From: Phoenix dactylifera | Lineage: Eukaryota; Streptophyta; Magnoliopsida; Arecales; Arecaceae | Reading direction: 5' to 3' | Assembly: GCF_009389715.1 (NCBI RefSeq) | Contig: NC_052399.1 | Coordinates: forward strand, 18,045,646 to 18,109,645 | DNA: 64,000 nucleotides | Shown: one piece after another, positions 1 through 64,000 of the stretch | Numbering within the stretch: the stretch's first letter is position 1 | Layout: each line of letters opens with the position of its first letter | Notes under the pieces: model-generated | Seen by the model: only the letters and a program-made list of their open reading frames with translations | Database searches by the model: none | Told to the model about the DNA's origin: nothing | Program-made: the position numbers and the translations under genes

Positions 1-122
1 TCCGGCCTGGACCCAGCAAAAGGTATGGGAGCCGAGGGCTCGACCGCCCTCTCCCAAACCCCAGCCCACCTTCTTCTTTCTCCTCTCCCCCGATTCCTCT
101 TAGCTCGCCCGCCCTCGCCCAG
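1..122 (+). repeat. Dispersed GC-rich repeat, copy 1
   Basis: About 120 bp that recurs at 36036-36150 with a few substitutions and small indels. Both copies are GC- and pyrimidine-rich and both lie about 0.4-0.5 kb upstream of a gene start (VOC gene here, POB1 there). This copy touches the left edge, so its full length is unknown. An open frame runs through it in both copies but resembles no protein family. Confidence 0.8.
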
Positions 123-504
123 TCGCCCGAACCCCAGCCCCTCTTTCTCCTTGTCCTTCCCCCCGATTCCTCCGCCGCTTCTTAATTCTTCCCCTCTGTC
201 CCTGGCTTTCCTCGCTCTCTCCCTCCTCCCTGCTACCATCCTGACATCGCCGGAATCCGCCGCTCAACCGAACGCCGAACCGATCCCCTTTCCCTCTCCT
301 TCTTCTCCGATCTCTCCTCCGCCTCATCTTTCTCTTCTCGCTGCCGCCCTGATCGAGCCGGCCTTCCTCTAATCCGCCGGACTTGCCACCACTGCCCTCA
401 CCGAGTCTTGCGACGGCGTCTTTCCTTTTGCTTCGCTTGCGTGCGCTGCCCTAACGGATCCAGGGCCTCCTCCCCTTTGTGTGTGAGAGAGAGGAGGCAG
501 CGAG

Positions 505-3500
505 ATGGGCGGTGCGGCGTTTCGATGGGTGCTTCAGCTTCACAGGGACGTACCCAAGGCCGCTCGATTCTACTCGGAAGGTTTGGATTTCAGCATTAAC
601 GTCTGCACTCTCCGTTGGGCCGAGCTCCAAAATGGCCCTCTAAAGCTTGCCCTCATGCACTTCCCCACCAGGTGCCCTTCTCTCTTTCTTCTTCCCTTAT
701 ATGTTCTATCGTTTCTTTTCCATTTTTCATCATCGGTTTCTACATATCCATGAGCTTCGGGTTGTACCCATCTGACCCAATGTGTATGTATTTTTTATAT
801 AAAAAATTGAAATTCTGAATTTTACTTTTTGAAAAGTACACATATTTGCAAGGGTTTCCGTCTTCACCATAGCCACATACAGATGGATTGGATGCTCTTT
901 TGATGAATGATGAAAAGGTACGATGAAGTCCCTTTTCCTTATCAAGACTATCACCTAGTCAACATCGAGGTACTTTGCGAGTTTTGTGTATCGCTATTCA
1001 TAATATCTGCTGGATCTGTCTATGATCTCAAAATAATTTCCGATTTCTTTTGAGTTGCAAAGAGGTTTCCCAGTACTTGCGAGATTGAATTGACAATTAA
1101 TGCGCATCATAAACTTTCATAATCACTGCTTTTTAAGTCTGCATCGGAAAACCAATGCTGAATTAAAATGGTGCTTATTAAGAGGACCGCATATTAGTTA
1201 AGCACAATAGCAGGGAAAATGGCAGAAGAAATAATAGGAAAAATGGTAGGATAACTAATGAGAAGTGAAAGGACATTCTGATATAGAACAGATCAATTTA
1301 CAAAGAAGATAGTCTACGAGAAAGAGTGAGAAATGACATAAAAGAAAGTGAGGAATGACAGAGAACCAAGGATGTTTTGCAGAAATAAGTGTAGATAAAG
1401 GAAATTTGTAGGATATATGTGTAAAAGAAGATCTGTTAATTGATTTCTTATCTAAGCACCATAAAGCTCGAGCCTTTCATTTCCATTTGTTTCCTTGATT
1501 TTCCCCTCTTCTTAAGATACAGAGTTCATTAGGTCTACGCATAATTAACTAGTGTTATCAAATCTTTTCATGCCATCATAGTTGTAATCTTCTACTTTGT
1601 ATGCTGCACTTGCTTCTGAATCTTGTCCAACATCTCACCCCTTGCTTCATAAAGGGTTCTACCTTGTAATCACTATCATATTTTACCAAATTGACCATAA
1701 CTAAATCCCTACTGTCTCGATTATTGTTTACATTTTGTGAATTCCAATAAGGAAGAAGATATGTATGCAAACAAGATATGAAGGAGCTAACTGCAAAAAT
1801 AAATACAAAATCAAGCATACAACTAAACAATTAGATTCTTGAGGTTATTATACTAACATCAAATATGACTTGCTTCGACTTCATAGAAAAAGGTATTCTG
1901 AGATTTTAGATTACCCTGAAGATCTATTTGTTGCAACTAATAAATATGGGTTTTAAGAGGATTATTACAAGGATTATTGGTGCATGTTGGTGTATGAATC
2001 AAATGCAATACAATGAAGAAATGCTTGAAATGAAGGTGCCGCATGTTCTCTGATAGTGATACATCAACAATTTTGGGGTCAAGAATGAGTTGTTCAAGGA
2101 CAGGAGCTTTGACTCAACAGCACATTAGAGCAGAATTTGAATATGATAATACAAATGACCATGTTCCATATTTATGGTTTAAGAACCTTTTTTTTTTCAT
2201 CTTGTGTTTTAGATTGACTTTTAAGTTGCTATTAGAGGGCTTGCAGCAGAATTATTAAATTCATTGTTTTCAATATTATGCTTTACTAAAGGAGCATCTA
2301 GGTTAAGTGCCTTGTTCATGATACTTGGGTATTTAAGTTTCGTGATATGGAAATGAAGGAGGCACATGAGTATAAAATTGTATTTTGATGGATATCTATG
2401 AACAAATGTGTGTGGCTGCACATTATAAGTTCTGGGATTTTGGCAGAAATATTCTGACCTCTTCTATTTGTTTTTTTTTCTTCTCCTGCTTCTCCTCCTC
2501 CTCCTCCTCCTCCTCCATCTTCTCCTTCTCTCCTCCTCGTACTTCAGTTGCTACATGTTTCTGTGCTTAGATCTCATCTAGATCTTTAACAGATTAGTTG
2601 AGAAATCTGATTATATAACATATTTCAATTACTTCAAATTTGTTTCTTTCCTATTGACCTAAAAAACATTTGATTTCACTGCATTTCAACCTTGTTTTCA
2701 GTTTTTTTTCACATTTAAATCTTTTTAATACAAATTTGGATTGAAAAAATATCAGAAAACATCTACAAATGCTATTTTCAAATTTTTAACATCGACTGTA
2801 TCACTGTAGAACCAAGTCATCTTGTCATTGTCGTTGTCGTTTTCTTCTTCTTCTTCTTCTTCTTTTGATTCTGGCCATGTCATTTATGATCTATTCTTCA
2901 CATTTGAAATCTTTTTAATAAAAAATTTGGATGGGAAAAAATATCATTAGTCATCTACAAGTGCAATTTTCAAATTTTTAACTCTAACATGGATTGTATC
3001 ACTGCAGAGCCAAACTATCTTCTTTGATTCGGGACATGTCATTTGTGTCCTATTCTTGATCTGAATGTTCTTGTTCGATGTTGGTTGCAGAATTCGTTTA
3101 GCATTTGATGACAACTAATCTTTGCCAGCTTGTGTAGCTTGTTTATGATAAGAAGTGTGTGCAATTGATGATAAGAAGCATGTGAAATTGACAGTTTATG
3201 GTTTGGCTTTGCTGGACTACTTTTCCTTCTTCAGAATTAATGTGTTTCGAGCTGCATATGGGAGAATTATGGTTTGTGCAATTAACTTGTTTCCTGCTGC
3301 ATATGGGGGAATTATGGTTCATGTTTTGGCTTAGCTGGAGCTAGAATAGATGCACCAAGTGGTCATGTGCATTTAAAGGCAGGTAATGCAGCCCAGGCAA
3401 CTCTGGGTTTGTATTGTTATACACATTGGCCTACACCTGCCTTTTACTCGAGTGACAACTAAGGTGTCAATTTAGTGGTTGCATACATAACATTGGAAGC

Positions 3501-4109
3501 TGAGAGGCCCTTAAGGAACAGGAAGCTGGTTCTTGGACCCAATCCAGGTGGTCCAAACTGGCTCATGGAGCTGAAAGCGTATGGCTGAAGGCCTAGCAAG
3601 AGCATCTGTTGCTCATAATTATGGTTATGGCATGCATATATCCATATAAAAGGATTTTTATGGCATATCTGAATATTGGGAATAGCTGGCTCTAGTACTA
3701 ATATTTATGTCATAACATGTGGAGTAGTTGTCATAACATGTGGAGTCGTCATCTCCAGCAAAAAGTTTAAACCTATTTTTGTAATTTTTGTTTCACTGAA
3801 TTTCTGGGACTTCTCAACTTTCACTACTAACTTAGTTGTCACAGTGATTTTCCCATGCAGAAAGGTTACTCCTCTATGCTGTCCTTCACAGTAGCAGACA
3901 TAAACAGCACGGTGACAAAACTAATGACTTTAGGAGCTGAGTTGGATGGTCCCATTAAATATGAGATCCATGGGAAGGTAGTTCTCTCCATACATATGCA
4001 AATTATTATCCGAGATGATTTGCATTGTGTAACTTGGCTGGCTTAATTACAGGTGGCAGCCTTGCATTGCCTCGATGGGCATACTTTGGGTCTCTATGAA
4101 CCTGCATGA
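505..4109 (+). CDS. VOC/glyoxalase-fold small protein (lactoylglutathione lyase-like), 3 exons
   Basis: Exons are 505-671, 3845-3977 and 4053-4109, giving 118 residues, the usual length for this short plant VOC family. The start ATG follows a pyrimidine-rich leader. Residues 6-22 (FRWVLQLHRDVPKAARF) and 38-49 form the first beta-alpha-beta-beta-beta unit. Residues 63-116 form the second, ending in a DGHTLGLYEP strand. Possible metal ligands are H13, E40 and E116, by analogy with glyoxalase I. The exon 2 acceptor at 3844 keeps the frame and yields a short SDFPMQ linker, whereas the AG at 3860 would shift it. A branch-like CTAAC lies upstream. Members are annotated as glyoxalase/bleomycin-resistance proteins, but their substrates are mostly unproven. 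Intron 1 (3.2 kb) contains local duplications. I am confident of the family but not of any catalytic activity. Confidence 0.88.
2710..3060 (+). repeat. Diverged tandem duplication (about 189-bp unit) in VOC intron 1
   Basis: A unit starting at 2710 (CACATTTAAATCTTTTTAAT) is repeated from 2899. Both units share the AAATTTGGAT, CATCTACAA, TTTTCAAATTTTTAAC, TGTATCACTG and CATGTCATTT blocks in the same order. A (CTT)n run at 2843-2864 lies in the first unit only. There is no coding potential. Confidence 0.75.
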
Positions 4110-4153
4110 CAGTTTTGACAAATTTTATTTTGCGCAGTCTAAAAGCAGATCAA

Positions 4154-4247
4154 AGTTCTGATACAGTATAAAATTTTAGAGTTCTCAGCAGCAATCAGAT
4201 AGTTCTGATACAGTCTAAAATTTTAGAGTCCTCAGCAGCAATCAGAT
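4154..4247 (+). repeat. Tandem duplication, 2 x 47 bp
   Basis: Units 4154-4200 and 4201-4247 differ at two positions. They begin 45 bp after the VOC stop codon, so they probably lie in its 3' untranslated region. Confidence 0.9.
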
Positions 4248-4249
4248 AC

Positions 4250-6200
4250 ATAATTTCATTTTCGCTGGCAAGATCTTCTTCTACCAGAGTAGTGGAAAGA
4301 GCATAAGATGCAATCCTTTCTTTGAATTGCCTTCAAAGAGTGTATAAGTGTTGGACCTGACAATTTTGTCGATCAAATGGGTTGGAGTAAACTGAATAAA
4401 ATGGAACAGAGGACACACATAAAGAGTTCTATTTTTAGGGAGGGTCCCAAACTGAGTCACCTGTCATGTACATGGGATATTTCTTATCCACAGAATCTCC
4501 AAGAATTGCGAGTGCTTTTGCTTTTGAATCTGCTGAAAGTTGAGCTGCTCTGTTCTGTCTGCTGATGGAGTTCTCATCTTGTACCTTCACTGGAAAACAA
4601 TAATTTGAATTTAATGGAGAGCACTGTTTTTGCATTTCACTCTTAAATTTTGTGATGCACCCATCTCTAATTTTTAATAACTTGTCTCTCTGCGTCAAAT
4701 TTTTCCTAGTCTGTGTCTAGATTTCTATAATCTATGGTTCTCCTGCTGTACTTCTAGGGGTTAGTACATGTTTGTTTGCATCTCGCCCGACCTCAAGAAC
4801 TGAACAGTGGTTGCCAGATGCTGTTTCAACATTTAAAATCTTGCAACTCCTAACATCGACCAAAGTATAGCTCTGTCCAAACTGAAGCATTGGATGGGCG
4901 AATTCTCTGGAGTCCATGCCAGCATCAGTAAGTTATCAATGTTAACCATTTGTTGATACCAAAAACTATCCTACTTCAAGTCCAGTGGCTTTTAGCAGAT
5001 CTCGTGATATAAAATTGCATCCAATATGTGCTACAGTGATTTCCTCTAGGGTTGGAGATACTGAATTAAATGTGAATGCCTGATAGGTCCACATGGGCAG
5101 CCATCTTCTTCAGCATTTTGGTGACTGGTGAAAAGCCTTGAGAGTTACAAATGAAAGATCTTACGAAGCCGCAGCTGTTGATGCCAAATGCACAATTGGA
5201 AGCTCTCCAGCGTGTGTAAGCGGTGAATGATACTCCATTTGGTATTGTGGCCCTCACCAAATAGCTGCAGCCCTTAGAAGTTCAAAGTATGAATTTGCCG
5301 GGTCATTTTGTTTGCTTAAAAATCAAAATTGATCTACTGAGGTCTAAATGATTACATTTAAAGCTACATTTGCATCTTCATTATGTGCAGCAATGGCAGT
5401 GGAGTCATTTACGACAAGAACATCTGAAACAGTCATCATCATGACTTCTTCTGGAATGGCTTCTTTGGAAGAAAGGGAAGTATTCCCTTCCTAAAAATTA
5501 GCAATATTATCTGCCCAAAGACATTAGCTTAACTTATTATAGCATCTGTTCTGCTACTACTGTTTGGAAATTTTAGAAATGGACAATGAATCCAAAGCCA
5601 AGGTGAAGTAGAAACAACACATGGAGAATAGGGATGCCGCTCTCTTCATCTGTTCCTACAGTTCATCTCAGTGTCTTGGAAACCACTGCCTATAAGCAGT
5701 GCAGGGTCTTCAAGTAGTGGCTGAGCCTCTCGGGTGCGAGAGAGAGAGAATAGCTGCTGTTGAAGGATGAGATCAGTGGCAACCCTGCTCCGAATCAGAT
5801 TTGAGAATCTCTGCCCTATGAAGGAACGCATTTGGTTGGCTTCTTCACACAGCCTGACATCTAAGAGCTCCAATTTTATCTCACCTGAAGCATCCATCAG
5901 CAACCTCACCCTCAAGTAGTTGATCCACCTTGTATTTTATGCTTCAGCTCTATTTGCAATTGGTTGTCCCTGCAGCGCCCTTCATGCATCTGCGCCAGAC
6001 TTACATGTGCCGGGCCGCTATAATTGGATCAGTTGCTGGCACAGACCATTTCTAGAGAATCTATTGCCAGTTTCGTTCTTGAAAATGGTACAATTCTGCT
6101 GCTGAAATGTAATCTATTGTTGTTACTGTGTTGAACAACTGAAAATTTGTTGCCAATTCAGGTCATAGTTTCATTAAAATGAATGCCACCATATAGTCGT
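4250..6200 (-). other. Unassigned region with protein-like minus-strand frames
   Basis: No gene is called. Open minus-strand stretches at 4435-4698, 4732-4917, 5066-5260, about 5380-5490 and 5646-5915 have balanced composition; the 5646-5915 frame reads ...EIKLELLDVRLCEEANQ... . I do not recognise any family and could not join the stretches with consistent splice sites. They may be exons of an unknown gene, a decayed gene, or chance. The plus strand may instead be an extended 3' UTR of the VOC gene. Confidence 0.3.
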
Positions 6201-7240
6201 TCTCATTGTTTAGAGAAAAAGAAAGAAAGAAAAGGTTGATGCTCTTTCTTAATACCCTCCAAATCCACCAACCTAGGAGTGGCATAATTTGTTGTTTAGA
6301 AATCCTGGAGTACTGGATCATTTCTCTTGCAATATTCAGGTACCTATTGCGCTTTTTTTTCTTGAATATATATGTATGTATGTATTAAGAAAAGGCACAT
6401 ATATCATGGATTGTCTGAACTATTTTCTAAAATTAGATTTTATGAAAAATAAGAAGTTCATTATTTTTTATATATATTTTTTAGAACTGTTTAGATCAAG
6501 GAACGTTGTCCAACCCAGGTGGCTTTCTCAACCAAGCTGACTGGTACTCTGATTATCATAATTTCACATATATTATATTAGTTAGATCATCATCTCGTCC
6601 TCCTTTCTTCCTTTATTTCTTTTTTTTCCTTTTTTTTCTGTTTTTTCTTCAGCTTGGAGTGGCTGCTTCCTACCTTCTACCTTGCTCACCGAATCGGCTA
6701 GAGCAAAGACTCGGAGGCAAATCAAGTTAGCTCTCACAATCAAGGTGGAGTTCAAAAGAAGATCAAAGTAAGGGCCAACGTCTTATAAATCAAAACCCTA
6801 CCTCTTGGAGAGGGTCGAGAGATTATATCATCTGAAGCAATATAATGTTCGGTGCATCACCTCTCCTCTCTTGATCTTTAATAGAAGCAAACATAGTTAT
6901 TCTTCACAAGGGAGCCCCTTCAATATCCAGTGCATATGTAGTGTATCTCAATATGCATATGCCCAACGTATGGGGATAATTATGGCGTCTAAAAGTATTC
7001 ATGCAGCTTAATTCACATACTTTTGTTTTTTCGGCACAAACTCTTAGGCCCAAGTACCAAGACAGACTTCATATCAAACTGTCTGCCAGGTGGCAGGCCG
7101 CTCTGATACAGCACTCCTTTTATTATTATTTTAAAGGAAAATAAATGTAATTGGTCTCTGTTATTTGTGGCTAAGTATCTGCAGGCTGCAGCTGGACTAT
7201 AAGAAGTGAATCACCTCAAAGGATGCGTTGGGCATCGTTT
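6201..7240. other. Intergenic, no gene seen
   Basis: AT-rich sequence with pyrimidine runs near 6600-6650. Only short frames without family resemblance are present. Confidence 0.5.
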
Positions 7241-7985
7241 TTATTATTTTTTAAAAAAAATTAAAAGAAAAAATATATTTATTTTATTTTATTTTTTATT
7301 ATAAAAAATATACTTGATTTCCTTCCATAGTTTTTTTTCATAACAAGAACTCATTCTTTGATGATAAATAATTATTTTATTCTTTACATGTTATATAACT
7401 AGAAAAATCTAATTGAAATTATTATAATAATTAGATATCCTAATAATCCATTAATATTTTTTAAAGTTTAATATAACAAACAATATATAATTATTAGAAT
7501 ACAGCATTATATATTATATTATATAATTATAATATAATATTTACATTAGTATCTTCTTAATAATTATATAATTGTTATATATGATATATATTATATTTTA
7601 ATAATATCTAATTACTATAATTATTATATGGTAAAATAATATATATTTTACATATTATATATTTATAATTATGATTATAATATAATATTATATATTTACT
7701 ATTATTGTATTATTTAGTTAGGTTTATTTTAAAATAATTATATTTTTATATATTATATAAGAATAATTATACTGCATATTATATATATTATTAATATTAT
7801 TTGGTCAGTAATCATTATATATCATTTAAAATAATATATATGATAATATTCTGTATAATATTATATACTATAATATGTATATATTAAATAATAAACTCTT
7901 AAATATATAGCATATGTTATTTATAATATATATTCTAATACATATTATATATAATATTATATATTATAATATATTAAATTTAAGA
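7241..7985. repeat. AT-rich low-complexity tract
   Basis: About 740 bp made almost only of A and T, dominated by TATA/ATAT/AATAAT words. It abuts GC-rich LTR-like sequence on the right. It could be a matrix-attachment-like segment or decayed repeat sequence. Confidence 0.85.
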
Positions 7986-8795
7986 GTTTTTTGTGTGGAT
8001 ACTGTTGTGGTTTGAAGCTGGCCCGCGGGTGACCAAGCCGAAGGCGGAGAAGCTGTCGAAGAGTGGAAGGAAAGGACGGAAGCCACTCCTCGCGCGGTGG
8101 TGTACCTGCACAAAGTCTTACCGGTGTTTGCAGTGAGGGCCCTCCGAAGATTAAGTTAGAGTAGTATTCAGTTAGTCCAGCCAAGCGTCCCTTAGGCGTT
8201 ACTTGTTGGGGTTCTTTACAGTCTCGGTAGGAGCGCTTAGGTGGCGAAGGTATGGCTCGTTCCCATCATGAGTGGGAGTGGCGCGCAGCCAGAGCTTACT
8301 AATGGCGCGCGGTGGGGGCCGTTCTTGGAAATGGTAAAGCGTTGACAGCCGTAGCAAGGTATAGCTAGAGTAGCATGGCGCTGTCCTTGACTGTCATGTG
8401 CCAGTAAGCGAAGCATTGCATGATAATGCTACAACGTATGGCCATGTAGGAGAGTGTAGGCACGCACATGTGTGCGGCCGTCGGTGAGGCCGAGCTCGTC
8501 GAGAAGTCGCATTAAGCATTTGGCAAGGTCGCCTAGACGAGGGCTAGAGCCAGCTTTGCATGTCGAGTTCCGAGGTGTGTCGGTGGAGCGCCCCGAGCTC
8601 AAGGGTTGGAGCGTATTACTGGAGAGGGCGCCCCGAACTTGGTCAGGCGAGTCGGCGAATATCCAATGTTGAAGGAGCTTTCGGTGGAGTCCGAGGTCAG
8701 GCTGATTCTGGGCTGAACCGAGGACCCGTCTGGTCGGTGTTGGTGTCTATTGGGCCAAAATTGGGCTGCCCTTTTGTTGTGGGCTGGACGATCCA
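7986..8795 (+). mobile_element. LTR-retrotransposon-derived fragment (probable)
   Basis: A GC-rich island in AT-rich surroundings. The word order ACCTGCACAAAG, then GAGGGCCCTCCGA, then AAGTTAGAGTAG is typical of LTRs of monocot retroelements. No gag or pol frame is visible. Clear LTR ends and a target duplication were not found, so this may be a truncated solo LTR. A MITE (8796-9240) follows directly. Confidence 0.45.
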
Positions 8796-9240
8796 TTTTA
8801 CCCCCTACTAGATACCTTGTTAAATATCGAATTTTGCATGAATACTCTTCCAAAATTAATATTTACATGTATACCCTCATAAAATTTTGTTAGTGTACAA
8901 ATGTCCGTAATATAACGGTTGTCCTAATGGTGTTAAAAAATTATATATATATTAATTAAAATAAAATAAAATTTTAAAATTACGCTATTATTCTTGTCTT
9001 CTTTTCATGCTATCGGGATCGCGATCTATTTGCATGTCTACCCATTAAGGATATTTTAGTCATTTCAATTTGAAACCGTTTAAAGGTCGTTATATAGCAT
9101 GGGTACATATGCAAAAACAAAAATAAAAAAAGGATAAAATGGCAAAACAAGTGATTTACAAGGTATACATGCAAATATCAATTTTGAAAAGGTATTCATG
9201 CAAAATACGATATTTAGAAGGGTATACATGAAAAAATCCT
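8796..9240. mobile_element. Long-TIR MITE, copy A
   Basis: The first and last 55-60 bp are inverted repeats of each other: ATATCGAATTTTGCATGAAT at 8825 pairs with its near complement ending about 9215. The 440-bp element is shared with 18726-19161 along its whole length. It is non-coding, so a non-autonomous DNA transposon, possibly Mutator-like from the long TIRs. The outer limits are approximate. Confidence 0.8.
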
Positions 9241-9289
9241 AGATTTTATAAGGTCGAAGGTTGTGCGAGATTGGAGGGTACAGCAAAAA

Positions 9290-9765
9290 CGTTGAGATGA
9301 AAACCTATTTTCTAAAAAAATAAAAGTAAAATTTTTCTTTTATTTTTTCAAAAATAATGAAAATTATTTAAACAAAGAAACATAAATAAAATGACCAACA
9401 TATTTTCGAAATTAGATTTGTTATATCTTGTTTCTGAAAAAATAAATAAAATAATACCAAAAATGACTAATTATTATTATTATTATTACACTATGATATA
9501 ATATGTAATACATATTATATACTATCATATATCAATACTAAATAATCGACTTTCAAAAGAGATATTATATACTATATATATTATATGATGGAATATATAT
9601 TCTATATTAGGTTGGGCAAAGAGGAGGGATGAAACACATTTTATTAAAAAAATATAATAAAAGTAGAAATTTTCACTTTCATTTTTTCAAAAATAATAAA
9701 AATTATTTAAATAAATAAATAACAGAAACAAAATAACCAACATATTTTCTATATTGAATTCGTGA
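9290..9765. repeat. Duplicated AT-rich segment
   Basis: The stretch 9300-9420 recurs in diverged form at 9630-9750. Both contain TTTTTTCAAAAATAAT followed by an ACCAACATATTTTC block. The complement of that block resembles the start of the AT-rich tract near 7226, which suggests one old AT-rich element interrupted by later insertions. Confidence 0.55.
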
Positions 9766-10556
9766 GACATGATATACTTTGCTGTCATACTTCTCGAGGC
9801 CAGAAATCAGACGCATGTGCACGCCACCCTTTCCCAATTGGAACTTGGAAGGAACATTGAATCCGACAAGAATAAAGCCGTCCATGGGAACCACAACCAC
9901 TCACCATTCCCCTCACTCCGTATACCATATTTAAAACAAAAGATTAGGGGACGGAGGCAGCTTTGGGGGGCGTGGCCATCAGAGCCATTTAATATGTGTC
10001 CCATGTTACTTAGGAACTACATCTGACCCATTAGGGACGCGACGCGTGGAAAGTCCTATCCGTTTGCAGCTTCCAATAAGAGATTGGGGACGACGAAAGA
10101 GAGCGACTAGAAACCAAGGATAGTTGGCAATCCAAGTTAGGCCCCGTTTGGGATTATTTTTAGAAAGGCTCGCGCTCTACAGCGTACAAAAAAAAACAAA
10201 AGAATTAAATAACATATTAGTTATTTGGTTAAAAAAAAATAACTTAGATCTCCTTTCCAAACATATTTTTGTACCAAAATACCTCTAAATTTTATTATAA
10301 TAATATAAACGTAATATCAAATTATAATTATTAACTAATAATAAATACAATATATTACATCATATCACATGATATATATTTCATTATATTATATTACAAT
10401 ACACTATATCATTATTATCATAATAGCATTAAAATATATTACTATATTATATTATATTATAGTAATTTTTTTAATATTTTATTTTACCTTACTTTACTAT
10501 ACTGTATAATTTTTTCTCCGTTTGATTGAAATTTCGTTCTCTAATTTTTTCCCCCA
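9766..10556. other. Intergenic, no gene seen
   Basis: A GC-balanced stretch (9766-10140) is followed by AT-rich sequence starting GGCCCCGTTTGGGATTATTT, which resembles the end of a hAT or Tourist-like element. No matching right end was found. Confidence 0.4.
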
Positions 10557-10573
10557 GGGAGGGAGGGAGGGAG
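10557..10573 (+). other. G-quadruplex-forming motif
   Basis: Four GGG runs separated by single A residues (GGGAGGGAGGGAGGGAG), a perfect G3N1 quadruplex pattern, right after a run of C residues. Confidence 0.8.
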
Positions 10574-10599
10574 CGAGCAAAGAATACAGGTTAAAATAT

Positions 10600-13500
10600 A
10601 GGTGCAAGGATCCTGCCCTTAGAATGGAAAACTTCATTCCATTCCGGAAATTAGCCTTAGAATGGAAAACTTCATTATATAGGCGCTCGATCTAATATTT
10701 AGGACAGGATCCATGTCGGGAGGACAACAGTAAACACTGGTCGGTACAGTAAATAGATTGTAATTTATGGAACAAAAAGGATGATGATCAGAGGTCAGCA
10801 GAGAGGGGGGTGGAGGGCTTGGTGTGGGAAGCAAAGATAGAATAATAGAAAGAAGCTTGGACGCTTGTATACGTGGTGGTAAACGGTCGTCGCAAACAAA
10901 ATACCGAGTACATGGCAGGTCGAGTGATTTTGATGAATGATTCATTTGACTGGAGCTAACACCACAAGGTAAATAATCAGTCAGTGGCACAACTCGGAAT
11001 CCATGGGGCAAAAAGAGCCATCACAATTGGGGAGGAGGAAAAGCTTCAGAACAAACTAAGCACAACCAAAGCTCTAAAGCAAGTTCTATTGTCAAGAGAA
11101 ATAAAGGAAAAAAAGAGCATCACAATGGGAGAGATAAAAAGATAATTACAAAAGCCGGTTCTACTGTAGAAAGAGCCTCTCTAGGTTTTCCACATGGATA
11201 AAGGAGAGAGCAACAAAGGCAGCTTTTGGACTAGAAGCAGAGACTTCCGCCATTAGGTTTAGGGTTAGGGTTCCATGCTGAGTTTACCGGGTTCAAACAT
11301 GTCTGCGAATTATCCAGATGACAACAAATCTAGTTTCTTCATGTTTTTCCACTCCACGTCGTATTCTGACGGCTCGTATAGCTAAAATGAAACCTCGAGT
11401 GAGACTTCCACTGTACCATAGCTTCCCCGGGAAAATTGCCAGAAGCCCAAGTCCACAATTAAGAAAATTACCATTATCCGAATTAAAAAAAATTAGCAAC
11501 TAGGAACATGAAAGAACCTCTCACCGTCATTTTAATGGGAAAATCCTCTCTTAACTTAACCAAATAAAAATTCTTCTTTGCCTTTTTCTTTAGGAAAAAT
11601 AGGATACATGACACTTAGGAAAGACACGATTAGAACTATAGGCTTCTCTGGGTCAAACGCAAGAAAACATTTCAGAAGGGTAAATGGTAAAGCTTAATTG
11701 GAGGGCGACATAATCCAAGCACCATAAATCCATGCATGTCCAAAACAAAGGACACAGGATCTACATTAAACTAAAACACAGATCCCAGAACATTTTAGTC
11801 ATGAGCAGAGCGGAATATTAGAGATAACAGCGGAGAAACACGAGAAACGGTATCCTCCTAATCAGACTCCGAAGCCCCACAAGCATGATTCGAGCCGAGA
11901 ATATTCACCCCCCGTCGGAATTGCCCGATGAGCCTGAAACAAGGCAGCCCTGCCAACATAGTGAACTTGAACGCTAACAAAATGAAATACAATTAGGATA
12001 TATTTATACGCTTACCTTGTTCAAGACACCAAAAACTGTTCTGAAAGAACAACAGAATCCCTAGAGCGTCCAAGAGGCAAAGAGAACAATCGTTTTTAAT
12101 ATCATTTCCATAATCCCTGCAACCATCATTTCATGCACGGTATTGACAATAAATCTCACAAAAGAGGCGAAAATAAATCTACGTTTACCTTTCTTTTTGT
12201 TGGACAAGCTGCATTAGCATAGTCAGAAACAGAAAGACATTCAATATAAGTAGAAGAATTAATAGAAAAAAAATCCAGTCAAAGGAGACTTGCCCCATGA
12301 GCCATGGTTCCCCCCGTCTGACACTTATGTCGGGCAAAAAGAAATTATAGCTGCAATTGCGGCGAGAATGGCGGAGAGAAAAAACGAGGTGTCTCGCAGA
12401 TAACAATAATAGCTGCAATGCCGACGACGCAGACTGTAAATGGTGCCGACGACGGACATATATATATAGTAGAAGCTCAACAGAAGATCCAGGGGGAAGA
12501 GTTGAAGCCAGAACTCAAAAAAAAGGGTGAGTTTGACCCTAGTTGCAAATGGTTCCATCATAAGGTACATAGGGGGTTCATGATAGTAATACGACCTGTC
12601 AACAGTTAAAGACCAAAAGAGGCTAAATAGATGGATGATTCAAAGAGTTAACACCAACGAAAGTAATCAGCAAATAGGAGAACGAAAGACTAGTAACAAG
12701 AAATAGCAGAGATAATGGACCGTAAGTTACAGTGGTGACCAACTGATGAAAAATCAAAAGTGAAGAAATGGCCAGCGAACAAAGAACAGGAATTAGATGA
12801 AAGAATCTATAGCTTAAAAGTGAAGTAACTTTATTCATAAAAACAAACTTTCGGATTGCAGAATCTAAATCACCAATTGATTCAAAGAAAACTTGAATGA
12901 CATGCAACAGGTCAACAAATGTATCCACACTACCGTAGCTCTTCCTAGAGCAACAATGAGGATAGAATAATCAGAAGCACGCACCGAACTCGAACAAACG
13001 AAAAATTTGTTCATTTTGGTAGCATACAGAAGAGTTACGTGTGCAAGGAAGAAACCAACAAGAAGGTCCAAGCTCATGGTGCTGTTGTTAGAATACGAAA
13101 TATGCATGTTTATACAACAATTCAGAGGCCTATTCAAGTGTCTTTTGTTTAGCCGTCAACTCAAATAAGCCCTTAGGATCAGTACTCAAGACCCAAATAA
13201 AGATGGTAGGCCTATTTAAACAACATGTAAAGGACAGAATTCTGGATGTATGCATTGCTTATAATTCATTATAGGACGTTACAAGCAAGGTAAAACAAAA
13301 ATCCTGCGAAACGAAGGGAACATCACATGGAATGCTCTCACCAAGGAAAAGCATGGTGCACCTAAATTTCTTGGAAGCATATAATACGCCGAAAAAATAG
13401 TCGACTTTTAGTGTTCATGTATCAATCAGGTTTTTAAGGTTCCCATGTATCAATCAGGTTTTTAAGGTTCCCACATATTCCTTCTAGCTAAGAAACAACG

Positions 13501-14985
13501 TACCCAGCTCTTATTTTCATCGAAATGTTCCTCATCGCTCAAGATTTCCTATAAGTTTCCATGCTATAGGATCATTCCAACAACCAAGTTGGAATAAGAC
13601 CTATTGCATTATTTTTGTGCCAATTATACTACAAATTTTGACGAGTGCCAGAATATCCTTACATCAAAGTCTTGATTCAATTATGATGGACATCTGTGTA
13701 CCACCTAATCAACAGAACAAAATTAGATAATACCATAAAAACGAATACTAAAAGCTGAAGAGGGGAAGGGGGTAGGCAATAAACAACAGTTACAAACGAA
13801 AACTATAACTATAGACTAAAGACTTAACAGCTTGATTGCATCAAAAACAAAAGAAAATATGAATGCATTGTTTTTTGCCCACGCATCAGCCCTTGAACAA
13901 TCACTTCCAACTACTAAAAAAGACCCTATGGAGCTCTTTTAAAATGTTTTGTTAATCCACTGAGTTATAGTTAAAAAAACAAATAAAAATTCAAGCGTTA
14001 GTGTAATGATTTAGCAAACGAAATATAGATAAAAATCTCTTAATATGGGAACTGATTGCCTCGATCAGCTCCTTAGCAAAAGGGCAGTTGTGTAATAAGA
14101 AACCCTAACAGCATAAATGTCTAGGAACTTGTTGAAACAAGAGAGCGAGGCTCGAGATTTTGTTGTTGAAGACTGCGCTATCGAAGCTCCCACTGAATCC
14201 TAACATAAAGGATTAGGGTTTCCGAGCACTAGAAAGAAAATTTCTGAAAACCAATAATGCATAGATCTCACTGGTGAAGGGAGGAAAAGTCTCCAAAACA
14301 ATTATGCCGTATGTTCGTGCTAAAAGGATAGGAGTCCGAATGATTAGTGCTGAATCTTATTGAGTATTGAACACCCTTACATGTCATGACTTCAAATCAC
14401 ATGAACAGCAACTGTTTCTTACAATTTTTTCTACATAGATCTATAGTTTTGATGCTAATATTAGAGAGATATAGAAGGTGCCTTGATCTCTCTAAGGAGA
14501 CAAACTGATTTGCTTTTTTAGATCTTGAGTAGAGGAGTGGGAGAAAAAGGTTCCGGCTTCAGTTTATATTCCCCCTTACCACCCTAGTGACTTCGACTAT
14601 AGGTCGTTCGTAAAAGCCTTAGTAGATCCACAAGTAAAGAGATCACAGAGGCTTGAAAAGACTTCCAAACACAGCTGGATCATAAAATACAGAACAAACC
14701 TCTAATTAACATGGAACAATTGCTCCAGCAGCACGCGAGACTTTCTGACCTAATGTGTAGAAATAACTTTATAATCATTCAACCAACAAAATCTAAAAAA
14801 TCTTTACTAACTGTTAAATGATGTGAATCATCAATGTCAAATTAGATCCGAACATAAAATACCTTCTTCTACTCAGAAAATTTGCTAGGAAACCGAGCTG
14901 CAACGTTATTCAGAAGAAACATGCAAATAAAAAAGGTTATTTGCAGAAGTAACAAAGAAAGAAAGCCAAGGGTCTTCTGGTTTGC
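10600..14985. other. Intergenic region downstream of MIR319, no protein gene seen
   Basis: Small frames occur on both strands (for example a hydrophobic minus-strand frame at 12185-12298), but none resembles a known family. Two TTTAGGG-like telomere words lie near 11258-11273. A 28-bp unit is tandemly duplicated at 13416-13471. The minus strand could hold the 3' part of the primary MIR319 transcript. Confidence 0.4.
13416..13471 (+). repeat. Perfect tandem duplication, 2 x 28 bp
   Basis: Units 13416-13443 and 13444-13471 are identical, which points to a recent slippage event. Confidence 0.9.
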
Positions 14986-14992
14986 ATGGGGC

Positions 14993-15185
14993 TAGTAGAA
15001 AAGGGAGCTCCCTTCAGTCCAAGCACAGGCAGAATAAGATTCAACTTATCTCCCGCATCATTCACTCATCTACCAAGCACAGCCTTCGATCCCTTGCTGC
15101 TTGGCATTTGGATGAATGAGTCGGCAGCTAACTCAATCCCACAGCCACCCATGAGTGGACTGAAGAAAGCTCTCTTTGCAGATCC
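14993..15185 (-). ncRNA. MIR319: MIR319 precursor
   Basis: The minus-strand 21-mer at 15022-15002 contains GGACTGAAGGGAGCTCCC and, as I know the sequence, matches Arabidopsis miR319a/b exactly. The opposite arm at 15175-15155 is the miR319* (AGAGCTTTCTTCAGTCCAC). The loop side carries the deep helix typical of MIR319, with GACTCATTCATCC pairing to GATGAGTGAATGATGC, which gives the second small RNA in other plants. The foldback is about 190 nt with the miRNA on the 3' arm, as expected for loop-to-base processing. miR319 represses TCP genes of the CINCINNATA class and so controls leaf growth and cell proliferation; some GAMYB targets overlap with miR159. A TATA box lies about 380 bp upstream. 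Confidence 0.96.
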
Positions 15186-15562
15186 CGTGCTCCAAAGGAA
15201 GACCCAAGCGCACATGAAAACCAAGCAAGTGGATCAAAAGAAGCACGAAATATATAAATAAAACCAATAAAAGAAAACCATAAGGCCACTATCGACTCTT
15301 CAGTCTTCCCTCCGATACATGGCGGCACAAAGATGATGGTCACAGAAGGAAAAGGGATGGAGAGTTGAGCCGGAAATCAAATACTTTTCCAATAGTTTGA
15401 GGGGAAGTTGGAACGAGGTAAAGATGTGTTGGAGAAAGCTAAAGGTCACATGAAACGTGATCTAGCAAAGGCTATGGAGGACTTTTGATGGAGGGAGAGA
15501 CTTATCCGACCATCTCACTTCCCCCTTCAAGCAAGCCCACGAAAGCAAGAAAGGAAGAAGGC

Positions 15563-15572
15563 CTTTAAATAG
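15563..15572 (-). promoter_or_regulatory. TATA box, probable MIR319 promoter
   Basis: The minus-strand word CTATTTAAAG is followed by a pyrimidine-rich stretch suited to a transcription start, and the MIR319 hairpin begins about 380 bp downstream. Nearly the same word (CTATTTAAAGCC) precedes MIR159 at 31508. Confidence 0.6.
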
Positions 15573-15589
15573 CTGGGTTCAAAGCTGAC

Positions 15590-18460
15590 ATCACATCAGA
15601 CAGGAATATAATAATTTAAAATATTAGGGCTCGTACTCATGGACCCGTTTTCTTCCAAAGCGACATTAACTCGGTGGCCCCTCAGCTTTTATTTTCTTCT
15701 CTCCCAATCTTTTATAAAATTTTTATTTTATTTCTAAAATTATATTAAAGTTTTAATTTGCAAATGACACTCAGGCAAGAAAATTTATTACAATTTAAAA
15801 TAAAAAATAATTTTAATTATTATAATATATATATATAATATATAGTATATTAATTATTATAATATATACGATATTAAATATCATAATTGTCACATATTGC
15901 ATGTATACCATAATTATAATAATATTTATTATTTTTTCCAAGATGAAAATAAAAAATTGAAACTATTAAACATGATCATAGGGCTAAAACCATATTGAAA
16001 CCAAAATTTAGATACCTTAGATACCTCAGTTGCCTTGAGGAGACACAACAATTGATAATTCAAAAAGTAGGCAATTATATTTACTATAACCTGTTTGCTA
16101 CATAAGTTAATGTTCACTAAAATAAATGACTTTAGAATTTTAGATATTTGTGACGGGATGATCAAGCAAATAATTTTTTAATTTTTAAACCATCAATTAT
16201 TGATCTTGAATCCTATAGAGGTAGCCGTGCATAAAAGTGGACATTGGCCAGCAGGGCACCAGTGAACTTCTACTATTTAGAAGCAGAGCACCTCATATTT
16301 GATTATCCCGCATTTATGATGAAATTTATTGGAGAGCGTCATTTATGATTGATGAAAAATGCCGGCTTTACTGCTTCGAAGATTTTGAGATATTTTTGTT
16401 ACCGATGCCAAATGTTATGTATACTCAAGAATCTTGTAAAACTATTATCATAATCAAAAAAATAAATTTTATGCTCTTTAATATATAAAAAATATAATAC
16501 TAATTTGATGATTATTTCTATAATATTTTTGCAAATATAGATTTAGGAGTGCAATGGTAAAAGTTTTTCACTCAAGTTCCAAAAATTGCTGAGATAAATG
16601 TTAGGGTCGTTTGATGTACATCTTGCCCGATGTGGGACCTTGTTCTGAGTCATCTGACTGCAGCTTACGGAGCATAAATTGGCTTTAATGTCACCAGTGA
16701 AAGCAAAACATTCTCTTCCATATACGGACTATGTTACTTGCTCCAAAGATCTACTAAACGAGTGGAATAAAGTCGCATCAACGGATTAGTAGGAACTCGA
16801 GTTCCATTAATTTAAAAGAGGATGGTGGTACGAGTGAGCTTTAACGAGATAAAACAAGGTGTACAACCATAAAACTTGTTGTTTTGCAGCCCCAACTGAT
16901 TCCCATTGTCTCCAAATAGGCTAGTTGTCCTATACATACACTGAAGTTGGTGAATATTGTCTTGCTTGGTTCCGAGTTGGAAATTCTTAATTTCTTCAAT
17001 TTTTGTTTGATGTGGGTCATGTAACGATTCAGCATCTCCCACACGCAAAACCAAAAAATATAGCCAAAATAAAGTTATTTGGCAAAAATATCCAAAAATT
17101 ATCCACTATATAGCACCGACTTAATTAAAGGCATCACAACGAGCTAGTGACCGGATTAAATAAATCCATTTTGTAGCATCCCGTAGGTTATTTTGGGATT
17201 TCTTGATTCCATTAAAATTCTGTAGGTTTGTCTACTAACTAGTCGATGTACATTCATACGAGTCCTCACCTGTTTTTCAATTCATCAAATTGTCTAGAAA
17301 CACTAAAATTAGCTCGCGGTCGGCTTAAATAAATATTTGTTACAGCATCTCTTAATCAATATAGATAATAAGCTAGACCGCTTTGATACTATTTGTAACA
17401 GCTCGAAGCTTCATTCTTAAAAAACTAGTCAAAAGGTGTTACTTTGAGAACTTTACCATACATAAGTATACAGGATCTACACATATAACAGGTATGAGAC
17501 TAAAGACATGCGTGCATGAGTCTTCCCATACTATACATTCTAATAATGCCCTCAATCTCATGGCTATTTATTGTCCAACAAAGTTCAAAGCAATAGCTCA
17601 ATACAGGCCGGCTCTTATGTTTGGGCTGGATGGATTTAGATGATTGACCTAGATTAAAGACTTCAAAATCATTGCATTTTTGAAATCGTTCTCATGGATG
17701 ATATGTGTTTCACCTACTAAAACATGTCCTGCCTATGTCGCCTTGGCTTTATAATTGTGGCCTCCATTTTTAGAAGTGCTGCCTTATGTTTAGTTTGTAT
17801 TTTTTTGCCCAAAAGTATGATTTTCTTTCGCAACATCAACCACTAAATTGCAACTAGCGTGGATCTCCAAGAATTCCGACTTAAAAAAAAAAAAAAAAAT
17901 GGGGCTTCATGCTCGATAAATGGTCCATCTAAAACTACCAGCAAGCTAAGATTCTAGGAACATGCATCTCAAAGTTGAACGCGCATCATGTCACACTCCA
18001 ATGGAAGCTCTTTAATTTCATTGACAAGCAACAGGCCTAATCCATGCCCATAAAGCATCACTGGACGCCCAAAAGAAAAAGTAGGCCTAGAGAGCCTTGT
18101 CTGTACGTTAGACTTAATTAATTATACAGGAACGTAAGTATACCACTTCTTAAAAATAAACCCATGCAAATGTGAATATATATGAAAATCGTAATTTTAA
18201 AATATCATATAAAGCAACGCGTTAACATAATATAAAATTGGCAAGATAAAGGCAGGAAAAGATGTGAAATCTTTGTCAAAATGGCAAACCAAGTGCGACG
18301 ATGCCCGAGGGAAGGAAAGAAATGCTTCCCCGCGTCCTTCCAAGGGCACCAGAATTCGATGATTGGTGGGACGGTAAAGCGAACCAGTTTCTCACCCATA
18401 CAACCCTGTTTATCGCATGCTGCAATAATGCTGGGAAGCGGCACTCGTGCTGATATTTGG
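15590..18460. other. Intergenic, no gene seen
   Basis: AT-rich sequence with TE-like pieces. A minus-strand GTCCCACATCG near 16629-16642 matches the plant snRNA upstream element, but no snRNA follows. Near 17385 the phrase CTTTGATACTATTTGTAACAG is a common plant repeat fragment. An A-run lies at 17884-17899. Confidence 0.4.
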
Positions 18461-18463
18461 AGA

Positions 18464-18466
<3 letters not shown>

Positions 18467-18546
<80 letters not shown>
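18467..18546. repeat. Compound microsatellite (CT)n(TA)n
   Basis: About 21 CT units followed directly by about 19 TA units. Read through, it gives artificial Leu-Ser and Tyr-Ile repeats. Confidence 0.98.
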
Positions 18547-18548
<2 letters not shown>

Positions 18549-18725
18549 TAAAACTGTGGAAACTCCACCACACATTTGAGACTCGGAGTAAAATCACATC
18601 AAAATCAGATAAAATAGTAACAAGTCAGCTAATTAATTTTGTTATCCATCTCTACTTGTTTAATAAATTAAATTATTTTATGTATAAATTTTTAACTCAT
18701 CCCATAAATAGGTTAGGTTATAGAG

Positions 18726-19161
18726 TTTTTTTTCATGGATACTCTTCTAAATATCGAATTTTGCATGAATATTCTTTCAAAATTGATATTTGTATATATA
18801 CCCTCATAAAATTTTGTTATTGTACAAATGCCCGTAATATAACAGTTGTTCTAATGGTGTTAAAAAAAATCATATCTATATTAATTAAAAATAAAATAAA
18901 ATTTTAGAATTATGCTATTGTCTATGTCTTTTTTTCTTATCTGGATCACAATCTATTTGCATATCTACTCATTAAGAGTATTTTAGTCATTTTAATTTAA
19001 AATCGTTAATTTTTTAATGTCGTTAGGTAGCATGGGTATATATGCAAAAACAAAAATAAAAAAAAGGTAAAATGGCAAAACAAATGTATACATGCAAATA
19101 TTAATTTTGGAAGATTATTCATGCAAAATTCGATATTTAGGAGGATATTCATACTAAAAAA
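18726..19161. mobile_element. Long-TIR MITE, copy B
   Basis: Same element and same orientation as 8796-9240, including the internal GCATGGGTATATATGCAAAA and TATTTTAGTCATTT blocks. Its left end (TTTTTTTTCATGGATACTC) is roughly complementary to its right end. It has no coding capacity. Confidence 0.82.
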
Positions 19162-19169
19162 CTTAAATT

Positions 19170-21930
19170 ATAAAGCGTCTGGAAATCAACCCTAACAGAT
19201 ATAGCAAACAAATTAACAAGAGCTCGATTTTTTTTTTTTAGTTTCTTACGTGCTTAATATACAAATGAGAAACGTAGTCTGTTACTTTTATGCTCGATTT
19301 ATACATCCAGAAGGTCATAAGGTAAGTTCTCTCAAATTCTAAATCTCTATATTTCATGAGATGAAAATCTAACTTTATATACGATGGATTTCTGTTAAGT
19401 ATTCGATGCAGAAGCTCTCGACCGAGCATGGTCATCATGGTTCCGATACGAGGTCTCTCAAAATGGTCCCAGCTCCACGTGAACCAACCATGGAACCTAG
19501 AAAAAGAGAAATCCAACATGATACACGTTACACCGAGCAGTTGAATCTCACATACACTCGAATAAAGTAGTACATAATCGCGAAACACATCACGTGATAA
19601 CACAGTAATTGAGGACAGTCCTGGGGGAACAGACTTGACGCGGGGTCCTCTCAACGGTTAACTCAAACGTCACAACTCACTCTGCCATTGGATGGATAAA
19701 AGCCTAAAAGCGTGACCAAGGCAAGACCTTTACTGCGTTTTGCCCATTCAAGCGGCCAGGTTCCGTGCTTCCATTCACATCAAGCAACATCTGGAGGACT
19801 TTCGCCTGCAAGTCTACTCACCCATTAATGCCTTCGATGAAACAATGGAAAACCCATCATGTTCTTCTTGATTCCCTAAGCTTCTGAATAGCATTCTCCG
19901 CAACAAAAATAGTACGTAACCGCTGGAAGATAAGATATCTCATGGAAGGCGAGGGACAGGAGTCGTGCATAAGATCAAATCAAACAATTATGGCAAGGAG
20001 GAAGCTTTATATTTTTTTCATTTTTTACTTCTCTAGCTCTTGGAACTCTCTACCAGGATCACCTCAGATTCCCTCTGGGCTCCTGCCAACGGTCACTTCA
20101 TCACAAAAGGTCTGAGCTCAAGAACGGTGCCGCGTCGTTCCATTCGCCACCACCACCACCGCCTTCCGCCGAGTCCAATCAAATGCCCGCATTCACGGCG
20201 TCTGCCGGGATTAAAAAAATGGGACGCTCCGCTTCTTTCCACCGACGCATACCGCGCCGTGTTTGTCCTGCCTTTTTTTTTTCTTCTTTCTTTATGGAAC
20301 GAGTTAGGGAAGGCCTAACTCAGAATATTTTACTATATTAAATGGGAGGTTATGCTGCATCCGATTGTCAACCGCTACAGTAATCGAAACTTTGAGAGTC
20401 GATAAATAATCGGATAGTGAATGTTTTTTCCGTACATCCAAATGCCAAAGTCTTTAAATATACATTATTTTTGTTAAAATGATTTCTAAAATCACGCAAC
20501 AATTTACAGTACTTTTAATTTTTTCTATCAGCATAATTTTGTATTTATTTATATTAAATTTTTACTAGCATAATTTATTAAAATAATTTTAAAAATCATA
20601 TTATAATCTTATCATCTATAATATTTTTTTTATTACTAACAAGATTCTATATAGATCTATATTATTTTTTATGTATGAAGTTTGTATGCGTGTGTATATA
20701 TATAATTTGTGAGATGTACCGGATATAAAAAAGAAATAATTTATTTAATTTTTTTAAATATTTTTATAAATTTAGTTAATAAATCTCATTAAATACTTAA
20801 TTATACAAATCGACAGCAACTATTTCTTAAAATATCAATATAACTTGATTAAATATTTAGTTGTGGAAATTAGATTAGCTGCGCTGACGCCGCATGATGG
20901 GGGAAAGAAAAAATTCCTGCACACTCTGAGCCCCCTGGGAGATATCAGAATTAGCTGTGATTTTGCTCATACGGGCGTTTCCATTTTGAGTTGGGAAATG
21001 GCTACGGAAAGCGTGCAGGAGAAGTTAATGTTTCCCGTTCCACCGGGCTGGCTCAATCGACGAGATATGTAGGCTCCAAGCTGAAAAGATTGGGTCACCC
21101 ACAGCTCCACGCTAAAGGGTACGAGACGCAAATGGGTACTACGAGGAGGAGGGGTCGAGGACTCGGGCGCGTACCTCGAGGACTTGGCTGCCTTGCTGGC
21201 TGCTGCAATCAAATCCACAGCCGGCTACGTACTGTGATTTTTTTTTTTACCATTCTTGGGTCAGCTCAAAAGTCCCATCTACTTGTTTCCGTGTTTGGTT
21301 TGTTTTGTTGTTTTCTTACAAGAAACGCTGGCGCAAGAAGCAACGACGACGCTCGTCCTCATCCTAGACGTCCGTCAGGTAGATTTTCGTCGAAAATTAA
21401 TTTGAGAGAATTGGTCCTTGTAAACTAATGTAGTTGAAAATTAATACATTTTAAGGTCTGGTTAAATAATCCTATATAATCCGTTTGGTATAAAGTAATA
21501 TTGTTGGAAATTAGCATATTTTAGGGTCTATTTAAATAATTTTATGCAATTTAGCAGGAATTAGTGGATTATGGGCTGCGCCAGGAGAGAATTAACAGAA
21601 ATAACTCCAATGGGACGGATTTGGGTACGGAAAAGATCAAATTTTATATCATAGAAAATGAATAGGGTTTAGATCGGAGGCTCTGTCCGTGATCAACCCT
21701 ATTTCAGGCTAGCTTGAAATTTATAGAAAGACAAAATTGATTTTACTACATTTTATTTTGATGTCTCGAATACATCGGAAAATACCCAATTGATATAAAT
21801 TGGACTGCATCTACTATACTATTTAATGGAAAAGGGATCCAATAAATATGAGAGGAAAGCACCATTTGAAGTACATCATTTCGAGCCAACTGCTAATTCA
21901 TGAAGCACCATTTGATTTTAGAGTCTTCAT
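19170..21930. other. Intergenic, no gene seen
   Basis: Small frames at 20040-20318 and 20991-21428 have skewed composition and no family resemblance. A diverged 70-bp tandem repeat starts at 21433 and 21503. An AT-rich stretch covers 20440-20870. Confidence 0.4.
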
Positions 21931-21963
21931 ATGGGGTGACCATATGTTAATGTCTCATCCTTT

Positions 21964-22028
21964 GTGTTATATTTTTTTTCTAATTTTATTGGCTGCACTC
22001 ATGTCCGACGAGTACCAAAAAAAATACA
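21964..22028 (+). mobile_element. Retroposon 3' tail, copy 1
   Basis: The phrase TTTTCTAATTTTATTGGCTG, then CACTCATGTCCGACGAGTACC and an A-run, matches three other tails in the window (22866-22940, 26150-26243, 60855-60935). This is the signature of a LINE or SINE 3' end. Confidence 0.6.
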
Positions 22029-22294
22029 TCATCATTTTTACCAAAAAAATGAACATCATTACTCGAAGTGAATTAATATCATTTAAAGGAATGTTATCAA
22101 CATTTTTCCTATATCGTTAAAAAAAATGTTTATCCCAGTATGTAATTCTATAAATTTATTATTTGTACTAATTTAATTTATAATTTTTATAAAATCTTCA
22201 GCTCGTTTATCCAAACAGATTTTTACAAATTTCTTTCACCAATAAAACATGGTAAATGAGAAAGAGGGTAGGTCAACCCAGTCAAACCATTGGG

Positions 22295-22296
<2 letters not shown>

Positions 22297-22337
<41 letters not shown>
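22297..22337. repeat. (TA)n microsatellite
   Basis: About 20 uninterrupted TA units. Confidence 0.97.
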
Positions 22338-22339
<2 letters not shown>

Positions 22340-22865
22340 AGAAAGAGGAACTGGAAGCTAAATTGCAAATAAAAGAGTGTTACAAACTATAAGAAATGCA
22401 AAAGATGCATCATGATTCATATAGCTGCACACTTTACTCTCACAACATCACTAGTGCTACATAAGACTGGAAAGCAAAAGCAAAACAGAAAATTGCCACC
22501 GAGATACCGGTAAAATCCTCGGATTAACGAGCTGTTAGAATTCCAGCACATACCATAACCGAGCACCATAGAATCCAAAGAACCAGCTGAGGATAAATTG
22601 GGCAAAATATTATTTCCAAGTCTACTCCTTGAGGGCGACTTGGCCATGGTTATCGATTAGATTCGAAGTCGGAAACGGAGTGCCGGCTCTAGTCCGCTTC
22701 TCCACGATATTTGCAGGCTTTTAAGAGGGTGCTCTATTGAGAGAATCACACGTCTACAGAGAGACAAACAACGCTGCTGATTGGGTAGCCTCCCATACGG
22801 CCTATCACTCTATGGGCTTCTTTTAGATGGACTATATGTCGGTCCCTACTTCACTGTATGCTCCT

Positions 22866-22940
22866 TTTCTTTCTGATTCTATTGGCTACATTCACACCTG
22901 TCGGATATGAGCCGCCATTATACCAAAAAAAAAAAAAACT
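22866..22940 (+). mobile_element. Retroposon 3' tail, copy 2
   Basis: TTTCTTTCTGATTCTATTGG, then CTACATTCACACC, then ATGAGCCGCCATTATACC and an A-run. It has the same layout as the other three tails. Confidence 0.65.
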
Positions 22941-23049
22941 TTGGAATGATACTTCAGAGTCCAGTTTATATCTATACTTGACTAAAATACAATCAAGACT
23001 GGATGAGCAGATTAATCGAAGGGCTTCTACAGAAGGGGTTTCATAATAA

Positions 23050-26000
23050 GGCTTGCTTCGTATCTTGTAACTAACCTATTTTTATCGGCACATGTACACG
23101 TGCATGCCTGCACTTACCTCTCGGTGTTGTAGATTGGATATGGGCCTGGCCTTTGCACTATAACTACAGTAATTTGTTTCGCAAGTTCATGTGTAACATT
23201 TAAGAAATTTTTCTATATTTTACCGTTTCAGGTTCCACAAAGCTAAGAGCCATTTTTTGTGGTTACGGTGACCAAACTCTTTTGGAAATATATGAAGGGG
23301 AGTGGGAAAACTCATGGCACAAAAAATTAATCACATTATAAATTTTTACAATGAATTTCATCCTATAAATATTTGTACCATCCTCAGGACTCTCATGGTA
23401 TGCATACAATATGCTTAGAGGCTAATCCTCATTTGGTACCATTTTCCCACCCTACCCAGTGTGGGCGGCCCTAACCAGAGTCGTACCTTCGATCTGTTGC
23501 CCTAGTGGCAAAAAGTGGTATCATCCGAACTAATATTTATGATCATTCGAGTGGAATCTCTACTTAAGGTTTTCTTCAATCTATACCTAATATTTACTTA
23601 AGATTTTCTGCAATTCATAGATCTTTATCAAATATATAGTATAACGACTTTTGTAGGAACCTTTCAGGTAATTAAGAAAACCCCCAGCATTCCCATGCAC
23701 ATATTTGTGCAATTTTCGGTTTACCACCTTTCAGTTTCATGCATGTAAATTTTCATAATGTTTGACAATTTTTAAGATAATATAAGATTTCCCTAAACAA
23801 TTTAAGAACGCCTACCTACTTTCCTTAGAATGGACACTGATTGCCCTGAAACGAATATTGATCATTTAGTCAAATCAGCATGCATCTATTTTAAGGTCTA
23901 ATAGATAGTAATCTATATCTTATTGGTTGATGAATAAAGAAGGGGCAGCTGAAAAGGATAGCCATAATCTATATATATATATATAATATAATATAAAAGT
24001 TGACGAAGAAAAAATAGGCTACGAGGAGGTTGGGCGAAGGCGAAGCTTATCTCCATCTTAGATCATATTATTTGATATTTTGGGCCACGCCCGGCCCAGT
24101 CCGAAGTTGGCCTGCAATGCTTGGATTTAAGACCCTTTAGACCTTGAAAGCTAAAATAATTCGGGCCATAGGACGGCCCAGGTTTGATCTATGCGCAGAG
24201 AAACGGAAGAAGCCGGCATACCGCATGAGCTTTAGCATACTCGCTTCGGATTCTCTTTTTCTCACAGCTAACTGTTGAATAATTTGTACATAAAAATATA
24301 TTTAGAATAAATAATAGGTACTAAATATTATATATTTTGGGCTGGCCCAGACCAATGATGACTTTTTATATTCTTCTACATACTTTCCATCTATGACTTC
24401 TCCTCCATGCTTATGCTTTTCGCTTGGCATAGTTGGCAAACTTGATTGGTTATGAGCTTCAACAGCAAGAAGGAATAACCATAGCAATAACCAACTAACC
24501 TGCAAGCATTCAATTGGGCTTGTTGAGATATATTCTACTTCTCCATAGATCCAGAACTATTAATCTTCATCAAGTCACACTCCAAAAGCGTGCCACCATT
24601 CAACTATATTTCTGTGAAAGTATACTTAATCCATCCCCCCACCATCATACAAGAGAACAATTTTTAAAAAATAAACACAATCGATTTGGTATTTTGCACT
24701 ATTGATATGGATGGAGGCCTTGCATCTAAAAAGGAGGGGAAAAATTGCACAAACTATCCAATTTATCTTTTGTCTTGTTGGTAAGTAACTTTGAAGTTTT
24801 TGGTGGCCCATCATACAAGAAAAATTGCATCATATATACTTTGCTCCAGCTTGATTTGTTTACAACAGTAGTCCTCAAGCATTCCTCCATAACTAAGGAT
24901 TGTCTTGATAAAGGAGTAAAATAATCATAACCAGACCTAGGCTTGTCATGATGAAGTAAGATAGAATCACAGAATTAAGAAATGCATGACAAACAGAAGG
25001 CTTGAAGGAGTGGGAAAAGGAAATCTAAATCATTAATCTCTATTCAATCAATATTTATGACCCCTAGAGGCTTTGGGAAATTTTGCATGGTCATCTCTGA
25101 ATCTGCTGTCAAATTCCTGATCATAGCAACCATGGCCAAGAGATGTACCTGCCATGAAACCTAAAATAGTTGGCAGAAAGGAAAACCAAATACTTTTTGC
25201 TGCGCAGTTTACAGAGATGAACAGAACTGAGAAAACCTACAGCAAGCAAAGAAGTCAAGACCGAAAATGATCAGTTCTTAAAACTTCATGCATCATATCA
25301 ACATGGCCATACAAGCCTACGAGTAATTGGTAATGTGCTTGTTTACGTACGTCAAGTGAATTCAAATGAGCAAACACAATGTACAGCAAGCATTCAATAG
25401 AGAAGAAAATATAGGAATCACATTGTCAACCTCAGCTTTGAGAGCAACCTATCCATGAAAAAACCATATAACGCTAAGCTCGGTCAGCTATACTACCAAA
25501 GGTTTGGTCCTAATTTTCTCACTTTCCGGAAGAACACAAGTACATACAGAGGCCACATTGTATTCAACACCAACAGCAGTAAACGATGGCTAATTCAGTA
25601 ACAAGATTTCCGATTTTGAAATGTCACCTCGATCAAAGTTTCTGAACAGCTTCCCTATTTTACGCGCAACAAGCTCTTGTCGATTTGTTTAGATTTATTG
25701 AGAGTCTCCTGGTCTTAGAATGTAAAGCACGTTGGAGCTCATTTGGAAATCATGCACCGAGATGATGAGAGCATATTTCAGCAACTTGCAAGTATAGTTT
25801 CTTTTCCCTGGCGTTGCGCATAAAGCTCAAAGAAATTAGGGATTCAGGTTTGGATTAGGCGAAACACCGATTACCCTAGAACCATTCGGCCCAGGGATCC
25901 TATTGAGCGACGTGTGGCCCAAAATTTCAGCCCATTTTAAGTGATCTAAAAGGCTTGAGGCGGGGTTTTTGAACTTTGGGCTAACTTCCAGCCTGTGGCT

Positions 26001-26100
26001 GTCCAACTCCGTGCTATGTTCCCGGCATCCACACCGCCATTTGAGGACCATGTTTGATGCATGTGCATGCAAATAAGGTTGCAGACTATGTCGCCTTCTA
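23050..26100. other. Intergenic, no gene seen
   Basis: No frame resembles a family. A (TA)n run lies near 23970-23985. Around 23430-23520 there is a short GC-richer segment that might derive from a tRNA-type SINE, but boxes A and B are not convincing. Confidence 0.4.
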
Positions 26101-26149
26101 TGCTCACAGCACTCCGAAGAGGTCCTCTGGATATACTAGGAGGTTTCTT

Positions 26150-26243
26150 TTTTACCGTTTTGTCAGATTCTCGCTCTTGATTCTGCTAGTTGCAATTATG
26201 CTAGAGTAGGGCAAGCAACCGTTATACCAAAAAAAAAAAAAAA
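26150..26243 (+). mobile_element. Retroposon 3' tail, copy 3
   Basis: TTGATTCTGCTAGTTGCAAT, then GAGTAGGGCAAGCAACC, then GTTATACC and a 15-base A-run. It is the best preserved of the four tails. Confidence 0.65.
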
Positions 26244-26249
26244 CAAAAC

Positions 26250-27530
26250 CAATGCAACCTCCCATCTTATTTTCCATGATATTTTATTTTATAATTTTTT
26301 TGGACCACTGTATCAGCTGTTCTGATCATGATATTTTATTTTTTTTATTTTTTTAAATATACTCATACTAAGTTTGTGCGGTCATTATACCTTATCAAAA
26401 TTTTAAAAAAAAAACCCATATAGGCATAGCCTATTAGTTTATTTAATTGTGCGATTTGATAAATAAATTTTTATTTTTTAATTGGTACCCTTCCCTTACT
26501 TCCGGAAAGGCAAAAATTGAACATCAAAGAATGTATTTTTCAGAAAAAAGGACTACGTACGATTATAAACCTATGGAAAGCGGAAGAAAGTAGAAAAGAG
26601 CTTTGTATTGTAAGATATTTAAAGAACAATTTGACTGAAGATTGCTAGGATTCATCATTATCATTAACCTCCCTCCTCTTGTGTGTTGTTCGCCGGATGA
26701 TATCTTTAACCAGATTTCACCAACGTCGAATTATTTATGGCCTTCATATTCCCAGCTCAATGATCACCCGACCGCATGACAAAAGATTCTTTTTTTTGTC
26801 CCCGCTGAGATAAAAGATCGAACGTCTGAAGCAAAAATGGACCCCAAGAATAACTTCAAGCAGAAATTCTTCTTAAAACTCGGAATCCCCTTGAGAATTT
26901 TATCGCATCCAAAGATAACGAGGGTATTAGTTCTTAGCACGATTTGTATTAATCTACGTTTATCAAATGGTTTCATGATATTATGCGATATTTCAAGGGT
27001 TCCCATGAGCAATTCCATTGGTCTTCTAAACCTTTCCTTTCCATTGCTTTAATTATCCAATAAGAGTGCACTTCCTCCCACTATTGCTAAAGCATTGGAG
27101 CCATTAAGTGATGATTGTGATTCTCCTTGATGACATCCCTCCAACATAAGCGGCCCAAGAAGGGAATAAAGAAAAAATCACCTTTGCATTAGAGGGACAC
27201 TGGAGTACGTCATGGAGCGATCTGGAGATATATATTAAACTCAAAAGAGAGAAGAATCGCGAGAGAGTGCCGTGCAAGAGTTTGGAGGGCCACTAAATAA
27301 GCTTACGCACTCCAAATGGTGCTTGGAAAGCTCCACTCAAGGGCCATTAATCCGGACTAACAAAGTAATTCAAGCTTGCAAAAGCCCCTCACGAGTCTAC
27401 AACGTAGATCTAATGTCGATCCGCTCTTATGCCCAATCAGCCTTCCACACCGTGCTTTGCACATCTTAGACCAACTCGGATTTTGTTAGGTTTTTGAAAC
27501 CATGACACAAAGAAGGGAGCAATTTTGCTT
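26250..27530. other. No gene seen
   Basis: AT-rich to 26640. Overlapping open frames at 26764-27052 on both strands have no recognisable motif. The right part may be the decayed upstream portion of the LINE remnant that follows. Confidence 0.35.
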
Positions 27531-27539
27531 TGTTATTTG

Positions 27540-28186
27540 TCTATAATATTCGGTTGGCGAGGAATGATCGCATCTTTCAAGGTATGAGATAGAGTGGTAG
27601 ATTAATTCTATTAAAAGCCTCCATCTAGACTCATAAATTTTTTAGATGACTATTGCGAAGAGACCTTTGACAGTAAGAGCAATCTGTAGCTTTCTCTATG
27701 CAATTTCTGCGTCCTCACAATTAACTTACTTCTTTTGGGAGTCATCACCTCCCTATTTCTTTACGGTCAATTTTGATAGGAGTGTGATGAAAAAAGTGCT
27801 TTTGGCGGAGCAAGCTTTATTATATGAAGTGCTAGTGTTGCATTACTAGCTGTAAGCAGTGTTAGGATTTTTTATACTATAGTTCTAATGGCAGAATTAC
27901 GTGTAGTTTGGGAAGGTTTGAATTATGCTATATACACATTCAGGGCTTCACAGATGATAGTTATTTGATGGCTTCCTAATTCACTTCTTATTGATGAAGA
28001 CTTCATCCACTTCTATAGGATTGCTGTCGAATAATGTGTTAACTACTATCAATTGAGGTTTCATATATTTACAAAGGCTAACAGTGGAGCTGATTGAATG
28101 ATATCTTATTTTTTGACTTCCATTAATGTATTTATACTCGATTAATTTAAATCATCCGATTTACCGAAAAAAAAAAAAAAAAAAAA
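27540..28186 (+). pseudogene. LINE-1 type retrotransposon remnant (RNase H region and poly(A) tail)
   Basis: Decayed frames read NIRLARNDRIFQG (27546-27584), the typical end of the zinc-binding part of plant L1 ORF2. They continue with PYFFTVNFDRSVM (27750-27789), the first strand of the RNase H-like domain, and then AELRVVWEGLNYAIYTF (about 27893-27942). Downstream come SQMIV, a WLPNSLLIDEDF-like stretch and YYQLRFHIF. A run of about 20 A residues ends at 28186. Stops and frameshifts interrupt the frame. It is a 5'-truncated, inactive copy. Confidence 0.78.
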
Positions 28187-28189
28187 CCA

Positions 28190-29580
28190 TGACCCCAAAA
28201 TCCCCCACTCCTGAATATAGGTGCCTGATCCACTGCTCTAGGGATGATTGAACTTTAACATCACTCTTTTACTTCCAAGTGTGGAGACTCCTCTTGGTTG
28301 TAATGTAGCGATGCTTTTCAAAGGAGTCTTAATTGGTTGTATTGCCCAATGAAGCAATGTAACAATGCATGTGAATCTAGGACAAAACCTTTAAGCAATA
28401 CCTACTTGTAGCTATCAACTTTCGTGATGTCACTTCCGCTTTAAGAAATTCTCTGGTCCGACAATGTCCATTGGCAAAACTACTGTGAGACGATTGGCAT
28501 TCAATGGCTTATCCCATCCTTATCAGGACTCGTTCATGATTAATTGCCAAGCCAATGCCGTTTGAACCGAAAGCATACCATTCTACAACCCTTTCATTCA
28601 TCTATATGTATATCATTTGGAGGCATGACTCCATCCTTACTGTACTTTCTAAATTGCCACTGTTCTCCCTTGAGCCGGGCAAATATGTGACGCAAACACT
28701 AGTTACATCTTACTATCTATGGCAAAGAACTTATGTTTAATCATCAATTTCGAAATCTGCATCTATCCAAGCTTTATAAAATATCTACTGTTGTCATCAC
28801 AAAATACTTAATATTTTTAACTAACATTTCAAATGGACTGTTGTTTGAGGGGGACAAAAAGTGTTGGTGCATGTCATAACAAAAGGAAGTTTACACGTAC
28901 TCATGCATGTAGGCAAAGAAACCTACATGTGTAAGCAACGGGATGACATGGTTATATTCGCTTCTCCCAATCTTTCCATCATCCCCTCTCTTTTGCTTAT
29001 CCTCTAACCTCACACCATTCTATATAGCATCACCTGGCTAAAACCCTTGACTTGTGGGGGATACCTCAACCATTTTCTTTGTGCATCTTCAAGTAGCACC
29101 TTCACTAGCGAGATGAATTGTATCATCTAAGTGCAATTATTTACCTTTTTTTCTCTTTTTCTCTCCATTCTTTTGGATCTCAATCTACTTGGCATGTTCC
29201 AAAGTCACTCAAATTTATCTTGCCACACAATGGAATGCTTTGAGACTTTGAGATAAAAGAAGGGTGCATAATTAATATCCCAATCGCATAATTCTTTGTG
29301 CACTTCTTGCACCACTTCATGGCTGGTGAAGGATGTTGGATTAATTGAGGATGGTGGTACCAGCATGGGGGAGGTTGAGGCACGTCAAAACTAGTAAACG
29401 AGGAGAAAGTCGAATGCATAGAAGAAACCTACCGGACCATCGAAGCAAACACCACATGGTCTAGCCTACAGTGTATGTTGTTTTCTTGGCCTATACATAC
29501 ATACATACATACATTGTCGAATGCTGGTTTTTTTTGCTCCTCTAGAAAATTAATTAGATTTTTTAAATATTTTTTTTGAA
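28190..29580. other. Intergenic, no gene seen
   Basis: No family resemblance in any frame. An (ACAT)n microsatellite of about five units lies at 29492-29513. Confidence 0.4.
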
Positions 29581-29589
29581 AAATAACTC

Positions 29590-29807
29590 TAACGATGCTT
29601 TAAAGCGTCGTTAGAATAAGCATTACCGATGCTTTAAAGCGTCGGCAACGCTTCCATTATTTGCCGACGCTTTTCAAAAGCATCGGCAAAAAGATTTTTA
29701 CGCTTACCTAATTGACGCTTTTGAAAGCATCGACGTCAAAATTACCGGCGCTTATAAGCATCGATACAGTGTCTGGAAAGCGCCGGTAAATACTATTTTT
29801 TTTAGTG
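29590..29807 (-). mobile_element. CACTA (En/Spm) transposon end
   Basis: A cluster of subterminal inverted repeats built on ACCGATGCTTTAAAGCGTCGG, including the snapback GCCGACGCTTTT-C-AAAAGCATCGGC at 29663-29687. It ends at TTTTTTTTAGTG (29796-29807), the complement of a CACTA terminus. No transposase and no matching left terminus were seen, so this is one end of a deleted or truncated element. Confidence 0.72.
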
Positions 29808-30034
29808 ATTATAGAGAATATTGCTTAATTAATAATTTTTTTCTTTATGTTTTTCCTGCTACAATTTTTTTTTTCTTTATGCAACGAGTTAACACACTAG
29901 ACCAATGGACATTTATCTCCGAGTAATCTTATATTTTCTTATGCTATTCCCTCCTCCAAAACGCACCCCCAAGCAAACGTTGGAATTCAATAGCAGAGGA
30001 CATTTTTGTCATTGTCTCGACACCGACACCAGGC

Positions 30035-30044
30035 CTATATAAGG
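30035..30044 (+). promoter_or_regulatory. TATA box upstream of the MIR159-like hairpin
   Basis: CTATATAAGG is a strong TATA match followed by a pyrimidine-rich stretch. It lies about 100 bp before the hairpin at 30142, close to the 115-bp spacing seen at MIR159. Confidence 0.65.
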
Positions 30045-30141
30045 AGGCCTTCTTCTTCCTCTTTGGCTTGGAGGCACCTCTTCTCAAGTCTTTGCATGAT
30101 ACTCCTGCGAACTCAAACTAGAGGTAAGGGGTCAATGGTCA

Positions 30142-30224
30142 TCGGGTCTCCCCTCATTCCACGTGAGGAGATGGAAAGGGTAGCGACCTCCTTCCTTTCT
30201 TGCATGGAGTGAGGGGAGCTCCAA
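30142..30224 (+). ncRNA. Diverged MIR159/MIR319-like hairpin
   Basis: Arms 30142-30165 and 30201-30224 pair over 24 positions with three mismatches and four G-U pairs, around a 35-nt loop. The 3' arm core TGGAGTGAGGGGAGCTCCA (30205-30223) matches the miR159 core TGGATTGAAGGGAGCTCCA at 17 of 19 bases. Both changes fall in the seed or centre, and the opposite arm carries a C that restores pairing at one of them. The flanks resemble MIR159 at 31.6 kb: GGTCATCGGGT against GGTGATCGGGT upstream, and a CT-repeat downstream. The loop is far shorter than the usual MIR159 foldback. Whether it is expressed cannot be told from sequence. Confidence 0.55.
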
Positions 30225-30226
30225 TA

Positions 30227-31500
30227 CCCCTCTCTCTCTCTCTCTCTCTCTCCCTCCCTGTGTGTGTGGAATATATATGATGGATCATTATTTTTTGGTA
30301 ATATTATGAATCATTATTCAGAAATAAGTTATTGGAACGGCCTCTTGGATTTCTGATATATCATTTATGGAATTGTTGGCTAATAATTGATAAATTTATA
30401 TTATATATATACTTTAGCTTTGATTAGCCTATTCCTTAAATTTCACAGTTATGTTTCATTTACATTTTTCATTACTTTACGACACATAATAAAAAACTCT
30501 ACACAATGAACTATGAAAATCTTGCATCAACTTCTAATAGCCAGGTGGCTATCCCTGCCTCCATTTCATTCAAAAAAAAAATCTACTTCTAAAATTTGTC
30601 ATATATTGTTTCGAAAATAAGCTCCTTCAATCTACTCGGAGTAAGGGGGTATGGGCACTCCTCGAGATTGTATTTGGACGACCATCCATAATAAATATGA
30701 AATCCCCTCTATCATGGTCTTGTCCTAAAAGACCCGATCCAAACTAAATATTTCTGTGGAAAATTCGGATCATTAAATACTACTTTGCTGGGAGAAATAT
30801 ATCTTAGCAAATTCATCAGCCATATGAATTTATAGCATCATTTCAGTCTTGCTTTAACCAGCCAGTTAATTAAATTATGTGCTCGATTCTCTAAAACTTT
30901 GTATTTCCTCCAAAAAAAAAAATCTAAAACTAGGTAGACATAGGTGTTACAATGTTTCCTGAAGATTGTTCTGATCCTTAAAATCACTTCAAACTATCTT
31001 AATATGGTGCACCTGGATGGACCCTATCATGTCCACTTGCTTGATCTCCTAATTCAGCTATAAGAAATCTATAAGTAATCACGAAGAAAAAGATTACAAC
31101 TTAAGCAGTTTTCAGGCCTCCAATAAGTTAAAAACCAGCAAAAACATTCTCTGGATTATATAGGAGATATAAGCTATAATCTGCGAACTCCTTCGGATTA
31201 AAACTGGCCTGAGATTTACACAATTAGCAAAATGCTTTTACAAAAAATAAAACGTCAGAAGTCAGAAGGGATGCTAAAGCGTCCCAAATCGGACCGTTGC
31301 TAACCTCGGCTCGCGTGGGATTTGCTTCAAACATAAATAAAAATTATACATAGAGAATGCCTTCGGGCGTTCCCAAGACGACGCCAGCCCCTGTGAGAGT
31401 TGGCTCGGCCGACGAGAAAATTCTTGCCATCCGTGACCCCACAGGCCATCAGACAGTCCTTATTGAATCTAGGGTTCTTCTCCCCATCCTCCTCCCATGC
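30227..31500. other. Spacer between the two MIR159-type loci
   Basis: A (CT)n run at 30230-30252 follows the first hairpin. The rest has no coding signal. A GC-rich piece at 31270-31325 lies in the MIR159 promoter region. Confidence 0.4.
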
Positions 31501-31507
31501 ATGGGGT

Positions 31508-31517
31508 CTATTTAAAG
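31508..31517 (+). promoter_or_regulatory. TATA box, probable MIR159 promoter
   Basis: CTATTTAAAG, about 115 bp upstream of the MIR159 foldback on the same strand. It is almost the same word as at MIR319. Confidence 0.6.
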
Positions 31518-31630
31518 CCATCCCTATGCGAGTGCCACGGATATATCTGATAGATAGCTGTTGAAGTTTAGATTTTATATACCTCGATGCATGATTTGTT
31601 GAAGGTAATGGTGATCGGGTGTGGTGGGCT

Positions 31631-31808
31631 GTTGAGAGAGCTCCCTTCAATCCAACCCTCGAGGGGTAGCAAGGTGTATATATACTGCTGCTGGTTCGTG
31701 AATACCTTTGGGTGCACCTCGAGGGTTGGGCATGACCCAGGAGACGTACATCCTTGCCTGCCTTCTTCTATCTCCTGCTTGGATTGAAGGGAGCTTCTCT
31801 CTCTCTCT
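31631..31808 (+). ncRNA. MIR159: MIR159 precursor
   Basis: The mature-arm 21-mer at 31778-31798 begins CTTGGATTGAAGGGAGC and ends TTCT, a miR159 variant starting with C like rice miR159f but differing near the 3' end (GCTTCT for the usual GCTCTA). The 5' arm at 31634-31655 holds GAGCTCCCTTCAATCCAA. A further helix pairs 31664-31678 with 31747-31762, so the stem is long, as expected for loop-to-base processing. miR159 cleaves GAMYB-type MYB mRNAs in anthers, seeds and vegetative tissue. A TATA box lies 115 bp upstream. A competing 13-bp perfect helix (31652-31664 with 31717-31729) could form an alternative fold. Confidence 0.93.
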
Positions 31809-31811
31809 TTT

Positions 31812-34800
31812 CCAGGACTATTATTTTTCTATTTTTTTTTTCATTTGATTTCTCTTAAAAGACATATGGTTGCGTGTTTCTTCTTCTTTTCTGTCATAAA
31901 CAGTCCTCTTCTTTTCCCCTACTTTTAACGCATCATACATGTCTGAACAGGGAACCTCCTCTTTTTGATGATATCTGAACAGGAAACTTGATGTTCAGAT
32001 ACCAAAGCCTTCTTATAATGTGCAGGGCTCCATTCAGAAGTATATATGCTTGCCTGGTTCATGTCTCGTGTATGCTGCTTTTTTATAAGTGAAAATGCTT
32101 ATGTAATTCAAAACAAAAAAAAAGAGCCTCAAAAGCCACACAGCTGGTGCGATGTATTATTTGCATTGCTTCCTTTGAATTGATATCGTGAAGCGTGCCA
32201 TGCAACGAAGCAAAGTACTGGTGCAAAATACTTGAGACTGAGAGTGACTTTTTCTGAGATACTGCAGTATTACTCATTTTGTGGTTGTATGTGGTTTTTG
32301 TTGACTCGCACATCTATGCGTACAGAAAAAAAAAAAAACAGATATATGGAAGCTTGTAAAGTCTAGTTTTAAGACATGAAAACCTTGGTTTAACTGACTA
32401 CATTTTAGGATGCTTACGTACTGTTTCTTGGGTCTTGACTCTTGAGTTAATTTCCTCAGACAGGTGTTCTCTTAGCAGGTCAACTAATCTAGTTCTTTAA
32501 TCTTCTTGGTGCTCGTACAAGAGACTGGAATCAGTTCCTGCCTTCCTCAGAAAAATTAAGGGTATGCAGCTAGGGAAGATAATCCACCATTATAAATATG
32601 AATTACAGGCATATACCAACGGCAAAAGGTTGCATGTTCTCTTGTATTTGGAAGGTCTTTCTGAGGGGTTTAGTTCTTCCTAAGATGTCTGCAAGGATTC
32701 AACCATTTTTTTGTGTCTCAGATTTCTTAAACATTCGAATGACTTGATAAAAAAGTCTAGATATATCCTGCATCTTTATCATGAGCAAAGTAAGTTAACT
32801 ATTTGCATGATTAATATTACCAAGACCATTATGTTCAATCCTTGGTTATACAAGAAATAACACAATATCATAAGGTTGGCTCTTACTATTTTTTCTATAC
32901 CATCATACTATATGTATTCAAATTTGACCCTTCCTACCTGAAAGGATTTATACAAGCCCAACCTGAGCTGTCCTAGGGATTTGTTGAGTGTGGAGGGGAA
33001 GGAGGCCTGTTTTCTTTTGCCTATGGAATGATTTGCCAAGGTAAGACAAGAACTATTTGCCTATGAAGAGCAGCAAATGGTTTCACCACTACTTGTCACA
33101 TGCTATGTAACAAATGATTCAAGAAGAACATTTGTACAACTACAGTGAACTCATTGTTGTTCACGGGTGATGTCTATTACTAGATTATAATAATGTACTC
33201 AAGAACACCATCTGTGAAATCAATTTGCGGTGTTTTTTTTTTTTGTTAGAAAGATCTATTTGTATTTGATAACGTAAATATTGTAAATAAGAGGTTTATT
33301 CATATCAATGATGATTCTTTTTTTCTCGAACATTGGAAGCAAACACTCAGGAAAGCGGTGTCCACGAGCCTAGATAAAACTGGTCGACTAAATTCGTCAA
33401 GGATTATCGTGTGAATATATATACTCCAATATTCAAAATAAAGGCATGTAACTCGAAATTTCCGAGACTAAAGGTAAATTTATGTAAAATGAAACATGTG
33501 GAATTGTAATCCATTCGGCAAATGAAGGTATATAAAATTCATGCAGAATACGTGGTTTTTTTCTTCGACCATAGGATTCGGGCTAAGAAGTGTTGTTTTG
33601 ATATGAGTCGGCCTAAATGGGTTGCCCATCCATGAATCCAACAGAAAATTGAGCATAATTTTATTGACCCACGTAGAACCTACAAGACTAAAATTCCCTT
33701 ACTGGGGGTGCAGGAAGAGAGATTTAAGATGGCTCCCTGTTCTTTAACAATATCATCCTTCTCCTTGGCGTCTCCATTCTCTCTCCTCACCATCCACTCC
33801 ACCAAATTCTCCCCTCTTAATTATCTCGAACTAATGGAAGACAGCGAGCTATGGAGATTTCATTGGCAACTCCGCCACCAAGCGCCACCTTTATCACGCG
33901 CTGGTGCCTGTGCTGAGAACCCTTCTTGATTCCTCCCCAATCACCACTCTCTCATCTCATTTCTTCCTAATCTCTTCTTTCTATCAATCCAGCTTTTCAT
34001 AAATTGTGTTTTTTTTCCTTTTGTTATTGGCGAAGAATTCCCACTCTTTGATCTTTTCGAGGGTAGAGCTTTTTTGTTTCCCTTCTTCCACTCTCCCAAT
34101 ATCCGCGAGTGGAACAAGGAAAGGGAAAAGGAAGAGCGAAGGGTGGATGGAACAGAGATACGGTAAGAGGGAGAAAGATTAAAGAATGACACAAAATGAC
34201 AAAAAAATATTTTTTTTCTAAAAATTTAAGAAAAGGAATCAAATTCGAGGGTCCCACTTCTCCCAGATCATACTACGTGCCTTTTCATCGAAGAACCTGG
34301 CAGTCGCGTGCCCGTATCTCTCAAAGAGTTTGTCTTATAGGTAGTTGTATTCGTTATATTACACAGCTGCTTTAGCATCCATATAGTCTAGGCCATCTAC
34401 TTCAAAAAAGATAGAAAGAACACCACAGTACAACAGTTGAATATTTTTGAAAAAGATCTTTCTAGTATAACACAGTAGTATACTCACCTAAATGTAAATG
34501 AAAACTAAAGAATGAAACTTTCTGTAAATCAAAACAAGGAGACCGACTTTTTTAACAGACAATATCTGATGCCACTGAAAAAAGTAGCCAGCAAGGCACT
34601 TTAGCCTTAGGAGGACAATGCTAATAATTTTTCTGAGCTGTTGCCGGATAAATCATCTTATTTGTGTTGCATACAACCTAGTGCTCTGCTCAGCGATTAT
34701 AAGATAACATTAAAGATTAGTAAAGGCCACTTTCTTCTCCCAAACTTCTTGAAGCTCCGCCAAAATTTGTCTGCATCTCCTATCCAAGTGAGAATCTTTC

Positions 34801-36035
34801 TTCCTGCCTCTCCAGCTCCCAAGCTTCTTGGAACCTTAGTTCTTGCACCCGACAACTTCTTCTCTGCTCAATTGTGTACCATATATTTGCATAGTCGTTC
34901 GATGATCGATTGATCTTCGTTGCCTCATTTCATGAGCGGTATTGATGATATTTCTGGGTACATGATATCTAATGTAACACATAATTGAAACATGTGCAAC
35001 ATAAATAAAGAAAGAAAATTGACTCGAGTTGATTCCCATGATGCATCGAAATGCTTTTCCACTCCTCGTAACCCTTTCTATCTGGCTATGATATTAGGCA
35101 TCGACCCTTCTATTCAATTTGTGAAGAAACTCCGGTCGAAGAGTTGAATCCCTAAGTCTTTAGTTTGGACAGTTTTACGTAACAGTGTCATGGCCAAGTA
35201 TAAAGCTGAACGAGAATGAATTTCCACTAAACTCCGAAGCTAACTAAAGGTAAATGAGAACAACTCTTTTCACTAAGTCTTGACCCTTCTCTTTCACGAG
35301 GGTTGGAATCATTCTTTTAAAGGCATCTTCTCGATCGCTGGGTGGACATCTGTTCATTAGTGGGGAGGTGCCCTTTTTCCATACTTCGAACTTACCATGT
35401 TAAATTGTGCTCATGTATCGATTTCCAGCCTGCCAGAATGAATGACCTCAATTCAACCCCTCATAGGAGCTAGTAAATTGGTTAGTAAGCTCTTAAAAGA
35501 AAATACAACGATGCATTAAATACCTGGACGCGACATACAATAAACCATTGCAAAAGCATCCCATATTACATTGAGAAGTACCAACGGGGGGGCGGAAATA
35601 TATACTTTAGTCAAAGCTTGAATCTCCAACCTTATCTTGCACTCTTTAATACAATTTTTACAAAGGTTTCTATGACTTATCATTTTTAAGGATCGAAAAT
35701 CTTCGACCTCTTCAAACTTCGGAATGATTCTCTTTTTCTTTCTCAATCGCACCACCACAAGCCACAAATCTAGGATCAAGATGCTATAGTGTTCTTTTTT
35801 TTTTTTTTAGCTTTTATAAAAGATTTTATCATGAAAAAAAATTAGAAACTCGATAATAAACTAAAAGTATTAATGTGACTTTTTTTGGAAACAAGTCGTG
35901 TCGGTTAGTTGAGGATTTAGTCCAAACTACTCCCAGAAAGTTTGGACCTTAAACTTGGATGGTCATCCTAAAATCAATTGTAATTCAACTTTGGTTGGTT
36001 GTCACTTGCTGATTGTGTGGGCCCGGCCCAGTTGG
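31812..36035. other. Intergenic, no confident gene
   Basis: A 73-codon plus-strand frame at 33708-33929 starts MAPCSLTISSFSLASPF after an upstream methionine and looks like a plastid transit peptide, but no continuing exon was found. A minus-strand frame at 33941-34257 has skewed composition. A-runs and T-runs suggest decayed retroposons. The POB1 promoter presumably lies at the right end. Confidence 0.4.
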
Positions 36036-36150
36036 TCCGGCCTGGACCCAGCAAAAGGGCTGGGAGCAGAGGGCTCGACCGGCCTCTCCCAAACCCCAGC
36101 CCACCTTCTTCTTTCTCCTTCCCCCGGATTCCACTTGGCTCGCCCGCCCT
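36036..36150 (+). repeat. Dispersed GC-rich repeat, copy 2
   Basis: Matches 1-122, starting TCCGGCCTGGACCCAGCAAA and running through CTCGACC and CCCAGCCCACCTTCTTCTTT. It lies about 490 bp before the POB1 start codon and is preceded by GGGCCCGGCCCAG. Confidence 0.8.
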
Positions 36151-36642
36151 CTTGTGGACTGGTACCATGCGAGTGAGAGAGAGACGCGGAACTACTTAAT
36201 CAAGAAGTAAACAAAAAGAACGGTCCTTGCCGGTTGTCTTCTTCAAACTGGTGATCGACATGATCACAGCCATCCATCAGACGTTCTCTCTCCTTCCAAA
36301 TAAACGAAGTCATTACCCGTGGAACCGTAAGGGTGCGGACAAAACAAATCTTCTAGAACGATCTAGTGCATGTCCTCCGGGTTCCATCCATGGACCTTGA
36401 CCACTCGAGCCTTTATCCGAAATAAAGTTCTGCAAACCAAGAAACTGTCTCATGTTTGTGTCCGAAGCGCCCGCCTCCTTCCGAACTACCTCCGGCATTT
36501 GTCTCCGCCGCGCCCAGGGGCCCGGTGCTTCCTTTCCCTCCGCTCTCTTTTTTCGGAAAAGAATTTTCTAAGGGTTAAAGGTTAAGCAATCGGGCGTCAG
36601 CGTTGAGGCGCGCTCTCTCTGTCCTTCTGGGGGAAGAGGGGA

Positions 36643-39600
36643 ATGGGCGGCGGGGATCTCTTCGACCACCGAGCAGTGATGGATTCCGACTTCTTCGGGG
36701 CGAGCGGAAGCGACCAGAACTTCGAGTTCGCCTTCAACTCCAGCAACTTCTCCGACCGCATGCTGCGGATCGAGATCATGGCGGAGCCGCCGGGGAGCAA
36801 CTCCGACGGAGTGGGCGCCGCCGCCGCCTTCCGGGAGTGGGCGCGGCACGCCAAGCGCAAGAGGGACGAGATCAAGAAGGACAAAGGTAACCGCCTAGCT
36901 TCCGACCCCCCGATTCCTCGTTTATTGAGCCCTTTCCTGTTTTATTGCCAAAAAGCTTCTTTTCTTTTCTTTTTCTTTTTATTGCTTGTCTTGTTTGCAA
37001 TTGAATTTTTCATCTTTTTCTTCCCTGTTATCTTGGATTTGTGGCTAAATTGGAATTGGATTTACGGTTCCATTTTCTTTTTAAAACATGCTGGCTTGAA
37101 TTCTTGAACAAAACCCTAGCCTTTCTCTCTCTAGTTTTTTTTTCCTTTCTGATTTTTGCAAGAGGATATGGGCATTTGTCAGCCTATTCGAGGTATCTTT
37201 TTCCTATCAGGCCGGAAATTCTGAGGATTAACATATTATGAGTAATGAGTAGTTTCTTGTTAGTGAATAATGAGTAGTTACGGACTACAGCGGATTTCCT
37301 GAAACATCATGATCTGTTAAAAGGAATATGTTAATGACAAAAAGAAGTGGTGAAAGGTTACGGGCTTGGAGTTACAAAATCTGGGATTTTAGGTTCTCAC
37401 AATGAAATCAATTCCTTTTTAATGTCACTTGATGGCAGGATTAGGTTTGGGAAACAAGAAAAATGTAGACTTGAGATAGGATGAAGGGGAAACTATACTC
37501 AGAGTGTAATAACCCTGATTTTTAGGGCTCGTGGGCCGGGCCGGAGTGGCCAGGCCCAGCCCAGCCCTTGGGCTTGTGGGCTAACCCGAAGAGGCCAGAC
37601 CCAAGACCACCGTGCCCTGTTGTCGTCGGGAAGCCTCACCGGACTGAGGTATGAGTTCTTCATCTTCTCCTTCTTTAGAGTTTTGGGCCTTTGTTTTCTT
37701 TGATTTGAGTCAGCAATTGCTGGAGCTTCATCTGAAACAGAGCATCCCTATTTTGGCCATATTTAGTCATCGCCGACCGCCGGATTTGGCTAGGGTTGCG
37801 GCCCCCTGAGACCGCCATTGAGCTGGGCCATCGCGGCTACCACTTGTGGCCGGTGAGAGGGAAGGAAGAAGAGAGACAGAAAGAAGGATTCTTCCCTATT
37901 CTCTATTTTCTCTCTCTTTCTTTCTCCTCTCTATACTCTCTCTACTTTCTATCGCTAGAAAGTCTATGGAATCCCGAATCGGGTTCTGTCAATTTGATCT
38001 ACGAATCCGAGTTGACTCTGAAAAGAGGCTTTGAACTGCCTTGGTGCCCGGGCCACCTCCTGGACCGATCACCCCGATCCTATTGAATGTTCCTGAAACC
38101 TCCATCGATGAATCATGTTGATTGATCTTAGCCCTGATTGAGTCCAATTCATTGAGCGAATAATCTAGACCGGACCCATACGAAACTCGGTCAAATTTTT
38201 TTGAATTATTTATTTAAAGTTATTAATTGAAAATTAGTTTCGTCGTTAATATTTGAAATAGGTCTTGTGGAGTCACCTAGTGAAGTCTAACAGTCTAAGA
38301 CAAAATAAGTAATTAGATCTTACACTTCTTATTATATTTCAAATAATCATGTTTTTCGTGCATAAAACTTGCTTGTGAAAATATCATGCTTTTCTTAAAA
38401 TTATGGATCGGCATATGTATTATGAAAATCATGCTTTATTAGAAAAAATAATTTCATGGATGTTTTGATGAATATAATTTTATTATAAAATATGAATATG
38501 ATCATGTCATTTAGTATTTTTCATGTATTTATGTATATATTTTTTAAAAAAAAGATATAAATTTTCTAAAAGCTCTCAGATTGCTATGACCGCTCCAACA
38601 ATAGGGGCCAATCGACACCCTGGAGCTAGCATTCAACGAAAACGGCTCTTTGCCAACGGGTTAAAGTTGGTAACGAATACGAACTATGATATCTTGTCAA
38701 CTACGAAGATAGCCCTGTCACGAGTTATAGTGACCACAATACAAATATATGTGAGCAATGTTTTGATCCATGATACGATTAAATGGCATGAAAAATAGTT
38801 TACGAATTTTTTGCAATATAAACGAAACTATGTTTATGAAAAATGGATGATTTGTTCATCCATGATTTACTTTATGACTTGATACACTATATTATGAAAT
38901 GCTTATTTTAGAATATCCATTATTTTTCTTAAATAATGCATTTACATGAAAAAACTTATGCTTGATCCGGTAAGATAAAGTAAAATTTACTTACTGAGCT
39001 ATGTCGCTCATATATCTCTATTTTTATTTTTTGTCTCTCCAGATGAATAGGATCGATAGGAACAAAGGATAGTCTAGGCTTGGAGTTCGTACTAGCAAGC
39101 TTGGCGATTTTGTAGAAAAATTTTAGTATTTTAACTTGACTATGAATTTATAGTTAATGATTTTTTGATTATTGAGGATTATGGGTTTGGTATTTATGTT
39201 TTGATTTAGATGCTCTGAACCAGTGTTGGTTGTATTTAATAGATAATGAAATTGAATTCCTATTTATTCTATATATTTGAGATGGATTCGAAATTTAAGA
39301 TGTAATGTTTGGCTTCGTGTTATTGTGAGTTGTATCCCTCGGTAGCACGGCAATGTCATGCTCCGGATCTGGGACGTGACACAGGATTACCTTTTTTTGC
39401 CTCCTTTTCTTCATCTTTGCCTGATTTGATGTTAAATAGGATTACATGATGTTTATGATTGCTTTTTGGTCTCCTAATGCATGTTGAATTGAATTCTTGA
39501 ATAAAACCCCCACGATTTTCCTTTAAGATTTTTGGAGACTTGGGTTCACGAGTTTCTTTATGCCTGACATATTGGAACCTCTAAGAGAGTCGCTTCATGT

Positions 39601-42600
39601 TACAAATAATGAGTATTTTTGAACTAAAAAGATTTTCTGGAGCATCATGATTGGCAAATAACTAGGAAAAGTGGTGAATGGTACGGGGGTTGTAGTTGCA
39701 AAATCTAAAAATCTAAGTTTTGTCATTATGAGGTCAACCTATTTTTCAGCGTTGCTTTACAACAATATTAAGTTCAGCATGGGAAATGAGAAGATGTAGA
39801 CTTGGGCTAAGATGAAGGCAAAAATTTACTTTTCAGAAAAAAAATGATTCATTTTATTTAAATTTCCCATTTTTGACCACATAATGCTTGGGTTACAGGT
39901 TTACTTTCATCGTCCGATTTAGACTTGACCAGATTTGAGTGTAGATCCACTTGAATGTATATGTATAGATATATGTATGCACATACATATTTGTGTGTAT
40001 GTATATGTATATAAAATACTTTTAGCAGAATGCAGCTCAAGTTTTAATTACACTACTTAGTGCTTTTCCTTTTCAAAGAGTCATAGAACACTTATAAAAC
40101 TCTGGTTTCATCAGTTTTTGGCTGCTTTCTGTGGATAGAGAATATTGTCAGACAACTTTCTAATAAACCATGAAACATAAAAGGTTCCTCTTTGGAGTGA
40201 TTTTGCTCATAATTTGACCAGATAGGAAAAATGCATCAAATATTCCAATTTGTGTTCACTTACAATTTATATGAGACCGAAAGAAATAGATCTGATATTG
40301 TTAAATTGTGTCTGATCTTGTAGACTGTACAACTGTGCAAATATTAAAAAGTTAGCTGCATATTCCTCGAGTCTCGGGGTGTAAGAGTTTCCTTAATGAG
40401 TCTTAGAAGTTAGAACACATATAGATTTCATATTTCTAGTTCTAACTATGGTTGAAGAAAGCTAGATTGATAGTGGGCATGGGCTTAGGGAAAGGATCTG
40501 GCTCGTGGCAACTTCAAGTAGGCCTAAGATATGCCTAACTGAACCGAACCACCCCGTTCGGGGTGTACCAGCCTGAATTGACGCCATATCGGGTCAGTTC
40601 GGGGATTCAGTTTGGGGTGTACCAGCCTGAACCAAGTGAAATCGTTTGGTTCCTCTTTCCCTTTTTCCTTCTTTTCTTCCTCCCTTCATTCCTTTCTTTC
40701 CTTTTTCGTCTTCCTTATTTCCATTCTTCATTCCTACCTTTTTTCCTTTTATTCTTCTTTCCCTGCATACATTATTTTACTAGCCATTATTTGAAGACTT
40801 AAGACAATCATAAATCATAATGATCTAAATGCACTGTGTGCCCAGATTGATCTACAAGAATAGATTACCACTTTGAGCATCAAAAGATGTATCATTAAAT
40901 ACAAAACTGCTGGACTAGAATGTTCCAAATTACTGCAAATGTCTCACCATTTGTTTTTTTTTTGACAGATTGTTATATTAAAAACTCTAGCTTATTTGAA
41001 TTTTGTGCTTTCACATAATGATATTATTTTGCTAATTCCATTATAGTTCTTAGAGGATTAATGGAATTGTTATTGAAAATGATTGAAGTCCTTGTTGACA
41101 AATAAACCAAGTCTTACTAATTCTAATTTTATATTTTCATTTATTTTGAAGGAGTCATCGTGGACCAGTGATGTATGAGTCTTTTGAGACAATATCTAAT
41201 GAAAAGCTTGGGAATTTTAAAACTTAATGATTTTCTTGATATATATATTAGCTAGTTGATCATGTAGTTTAAGAGAATATAGTACTTTGAATGGTCATAA
41301 AATCTTAATTGGATACTTTGAACAATAATCGGTACTTAAGGTACTTTAGAAATAATTACATTACTTCTAGACATCCATAAACCTTAAAATAATCCTCAAA
41401 TTAAATATAAAAAATTAAAAAAGCCAAAATATGCTGAACTGGTATCGAATTGTATGCAATTGCATACTGAGTGTTAATATGGTATGTTACCTGGACTGAA
41501 ATTGCTAATCTTGCTTAAACCTTAAAATTCTACTAACTAATACCTGTTTTATCATTTTCAATGTTCCGATATTTTTTTTCTTTAAAATCCTTCTACGTGA
41601 ACACGTGGGTCTCGACTTAGGCTTAGTGCTCATATAGGATAGTCTTAGGAAAATTAAACAAAAATTAAAGGAAATGTGTAGAGTCCCAAAGAGGAAAAGT
41701 ACCTCTATAACTCAGAAAATAGAACTCTTAAGGGTCATAGAGCTGAAAAAAAAAACAGGAATCATCAAATAGAGATCTAGCTTTATAAGGAAATGAGATT
41801 TTTGAAATCTAAATATAGTATTGCGAGATGAAAGGAAAAAATTGGACACCAAGTTATCATTAATACTATATGAATCTAAACGTCCAAAGTTTTTGCTCAC
41901 ATGCATCGCGTGCTGAATAGTAGTGAGCTGGAGTGAGATCTTGGAGTGTGCTTGACCATAAATATGTTTCTGTAACTAATCTCACCATATATTCTTTCCT
42001 AATCAGGAGCGTTGATGCTTTTGGGTTTCTGTCCATATCAAATTTCTGAGAGTATCTAGGGATCCAAGAAGTCTTCTTGATTATCTTTCTTGTCATATCA
42101 CGACTTATTTAATTAACAAAGATATGTGATGATAGGTTATTGTAAACTTTTGATTTTGCCATCAATGTTGTTAAGGCGAGAGCTTGTGTTTGTTTATGTT
42201 AGGTGTTATTTTAAACTACTTGCAAGTTCATTGGGATTGTATGATATACTTCAAAAGGGTGTTGCCATTTGGGATGAACACAAAGGCCTCGTAGCATTCC
42301 TTGATTGAGATAAATCCTTAAGGGCTCGTTTGGTTCGCGGAAAAAGAAGGGGGGAAAGTGTGGTCAACAGAAAAGTAATGAGATGCCTCTTGTTTGGTTG
42401 GAGTTTTCAAAGGAGAGAGACGGAAAAGTTGTATTCCCATTGGAATATGATTCCCACATTTCATGAGAAAGTTACTTTCCAATGAGGCGGGAATCACTCT
42501 ATTTTTACTTTTTCCTAAAAAAGCCCTTCAACATTAAAGAAGCATTAAAGACCTAATTTTTATTAAGGGCATAATAGGAATTATACATAACTTTTCCAGG

Positions 42601-45600
42601 AAAGTGAATGGCCAACCAAACATAAGCACTTTGGAAATTTGTCACTTTCCTATAGTCAACCAAACATGCCAAAAGTACTTTCCTAGGCATCCTCTTCTTA
42701 GGAATTTGTTTTCCAGGAATCATATTCTTAGGAGGAAAAATGCTTCTCGCGAACCAAACGAGCCCTAACAGTCATCGAGAGTGGGACTTACCAATACAGT
42801 GCCTTCAAAATTCTGCACTTTGCAACAAGCATTTGTACATCAGGTCCAAAACATGCATTACTTTTTCTTACTGGTTGTGGTTATTGGTTATAATATGCAG
42901 TCATTGTCTACCTTAATGTCCAGTTAGTAATTATCTATGGTTCCCTAAAATTCTCCTATATGTTGGACAATGCTGAAATTCCCTCATTAGGTAAAATTCC
43001 CCTGGATGCATCTGAACTGCCTTTGGAACCATACGTGGGCTCTCATCAGCTCTGCTTGGGTGGCCCTCATACGTGGGCTGGCTTCCTAGCAAACTGCCTG
43101 AGTCAGCCTGCCTAGGCTTGCTGGGTCAAGTTTAACCTGCAAAACGCCTCTCTGTTACAACTTAGAGAGGTGTTTTGTAGGTTAAACTTGACCCTACTAA
43201 TTAGTTTTTTTTTTTTTTTGAACTTTCTATTGGTTTTAAGATTGCCTGTTATATTAAGTCATTTGGATAATTTTGCATGTTTTTTTGGATGATCAATTTA
43301 TGTTATTGTATAATTTGTAGGGAAAGATTGTAGTTCTACATTATATTGTGTTGTATGACATATGTCCACAGTGAAGTGGAAAGTTCATTTAACTACCATT
43401 CCTTTAATTTCTTTTCCCCAACTTCCTAGTTAATTTTATGTGCATATGAACTTCAATTCATTTGTTTTTAAATCCAAAGTTCACATAGTTGTCTGCCTTT
43501 TGCCTAAATGCTGTGTGGTCCCCTAGTTTCTCAGATACTACAGCTTTTTAAAACATGATATATGGCCACAACTCTCTGTTACAACTTAGAGGGGTGTTTT
43601 GTAGGTTAAACTTGACCCTACTAATTAGTTGTTTTTTTTTTTTTGAACTTTCGATTGGTTTCAAGATTGCCTGTTATATTAAGTCATTTGGATAATTTTG
43701 CATGTTTTATTGGATGATCAATTTATGTTATTGTATAATTTGTAGGGAAAAAATGTATTCTACATCATATCGTGTTGTGTGACATATGTCCACAGTGAAG
43801 TGGAAAGTTCATTTAACTTCCATTTTGTTTCCTTTAATTTCTTTTCACCAACTTCCTAGTTAATTTTATGTGCATATGAACTTCAATTCATTTGTTTTTA
43901 AATCCAAAGTTTACATAGTTCTCTACCTTTTGCCTGAATGTTGTGTGGTCCCCTAGTTGCTCAGATACTACAGCCTTTTAAAACATGATATATGGCCACA
44001 AATCATAAATTGGGCTGACCTTTATAACATTATTTTTGAGGCAGCTGTTTATTGTTCACAACAAAATTATAGTTCATTCATATGTTTGACAATAGTTACC
44101 AATAAGTGTTATGGTTCTGCTTAGATGTCAGATTTACATGATTTCTTGATTTTGCACATTATCCAATATTAGTCTAAGATTTGTTTTCAGCAAATTTCCA
44201 TTTGATATAATTTTGTAAAATCATATGAATAATATAGTTTTTCTTTGATCATGGGATAGTCTTATAAGACAAATGAAGATGCAACATATGTATATTAGAA
44301 TAATTGTTAAGAACTTGAGATAGAAATTTCATGAACTCAAAGAAACACATTATTATGAGTTAGAAGATGTGCCATCATATTATTACATTCATGCTATGTC
44401 AAAGATTTTCCTATCAAAATGTTGTTTATTCTATTTTATAGGTAAATGGAGTAGTCTGTGATATCTATCATCCATTCAAGGGTTATTCTTAATGAAAAAT
44501 TGATCAATACTCAGTGTATAGATATTTGAATCTACTTTGTGTATGACATGGACTTAAATAGCATCATCTGGCTTGTACCAGTACCAAGGCTTGTACTAGT
44601 TGGCAACCAGTTCGGTACAGTATGGATCCGTACCATGCTGTTCCAGGGCATACCGAAATAGGGAGAGGGAGAAGGAGAGGAAGAGAAAGAGGGAGGGTGA
44701 GGAAGAAGGAGAGGGAAGAAGAGAGGGGAGGGAGTGGGGAGCTTACCTTGAGTAGGCGGAGAGAGTGCTCTCACCAAGGGCCCTCGAAGGCTCTTAAAGC
44801 TCTCAGGGAGGTGAGGGATTATAACCTAACCCTAGCGGAGAGAGAGAGAGGGAGGAGACTTACCGTTGATGGCCAATGTTGAAGAGAAGGGAACGAGTGG
44901 CATCTAGCAGCATCTAGGGAGCGGCCGAATGAGAGAGGGCCTCGAAGACTCTCAAACCATCAAAGTATTGAACGGGTGGAGGGAGGTATTTTACATAAGA
45001 ACCGACCCAAGCGGATAAACCGTCTTGAACGGCATCGGTATGGTTTGGTATGGGTCGAACCATCCGATTCAGATCCATTCAGTACTCACTGGTTTTAAGG
45101 CTTTTAAAAAATCACTATTGTACACTCTTTTAACCTTTGCGTTGCAAAATTTGGTTATATGTTCATCCATCAATCTTCCAAATAAGCCATTTATTTTTCA
45201 TAATCATTTCCATCAAAAAACAAAACTGTGTCATCACAGTGTGCAGAGGAATCTGAATTTTCAAAGGTCTGTTGCTTTCTGAGAGCAATTTAAAAGCAGC
45301 AACATCATTTATGTTCTGACTAGAAGGTGTAAACAAGCTAATCTCAACCAAGCTAGGATCCGCTAGTGCTTCACACAAGCTCTTTACAAGATGGTTATGC
45401 TGAGCTCAAGCTCAGGTGATTTACATTTCGAGATAGCTTAATCTCGGCTGACTTGCTTGCTTTCAATAGCAATGTCATGGAGGGGGTTATGATTAGAGCG
45501 GGAAAGTTGGCTTGGGCAGCAGTGGCTGCAGAGATGGTCACACTAGAACTTTTTTTCTTTGTTTTCTTTTGGTATGCGTGTTAGTTTGGAGGGATGCAGA

Positions 45601-48600
45601 GGGGTAGGGAGGGAGGGAGGGAGGGAGGGAGGAAGAAAGAGGGGTGAGGGAGGAAGGGGGAAGAGAGAGAGGGAGAGATGATTTTGGTGGTTGGGTTCAA
45701 GGTGGGTAGAGGTGGGAAGTGGAAAGAATGGGAATGATTTATGGATGCTTTTTAAAAGTCAGCTTTATTTTTAGATCTAATGGCTGAGAAATAAAATATC
45801 CTTAATGACCTTGTAAGTAAGGTATGAGATAAATTATATTTGTAACATATATCATATAAAATTTATTAAAAATACAAAATATTTTGTATTAATAATAAAA
45901 ATATATTTATATCGTATGTGCACATTCTAACAATAAGTTTACTCAAGCTGAATGCGAGTTGCTCATGAACATTTGATGGCTCTCATTCTACGAGGCACTT
46001 GGTTACTAATGCCATTGGTATTGTCTGGTTCATGTAAGGTTATTTTCGCATGCTATTTGAAACAATAGATTCTAACAACCCCAAATGGTGATTTTAAAGT
46101 TGAGAAAGAAGTGTGTCATATTTTATGTTGTCCTAGAGAAAGTTTTTATTATAATGTGACCATTGTATTCTTATTATGGAATGTCGTCGATAAATATATG
46201 ATAACCTTTGCCATATGGATAATAATGTTGGGCAGTGCAAAGATCTTATAAGCATAACGAAAGTCTAGTAGACATCAGAATGTTCAGGTGGATCTCAACT
46301 AGGTCGATAAGATATGAGGTACATTTTCTGAAGAGTATGCGTGATGTTGATGGAGGATCAAGGAGAAATTGTTTTTGAGATGTAGGATTGTTAATGTAGG
46401 ACGGTGACTGTCCTAGTGAAGAGGTGCAGTGACCAAAATGATTTGAGTTAGTGTAAGAAGACACCATTTAATAAAGACAATTTGTCTTGGGAAAGCTACC
46501 AACTCTGACTGATGGAACACGGTTTATTGCTCGTGTTCATATTTACATGTTATAAATGTTAACATTGTTAGGCATTGGTTGATATAAGTGCATGCTTGTC
46601 TATATCCAAATTATAACATAAGTATTAGGGTTTAGCTAACCATGCCGAACAGGCCGGTTCGAGATGTACCAAATCAGACCGGTTAGTTACCAGCATGGTT
46701 CAAGTCCCCCTGCAGACGCTTCAACCCCGCCTCCCCCCTCTGTCCTTCTTCTCCAGCCCCCTCTGTCTCCCCCTTCCCTCCCTTTCCAATCTCCCACTAT
46801 ACTCTTCCCCAAATATGATCTCCCCCCCTGTCCTTCCATCGGATCCTCTGTATTCTTGCCTCGATCCTCCCGAGTCAGGCCCTAGTCACTCATTCTGGCA
46901 GAACTCTAGTGCTTCTAGGGCACTTAGGACTAGATGATGGCCTCGATCCTCTCAATTCGAGATTCAATCCTCCTTGGACAACGACTTCAACAACAAGAAG
47001 ACCGTGATGGGCAATGACACTGATTACAAATTTGGCCTCTTTCTAGCCTCTCTCCCTTATCATGAAACTCAGCTAGGTGAGTCCCCTCTCTCTCCCCCAC
47101 TCCCACCCTCTCCTCCTACGTCTCCCCCCTCCCTCTCCCTCTACCTCCCTCTCTTTCCTCTCCGGTCCTCTCCCTCTGCCTCTCGTGGTTCCGGTATGCT
47201 GTAGTTTGGTATGGTACAGGCTAGTACCATACTGTTTTGGTCACCGGCCAGCATGCTTGTCAGTACCAGTTCTGCTTATATTATATTGTTATTACTGTTA
47301 TGTAATATTCAATCTTCCAGTATAAAAAATAAAAGCCTATAACTGTAGGTCCATCGAAGTAGTATTTGAAAAATGTTGATTACTGTAAATGGGAATACTT
47401 TAACATTATCATCATCTGTCCTCTGATTTTTTTTGCTTTTGTGGGAAAAAAATTGATGATATCACTTCTTTAAAGATTAAATGTGATACAACTTCAAGTT
47501 TATTGGAGTTGTGTGACGATAATATTTTAGGGGTGGTTCTAGCTTTCCCGTTAAACACGACAATTATAGTATAGAGGATATATTCATTCTTCTCTGAAAA
47601 ATAATTTATAGTATTTACAACATGCATATGTTCTGCAATGAAGTGTATTGATATTGATTGAAGTGATATGTGCCTTTTTAGGAAATGTCCTGGAGTTCTG
47701 CTTGTTTCAATGCACTGTATTGTGGCTGCTGTAGGACAAATCCAGTCTTACCAAATTATCGTTAGATCTAATGCTGCTCTGCTTTGCAGCTTTTTTTCAC
47801 AAGAAAAAATTTCTTCATTTGTTATTTGAAGGATTTTAGAGAAGTATTTGTCAATTAATATGATTTGAGTAAGATTATCCTTTCATATGTTGAATTGTTA
47901 ATTGGTTATATCTAATAAATATGTTTCTTTTTTTCTTAATCTTTAGCCACAGAGTCTGCAAAGTGTCTGCCAGAGCATATTTTGAGCTGTGACCAGCCCG
48001 ACACAGAGGATTGTGTGGCTTATGAAAACGATGATGAGGAAGTGGTAGCAATGATTGAAGAATCACCACCAAATGTTGGTCAAGATGGTAGATACAATTT
48101 CATTTTTTTTAAGATTTAATTTCTAAGATTAAGTTGATTTTCCAGCGTATGTTGAGCTAATTATCTGTCAAAAGATATGGACAGAAGCTTTTGGTATTAC
48201 CTTATTCTGATAACTTAGATTGGTGTTTTGCATTTTCAGTTGCTCTTCCAATGTCTTTTCTGATACCGGCCATTGATTGCTTGCTATCTTATGTCTATTA
48301 TGGTACCAACGGTCGATTGCTTGCTGTCTTATGTGAAGTTCTATTATTTTTTGGGGGTATGATTATTAATGTCTTAGTTGGGTAACATAAAAATTCTTTG
48401 GAGTTTTCTTCCTTCATGCAATTCAATGTTTTTAAAGGTTGATCGACTTCTAGGTAGATATGGAGCTCTCTCTTGGTACTTGCCATTCTAGAAACAAGAG
48501 TTGGGGGTTTTCTTGTTCTTCTCTTGTTGGTAGAGTTTATTTAACAGAAAGAAATGGTTCTCCCAAAAAATAATGGGTTGGCATAGAATTTCAAATTGAT

Positions 48601-51459
48601 TTTCTTTTTTTTTTGTTACTAGAAGAAATTTTTGTTTAGCTGATGGGTTCACTGTCTTTTTTCTTTTCTCCTTTTCTTTTGAGGAGAATAGGATCGGTGT
48701 CATCAATTAATTATTCCTCCCCTATGAATTAGCCTGCTGTGTTCTATAGCTTATATAATTCTTGTTGGTAATAATGAAATGTACTGGCAAGAAAAAAAGA
48801 AACTGATCCCAAATATTTTGTAAATAGTGGGATCATATCCATCCATCAGATATACAATAAAAATCTGCTCCTTGACTATAAATTTATTTTATTATTTAAA
48901 ATAATCTTTATAATCGAAAGTTGTAATAGGATACGATAAGAAACATTTGGTGCATACTTCATGAAACAGTAATGCTAGGGGCCCTTGGTTTATGTGCACA
49001 TGAAATGTCTCCACGCGTCATGAGGAGATGAGTGAGATCAAAAGAATTAGTGGGATTCAATTTGGTTGTTAATGATTAAGATCATGAAATATATTCAAAG
49101 ATCCTTACATGATGGACCAAGCTGGCACTTACATAACTCCCTTCTTTCTGTTCATTATAGAGCAAGAACTGAGCCAAGGGTGCTGTATTTATAATTTATG
49201 GGAGTATTTATCTACAATTATAATGTGTGAAAGTGAAAGTGTGAAGTTGGTTGTCCAAGCCAAAGAGTTTAGAGTAGTAGAATTTGACAGTGGTAGATTA
49301 GAACCTAGGTAGTTCAACAGAAAAGTCAATAGATGATTTGACTTCATATTGTTTTCAACACCAATTAAAAACATTTCGGATCGGTAACATCATTTTTCTT
49401 GCCATATTTGATACAGATCTTTATTAGTTGGCTATAGTTCTGTAGTTTTTATTTGCATTTGTAATTGGAAACTGTACATCTTTGTAGGTGATGATTCACA
49501 AAGTAATGATTCAACTTGGAGCATGGAATGTTCTCATGTTATGAGTGTTAAATCTATTTACATCAGTTCTGCAATACTGGCTGCAAAAAGCCCATTCTTT
49601 TACAAGGTCAGAAACAGCCGCACCTCACCTCCTGTACTTTTCTATTCTCTCCTCTTTTCTTGACTGTAATGACTAAACCGTGTTCTTACACATTTTTTGC
49701 TCTTAGCTTTTTTCAAATGGCATGAGAGAATCTGACCAACGGCATGCTACCTTAAGAATCAATGCATCAGGTAATTTCAAAGAGTTGCTAAGGTTTTTTT
49801 CCTTCCAAAATGGCACTTGTTACGAGCCTGATCTTTTGCAGTTGCTCACAAAATTATCAATCTGCACCTCAATGTTGCATCATCTAACAGGAAAAAATAT
49901 AACTGTTTGATTTATTATCATAAACTTGAATCTTTATTAAATTAGGTTTTTGTGAAGAATGTTCACATCACCCCACAGCTGACTACATCATATTTTATGT
50001 TAGCAGCTCTTTGAATTGTCACTAGTCCAGGAAAGTTGAGATAGCACGATGTTGACTGGCATAAAAATGTTTCTTTATTTTTTTATCATTAGTTTACATT
50101 TTCCGATATTGATGTCAAGCTCAAGAGGACACTAGAAACCACTATACAACTACTGAGGCTTGACTTATTATCCTATATCTACATGCTTTTTGGTGTGTAT
50201 CGCGTGGCTGAATTATTTTCTTTTTGGAACAGAGGAAGCTGCTCTTATGGAGCTCCTAAGTTTTATGTATACTGGAAAGTTGTCAACCACCTCACCTACC
50301 CACCTGCTGGATGTGCTGATGGCTGCTGACAAGTTTGAGGTTGCCTCTTGCATGAGGTACTGCAGTCAGGTGCTTAGAAGCTTGCCAATGACTACGGAAT
50401 CTGCACTTGTATATCTGGAGCTCCCTTCTAGTGTATCAATGGCCTCTGCTGTCCAGCCATTGACTGATGCAGCCAAGGAGTTCCTTGCCAATAAATATAG
50501 GGATATAACTAAGTGAGTTAACTTCTGCTGTTAAATTTTATGTGTAAACTTTGTATCACATTGTCCATTTGAACTTTAGCAGCTATTCTTCTGGCAGGTT
50601 TCAGGATGAAGTGATGGATCTTCCTCTCGCTGGCATTGAAGCTGTCCTGTCCAGCAATGACCTCCAGGTGGCATCAGAGGATGCAGTCTATGACTTCGTG
50701 ATCAAATGGGCACGTGCTCAGTACCCAAAGTTGGAGGAACGACGTGAGATCTTAGGGTCCCGCCTTATCTGTCTTGTCCGTTTCCCTCATATGACTTGCA
50801 GGAAGCTTAGGAAGGTTCTTACATGCAATGACCTGGACCATGAGCTTGCTTCCAAGGTTGTCACTGAGGCACTCTTCTTCAAGGTGGATGCCGTTCGCCG
50901 GCAGCGTGCCCTTCCCACGGATGAGTCGACCTGTCGGCAGTTTGTTGAGCGGGCATACAAGTACCGTCCTCTGAAAGTTGTGGAGTTGGATAGGCCCTAC
51001 CCACAGTGCATCGTCTATCTGGACCTGAAGCGGGAGGAGTGTGCCAAACTGTTCCCTTCAGGTCGGGTTTACTCTCAGGCGTTCCACCTTGGTGGGCAGG
51101 GCTTCTTCCTCTCCGCTCACTGCAACTTGGATCAGCAGAGCTCATTCCACTGCTTTGGGCTTTTCTTGGGGATGCAAGAGAAGGGTTCCATCAGCTTCAC
51201 AGTAGATTATGAGTTTGCTGCAAGGACCAGGCCATCGGGAGAGTTTGCAAGCAAGTACAAGGGATACTACACGTTCACAGGTGGGAAGGCGGTTGGGTAC
51301 AGGAATTTGTTCGCCATCCCATGGACATCATTCATGGCCGACGATAGCCTTTTGTTCATCAATGGCATTCTTCACTTGAGGGCTGAGTTGACCATCAAGC
51401 AGCCATCGCCACCTGAGATGAACTATGGATCTGCATCTGTACAAAGATCAGTCTCATGA
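36643..51459 (+). CDS. POB1: BTB/POZ-BACK protein, POB1 / LIGHT-RESPONSE BTB family, 6 exons
   Basis: Exons are 36643-36886, 47947-48087, 49488-49606, 49707-49770, 50233-50512 and 50598-51459. All have GT-AG borders in phase and give 569 residues (Arabidopsis POB1/LRB proteins are about 560). A basic stretch at residues 69-81 ([13 protein letters not shown]) is a likely nuclear signal. Residues about 135-255 form the BTB domain, with [19 protein letters not shown] and [10 protein letters not shown]. Residues 283-385 form the BACK domain, and the rest is the conserved C-terminal domain of this family. LRB proteins are CUL3 E3-ligase substrate adaptors; in Arabidopsis they act on phytochromes and PIF3 in red-light signalling. 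Intron 1 (11 kb) is full of insertions, but the coding exons show no damage. Confidence 0.96.
36960..39840 (+). repeat. Old tandem duplication in POB1 intron 1, split by a solo LTR
   Basis: The segment 36960-37500 is repeated in diverged form at 39390-39840. Matching blocks keep the same order: GAATTCTTGAACAAAACCC / GAATTCTTGAATAAAACCC, AATAATGAGTAGTT / AATAATGAGTATTT, TTCCTGAAACATCATGA / TTCTGGAGCATCATGA and AATGTAGACTTGAGATAGGA / GATGTAGACTTGGGCTAAGA. The LTR at 37505-39381 lies exactly between the halves. Confidence 0.75.
37505..39381 (+). mobile_element. Solo LTR, Ty3/gypsy (Tekay/Del-like)
   Basis: Starts TGTAATAACCCTGATTTTTA and ends GATCTGGGACGTGACA, the TG...CA ends and terminal phrases typical of plant chromovirus LTRs of the Tekay/Del type. 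It is 1877 bp long, without gag-pol, so it is a solo LTR left by recombination. The flanking five bases are CAGAG and CAGGA, a weak match for a target duplication. It lies in the same orientation as POB1. Confidence 0.72.
40530..40660 (+). repeat. GGTACC-rich interspersed repeat, copy a
   Basis: GGGGTGTACCAGCCTGAA occurs twice about 55 bp apart (40560 and 40615), followed by a pyrimidine-rich tract to 40770. Related to copies b and c. Confidence 0.5.
42322..42765. mobile_element. Tourist-like MITE (PIF/Harbinger type)
   Basis: A 444-bp element with 18-bp perfect terminal inverted repeats (GGGCTCGTTTGGTTCGCG at both ends) flanked by TAA on each side (42319-42321 and 42766-42768), the 3-bp target duplication of PIF/Harbinger elements. 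It has no coding frame and lies in POB1 intron 1. Confidence 0.9.
43123..43194. repeat. Near-perfect inverted repeat with 31-bp arms
   Basis: Arms 43123-43153 and 43164-43194 are complementary except at two positions, both of which form G-U pairs in the plus-strand RNA. The loop is ten bases. It lies at the left border of the 424-bp tandem duplication, and only the right arm is present in the second unit. Confidence 0.9.
43148..44001 (+). repeat. Tandem duplication, 2 x about 424 bp, in POB1 intron 1
   Basis: Units 43148-43571 and 43572-44001 differ by scattered substitutions and a small insertion near 43825. Both run from CTCTCTGTTACAACTTAGAG to CATGATATATGGCCACAA. Confidence 0.93.
44560..45095 (-). 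repeat. GGTACC-rich interspersed repeat, copy b
   Basis: GTACCAGTACCAAGGCTTGTA and GGTTCGGTACAG-like words flank a purine-rich (GAGGGA) core, closing with CATCGGTATGGTTTGGTATGG. The core is purine-rich where copy c is pyrimidine-rich, so the two lie in opposite orientation. Confidence 0.5.
45600..45665 (+). other. G-rich (GGGA)n tract, quadruplex-prone
   Basis: Six or more GGGA units in a row at 45607-45632, then further GGGG runs. It is on the sense strand of POB1 intron 1. Confidence 0.8.
46635..47275 (+). repeat. GGTACC-rich interspersed repeat, copy c
   Basis: ATGCCGAACAGGCCGGTTCG at the left and TTCCGGTATGCTGTAGTTTG with TGGTACAGGCTAGTACC at the right flank a pyrimidine-rich CCCTCTCTCC core. 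Long frames in it are products of the low-complexity sequence. Confidence 0.55.
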
Positions 51460-52857
51460 ATGTGCCATTGGCTTTGTACATCTCACAGATGCTATTGGGT
51501 GTGTCTTGCTTGCATAGGCACTTGTATTAAACCTTACAAAGTAAGGTTGGTAGGCGTATGTCAGCCGCTTTTGTTTTCTTGACAAATTTGAAGTGCAAGG
51601 TTTGTCTTGCTGTTAATAGTGATAAACAAGCTCCCATCTGGGAGGAAATCATCGAACTCCCAAAAGTTCTTCCATTGCCATCTTCATATCCAAGTATTTT
51701 AATGTTCAGGTTATTGGATTACTTCATCATCTGTTACTACTTGCAGGTAACAAATAAATCATTTAACATCTACGGACTGCGGGATGTAAATGGTTTTTCT
51801 TAGTGGTGGGGTGCTAGGAATGTATGCGGCCTTTCATTCTGATGAAAATGGCATGATGTGTCAAATTAGGATGAGAACCCCTTATTAAACTGCTAAAAAT
51901 CATATCTTGCATGCCTTGATTCCATTTGATGACCGCTGCAACCTTACTTATCATGCTTATCGCTTTTCTAAATTCATATATTCCGACATTTTCGCTACAG
52001 CTGTTAATCAAAATGGACTACAGCGGAAAGTTGGATGCTTTAGTGCGTTGCTATGTTAGTGGGATTTCTGCTGGAACAAAATTGGTTACTTGCCATGATT
52101 TATTTTTCACAGTAAAAAGGGAATCTTGTTTTATGATGAAAAAGAAGGGGTTTTTTTTCGGTGATGGAATATGTTGCAGAATATTTTGCAAGAATAAAGG
52201 AAGGACACATCAAGGAATGAACCATTCATCTGTCTATTTATCACGATCAAACTTTACATTTAGCAGGCGTTTTCGTATTAAAAGGTTTCCAGCAATAACA
52301 TAGTATGGTTACAAAAACTAGTTGGTATACTTCCAGTCAGTTTATAATTTAATTTACACATCTTAGATATGTCAAAAGGAAACATCTTTTTCTGGTGATA
52401 ACATAATTGCATGGCATCTGTGAGAGAAGGAAAGAAGCACTCATCCACGGGCATTGAAAATTTACAATCCAGAAACTTTATACTGTATAGGCCATAGCTA
52501 CGATAGCTGGTTCGCATCTTTGCTTTAATTTATCTTACACATCTCATGTATCTTTAAAACCTGGTAGATATAATCTGGTAAAAAATGGGACTATAAGAGG
52601 CCTGTGGAATTAAAATTAGCTTTGACAACACAGGTACCGCAGCTTGCCTGTGTTAAAAAGAACAGATGAACACTTACTGCGACTGGCATAATCTGGTAAC
52701 GAGGATAGTAGAATTTGTATGTATGCATTAAAATTTATAATGTCGCTATAAACTTAATAATACAAAACATTTCATGGATCAGGGACAAAGGCACCGGCTT
52801 ATGATGCAAGCTGTGTGCTTGCAACCTTCATAGTACAATGCGAGAAACAACAGGCCG
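51460..52857. other. Spacer between convergent POB1 and Treslin-like genes
   Basis: No gene is seen. It should hold both 3' untranslated regions and poly(A) sites. Frames at 51558-51803 and 51926-52303 show no family resemblance. Confidence 0.5.
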
Positions 52858-55800
52858 TCATGAGAAAATACTGGAATCAGAATCGCCTTCATGATGAAAC
52901 AAAGCTTTGGAAAGTGATCTGCATGAGTTAATCCCAGAGCCTGTATCATCCTCTTGCACATCTGAATATTTTTTCCCGGTCATTGGAGTCTCGCAAACCA
53001 TATCATTCGCAGCCACCCGCTGTTTCCTTCGTTTTGATGGCTTGCGCAGGTAATCATGGGTTGGTATCTTTGCCCTTGGCTGCTTGAGCGCCCACACTCT
53101 CTGCAAATCTGGCATCCAGCTAGTGAATGATGAGATCTTTCGATCCCTATTCCTTCTCTCCAGAGCTTTCATTAGCTGTCTCTCCTGCACATTTTCCATT
53201 ATTTTTAGCTGGCTCTTGACACCCTTTTCCTGCTGATGCTTGTAGCTGGGAGCTCCAACTACTAATCCAGTTGCTATCCCAGGTATTCTGTCATTGTTAT
53301 CTTCATACCTCCTTATTTCATCACTATTGCTGTTGGGTAAGGTATCAGAGGCTTCCACTTCATCCTCATCAAATAAGTCAAACTCCATCTGCTTGTAAAT
53401 TTTATGGATGACATCTCCTAAACAATGAGCATACCTGAAAAGGTTGGCCAGTTGACCACTTCAGTTAATCTCCCACCATAGGAGCATGCATCTTCAACCA
53501 TCTAATCAAACTTCGTTGTATTTCAAATTCATAAGCTACATCCTTGTGTGCTATGCTCAATGACAATCAAGGATAGTGCTAATAACATGCATCTGTCAAC
53601 CATTGCCATTTATTGGAAAGGCAAACGATGTGGAAAGGCTTCATGTAGATTGTTGATCTTTTCAAAACACGTGATAAATGAATCCAACTTCATGGATGTT
53701 TAAAGAGCCTGAGCCATTAACTTATCAGGTCAATGCTTTCAATATGTTAGCTACGCTAGGGCCATGACATGATTACATAGCAGCTGACTAGAAGGTTCTT
53801 TCAAAATGTTTGCATATATCGTTTTATGCGATACTACTTTAAAATTGTGAAGTATATAAGGTTAAAAATGGATGGCAAAATAATGGATTAAACCATTACT
53901 AAATAGAAGGAAACAAGAACATGCAATGATCTGCATACAGAATTCGATTACAGGCGATTGAACTTTTGTCCACAGATAAAGAATTCATATCAGTATCTTA
54001 AATGTTAAGATATGAAGATGGCACAGCAACTTTAATCATATGTGACAGGAAAAGACATAAGATATTGAAATAATAAATATTGATTCGTTAGCAACATTAA
54101 TTACTGCTGGAATCAGCTGCACGTATCGCCACTTTGTTGTCCACATTCCACAACCACAAGATGCCAGAAGACATCATTCCCCAAAACGAGGAAAAAGACT
54201 TCAAACACTTTCAGAAGCCACCCGGAGAAATAAGACTAAAAGAAACCCTTCAGAGTAGTTTATTGGTGAATTGCCTAGTCTCCATGCGTTTCAAGCAGGT
54301 GCCTCACTGGTATCTGATTACCATACCTCCATTTCCCAGTTTGGAACTTTTTATAGAACTGTCAGATGAAGTATTAGCCAATATGCAGGCTGATTATGAC
54401 ATGTCATAGTCAGCAAAAAGTATGCTTATAGCCTCCAAGACTTCTTGGACCTTATTGGCATCCACCCCTCTTTGAAATCCATTGAGGTAAATATGTTTTC
54501 ATGTCTCACATGACCTCCGATTCCTCATAAATTATTCTTGCCAAATGCAATTTCCAACTTGGCCAGTGCTCAAACATTTTAGGTCCTTAAATAATTCACA
54601 GTTCCTTGGTTTTTGTTTTTTTTGCCATGGCTGTCAAATAAGCAAGCAATGCAAGAGTAGCTTGCTTACAGCTCAAATCTCAGCTAAATATGGGCCTCAG
54701 TTTTGAGTCAAAATAACCTTTGGTTTGATCAGAAGCCTAAGCTTGAGATTTGCCAGCTTGCTCTCTTTCTGCATTAGCAAACTATGGATATGGATATTAT
54801 TTTATGGTTGATCCTAGTCAAGCGTATCTTTTATATGTTTTATTTAACACATAGCAGTGGCAAAGGATGGTAACTTCTATCCAAAAATCCTCAGAAACGA
54901 CTCTGTTCCCATGCTTGCTATTATTTGGTCTCCATTTTGGGTTATTGTTTCACTACAAGTGTTAGAACACCTTTAACTACCTGAACGCTTGCTTTCTTAG
55001 TTTTGGATCCATACCTGAAAAATTAGAAATCTTCTTCGTAAGCTATTCAGCTCATTGCCAGATCTCCACTCATTTACCTGACTGGAAAGTTTCCAACCTC
55101 CCAGACTCTTACTTTTCTTTAGAATCATATCTCACTTAGCTAGATTATATTTGTTGCTGTCTCCATATTGCAGCAAAAATGAATTCCAGAAACCACTTCG
55201 GAGTTCAAATTTCTAAATTTATTCAGGAAAGAGAAGAATTGGAGATGCAGGTTCCATTTCAGAAAATAAGAACACATAACATGAAACTTTCAACATATAA
55301 CTTAGCAAGCTATTTATCTGTAAAAGTTACTCTTAAGTTGTTATCACTACTTTCATTCCTTTCTCATTGTGAAAATATTGAGGTAGCATCTAAGATTTGA
55401 CAAAAAAAAGTTGTGCGAAGAACAGGCTAAGAAGCAAGAGGCAAGTGCAAGTTAATACATTTAGAATGAGAACAAACTTACAAAAATAATGAAGAAAGAG
55501 GGAAAAAATTGTGATTAAATATAGAAAGATTAGTATACCAGTAGATAGACACAATCTAGGTACAGGACACCTTAGGTCCATGGAATATTTATCATGGCCT
55601 AACTTTATTAGGCATATAATTTAGTCATCAGTTTCCTAGAAACAAAGTGCACACTCCCATAGTGTATGAATTGTATAAGCTTTTACTTGAGTACAGTTGA
55701 TCCATGCTAAACCACAATTTTTGTTAGTGAGAACTCATCTGACATTAACATGGGACATTCATTCCAAAATTCCAAACCATCTGATAAGGTTCTAGAAGGA

Positions 55801-58800
55801 CATCAAGAATTGAGACTTAGGACAACTATGTATAACATGCTTGCTATGTATAATTTCAATGTCCATCATGATAACAAAGGAAATGACTATTTCTATTACA
55901 ATAATTAAAAAAATCATCACCATATAGGTGAAACATAATTTTTCTCGCCTTGATCCTCAAGTCTCAAATTTCCATCTCAAGGGTGGAAATGTTAGTTTGA
56001 AGTGAAATTATAATCCACTGCCCTAGGAGTGAGAGTGTGAGACACCATGCTGCTACTTATAGGTGGGAAGCCCACCACTTCAAAGCAGAATGTACATAAT
56101 TACATTAGACATGCATTGCCTCTATGCCAAAATCAAACCATGGTGACGTAGTTTAAATTCAACCACATTACTGCCTAGGCAGGAGAAATGCTTCAGAACC
56201 TAGGTTAGCCTTCACATGTGACTGAATATTTGACTGAAAATTGTATTCCAAAATGGGCAGTTGAAAGGCTCTTGATATTTAGGACCTGTTTGACTATTCC
56301 TACAAAATTGGGCTAAAAATCCCATGGATTATTCCATCTATTTAAACATGGCCCCATACCAACAAAATTCCATCTAGCCCAAATCCTATGGAAAGCGGAA
56401 AAAAAAGACCTCCATAGTTCTTTTCTTTCTTTCTGCAACCCAAAGATTAGGATCTGGACTGGATTTGGACACGATCTTATAAATTTTAAGCTAGATGGGC
56501 CAACAGGCTGAATTCCTATAGAATTTTTGGCCCAATCCTATAGGAATATCCAAATAGGTCCTCAATTCCTCTCCCAACCCAAACAAAAAAATGAAAAGGA
56601 AAAGCTAAAGATAAAGGCACACATTAAAGAATCTACAAGCATAAATGGATAGTTGTGCACATTACCCCAACTTAGTGTATTTTTTTTGGAGAAAAAAATG
56701 AGTGGTGCACGTTAAAAACCAAGAATTTTCTCATCAAGTAAACCTTGGATTAGATTCCCATTAAAAGCAGCTTGGCCACACCATGTGCAACAAAAGAACT
56801 TGAGCATCCTAGCAATCCGGTCAAGATCATGATATTAAAGGCTATTAAAAACTCAAAAAGTTCCCTCATAAGGAGCCTACCATATGCGTAAGAGACTAGC
56901 AACTCTGACTCATTTGGATATGTCATTAAGAGGTTTACTATACTCACTCCACGTACTACTTCGTAACTTAGTAACCTCTACTTGAAGATATTTGCTGCTA
57001 AACATTCTTATTTTTTAGCTAAGCACAAGCACCAGATTTCATATGACACATCAACTAGAGCACTACTACTTTAATGAAGCACATGATATGATTCTTTCTT
57101 TTAATAGGAAGTGCTTTCTTTCTTCAAATTATCAATGTGAAGGCCAACATCTCCTGATCTTTAACATTTGATCTACAAATCCCAATCCTCCTATGAAATT
57201 GATAAAAATTCCATTACAAAAATCATTACTTTAATTAGGACCCCATATTCTTACTATATTCTAGATGTTCCATATAAAATAATGATTTGGTCAAGGAAAA
57301 ACAATATACAGTTTTCCATGCATGCCAGTAAGCTTAGCAACACATGCAACTAGCCTCAAATTCTGCACTCCAATAAGCTCATCTAATTTTTGTTTATCCA
57401 TACTACCAATGATCTAGAGTTACTATTAGTCACAAATCTAGCATTAAACAAAAGCAATGCAATGGTGACTCAAAAAAACAGCATGACTTAGCTGCCATGT
57501 ATACATCTAAACGTCATATAAACAAGCAATACCCAACAATGACCAATTTGATGGGCCAAGAGGAAGTTATTTTTTTATATACTCCTAATAAAATAAGATA
57601 GATATTATTGATCTCAAATAAATGTTTGCAAAATCATAATGTACCTGGCTTTTATGGTCCTCTCTGCAAACTCAACAATACTCTTACTGTGAAATGTATC
57701 ACTTTGAAGATTAATATCAATGAACTGCAAAAGTGAGCAAATCTCCTTGATCATCTTCTGTTTCTCTTCGATACTGGCTCCAATTTTCGAACGAAGCATC
57801 TCCATTCTAAAGAGGATCTGCAATTCATGCCTAATGTGCATTAAGGAATACATGGATGCTAAGTCTGAAAATTTAAAAATTTGCAATCCTACCATATATC
57901 ATGCCAACTAATGTAGGAAAATTATATCAATAAGGATACTCTCCAAGTTTATTCTCTGTGCTATAAACGGCAGTGTTTATATCTGATGAAAGAGACACAG
58001 GATTGACTTCTTTGCACTTAAATATTAAATCTTTGGGCTTCCTCAAAAGAAGATGAGAAATTTCAGCAACAATCTTTAAGTCAGAAGCATCCTCTGCTTC
58101 CTTTGATGAAGATTCGTTTATTGCATTCCTTCCAAACTTCATATACAGAGCATGAATGGACAAAGCAACTATACGTTCAGCCAAGAACCCCAAATCTGCA
58201 TCTCCTGAACATAAACCTTCCTCAATTTTCTGAGGAATACTCCCAAGAAAAGCTTCCATATCTTCCATGCAAGAAAATGGTGAAGCCTCCTCATTTGCGG
58301 ACCCACTAAGATATGAATCATCTGTAAAGGAAGAGAAAATGTGTGGTCTAGGTTCCTCTTGCAAATCCACAACTCTTTCCTCTGTTTCTTCTTTTACATC
58401 TGGATATTCTTTTAGTTCATTTAATATGATATTCGAACAATTACTTGTTTTCTTTATCTGCCTCATCCAACATCTCAGAAACCGCAACTTCTTGGACATG
58501 CTACATTCCCCACCAAAGTATAATTCTTCCAAATCTGCTCCTGAAGCATTGCCATCATCATGACTAAACACTACTTCACGAAAGGAAGTCAGCGTGGCAT
58601 TCTGAAAGAGATCTGCTTGCATTTTACGTCTTCTTCTTCTATCATCCTTATCTTTAGATGCAGAAGGTGCAGATCTGTCTAGTATTTCAGATGAGCCATT
58701 ACTAGTACTGATAGCTGACTGGCACAAACCCAAAGAATTTTTTTCTACAACACTGAGCAATGCATAATTAATCGTCAAGGGCATTAGGATGCCTTTGAGA

Positions 58801-60065
58801 GAGGTACCATCACTATCAGATATAAATACTGATGCCCCATAGTTTTGGATATATAGAAAAGCTAGAAGGAGCTGCCAAGTTGGCTTGCCCTCTGCAAGCT
58901 CACCTTTTTCTGTACAAAGCAATTCAAGAACCCTGTCTGCAAAGAATTCTCTTCTAGAGTGACCTTTTCTTTCTTTCTTACAGTCCCCTGAAATCCTATG
59001 GACTAATACTAGGGCAGATGGGTTGAGCATCAGTTTTTCACCCTCACCTTTCTTCCATACCTGCGCCATGCGAATTTTTTTAAAACTTTTGCCTGAATTA
59101 TTTGAGAAAAGATCCCTGATATCCGATCTTTCACCGAGCAGCTTCAGATCAAGAACTTCAAGGTCACAAACTTTGCACTCCAAAGGCTTCCCACTTACAT
59201 CCGAAATCCCCAAAACCAATTCCACGCGACCTTTCTTGGCATTACTGGCAGGAGCAAACTCCATGGCGCACCCAATGTATGGGAATATCAGCCCAAAAGG
59301 AACAAGAGCAGAACCCAGGACTATTGCATCCGTCGAACTAAATCCCCACCCCAAATCCCTAATTCCCTTTTCAAGGAACCCCGACCCCAAATTTTCTTCT
59401 GTGCATCGTGGCTCGAAATCAACATCGATCCAACTAATATGGATATCTTTAGATACTAACCTCTCCTTCACCAAACCAAAAAATTTAAAGAATCTATGCA
59501 AGAACGCATCCGATGACATTGATGAGTTTTCATCAACGCCCACTTCTAAGTCGATAAATTCTGATAAAAAATTCAAACTTTGGGAGACCGGAGAGAACAA
59601 AACGACTAGATTTGAGCGAACGGTTACCAATTCCGGCGTACCTTTAGGGTTCTGAGAGTAGGCCTCCCATCCATAGTCATGCTCGAGCTGGAGCAGTGAC
59701 CTGGCGAGCAGGGACGCACTGGGGGAGCTGAGGCCGGTGGGGTGGCCGAGACCAGAGACGGCTCCGAGGGAATTTAGGGTTTGGGAGAGGGATTCGAGGG
59801 TGTGAGGAGGGTGGTTGAAGGAGAGGAAGGTGGGGGACTTGCCGAGGAGGTGGTGGACCTTGGAGGTGGAGAGAACGGGGGAGAGGGAAGAAAAGAAGAA
59901 CTTGTAGGCGAAGAGAGAGGATGAGAGAGGGGTGAAAGAGAGGATCTTTCGGGCGGCGGAGAGAACGGGGGAGAGATACGAATTAGGGTTTTGGTGGCGG
60001 AGGAGGGGGTGGAGGTCGATGAGGAGGACGACGCGTTGGATTCGGGAGAGATCCAACGAATCCAT
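52858..60065 (-). CDS. Treslin/TICRR (Sld3-like) DNA replication initiation protein, 3 exons
   Basis: Exons are complement(57940-60065), (57645-57830) and (52858-53434), all GT-AG and in phase, giving 962 residues. The N-terminal 220 residues match the Treslin N-domain pattern: RVVLLIDLHP, AARKILSF, LFAYKFFFSS, LQLEHDYGWE, NLVVLFSPVSQ and DIHISWIDVD, in that order. Residues 709-786 (from EHELQILFRMEM to CLGDVIHKIYKQ) match the helical middle region of Treslin. Basic stretches lie at 476-481 and 905-910, and a C-terminal ETPMTGKK gives a CDK-type TP site at T920. Treslin loads CDC45 at origins after CDK phosphorylation and binding to TopBP1. Intron 2 is 4.2 kb. Two methods-independent domains agree, so the family call is firm; plant function is inferred. 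Confidence 0.82.
56281..56562. mobile_element. MITE in intron 2 of the Treslin-like gene
   Basis: Ends AGGACCTGTTTGACTATTCC and, read inward from the right, AGGACCTATTTGGATATTCC are inverted repeats with three mismatches over 20 bases. It is about 280 bp and non-coding. The flanks TTA and TCA allow a TNA target duplication but do not match exactly. Confidence 0.7.
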
Positions 60066-60143
60066 CGCGAATCGAGACAGAGAAACCGTTTGGAAGGCAT
60101 ATTATAGCGCGGCTGGCGGCAGCCCGTCGGCCGGATTTTGAAT

Positions 60144-60153
60144 TTTGGCGGGA
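60144..60153 (-). promoter_or_regulatory. E2F-type binding site
   Basis: TTTGGCGGGA on the plus strand, TCCCGCCAAA on the gene strand, about 80 bp upstream of the Treslin-like start codon. This is the classical plant E2F element of S-phase genes, and it fits a replication-initiation factor. Confidence 0.7.
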
Positions 60154-60169
60154 GATGCAAGTTTTTAGA

Positions 60170-61210
60170 AAGTATAGACCGTGGCGAGCACGAGAGACCG
60201 CACAGAAATTTGTTTTCGGGCGCGGTAGATGCGTCGCGGCTACCTGCGACCGAGTGCTATTGCGACGAGAAAAGTTCCAAACTTTATCAGCACTTCTCTG
60301 ACATTTTTCACATGGGAAAAGAATTGATGAAGTGACATATTAGACGAGAAAAATAATTTCGTTATATTCATGGATCACACCTAAAAGGAATCAATACAGC
60401 TGGGTGGAGCTCCTGCTTCAACGGTTCAGTGTCGGCTCACTGCCAATAAGGAGCAACAAAGGATTGGCATCTTTAGTGCAAATCCAAGATTCATGATTGA
60501 GGGCAAGGGAATAATTCTTCGATAATTATAATAGCAAGAAAACTCTAATCTCACCTTCGCTAATTTAATAGGTACCAGTCAATGATCTGAAAAAGGTTGA
60601 TTGATATTTTAAGAAAGAATTGTTGCTGCGTGAATTAAGATATTTCTCAAAAAATCTTGTTAATGTAATGATCACGATAAAAGAAAAAAAAACAATGCTA
60701 CATCCAATCACATTTTTCATTTCTTAAAATATTATCATATCTAATAATTTAAAACACCATACATCCAGATAAAAAGGTCAGCTCGTGTATATTGGGAGAA
60801 GAATAGAACTGCAAATTGGATCACTTTTTCGTTATTCACCGCTGCCCTCTCACCCTTCTCTTTTTCGTCAACTTTATTGGTTGCACTCATTTTAGAATAG
60901 TGCGAGCAATCGTTGTGTAAAAAAAATAAAATTAAAACGGTCAGGATTGGTCTGGTTAATAAAAAATAAATAGCACTTTGGAAAATTATGATGTTCCCGC
61001 ACGTGGGAGGCAGGACAGTTCCACGCTGTCCGATCTGGCTCGTGTTAAACACTTCCTTGTGCGAGGGTGAAGGTGAATCAGGCGATTGGCACGCACCAAG
61101 GACGATTCCACATCAGCATTGGGGAACTTTTGGCATAGGATACTCCTCGGAGACAGCTGTGGCGCTCCAATTTTGATGGGTCTAAACTAAACCCTCTTCA
61201 AAGCACGGTA
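60170..61210. other. Shared upstream region of Treslin-like and DUF1191 genes, left part
   Basis: Divergent promoters must lie within 60066-61967. No protein gene is visible here. A retroposon tail lies at 60855-60935. Confidence 0.45.
60855..60935 (+). mobile_element. Retroposon 3' tail, copy 4
   Basis: TTTTTCGTCAACTTTATTGG, then TTGCACTCATTTTAG, then GTGCGAGCAATCGTTGTGTA and an A-run. It has the same order of blocks as the copies at 21964, 22866 and 26150. Confidence 0.6.
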
Positions 61211-61214
61211 GAAG

Positions 61215-61239
61215 CCCCCCCCCCCCCCCCCCCCCCCCC
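61215..61239 (+). repeat. Poly(C) tract, 25 bases
   Basis: Twenty-five uninterrupted C residues, about 730 bp upstream of the DUF1191 start. Such runs are rare and may form quadruplex or i-motif structures. The exact length may also be affected by sequencing error. Confidence 0.9.
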
Positions 61240-61950
61240 AGCCGTAAGTTGCCGCTACGAAGAACGGTAGCAGCCGCGGACGACTCTCCTTCGGTCGGAC
61301 AAGTAGCCGAAATTTTGCCACAGATGTCGTTGACCCATCTGTACGAGATTGACGCCAGGATCCAATCTGTCGCCGTCCACGTGCCACCACGCCGGCCTCC
61401 ACCACCACAATTTTTTTTTTTGCCATCCCACAACCCCAAAGCCTATAATATTTCTCCTCCATTCATCTATTCGCTTTCCAATTCTAAACTTGGAAAAGCC
61501 AGCCCCCTCCCTGATCGCTTCTGGGCGTCGCTTTCCCCCTCCACCCTTGGCGTTGCGCCCACCTGCGCTCTCTGTACATCGGTTGACAGATCAGTTGACG
61601 AAAAGCCATAAAAAGGTGGCACAATGGAAACCAGATCCGAAGGGCCTGAACAAAGGCTTCAAAGATAGAATTGGATGGGCCCCTCCCCGTCCTCCACCCT
61701 TTCCCCAGGGATCTTATGCTATTGAAGGATGCCCCCCTCTTCCACTCTCCTCCCCTCTGCACCCCTCCATCGTCAAAACTTCTCTGTGTCATATCCTCGT
61801 CGATCCCCTTTCCTCTTCCACCCTCCGTTGCCTTCCTTCCAAGAGCTCGACGGCGTCGTTGAATCGCAGGGGCTCAGATCGAGAGGAGCAGCCAGAGGGC
61901 ATCAGCCTCTGCGAGCTCCTCATCCATACCTGGCTGCAACGCGTTGGCGC

Positions 61951-61968
61951 ATGAGTTGGATTGTTTGA
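61951..61968 (+). promoter_or_regulatory. Five-codon uORF overlapping the DUF1191 start
   Basis: ATG-AGT-TGG-ATT-GTT-TGA, whose stop shares its last A with the main ATG (TGATG). If the leader contains it, it would lower or couple translation of the main frame. Confidence 0.6.
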
Positions 61969-62873
61969 TGGAGCCAGGGCAAGCTTGGTGCATCTTCCTG
62001 CTGGTCTTCCCTTCCTTTCTTCTCACTTTGGCGCAAAGCTCGAACAGGTCGATCGAGTCGTTGAATTCTGCGATCCGAGACTATGCTTTCAAGGAGCTAG
62101 TTCGACGTCGAACAGGGGTGCTCTACGAGGTGTCTCTGCCTCGTAATCTCTCCGGCATCACAGCTTCGGTCTTGAGGCTACGAAGTGGCAGCATGCGGAG
62201 CAGGGGAGCAAACCTCAGCTCGATCCACATCCCACCAGGCGTGACGCCTGTTCCTCCTTCCGTGAGGAGGCTGGTCATCGTCTACCACGATCTCGGCAAC
62301 AGGTCTTCCTCCTATTACGACCTGCCCGGTTACTCTCTCGTCGCTCCCGTCGTCGGCTGCTTAGCTTATGATGCATCCAATGTAAGCTCTGGCATCACGA
62401 AGGAGCTCGAGCTCGCATTGCCTGCAGATCGGATTTTGGTTGTCTTCCCAGAATTCAATTTGCCGGAGGGAATGAATCCAGCAATCAAATGTGCCGCATT
62501 CGGACGTGGCGGATCGGTGCATCTCCACGACGTGGTTTCGAAGAATACCTGTTCGGCAGCGAGCACAGGCCACTTCGCAATCGTCGTTCCGTCGGTAGCT
62601 CCAGCTTCGCCTCCGTCGGTGGAACGGAAAAAAACAGAGAGTAGATGGGAAGTTCGGGTGATGGCATCTGCATGTGGAGTAGTTGGGCTGGTTCTGGTGG
62701 GTTTGGTTGGGTTAGGAATCTTTAGGTTGGTAAGGAATAAGAAAATGGAGGGCATGGAAAGCCAAGCTGAGGAGGGTGAGGCTTTAGGTACTACCTGGGT
62801 TGGGAGGAGTAAGATGCCTTCTGCAACAATGATGAGAACTCAACCGGTTATTGAGGATGGAAGTGCGCCATGA
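61968..62873 (+). CDS. DUF1191 family single-pass membrane protein
   Basis: A single exon of 301 residues from the ATG at 61968. The open frame continues upstream without an ATG, and this start gives a good signal peptide (residues 1-24, core CIFLLVFPSFLLTLA). The ectodomain carries the family's N-terminal block, with LNSAIRDYAFKELVRRRTG followed by YEVSLPRNLSG, and the central RRLVIVYHDLGNRSS. Residues about 231-255 form one hydrophobic segment (CGVVGLVLVGLVGLGIFRLV) followed by a basic then acidic tail. It should lie in the plasma membrane or another endomembrane with the N-terminus outside. The plant-only family has no assigned biochemical role. A short uORF abuts the start. Confidence 0.9.
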   Translation: MEPGQAWCIFLLVFPSFLLTLAQSSNRSIESLNSAIRDYAFKELVRRRTGVLYEVSLPRNLSGITASVLRLRSGSMRSRGANLSSIHIPPGVTPVPPSVRRLVIVYHDLGNRSSSYYDLPGYSLVAPVVGCLAYDASNVSSGITKELELALPADRILVVFPEFNLPEGMNPAIKCAAFGRGGSVHLHDVVSKNTCSAASTGHFAIVVPSVAPASPPSVERKKTESRWEVRVMASACGVVGLVLVGLVGLGIFRLVRNKKMEGMESQAEEGEALGTTWVGRSKMPSATMMRTQPVIEDGSAP

Positions 62874-64000
62874 GAGGACTTCCCCCTGATGGGTCTTGCA
62901 ATGTCCAGAGATGGATGGGGTTAGATACTCTCGGCCTCGGCCGGGAGTAGGTGGGTCAAATGCGGACAAATGAAAGGCCATCTTGTAAAATATCGCTCCA
63001 TTTTTCTGTAGTTAAAAACCTTCTTTCTCATACATTAGTGTTGATTTGGAATGATTTTAATTGAGGTGATTCTTGTCTCTGTTTGTGATTTAGTTATTAC
63101 CATCTTAATAGGCAATATGGAGAACGTATGTTTCTCGATGATGCCCGTCTTGTTAAGCCCAAAAATTACCGAAGTTTAAGTTAGAAGTCGCCTTAATCAT
63201 CCGGCGTCATCAATATTATTTAATACAATTTTTGTTAATTATATTCCAGTATCCACACACATATATGATTGAGAGGTCTACAATCCTATTCAGATATTGG
63301 TCAGAGGAAATTGTGATGCTGCTTATCTTCTTTAGACAATCCAAATCACAGGCACAAGCAAATGCTAACATCTTGCAAAAGAATTTTTTGTTAAATAATG
63401 TTTTTTGAGTCTTTCACAAGTGAATGCATAACATAAAACATGTCACGCATAAACTGTTCAGGCGTTAGGTAGGTATTTAGGTGCTCCAAGCATCACACAC
63501 ACACGTTATTGTGGAGTGTTGCCCTGACATTCTTGCTTTGAGTCATAGCTACGTGTGGCTTGTGGCAAGGTTATTTTATGCTGAACCCATGTTGCAAATC
63601 TTAAGGTGAAGGTCAGGATTGCACCAAGGCATTATAGCTAAATTGGTTAGGATTGGGTTTAGTTTGTCATGTTGCGGAAAACTACGAAGAATTAATAGAC
63701 CTTTTAGCATGCATGCTTCTTGGTTGAGCTAATCAGACAATCAAAGTAGAAAAGTTGCAAGCAGGTAAATCAAAAGGAAATTAACAGAAAGAAGCAGTGC
63801 GCTTTATTTAATCTTACTAAAGATTACATCAAATGTAGCACTCAGAAAATGATGTCCATGCTTATATCTTGAAGGGAAATTTGTCACTTGCAGCTATGTT
63901 TCTCTTTTGAATATTGTTATTACTCTATTAATAAAATATCTTAATAGGAAAAATAAATTGTTCTATATTTTATAGTGAAATCATCAAAACATAACTTGAT
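62874..64000. other. Downstream flank, no gene seen
   Basis: The DUF1191 3' untranslated region presumably lies at the left. The rest is AT-rich, with a short (CA)n at 63494-63503, and shows no coding signal up to the window edge. Confidence 0.45.

Follow-up and report, generated by a model that had tools for sequence, protein, structure and literature searches.

The date palm interval in which MIR319, a short MIR159-like hairpin and MIR159 are linked very probably represents an ancient block in the most complete form observed, with a linkage that persists by descent and not by joint control. The sister microRNAs miR159 and miR319 control leaf and anther development. The block would have carried MIR319 on one strand and, on the other, MIR159-type hairpins, a BTB gene that we take to be of the POB1/LRB type, and a DUF1191 gene. 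Its copies diverged twice, at Ks about 0.95 and later at Ks 0.25-0.38, and now retain different subsets of it; the duplications were probably those of the whole genome. From what is known of these families, each hairpin would be transcribed independently by Pol II and processed by DCL1, with miR319 restraining CIN-type TCP genes and miR159, perhaps the short hairpins too, restraining GAMYB genes.

The window, the whole stretch of 64,000 nucleotides that was analysed, contains three hairpins of the miR159/319 type within 17 kb, MIR319 on the minus strand and the others on the plus strand (Table 1), and the preliminary description agrees here with the Rfam RF00638 matches, the core matches and the folds. 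MIR319 and MIR159 are 16.4 kb apart, with the short hairpin between them. Both pass the RF00638 gathering threshold of 74 bits, as does the antisense strand of the MIR319 hairpin (89.4 bits), and MIR159 carries the MIR159-type core with T. However, the hairpin at 30.2 kb scores 23.6 bits, and for this reason it is called MIR159-like and not MIR159. At up to three mismatches, the miR159/319 core is matched five times in the window, where 0.16 matches would be expected, and all five lie inside the three hairpins. Each hairpin is predicted from the sequence to form a stable fold with the small RNA within one arm, with z values against shuffles of -6.9 for MIR319, -6.0 for MIR159 and -3.9 for the 30.2-kb hairpin. 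Because MIR319 lies on the opposite strand, the trio does not share one transcript and is not a polycistronic cluster; a common transcript for the 30.2-kb hairpin and MIR159 is possible.

Table 1. Features of the MIR319-MIR159 block in the window
Feature	Position	Strand	Basis and remarks
Left-hand anchor, two-copy non-repeated element	4208-5991		77% to C9:17704252-17706071
MIR319 hairpin	14991-15184	minus	Rfam RF00638, 157.4 bits; mature miR319 15002-15022
MIR319 TATA word	15563-15572	minus	about 387 nt upstream of hairpin
Short-hairpin TATA word, putative	30035-30044	plus	107 nt upstream of hairpin
Short MIR159-like hairpin	about 30140-30225	plus	core with 2 mismatches; mature-like strand 30203-30223
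MIR159 TATA word	31508-31517	plus	117 nt upstream of hairpin
MIR159 hairpin	31626-31811	plus	Rfam RF00638, 79.1 bits; mature miR159 31778-31798
BTB-BACK gene	36607-51456	plus	Pfam BTB and BACK; start from open frame, provisional
DUF1191 gene	61863-62870	plus	Pfam DUF1191, E 2.5e-61; open frame, start provisional

The MIR319-MIR159 interval contains no recognisable protein gene, as had been proposed: 102 open frames of at least 64 aa and at least 12 kinds of residue lie below 32 kb, and after exclusion of the frame at 3-263, none of the 101 ending there matches a Pfam family. The protein genes that serve as anchors lie to the right of the hairpins. Close copies of the BTB-BACK gene are found in the genome on C9 and C42 only, and the exon near 36679-36893 has its counterpart on C42. 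DUF1191 occurs at eight places in the genome, five of them at most 100 kb from a MIR159/319 hairpin (P 2e-11 under uniform placement, for copies that share descent and are not independent). The only other match found for the left-hand anchor is the one on C9. A 724-aa open frame at 57.9-60.1 kb, with no Pfam or PDB match, was useless as an anchor, being present at a single place in the genome.

A comparison of six related segments within this one genome (the window, on C8, and C42, C9, C11, C3 and C12) reveals how much of the block each of them keeps. On C42, MIR319, six tandem MIR159-like hairpins, the BTB gene and DUF1191 follow in the order and orientation of the window, which is thus conserved in a paralogous segment with the array replacing MIR159. 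C42 yielded no full-length MIR159, the linked long MIR159 being seen on C8 and C9 only. C9 has MIR159 (74% to the window copy), the BTB gene and DUF1191, is colinear with the window on both sides of the absent MIR319, and seems to have lost this gene. MIR319 and DUF1191 are present on C3 and C12, and MIR319 on C11, where no DUF1191 or BTB match is found. At up to four mismatches, the 15.9 kb between MIR319 and DUF1191 on C12 contain no miR159/319 core, and the 20 kb searched on C11 contain nothing beyond an arm of the MIR319 present there. Four of the six segments (C9, C11, C3 and C12) thus show a single family, the C3 interval not having been read base by base. For the BTB gene, Ks is 0.25 between C8 and C9 and 0.96 between C8 and C42, the latter computed after removal of out-of-frame codons; for DUF1191, the values from C8 are 0.38 (C9), 0.93 (C42) and 2.1 (C3, near saturation). 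These place C42 at Ks about 0.95 and C9 at Ks 0.25-0.38. Since the arrangement recurs on C42 at such a distance, the linkage is old, and misassembly of C8, which had been named as what would refute it, is unlikely.

The preliminary description also proposed a shared regulatory domain, in which common enhancers or chromatin would hold MIR319 and MIR159 together and co-regulate the TCP and GAMYB branches. Both hairpin types are indeed still linked on two segments separated by Ks about 0.95. The TATA words of the two genes, described as near-identical, turned out to be identical: the window contains CTATTTAAAG at exactly two places, one at each gene. However, this word is of the ordinary plant TATA consensus type. 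With one mismatch it is found 14 times in the window against 11.3 expected, which is no enrichment, and it differs among the MIR319 copies, its TATTTAA core being kept on C42 and C11 and no such word being found in the 820 nt inspected of the C3 and C12 copies; for these reasons it was set aside as a sign of common control. The MIR159 copy on C9 has the identical word 172 nt upstream. Given that MIR319 and MIR159 are on opposite strands, that each has its own TATA box and that most of the segments show a single family, a shared domain is not supported and we consider it quite unlikely.

A chance association, by rearrangement, independent insertion or a misjoined contig, is very improbable. Most of the remaining MIR159 loci found lie away from any DUF1191 or BTB gene, as this would predict, but the probability of any MIR319/MIR159 pair within 17 kb is 0.0017 under uniform placement of six MIR319 and six MIR159 loci, and C42 repeats both order and orientation. 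Even less credible is a recent local duplication, in which the MIR159 of the window would have been copied from its MIR319 within the palm line. The close linkage of two related hairpins would fit such an event; nonetheless, grouping the window MIR319 with the linked MIR159 pair (window and C9) is rejected by the AU test (p 0.005, for a group defined post hoc), and C9, at Ks 0.25-0.38, already has MIR159. Also, among the repeats examined, which were 20 of the 22 direct repeats and 25 of the 56 inverted ones, only the microRNA arms are repeated between the two loci, and the repeat search gave no help to this candidate. Thus, the local duplication of the preliminary description holds only as a very old one: old linkage is indicated by C42 and by Arabidopsis locus numbers, and the recent copy is rejected.

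Under the preferred reading of an ancient block, MIR319 and MIR159 have long been adjacent, perhaps from the time when one was copied from the other. According to the partial Arabidopsis records consulted, MIR159c (At2g46255) adjoins LRB1 (AT2G46260), just as the window MIR159 stands next to the BTB-BACK gene, and miR-JAW/miR319 (AT4G23713) adjoins a 'DUF119' gene (AT4G23720). We take AT4G23713 to be MIR319a and the LRB1 entry to be of the POB1/LRB type. These adjacencies, by locus number alone, suggest that the block would predate the monocot-eudicot split. By the same numbers, MIR159c and MIR319a are far apart, on chromosomes 2 and 4, whereas the two families are linked in date palm. From the accessible part of one report, MIR159c is nearly silent (PMC2988730).

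A further, tentative possibility is that the block is the birth site of MIR159. In this case, a local duplication in the line of the seed plants or of the early flowering plants would have separated MIR159 from MIR319, both would still be linked beside the POB1/LRB and DUF1191 genes, and the unlinked main MIR159 genes would be copies that dispersed afterwards; the linked MIR159 would then represent the most ancient MIR159 lineage and be orthologous to Arabidopsis MIR159c. In the hairpin tree, five MIR319 group together on one side with support of 98/98, which leaves the window MIR159 on the MIR159 side. The linked MIR159 pair is placed between MIR319 and four other MIR159 (85/87, from short sequences), a position that allows the birth-site reading but does not demonstrate it; the six MIR159 as one side are not rejected (p 0.17). 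An outlier, C8:4918266, has a long branch and a MIR319-type core, yet is placed among MIR159. So far, the case for a shared origin of both families has relied on trees built from very short sequences. A conserved genomic position is independent evidence for it, can assign orthology where hairpin trees are unsure, as for the linked MIR159 and MIR159c, and allows the origin of MIR159 to be tested through synteny in Amborella, water lilies, magnoliids and gymnosperms.

As for the short hairpins, the one at 30.2 kb had been described as MIR159-like, and its fold and the related array on C42 agree with this, although its score makes it a weak member. It is 67-69% identical to the array units, which stand at the matching place of the block and score 24-34 bits for the family. 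It is close to an even question, leaning toward no, whether these hairpins are decaying relics and not functional microRNA genes. Their low scores, the degenerate state of some array units and the presence of the array on C42 only within the genome point to decay, and so do the compensatory changes, which amount to three pairs and are reached by 115 of 500 shuffles. Also, the mature-like words of the short hairpin and the array, as well as that of MIR159, were not found in the literature searched. On the other hand, the folds are stable (z about -4), some array units are recent and nearly identical (95%), a TATA word precedes the 30.2-kb hairpin, and among the six tested, an array unit pairs with GAMYB at the lowest penalty. 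The array suggests that GAMYB silencing might be widened through short tandem hairpins.

The shared ancestry of MIR159 and MIR319, whose superfamily is represented here by the two hairpins above the RF00638 threshold, has been attributed to duplications in the seed-plant ancestor; in the portion available to us, that study does not mention linkage or chromosome position, whereas here the families are physically linked (Li et al. 2011, PMC3118147). Likewise, the literature searched yielded no statement on MIR159-MIR319 linkage, though the neighbours of MIR319a in Brassicaceae may be treated in Warthmann et al. 2008, and nothing on DUF1191 together with miR319. On maize chromosome 8, a cluster of six MIR159 paralogues is reported (PMC2773440), which resembles date palm in the local expansion of clustered MIR159 genes; however, in the part of that report at hand MIR319 is not named as a member, and the cluster is compared here without its neighbours. 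Rfam RF03483 describes a short MIR319 precursor of 92 positions, which C8:4443046 fits at 79 bits; this family is absent among the matches (E up to 1) of the 30.2-kb hairpin and the C42 array.

Finally, two matches with G in the core, C3:17060063 and C12:3472884, were initially candidates for additional MIR159 genes, and two further G matches lie on C55 and C925. C3:17060063 was discarded because the place reads, on the other strand, as a GAMYB target site; the MYB domain match there scores 17.8 bits, below the Pfam cut-off of 24.4.

Both microRNA hairpins that the preliminary description had placed within 17 kb of each other, MIR319 and MIR159, match the Rfam MIR159/MIR319 family (RF00638) and fold better than their shuffles, with z scores of -6.9 and -6.0, respectively. 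For the MIR159-like hairpin proposed near 30.2 kb, the fold is likewise stable (z -3.9) but the family score reaches just 23.6 bits, weak for a family member. Also upheld is the absence of a recognisable protein gene between the hairpins: of 102 open frames that end below 32 kb, have at least 64 aa and survived a filter for low complexity, 101 were compared with Pfam and none has a match. To the right of MIR159 lie a BTB-BACK gene, which we take to be of the POB1/LRB type, and a DUF1191 gene; in a separate scan of ten open frames, the three that matched were two pieces of the former and DUF1191. A 724-aa open frame at 57930-60101 (minus) matches nothing in Pfam or PDB and occurs just once in this genome.

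Features of the window and distance from DUF1191 to a MIR319 or MIR159 hairpin on the related contigs
Feature	Position	Strand	Evidence or distance
MIR319	14991-15184	minus	Rfam, 157.4 bits
TATA word upstream of MIR319	15563-15572	minus	exact CTATTTAAAG
MIR159-like hairpin	about 30140-30225	plus	
TATA word upstream of MIR159	31508-31517	plus	exact CTATTTAAAG
MIR159	31626-31811	plus	Rfam, 79.1 bits
BTB-BACK gene	36.6-51.5 kb, right of MIR159		Pfam scan
DUF1191 gene	right of MIR159		Pfam scan; <100 kb
DUF1191 copy	C9		25 kb
DUF1191 copy	C42		93 kb
DUF1191 copy	C3		23 kb
DUF1191 copy	C12		15 kb

In the genome (773 Mb, 2391 contigs), the Rfam search scored the best 34 candidates, and its counts are therefore lower bounds: at least 30 family matches, at least 23 of them above the cut-off, at 15 places or more. 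Three of the 15, on small contigs, are copies of placed loci at 99.4-100% identity, and the remaining loci (at least 12) comprise six with a MIR319-type and six with a MIR159-type core. If 6 + 6 loci were placed uniformly, at least one MIR319 locus would fall within 17 kb of a MIR159 locus with a probability of 0.0017. The window lies at C8:18045646-18109645, and its contig carries two further hairpins with a MIR319-type core, 475 kb apart, at C8:4918266-4918494 and C8:4443046, the latter a short MIR319 of the RF03483 type (79 bits).

Related segments of this block are found on five other contigs. DUF1191 has nine matches at eight places, five of which have a MIR319 or MIR159 hairpin within 100 kb (P 2e-11 under uniform placement, although block copies are not independent), and the BTB gene has close matches solely on C9 (89%) and C42 (75-78%), the others of its 14 matches being at or below 40%. 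Read on its other strand, C42 has MIR319 at 587.3 kb, next a hairpin array resembling MIR159 at 570.1-568.7 kb, then the BTB gene at 557.4-550.2 kb and finally DUF1191 at 494 kb, with every orientation as in the window. On the plus strand of C9, MIR159 (74%) is followed by the BTB gene and then by DUF1191. Here, 20.4 kb of the window correspond to 3.2 kb at the expected place of MIR319, and these 3.2 kb hold no MIR159/319 core even with up to four mismatches, so MIR319 was most likely lost from C9; an element at 4.2-6.0 kb of the window has its sole other match on C9, past that place. C3 and C12 carry MIR319 (minus) and DUF1191 (plus), oriented as in the window. The flanks of the C11 MIR319 match those on C42 (70% over 2.3 kb, and further out), and genome searches gave neither a DUF1191 nor a BTB gene match on C11. 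The BTB gene copy at C42:550251-551107 shows two matches in different frames and may be a pseudogene or reflect a sequencing error; the DUF1191 copy at C9:17737602-17738559 also lies in two frames, one with a stop.

Synonymous distances (Ks, simple Nei-Gojobori) between C8 and C9 are 0.25 for the BTB gene and 0.38 for DUF1191 (0.41 by another estimate). Between C8 and C42 they are 0.96 for the BTB gene after removal of out-of-frame codons (1.07 before) and 0.93 for DUF1191, and the C8-C3 value for DUF1191, 2.1, is close to saturation. It follows that C8 and C42 separated after MIR319, the MIR159-like hairpins, the BTB gene, and DUF1191 had already come to lie together, and the association of MIR319 with DUF1191 is probably older still. 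Presumably, these age classes would correspond in turn to the whole-genome duplication of palms, the 'tau' duplication earlier in the monocots, and an event before both.

Arabidopsis locus numbers follow chromosome order, and we take AT4G23713 to be MIR319a. Passages in the literature give MIR159c as At2g46255, LRB1 as AT2G46260, miR-JAW/miRNA 319 as AT4G23713, and AT4G23720 as 'Transmembrane protein (DUF119)', which we read as DUF1191 minus one digit. Because of this order, MIR159c should adjoin LRB1 and AT4G23713 should adjoin AT4G23720 by locus number, which is the weakest link.

Shared descent is the best reading of the linkage. The shared regulatory domain previously suggested finds no support, as MIR319 lies on the opposite strand and four of the six related segments show just one of the two families; for the latter reason, linkage of MIR319 with MIR159 is not required. 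A common transcript of MIR319 with either the 30.2-kb hairpin or MIR159 is impossible. Most likely, each hairpin is a separate gene transcribed by Pol II and processed by DCL1; for the family, PMC3118147 describes phased processing that runs from loop to base. The resemblance noted between the TATA words of MIR319 and MIR159 proved to be exact, CTATTTAAAG occurring upstream of both and, without mismatch, nowhere else in the window. Its TATTTAA core is retained upstream of MIR319 on C42 and C11, and the MIR159 copy on C9 keeps the word in full; no such word occurs in the 820 nt examined upstream of MIR319 on C3 or C12. The surroundings of the MIR319 word (15516-15635) are conserved with C42 (67%) and C11 (73%), and the sequence that follows it is similar to that following the TATA word of the 30.2-kb hairpin. 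In the literature searched, with most subscription journals outside its coverage, no report of MIR159-MIR319 linkage was found; clustering of MIR159 genes is already known, for example from the six-gene maize cluster.

A tree of 12 hairpins splits five MIR319 from the seven others (support 98/98). The linked MIR159 pair of C8 and C9 falls between MIR319 and the four unlinked MIR159 loci, with a support of 85/87 that is not decisive, and the test does not reject a tree that keeps all six MIR159 together on a side of their own either (p 0.17). A grouping of the window MIR319 with that linked pair is rejected (p 0.005). The hairpin at C8:4918266, with a MIR319-type core and a long branch, is placed among MIR159.

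The C42 array (C42:568744-570060, minus) consists of six MIR159-like hairpins and at least two degenerate units in tandem, with a period of about 150 bp (Tandem Repeats Finder: 3.9 copies, 150 bp, 95%); a DNA search of the genome found it nowhere else. Its six units have at most two mismatches to the core, against none in 200 shuffles of the 36-kb stretch, and match the 30.2-kb hairpin at 67-69%. Across five short-hairpin sequences, pairs changed on both sides number three, a count that 115 of 500 shuffles reach. A GAMYB-like gene with a miR159 target site lies at C3:17060063, about 1.7 Mb from the C3 MIR319, and for this site the pairing penalty is predicted to be 2.5 for the mature-like strand of the array, the lowest of six, 3 for miR319, 3.5 for canonical miR159, 4.0 for both the 30.2-kb hairpin and the C9 miR159, and 4.5 for the window miR159. 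These penalties are predictions: miR319 too scores well, yet for Arabidopsis PMC2988730 reports that miR319 directs only very minor cleavage of MYB genes of this kind. On C12, MIR319 and a matching core are about 1 Mb apart.
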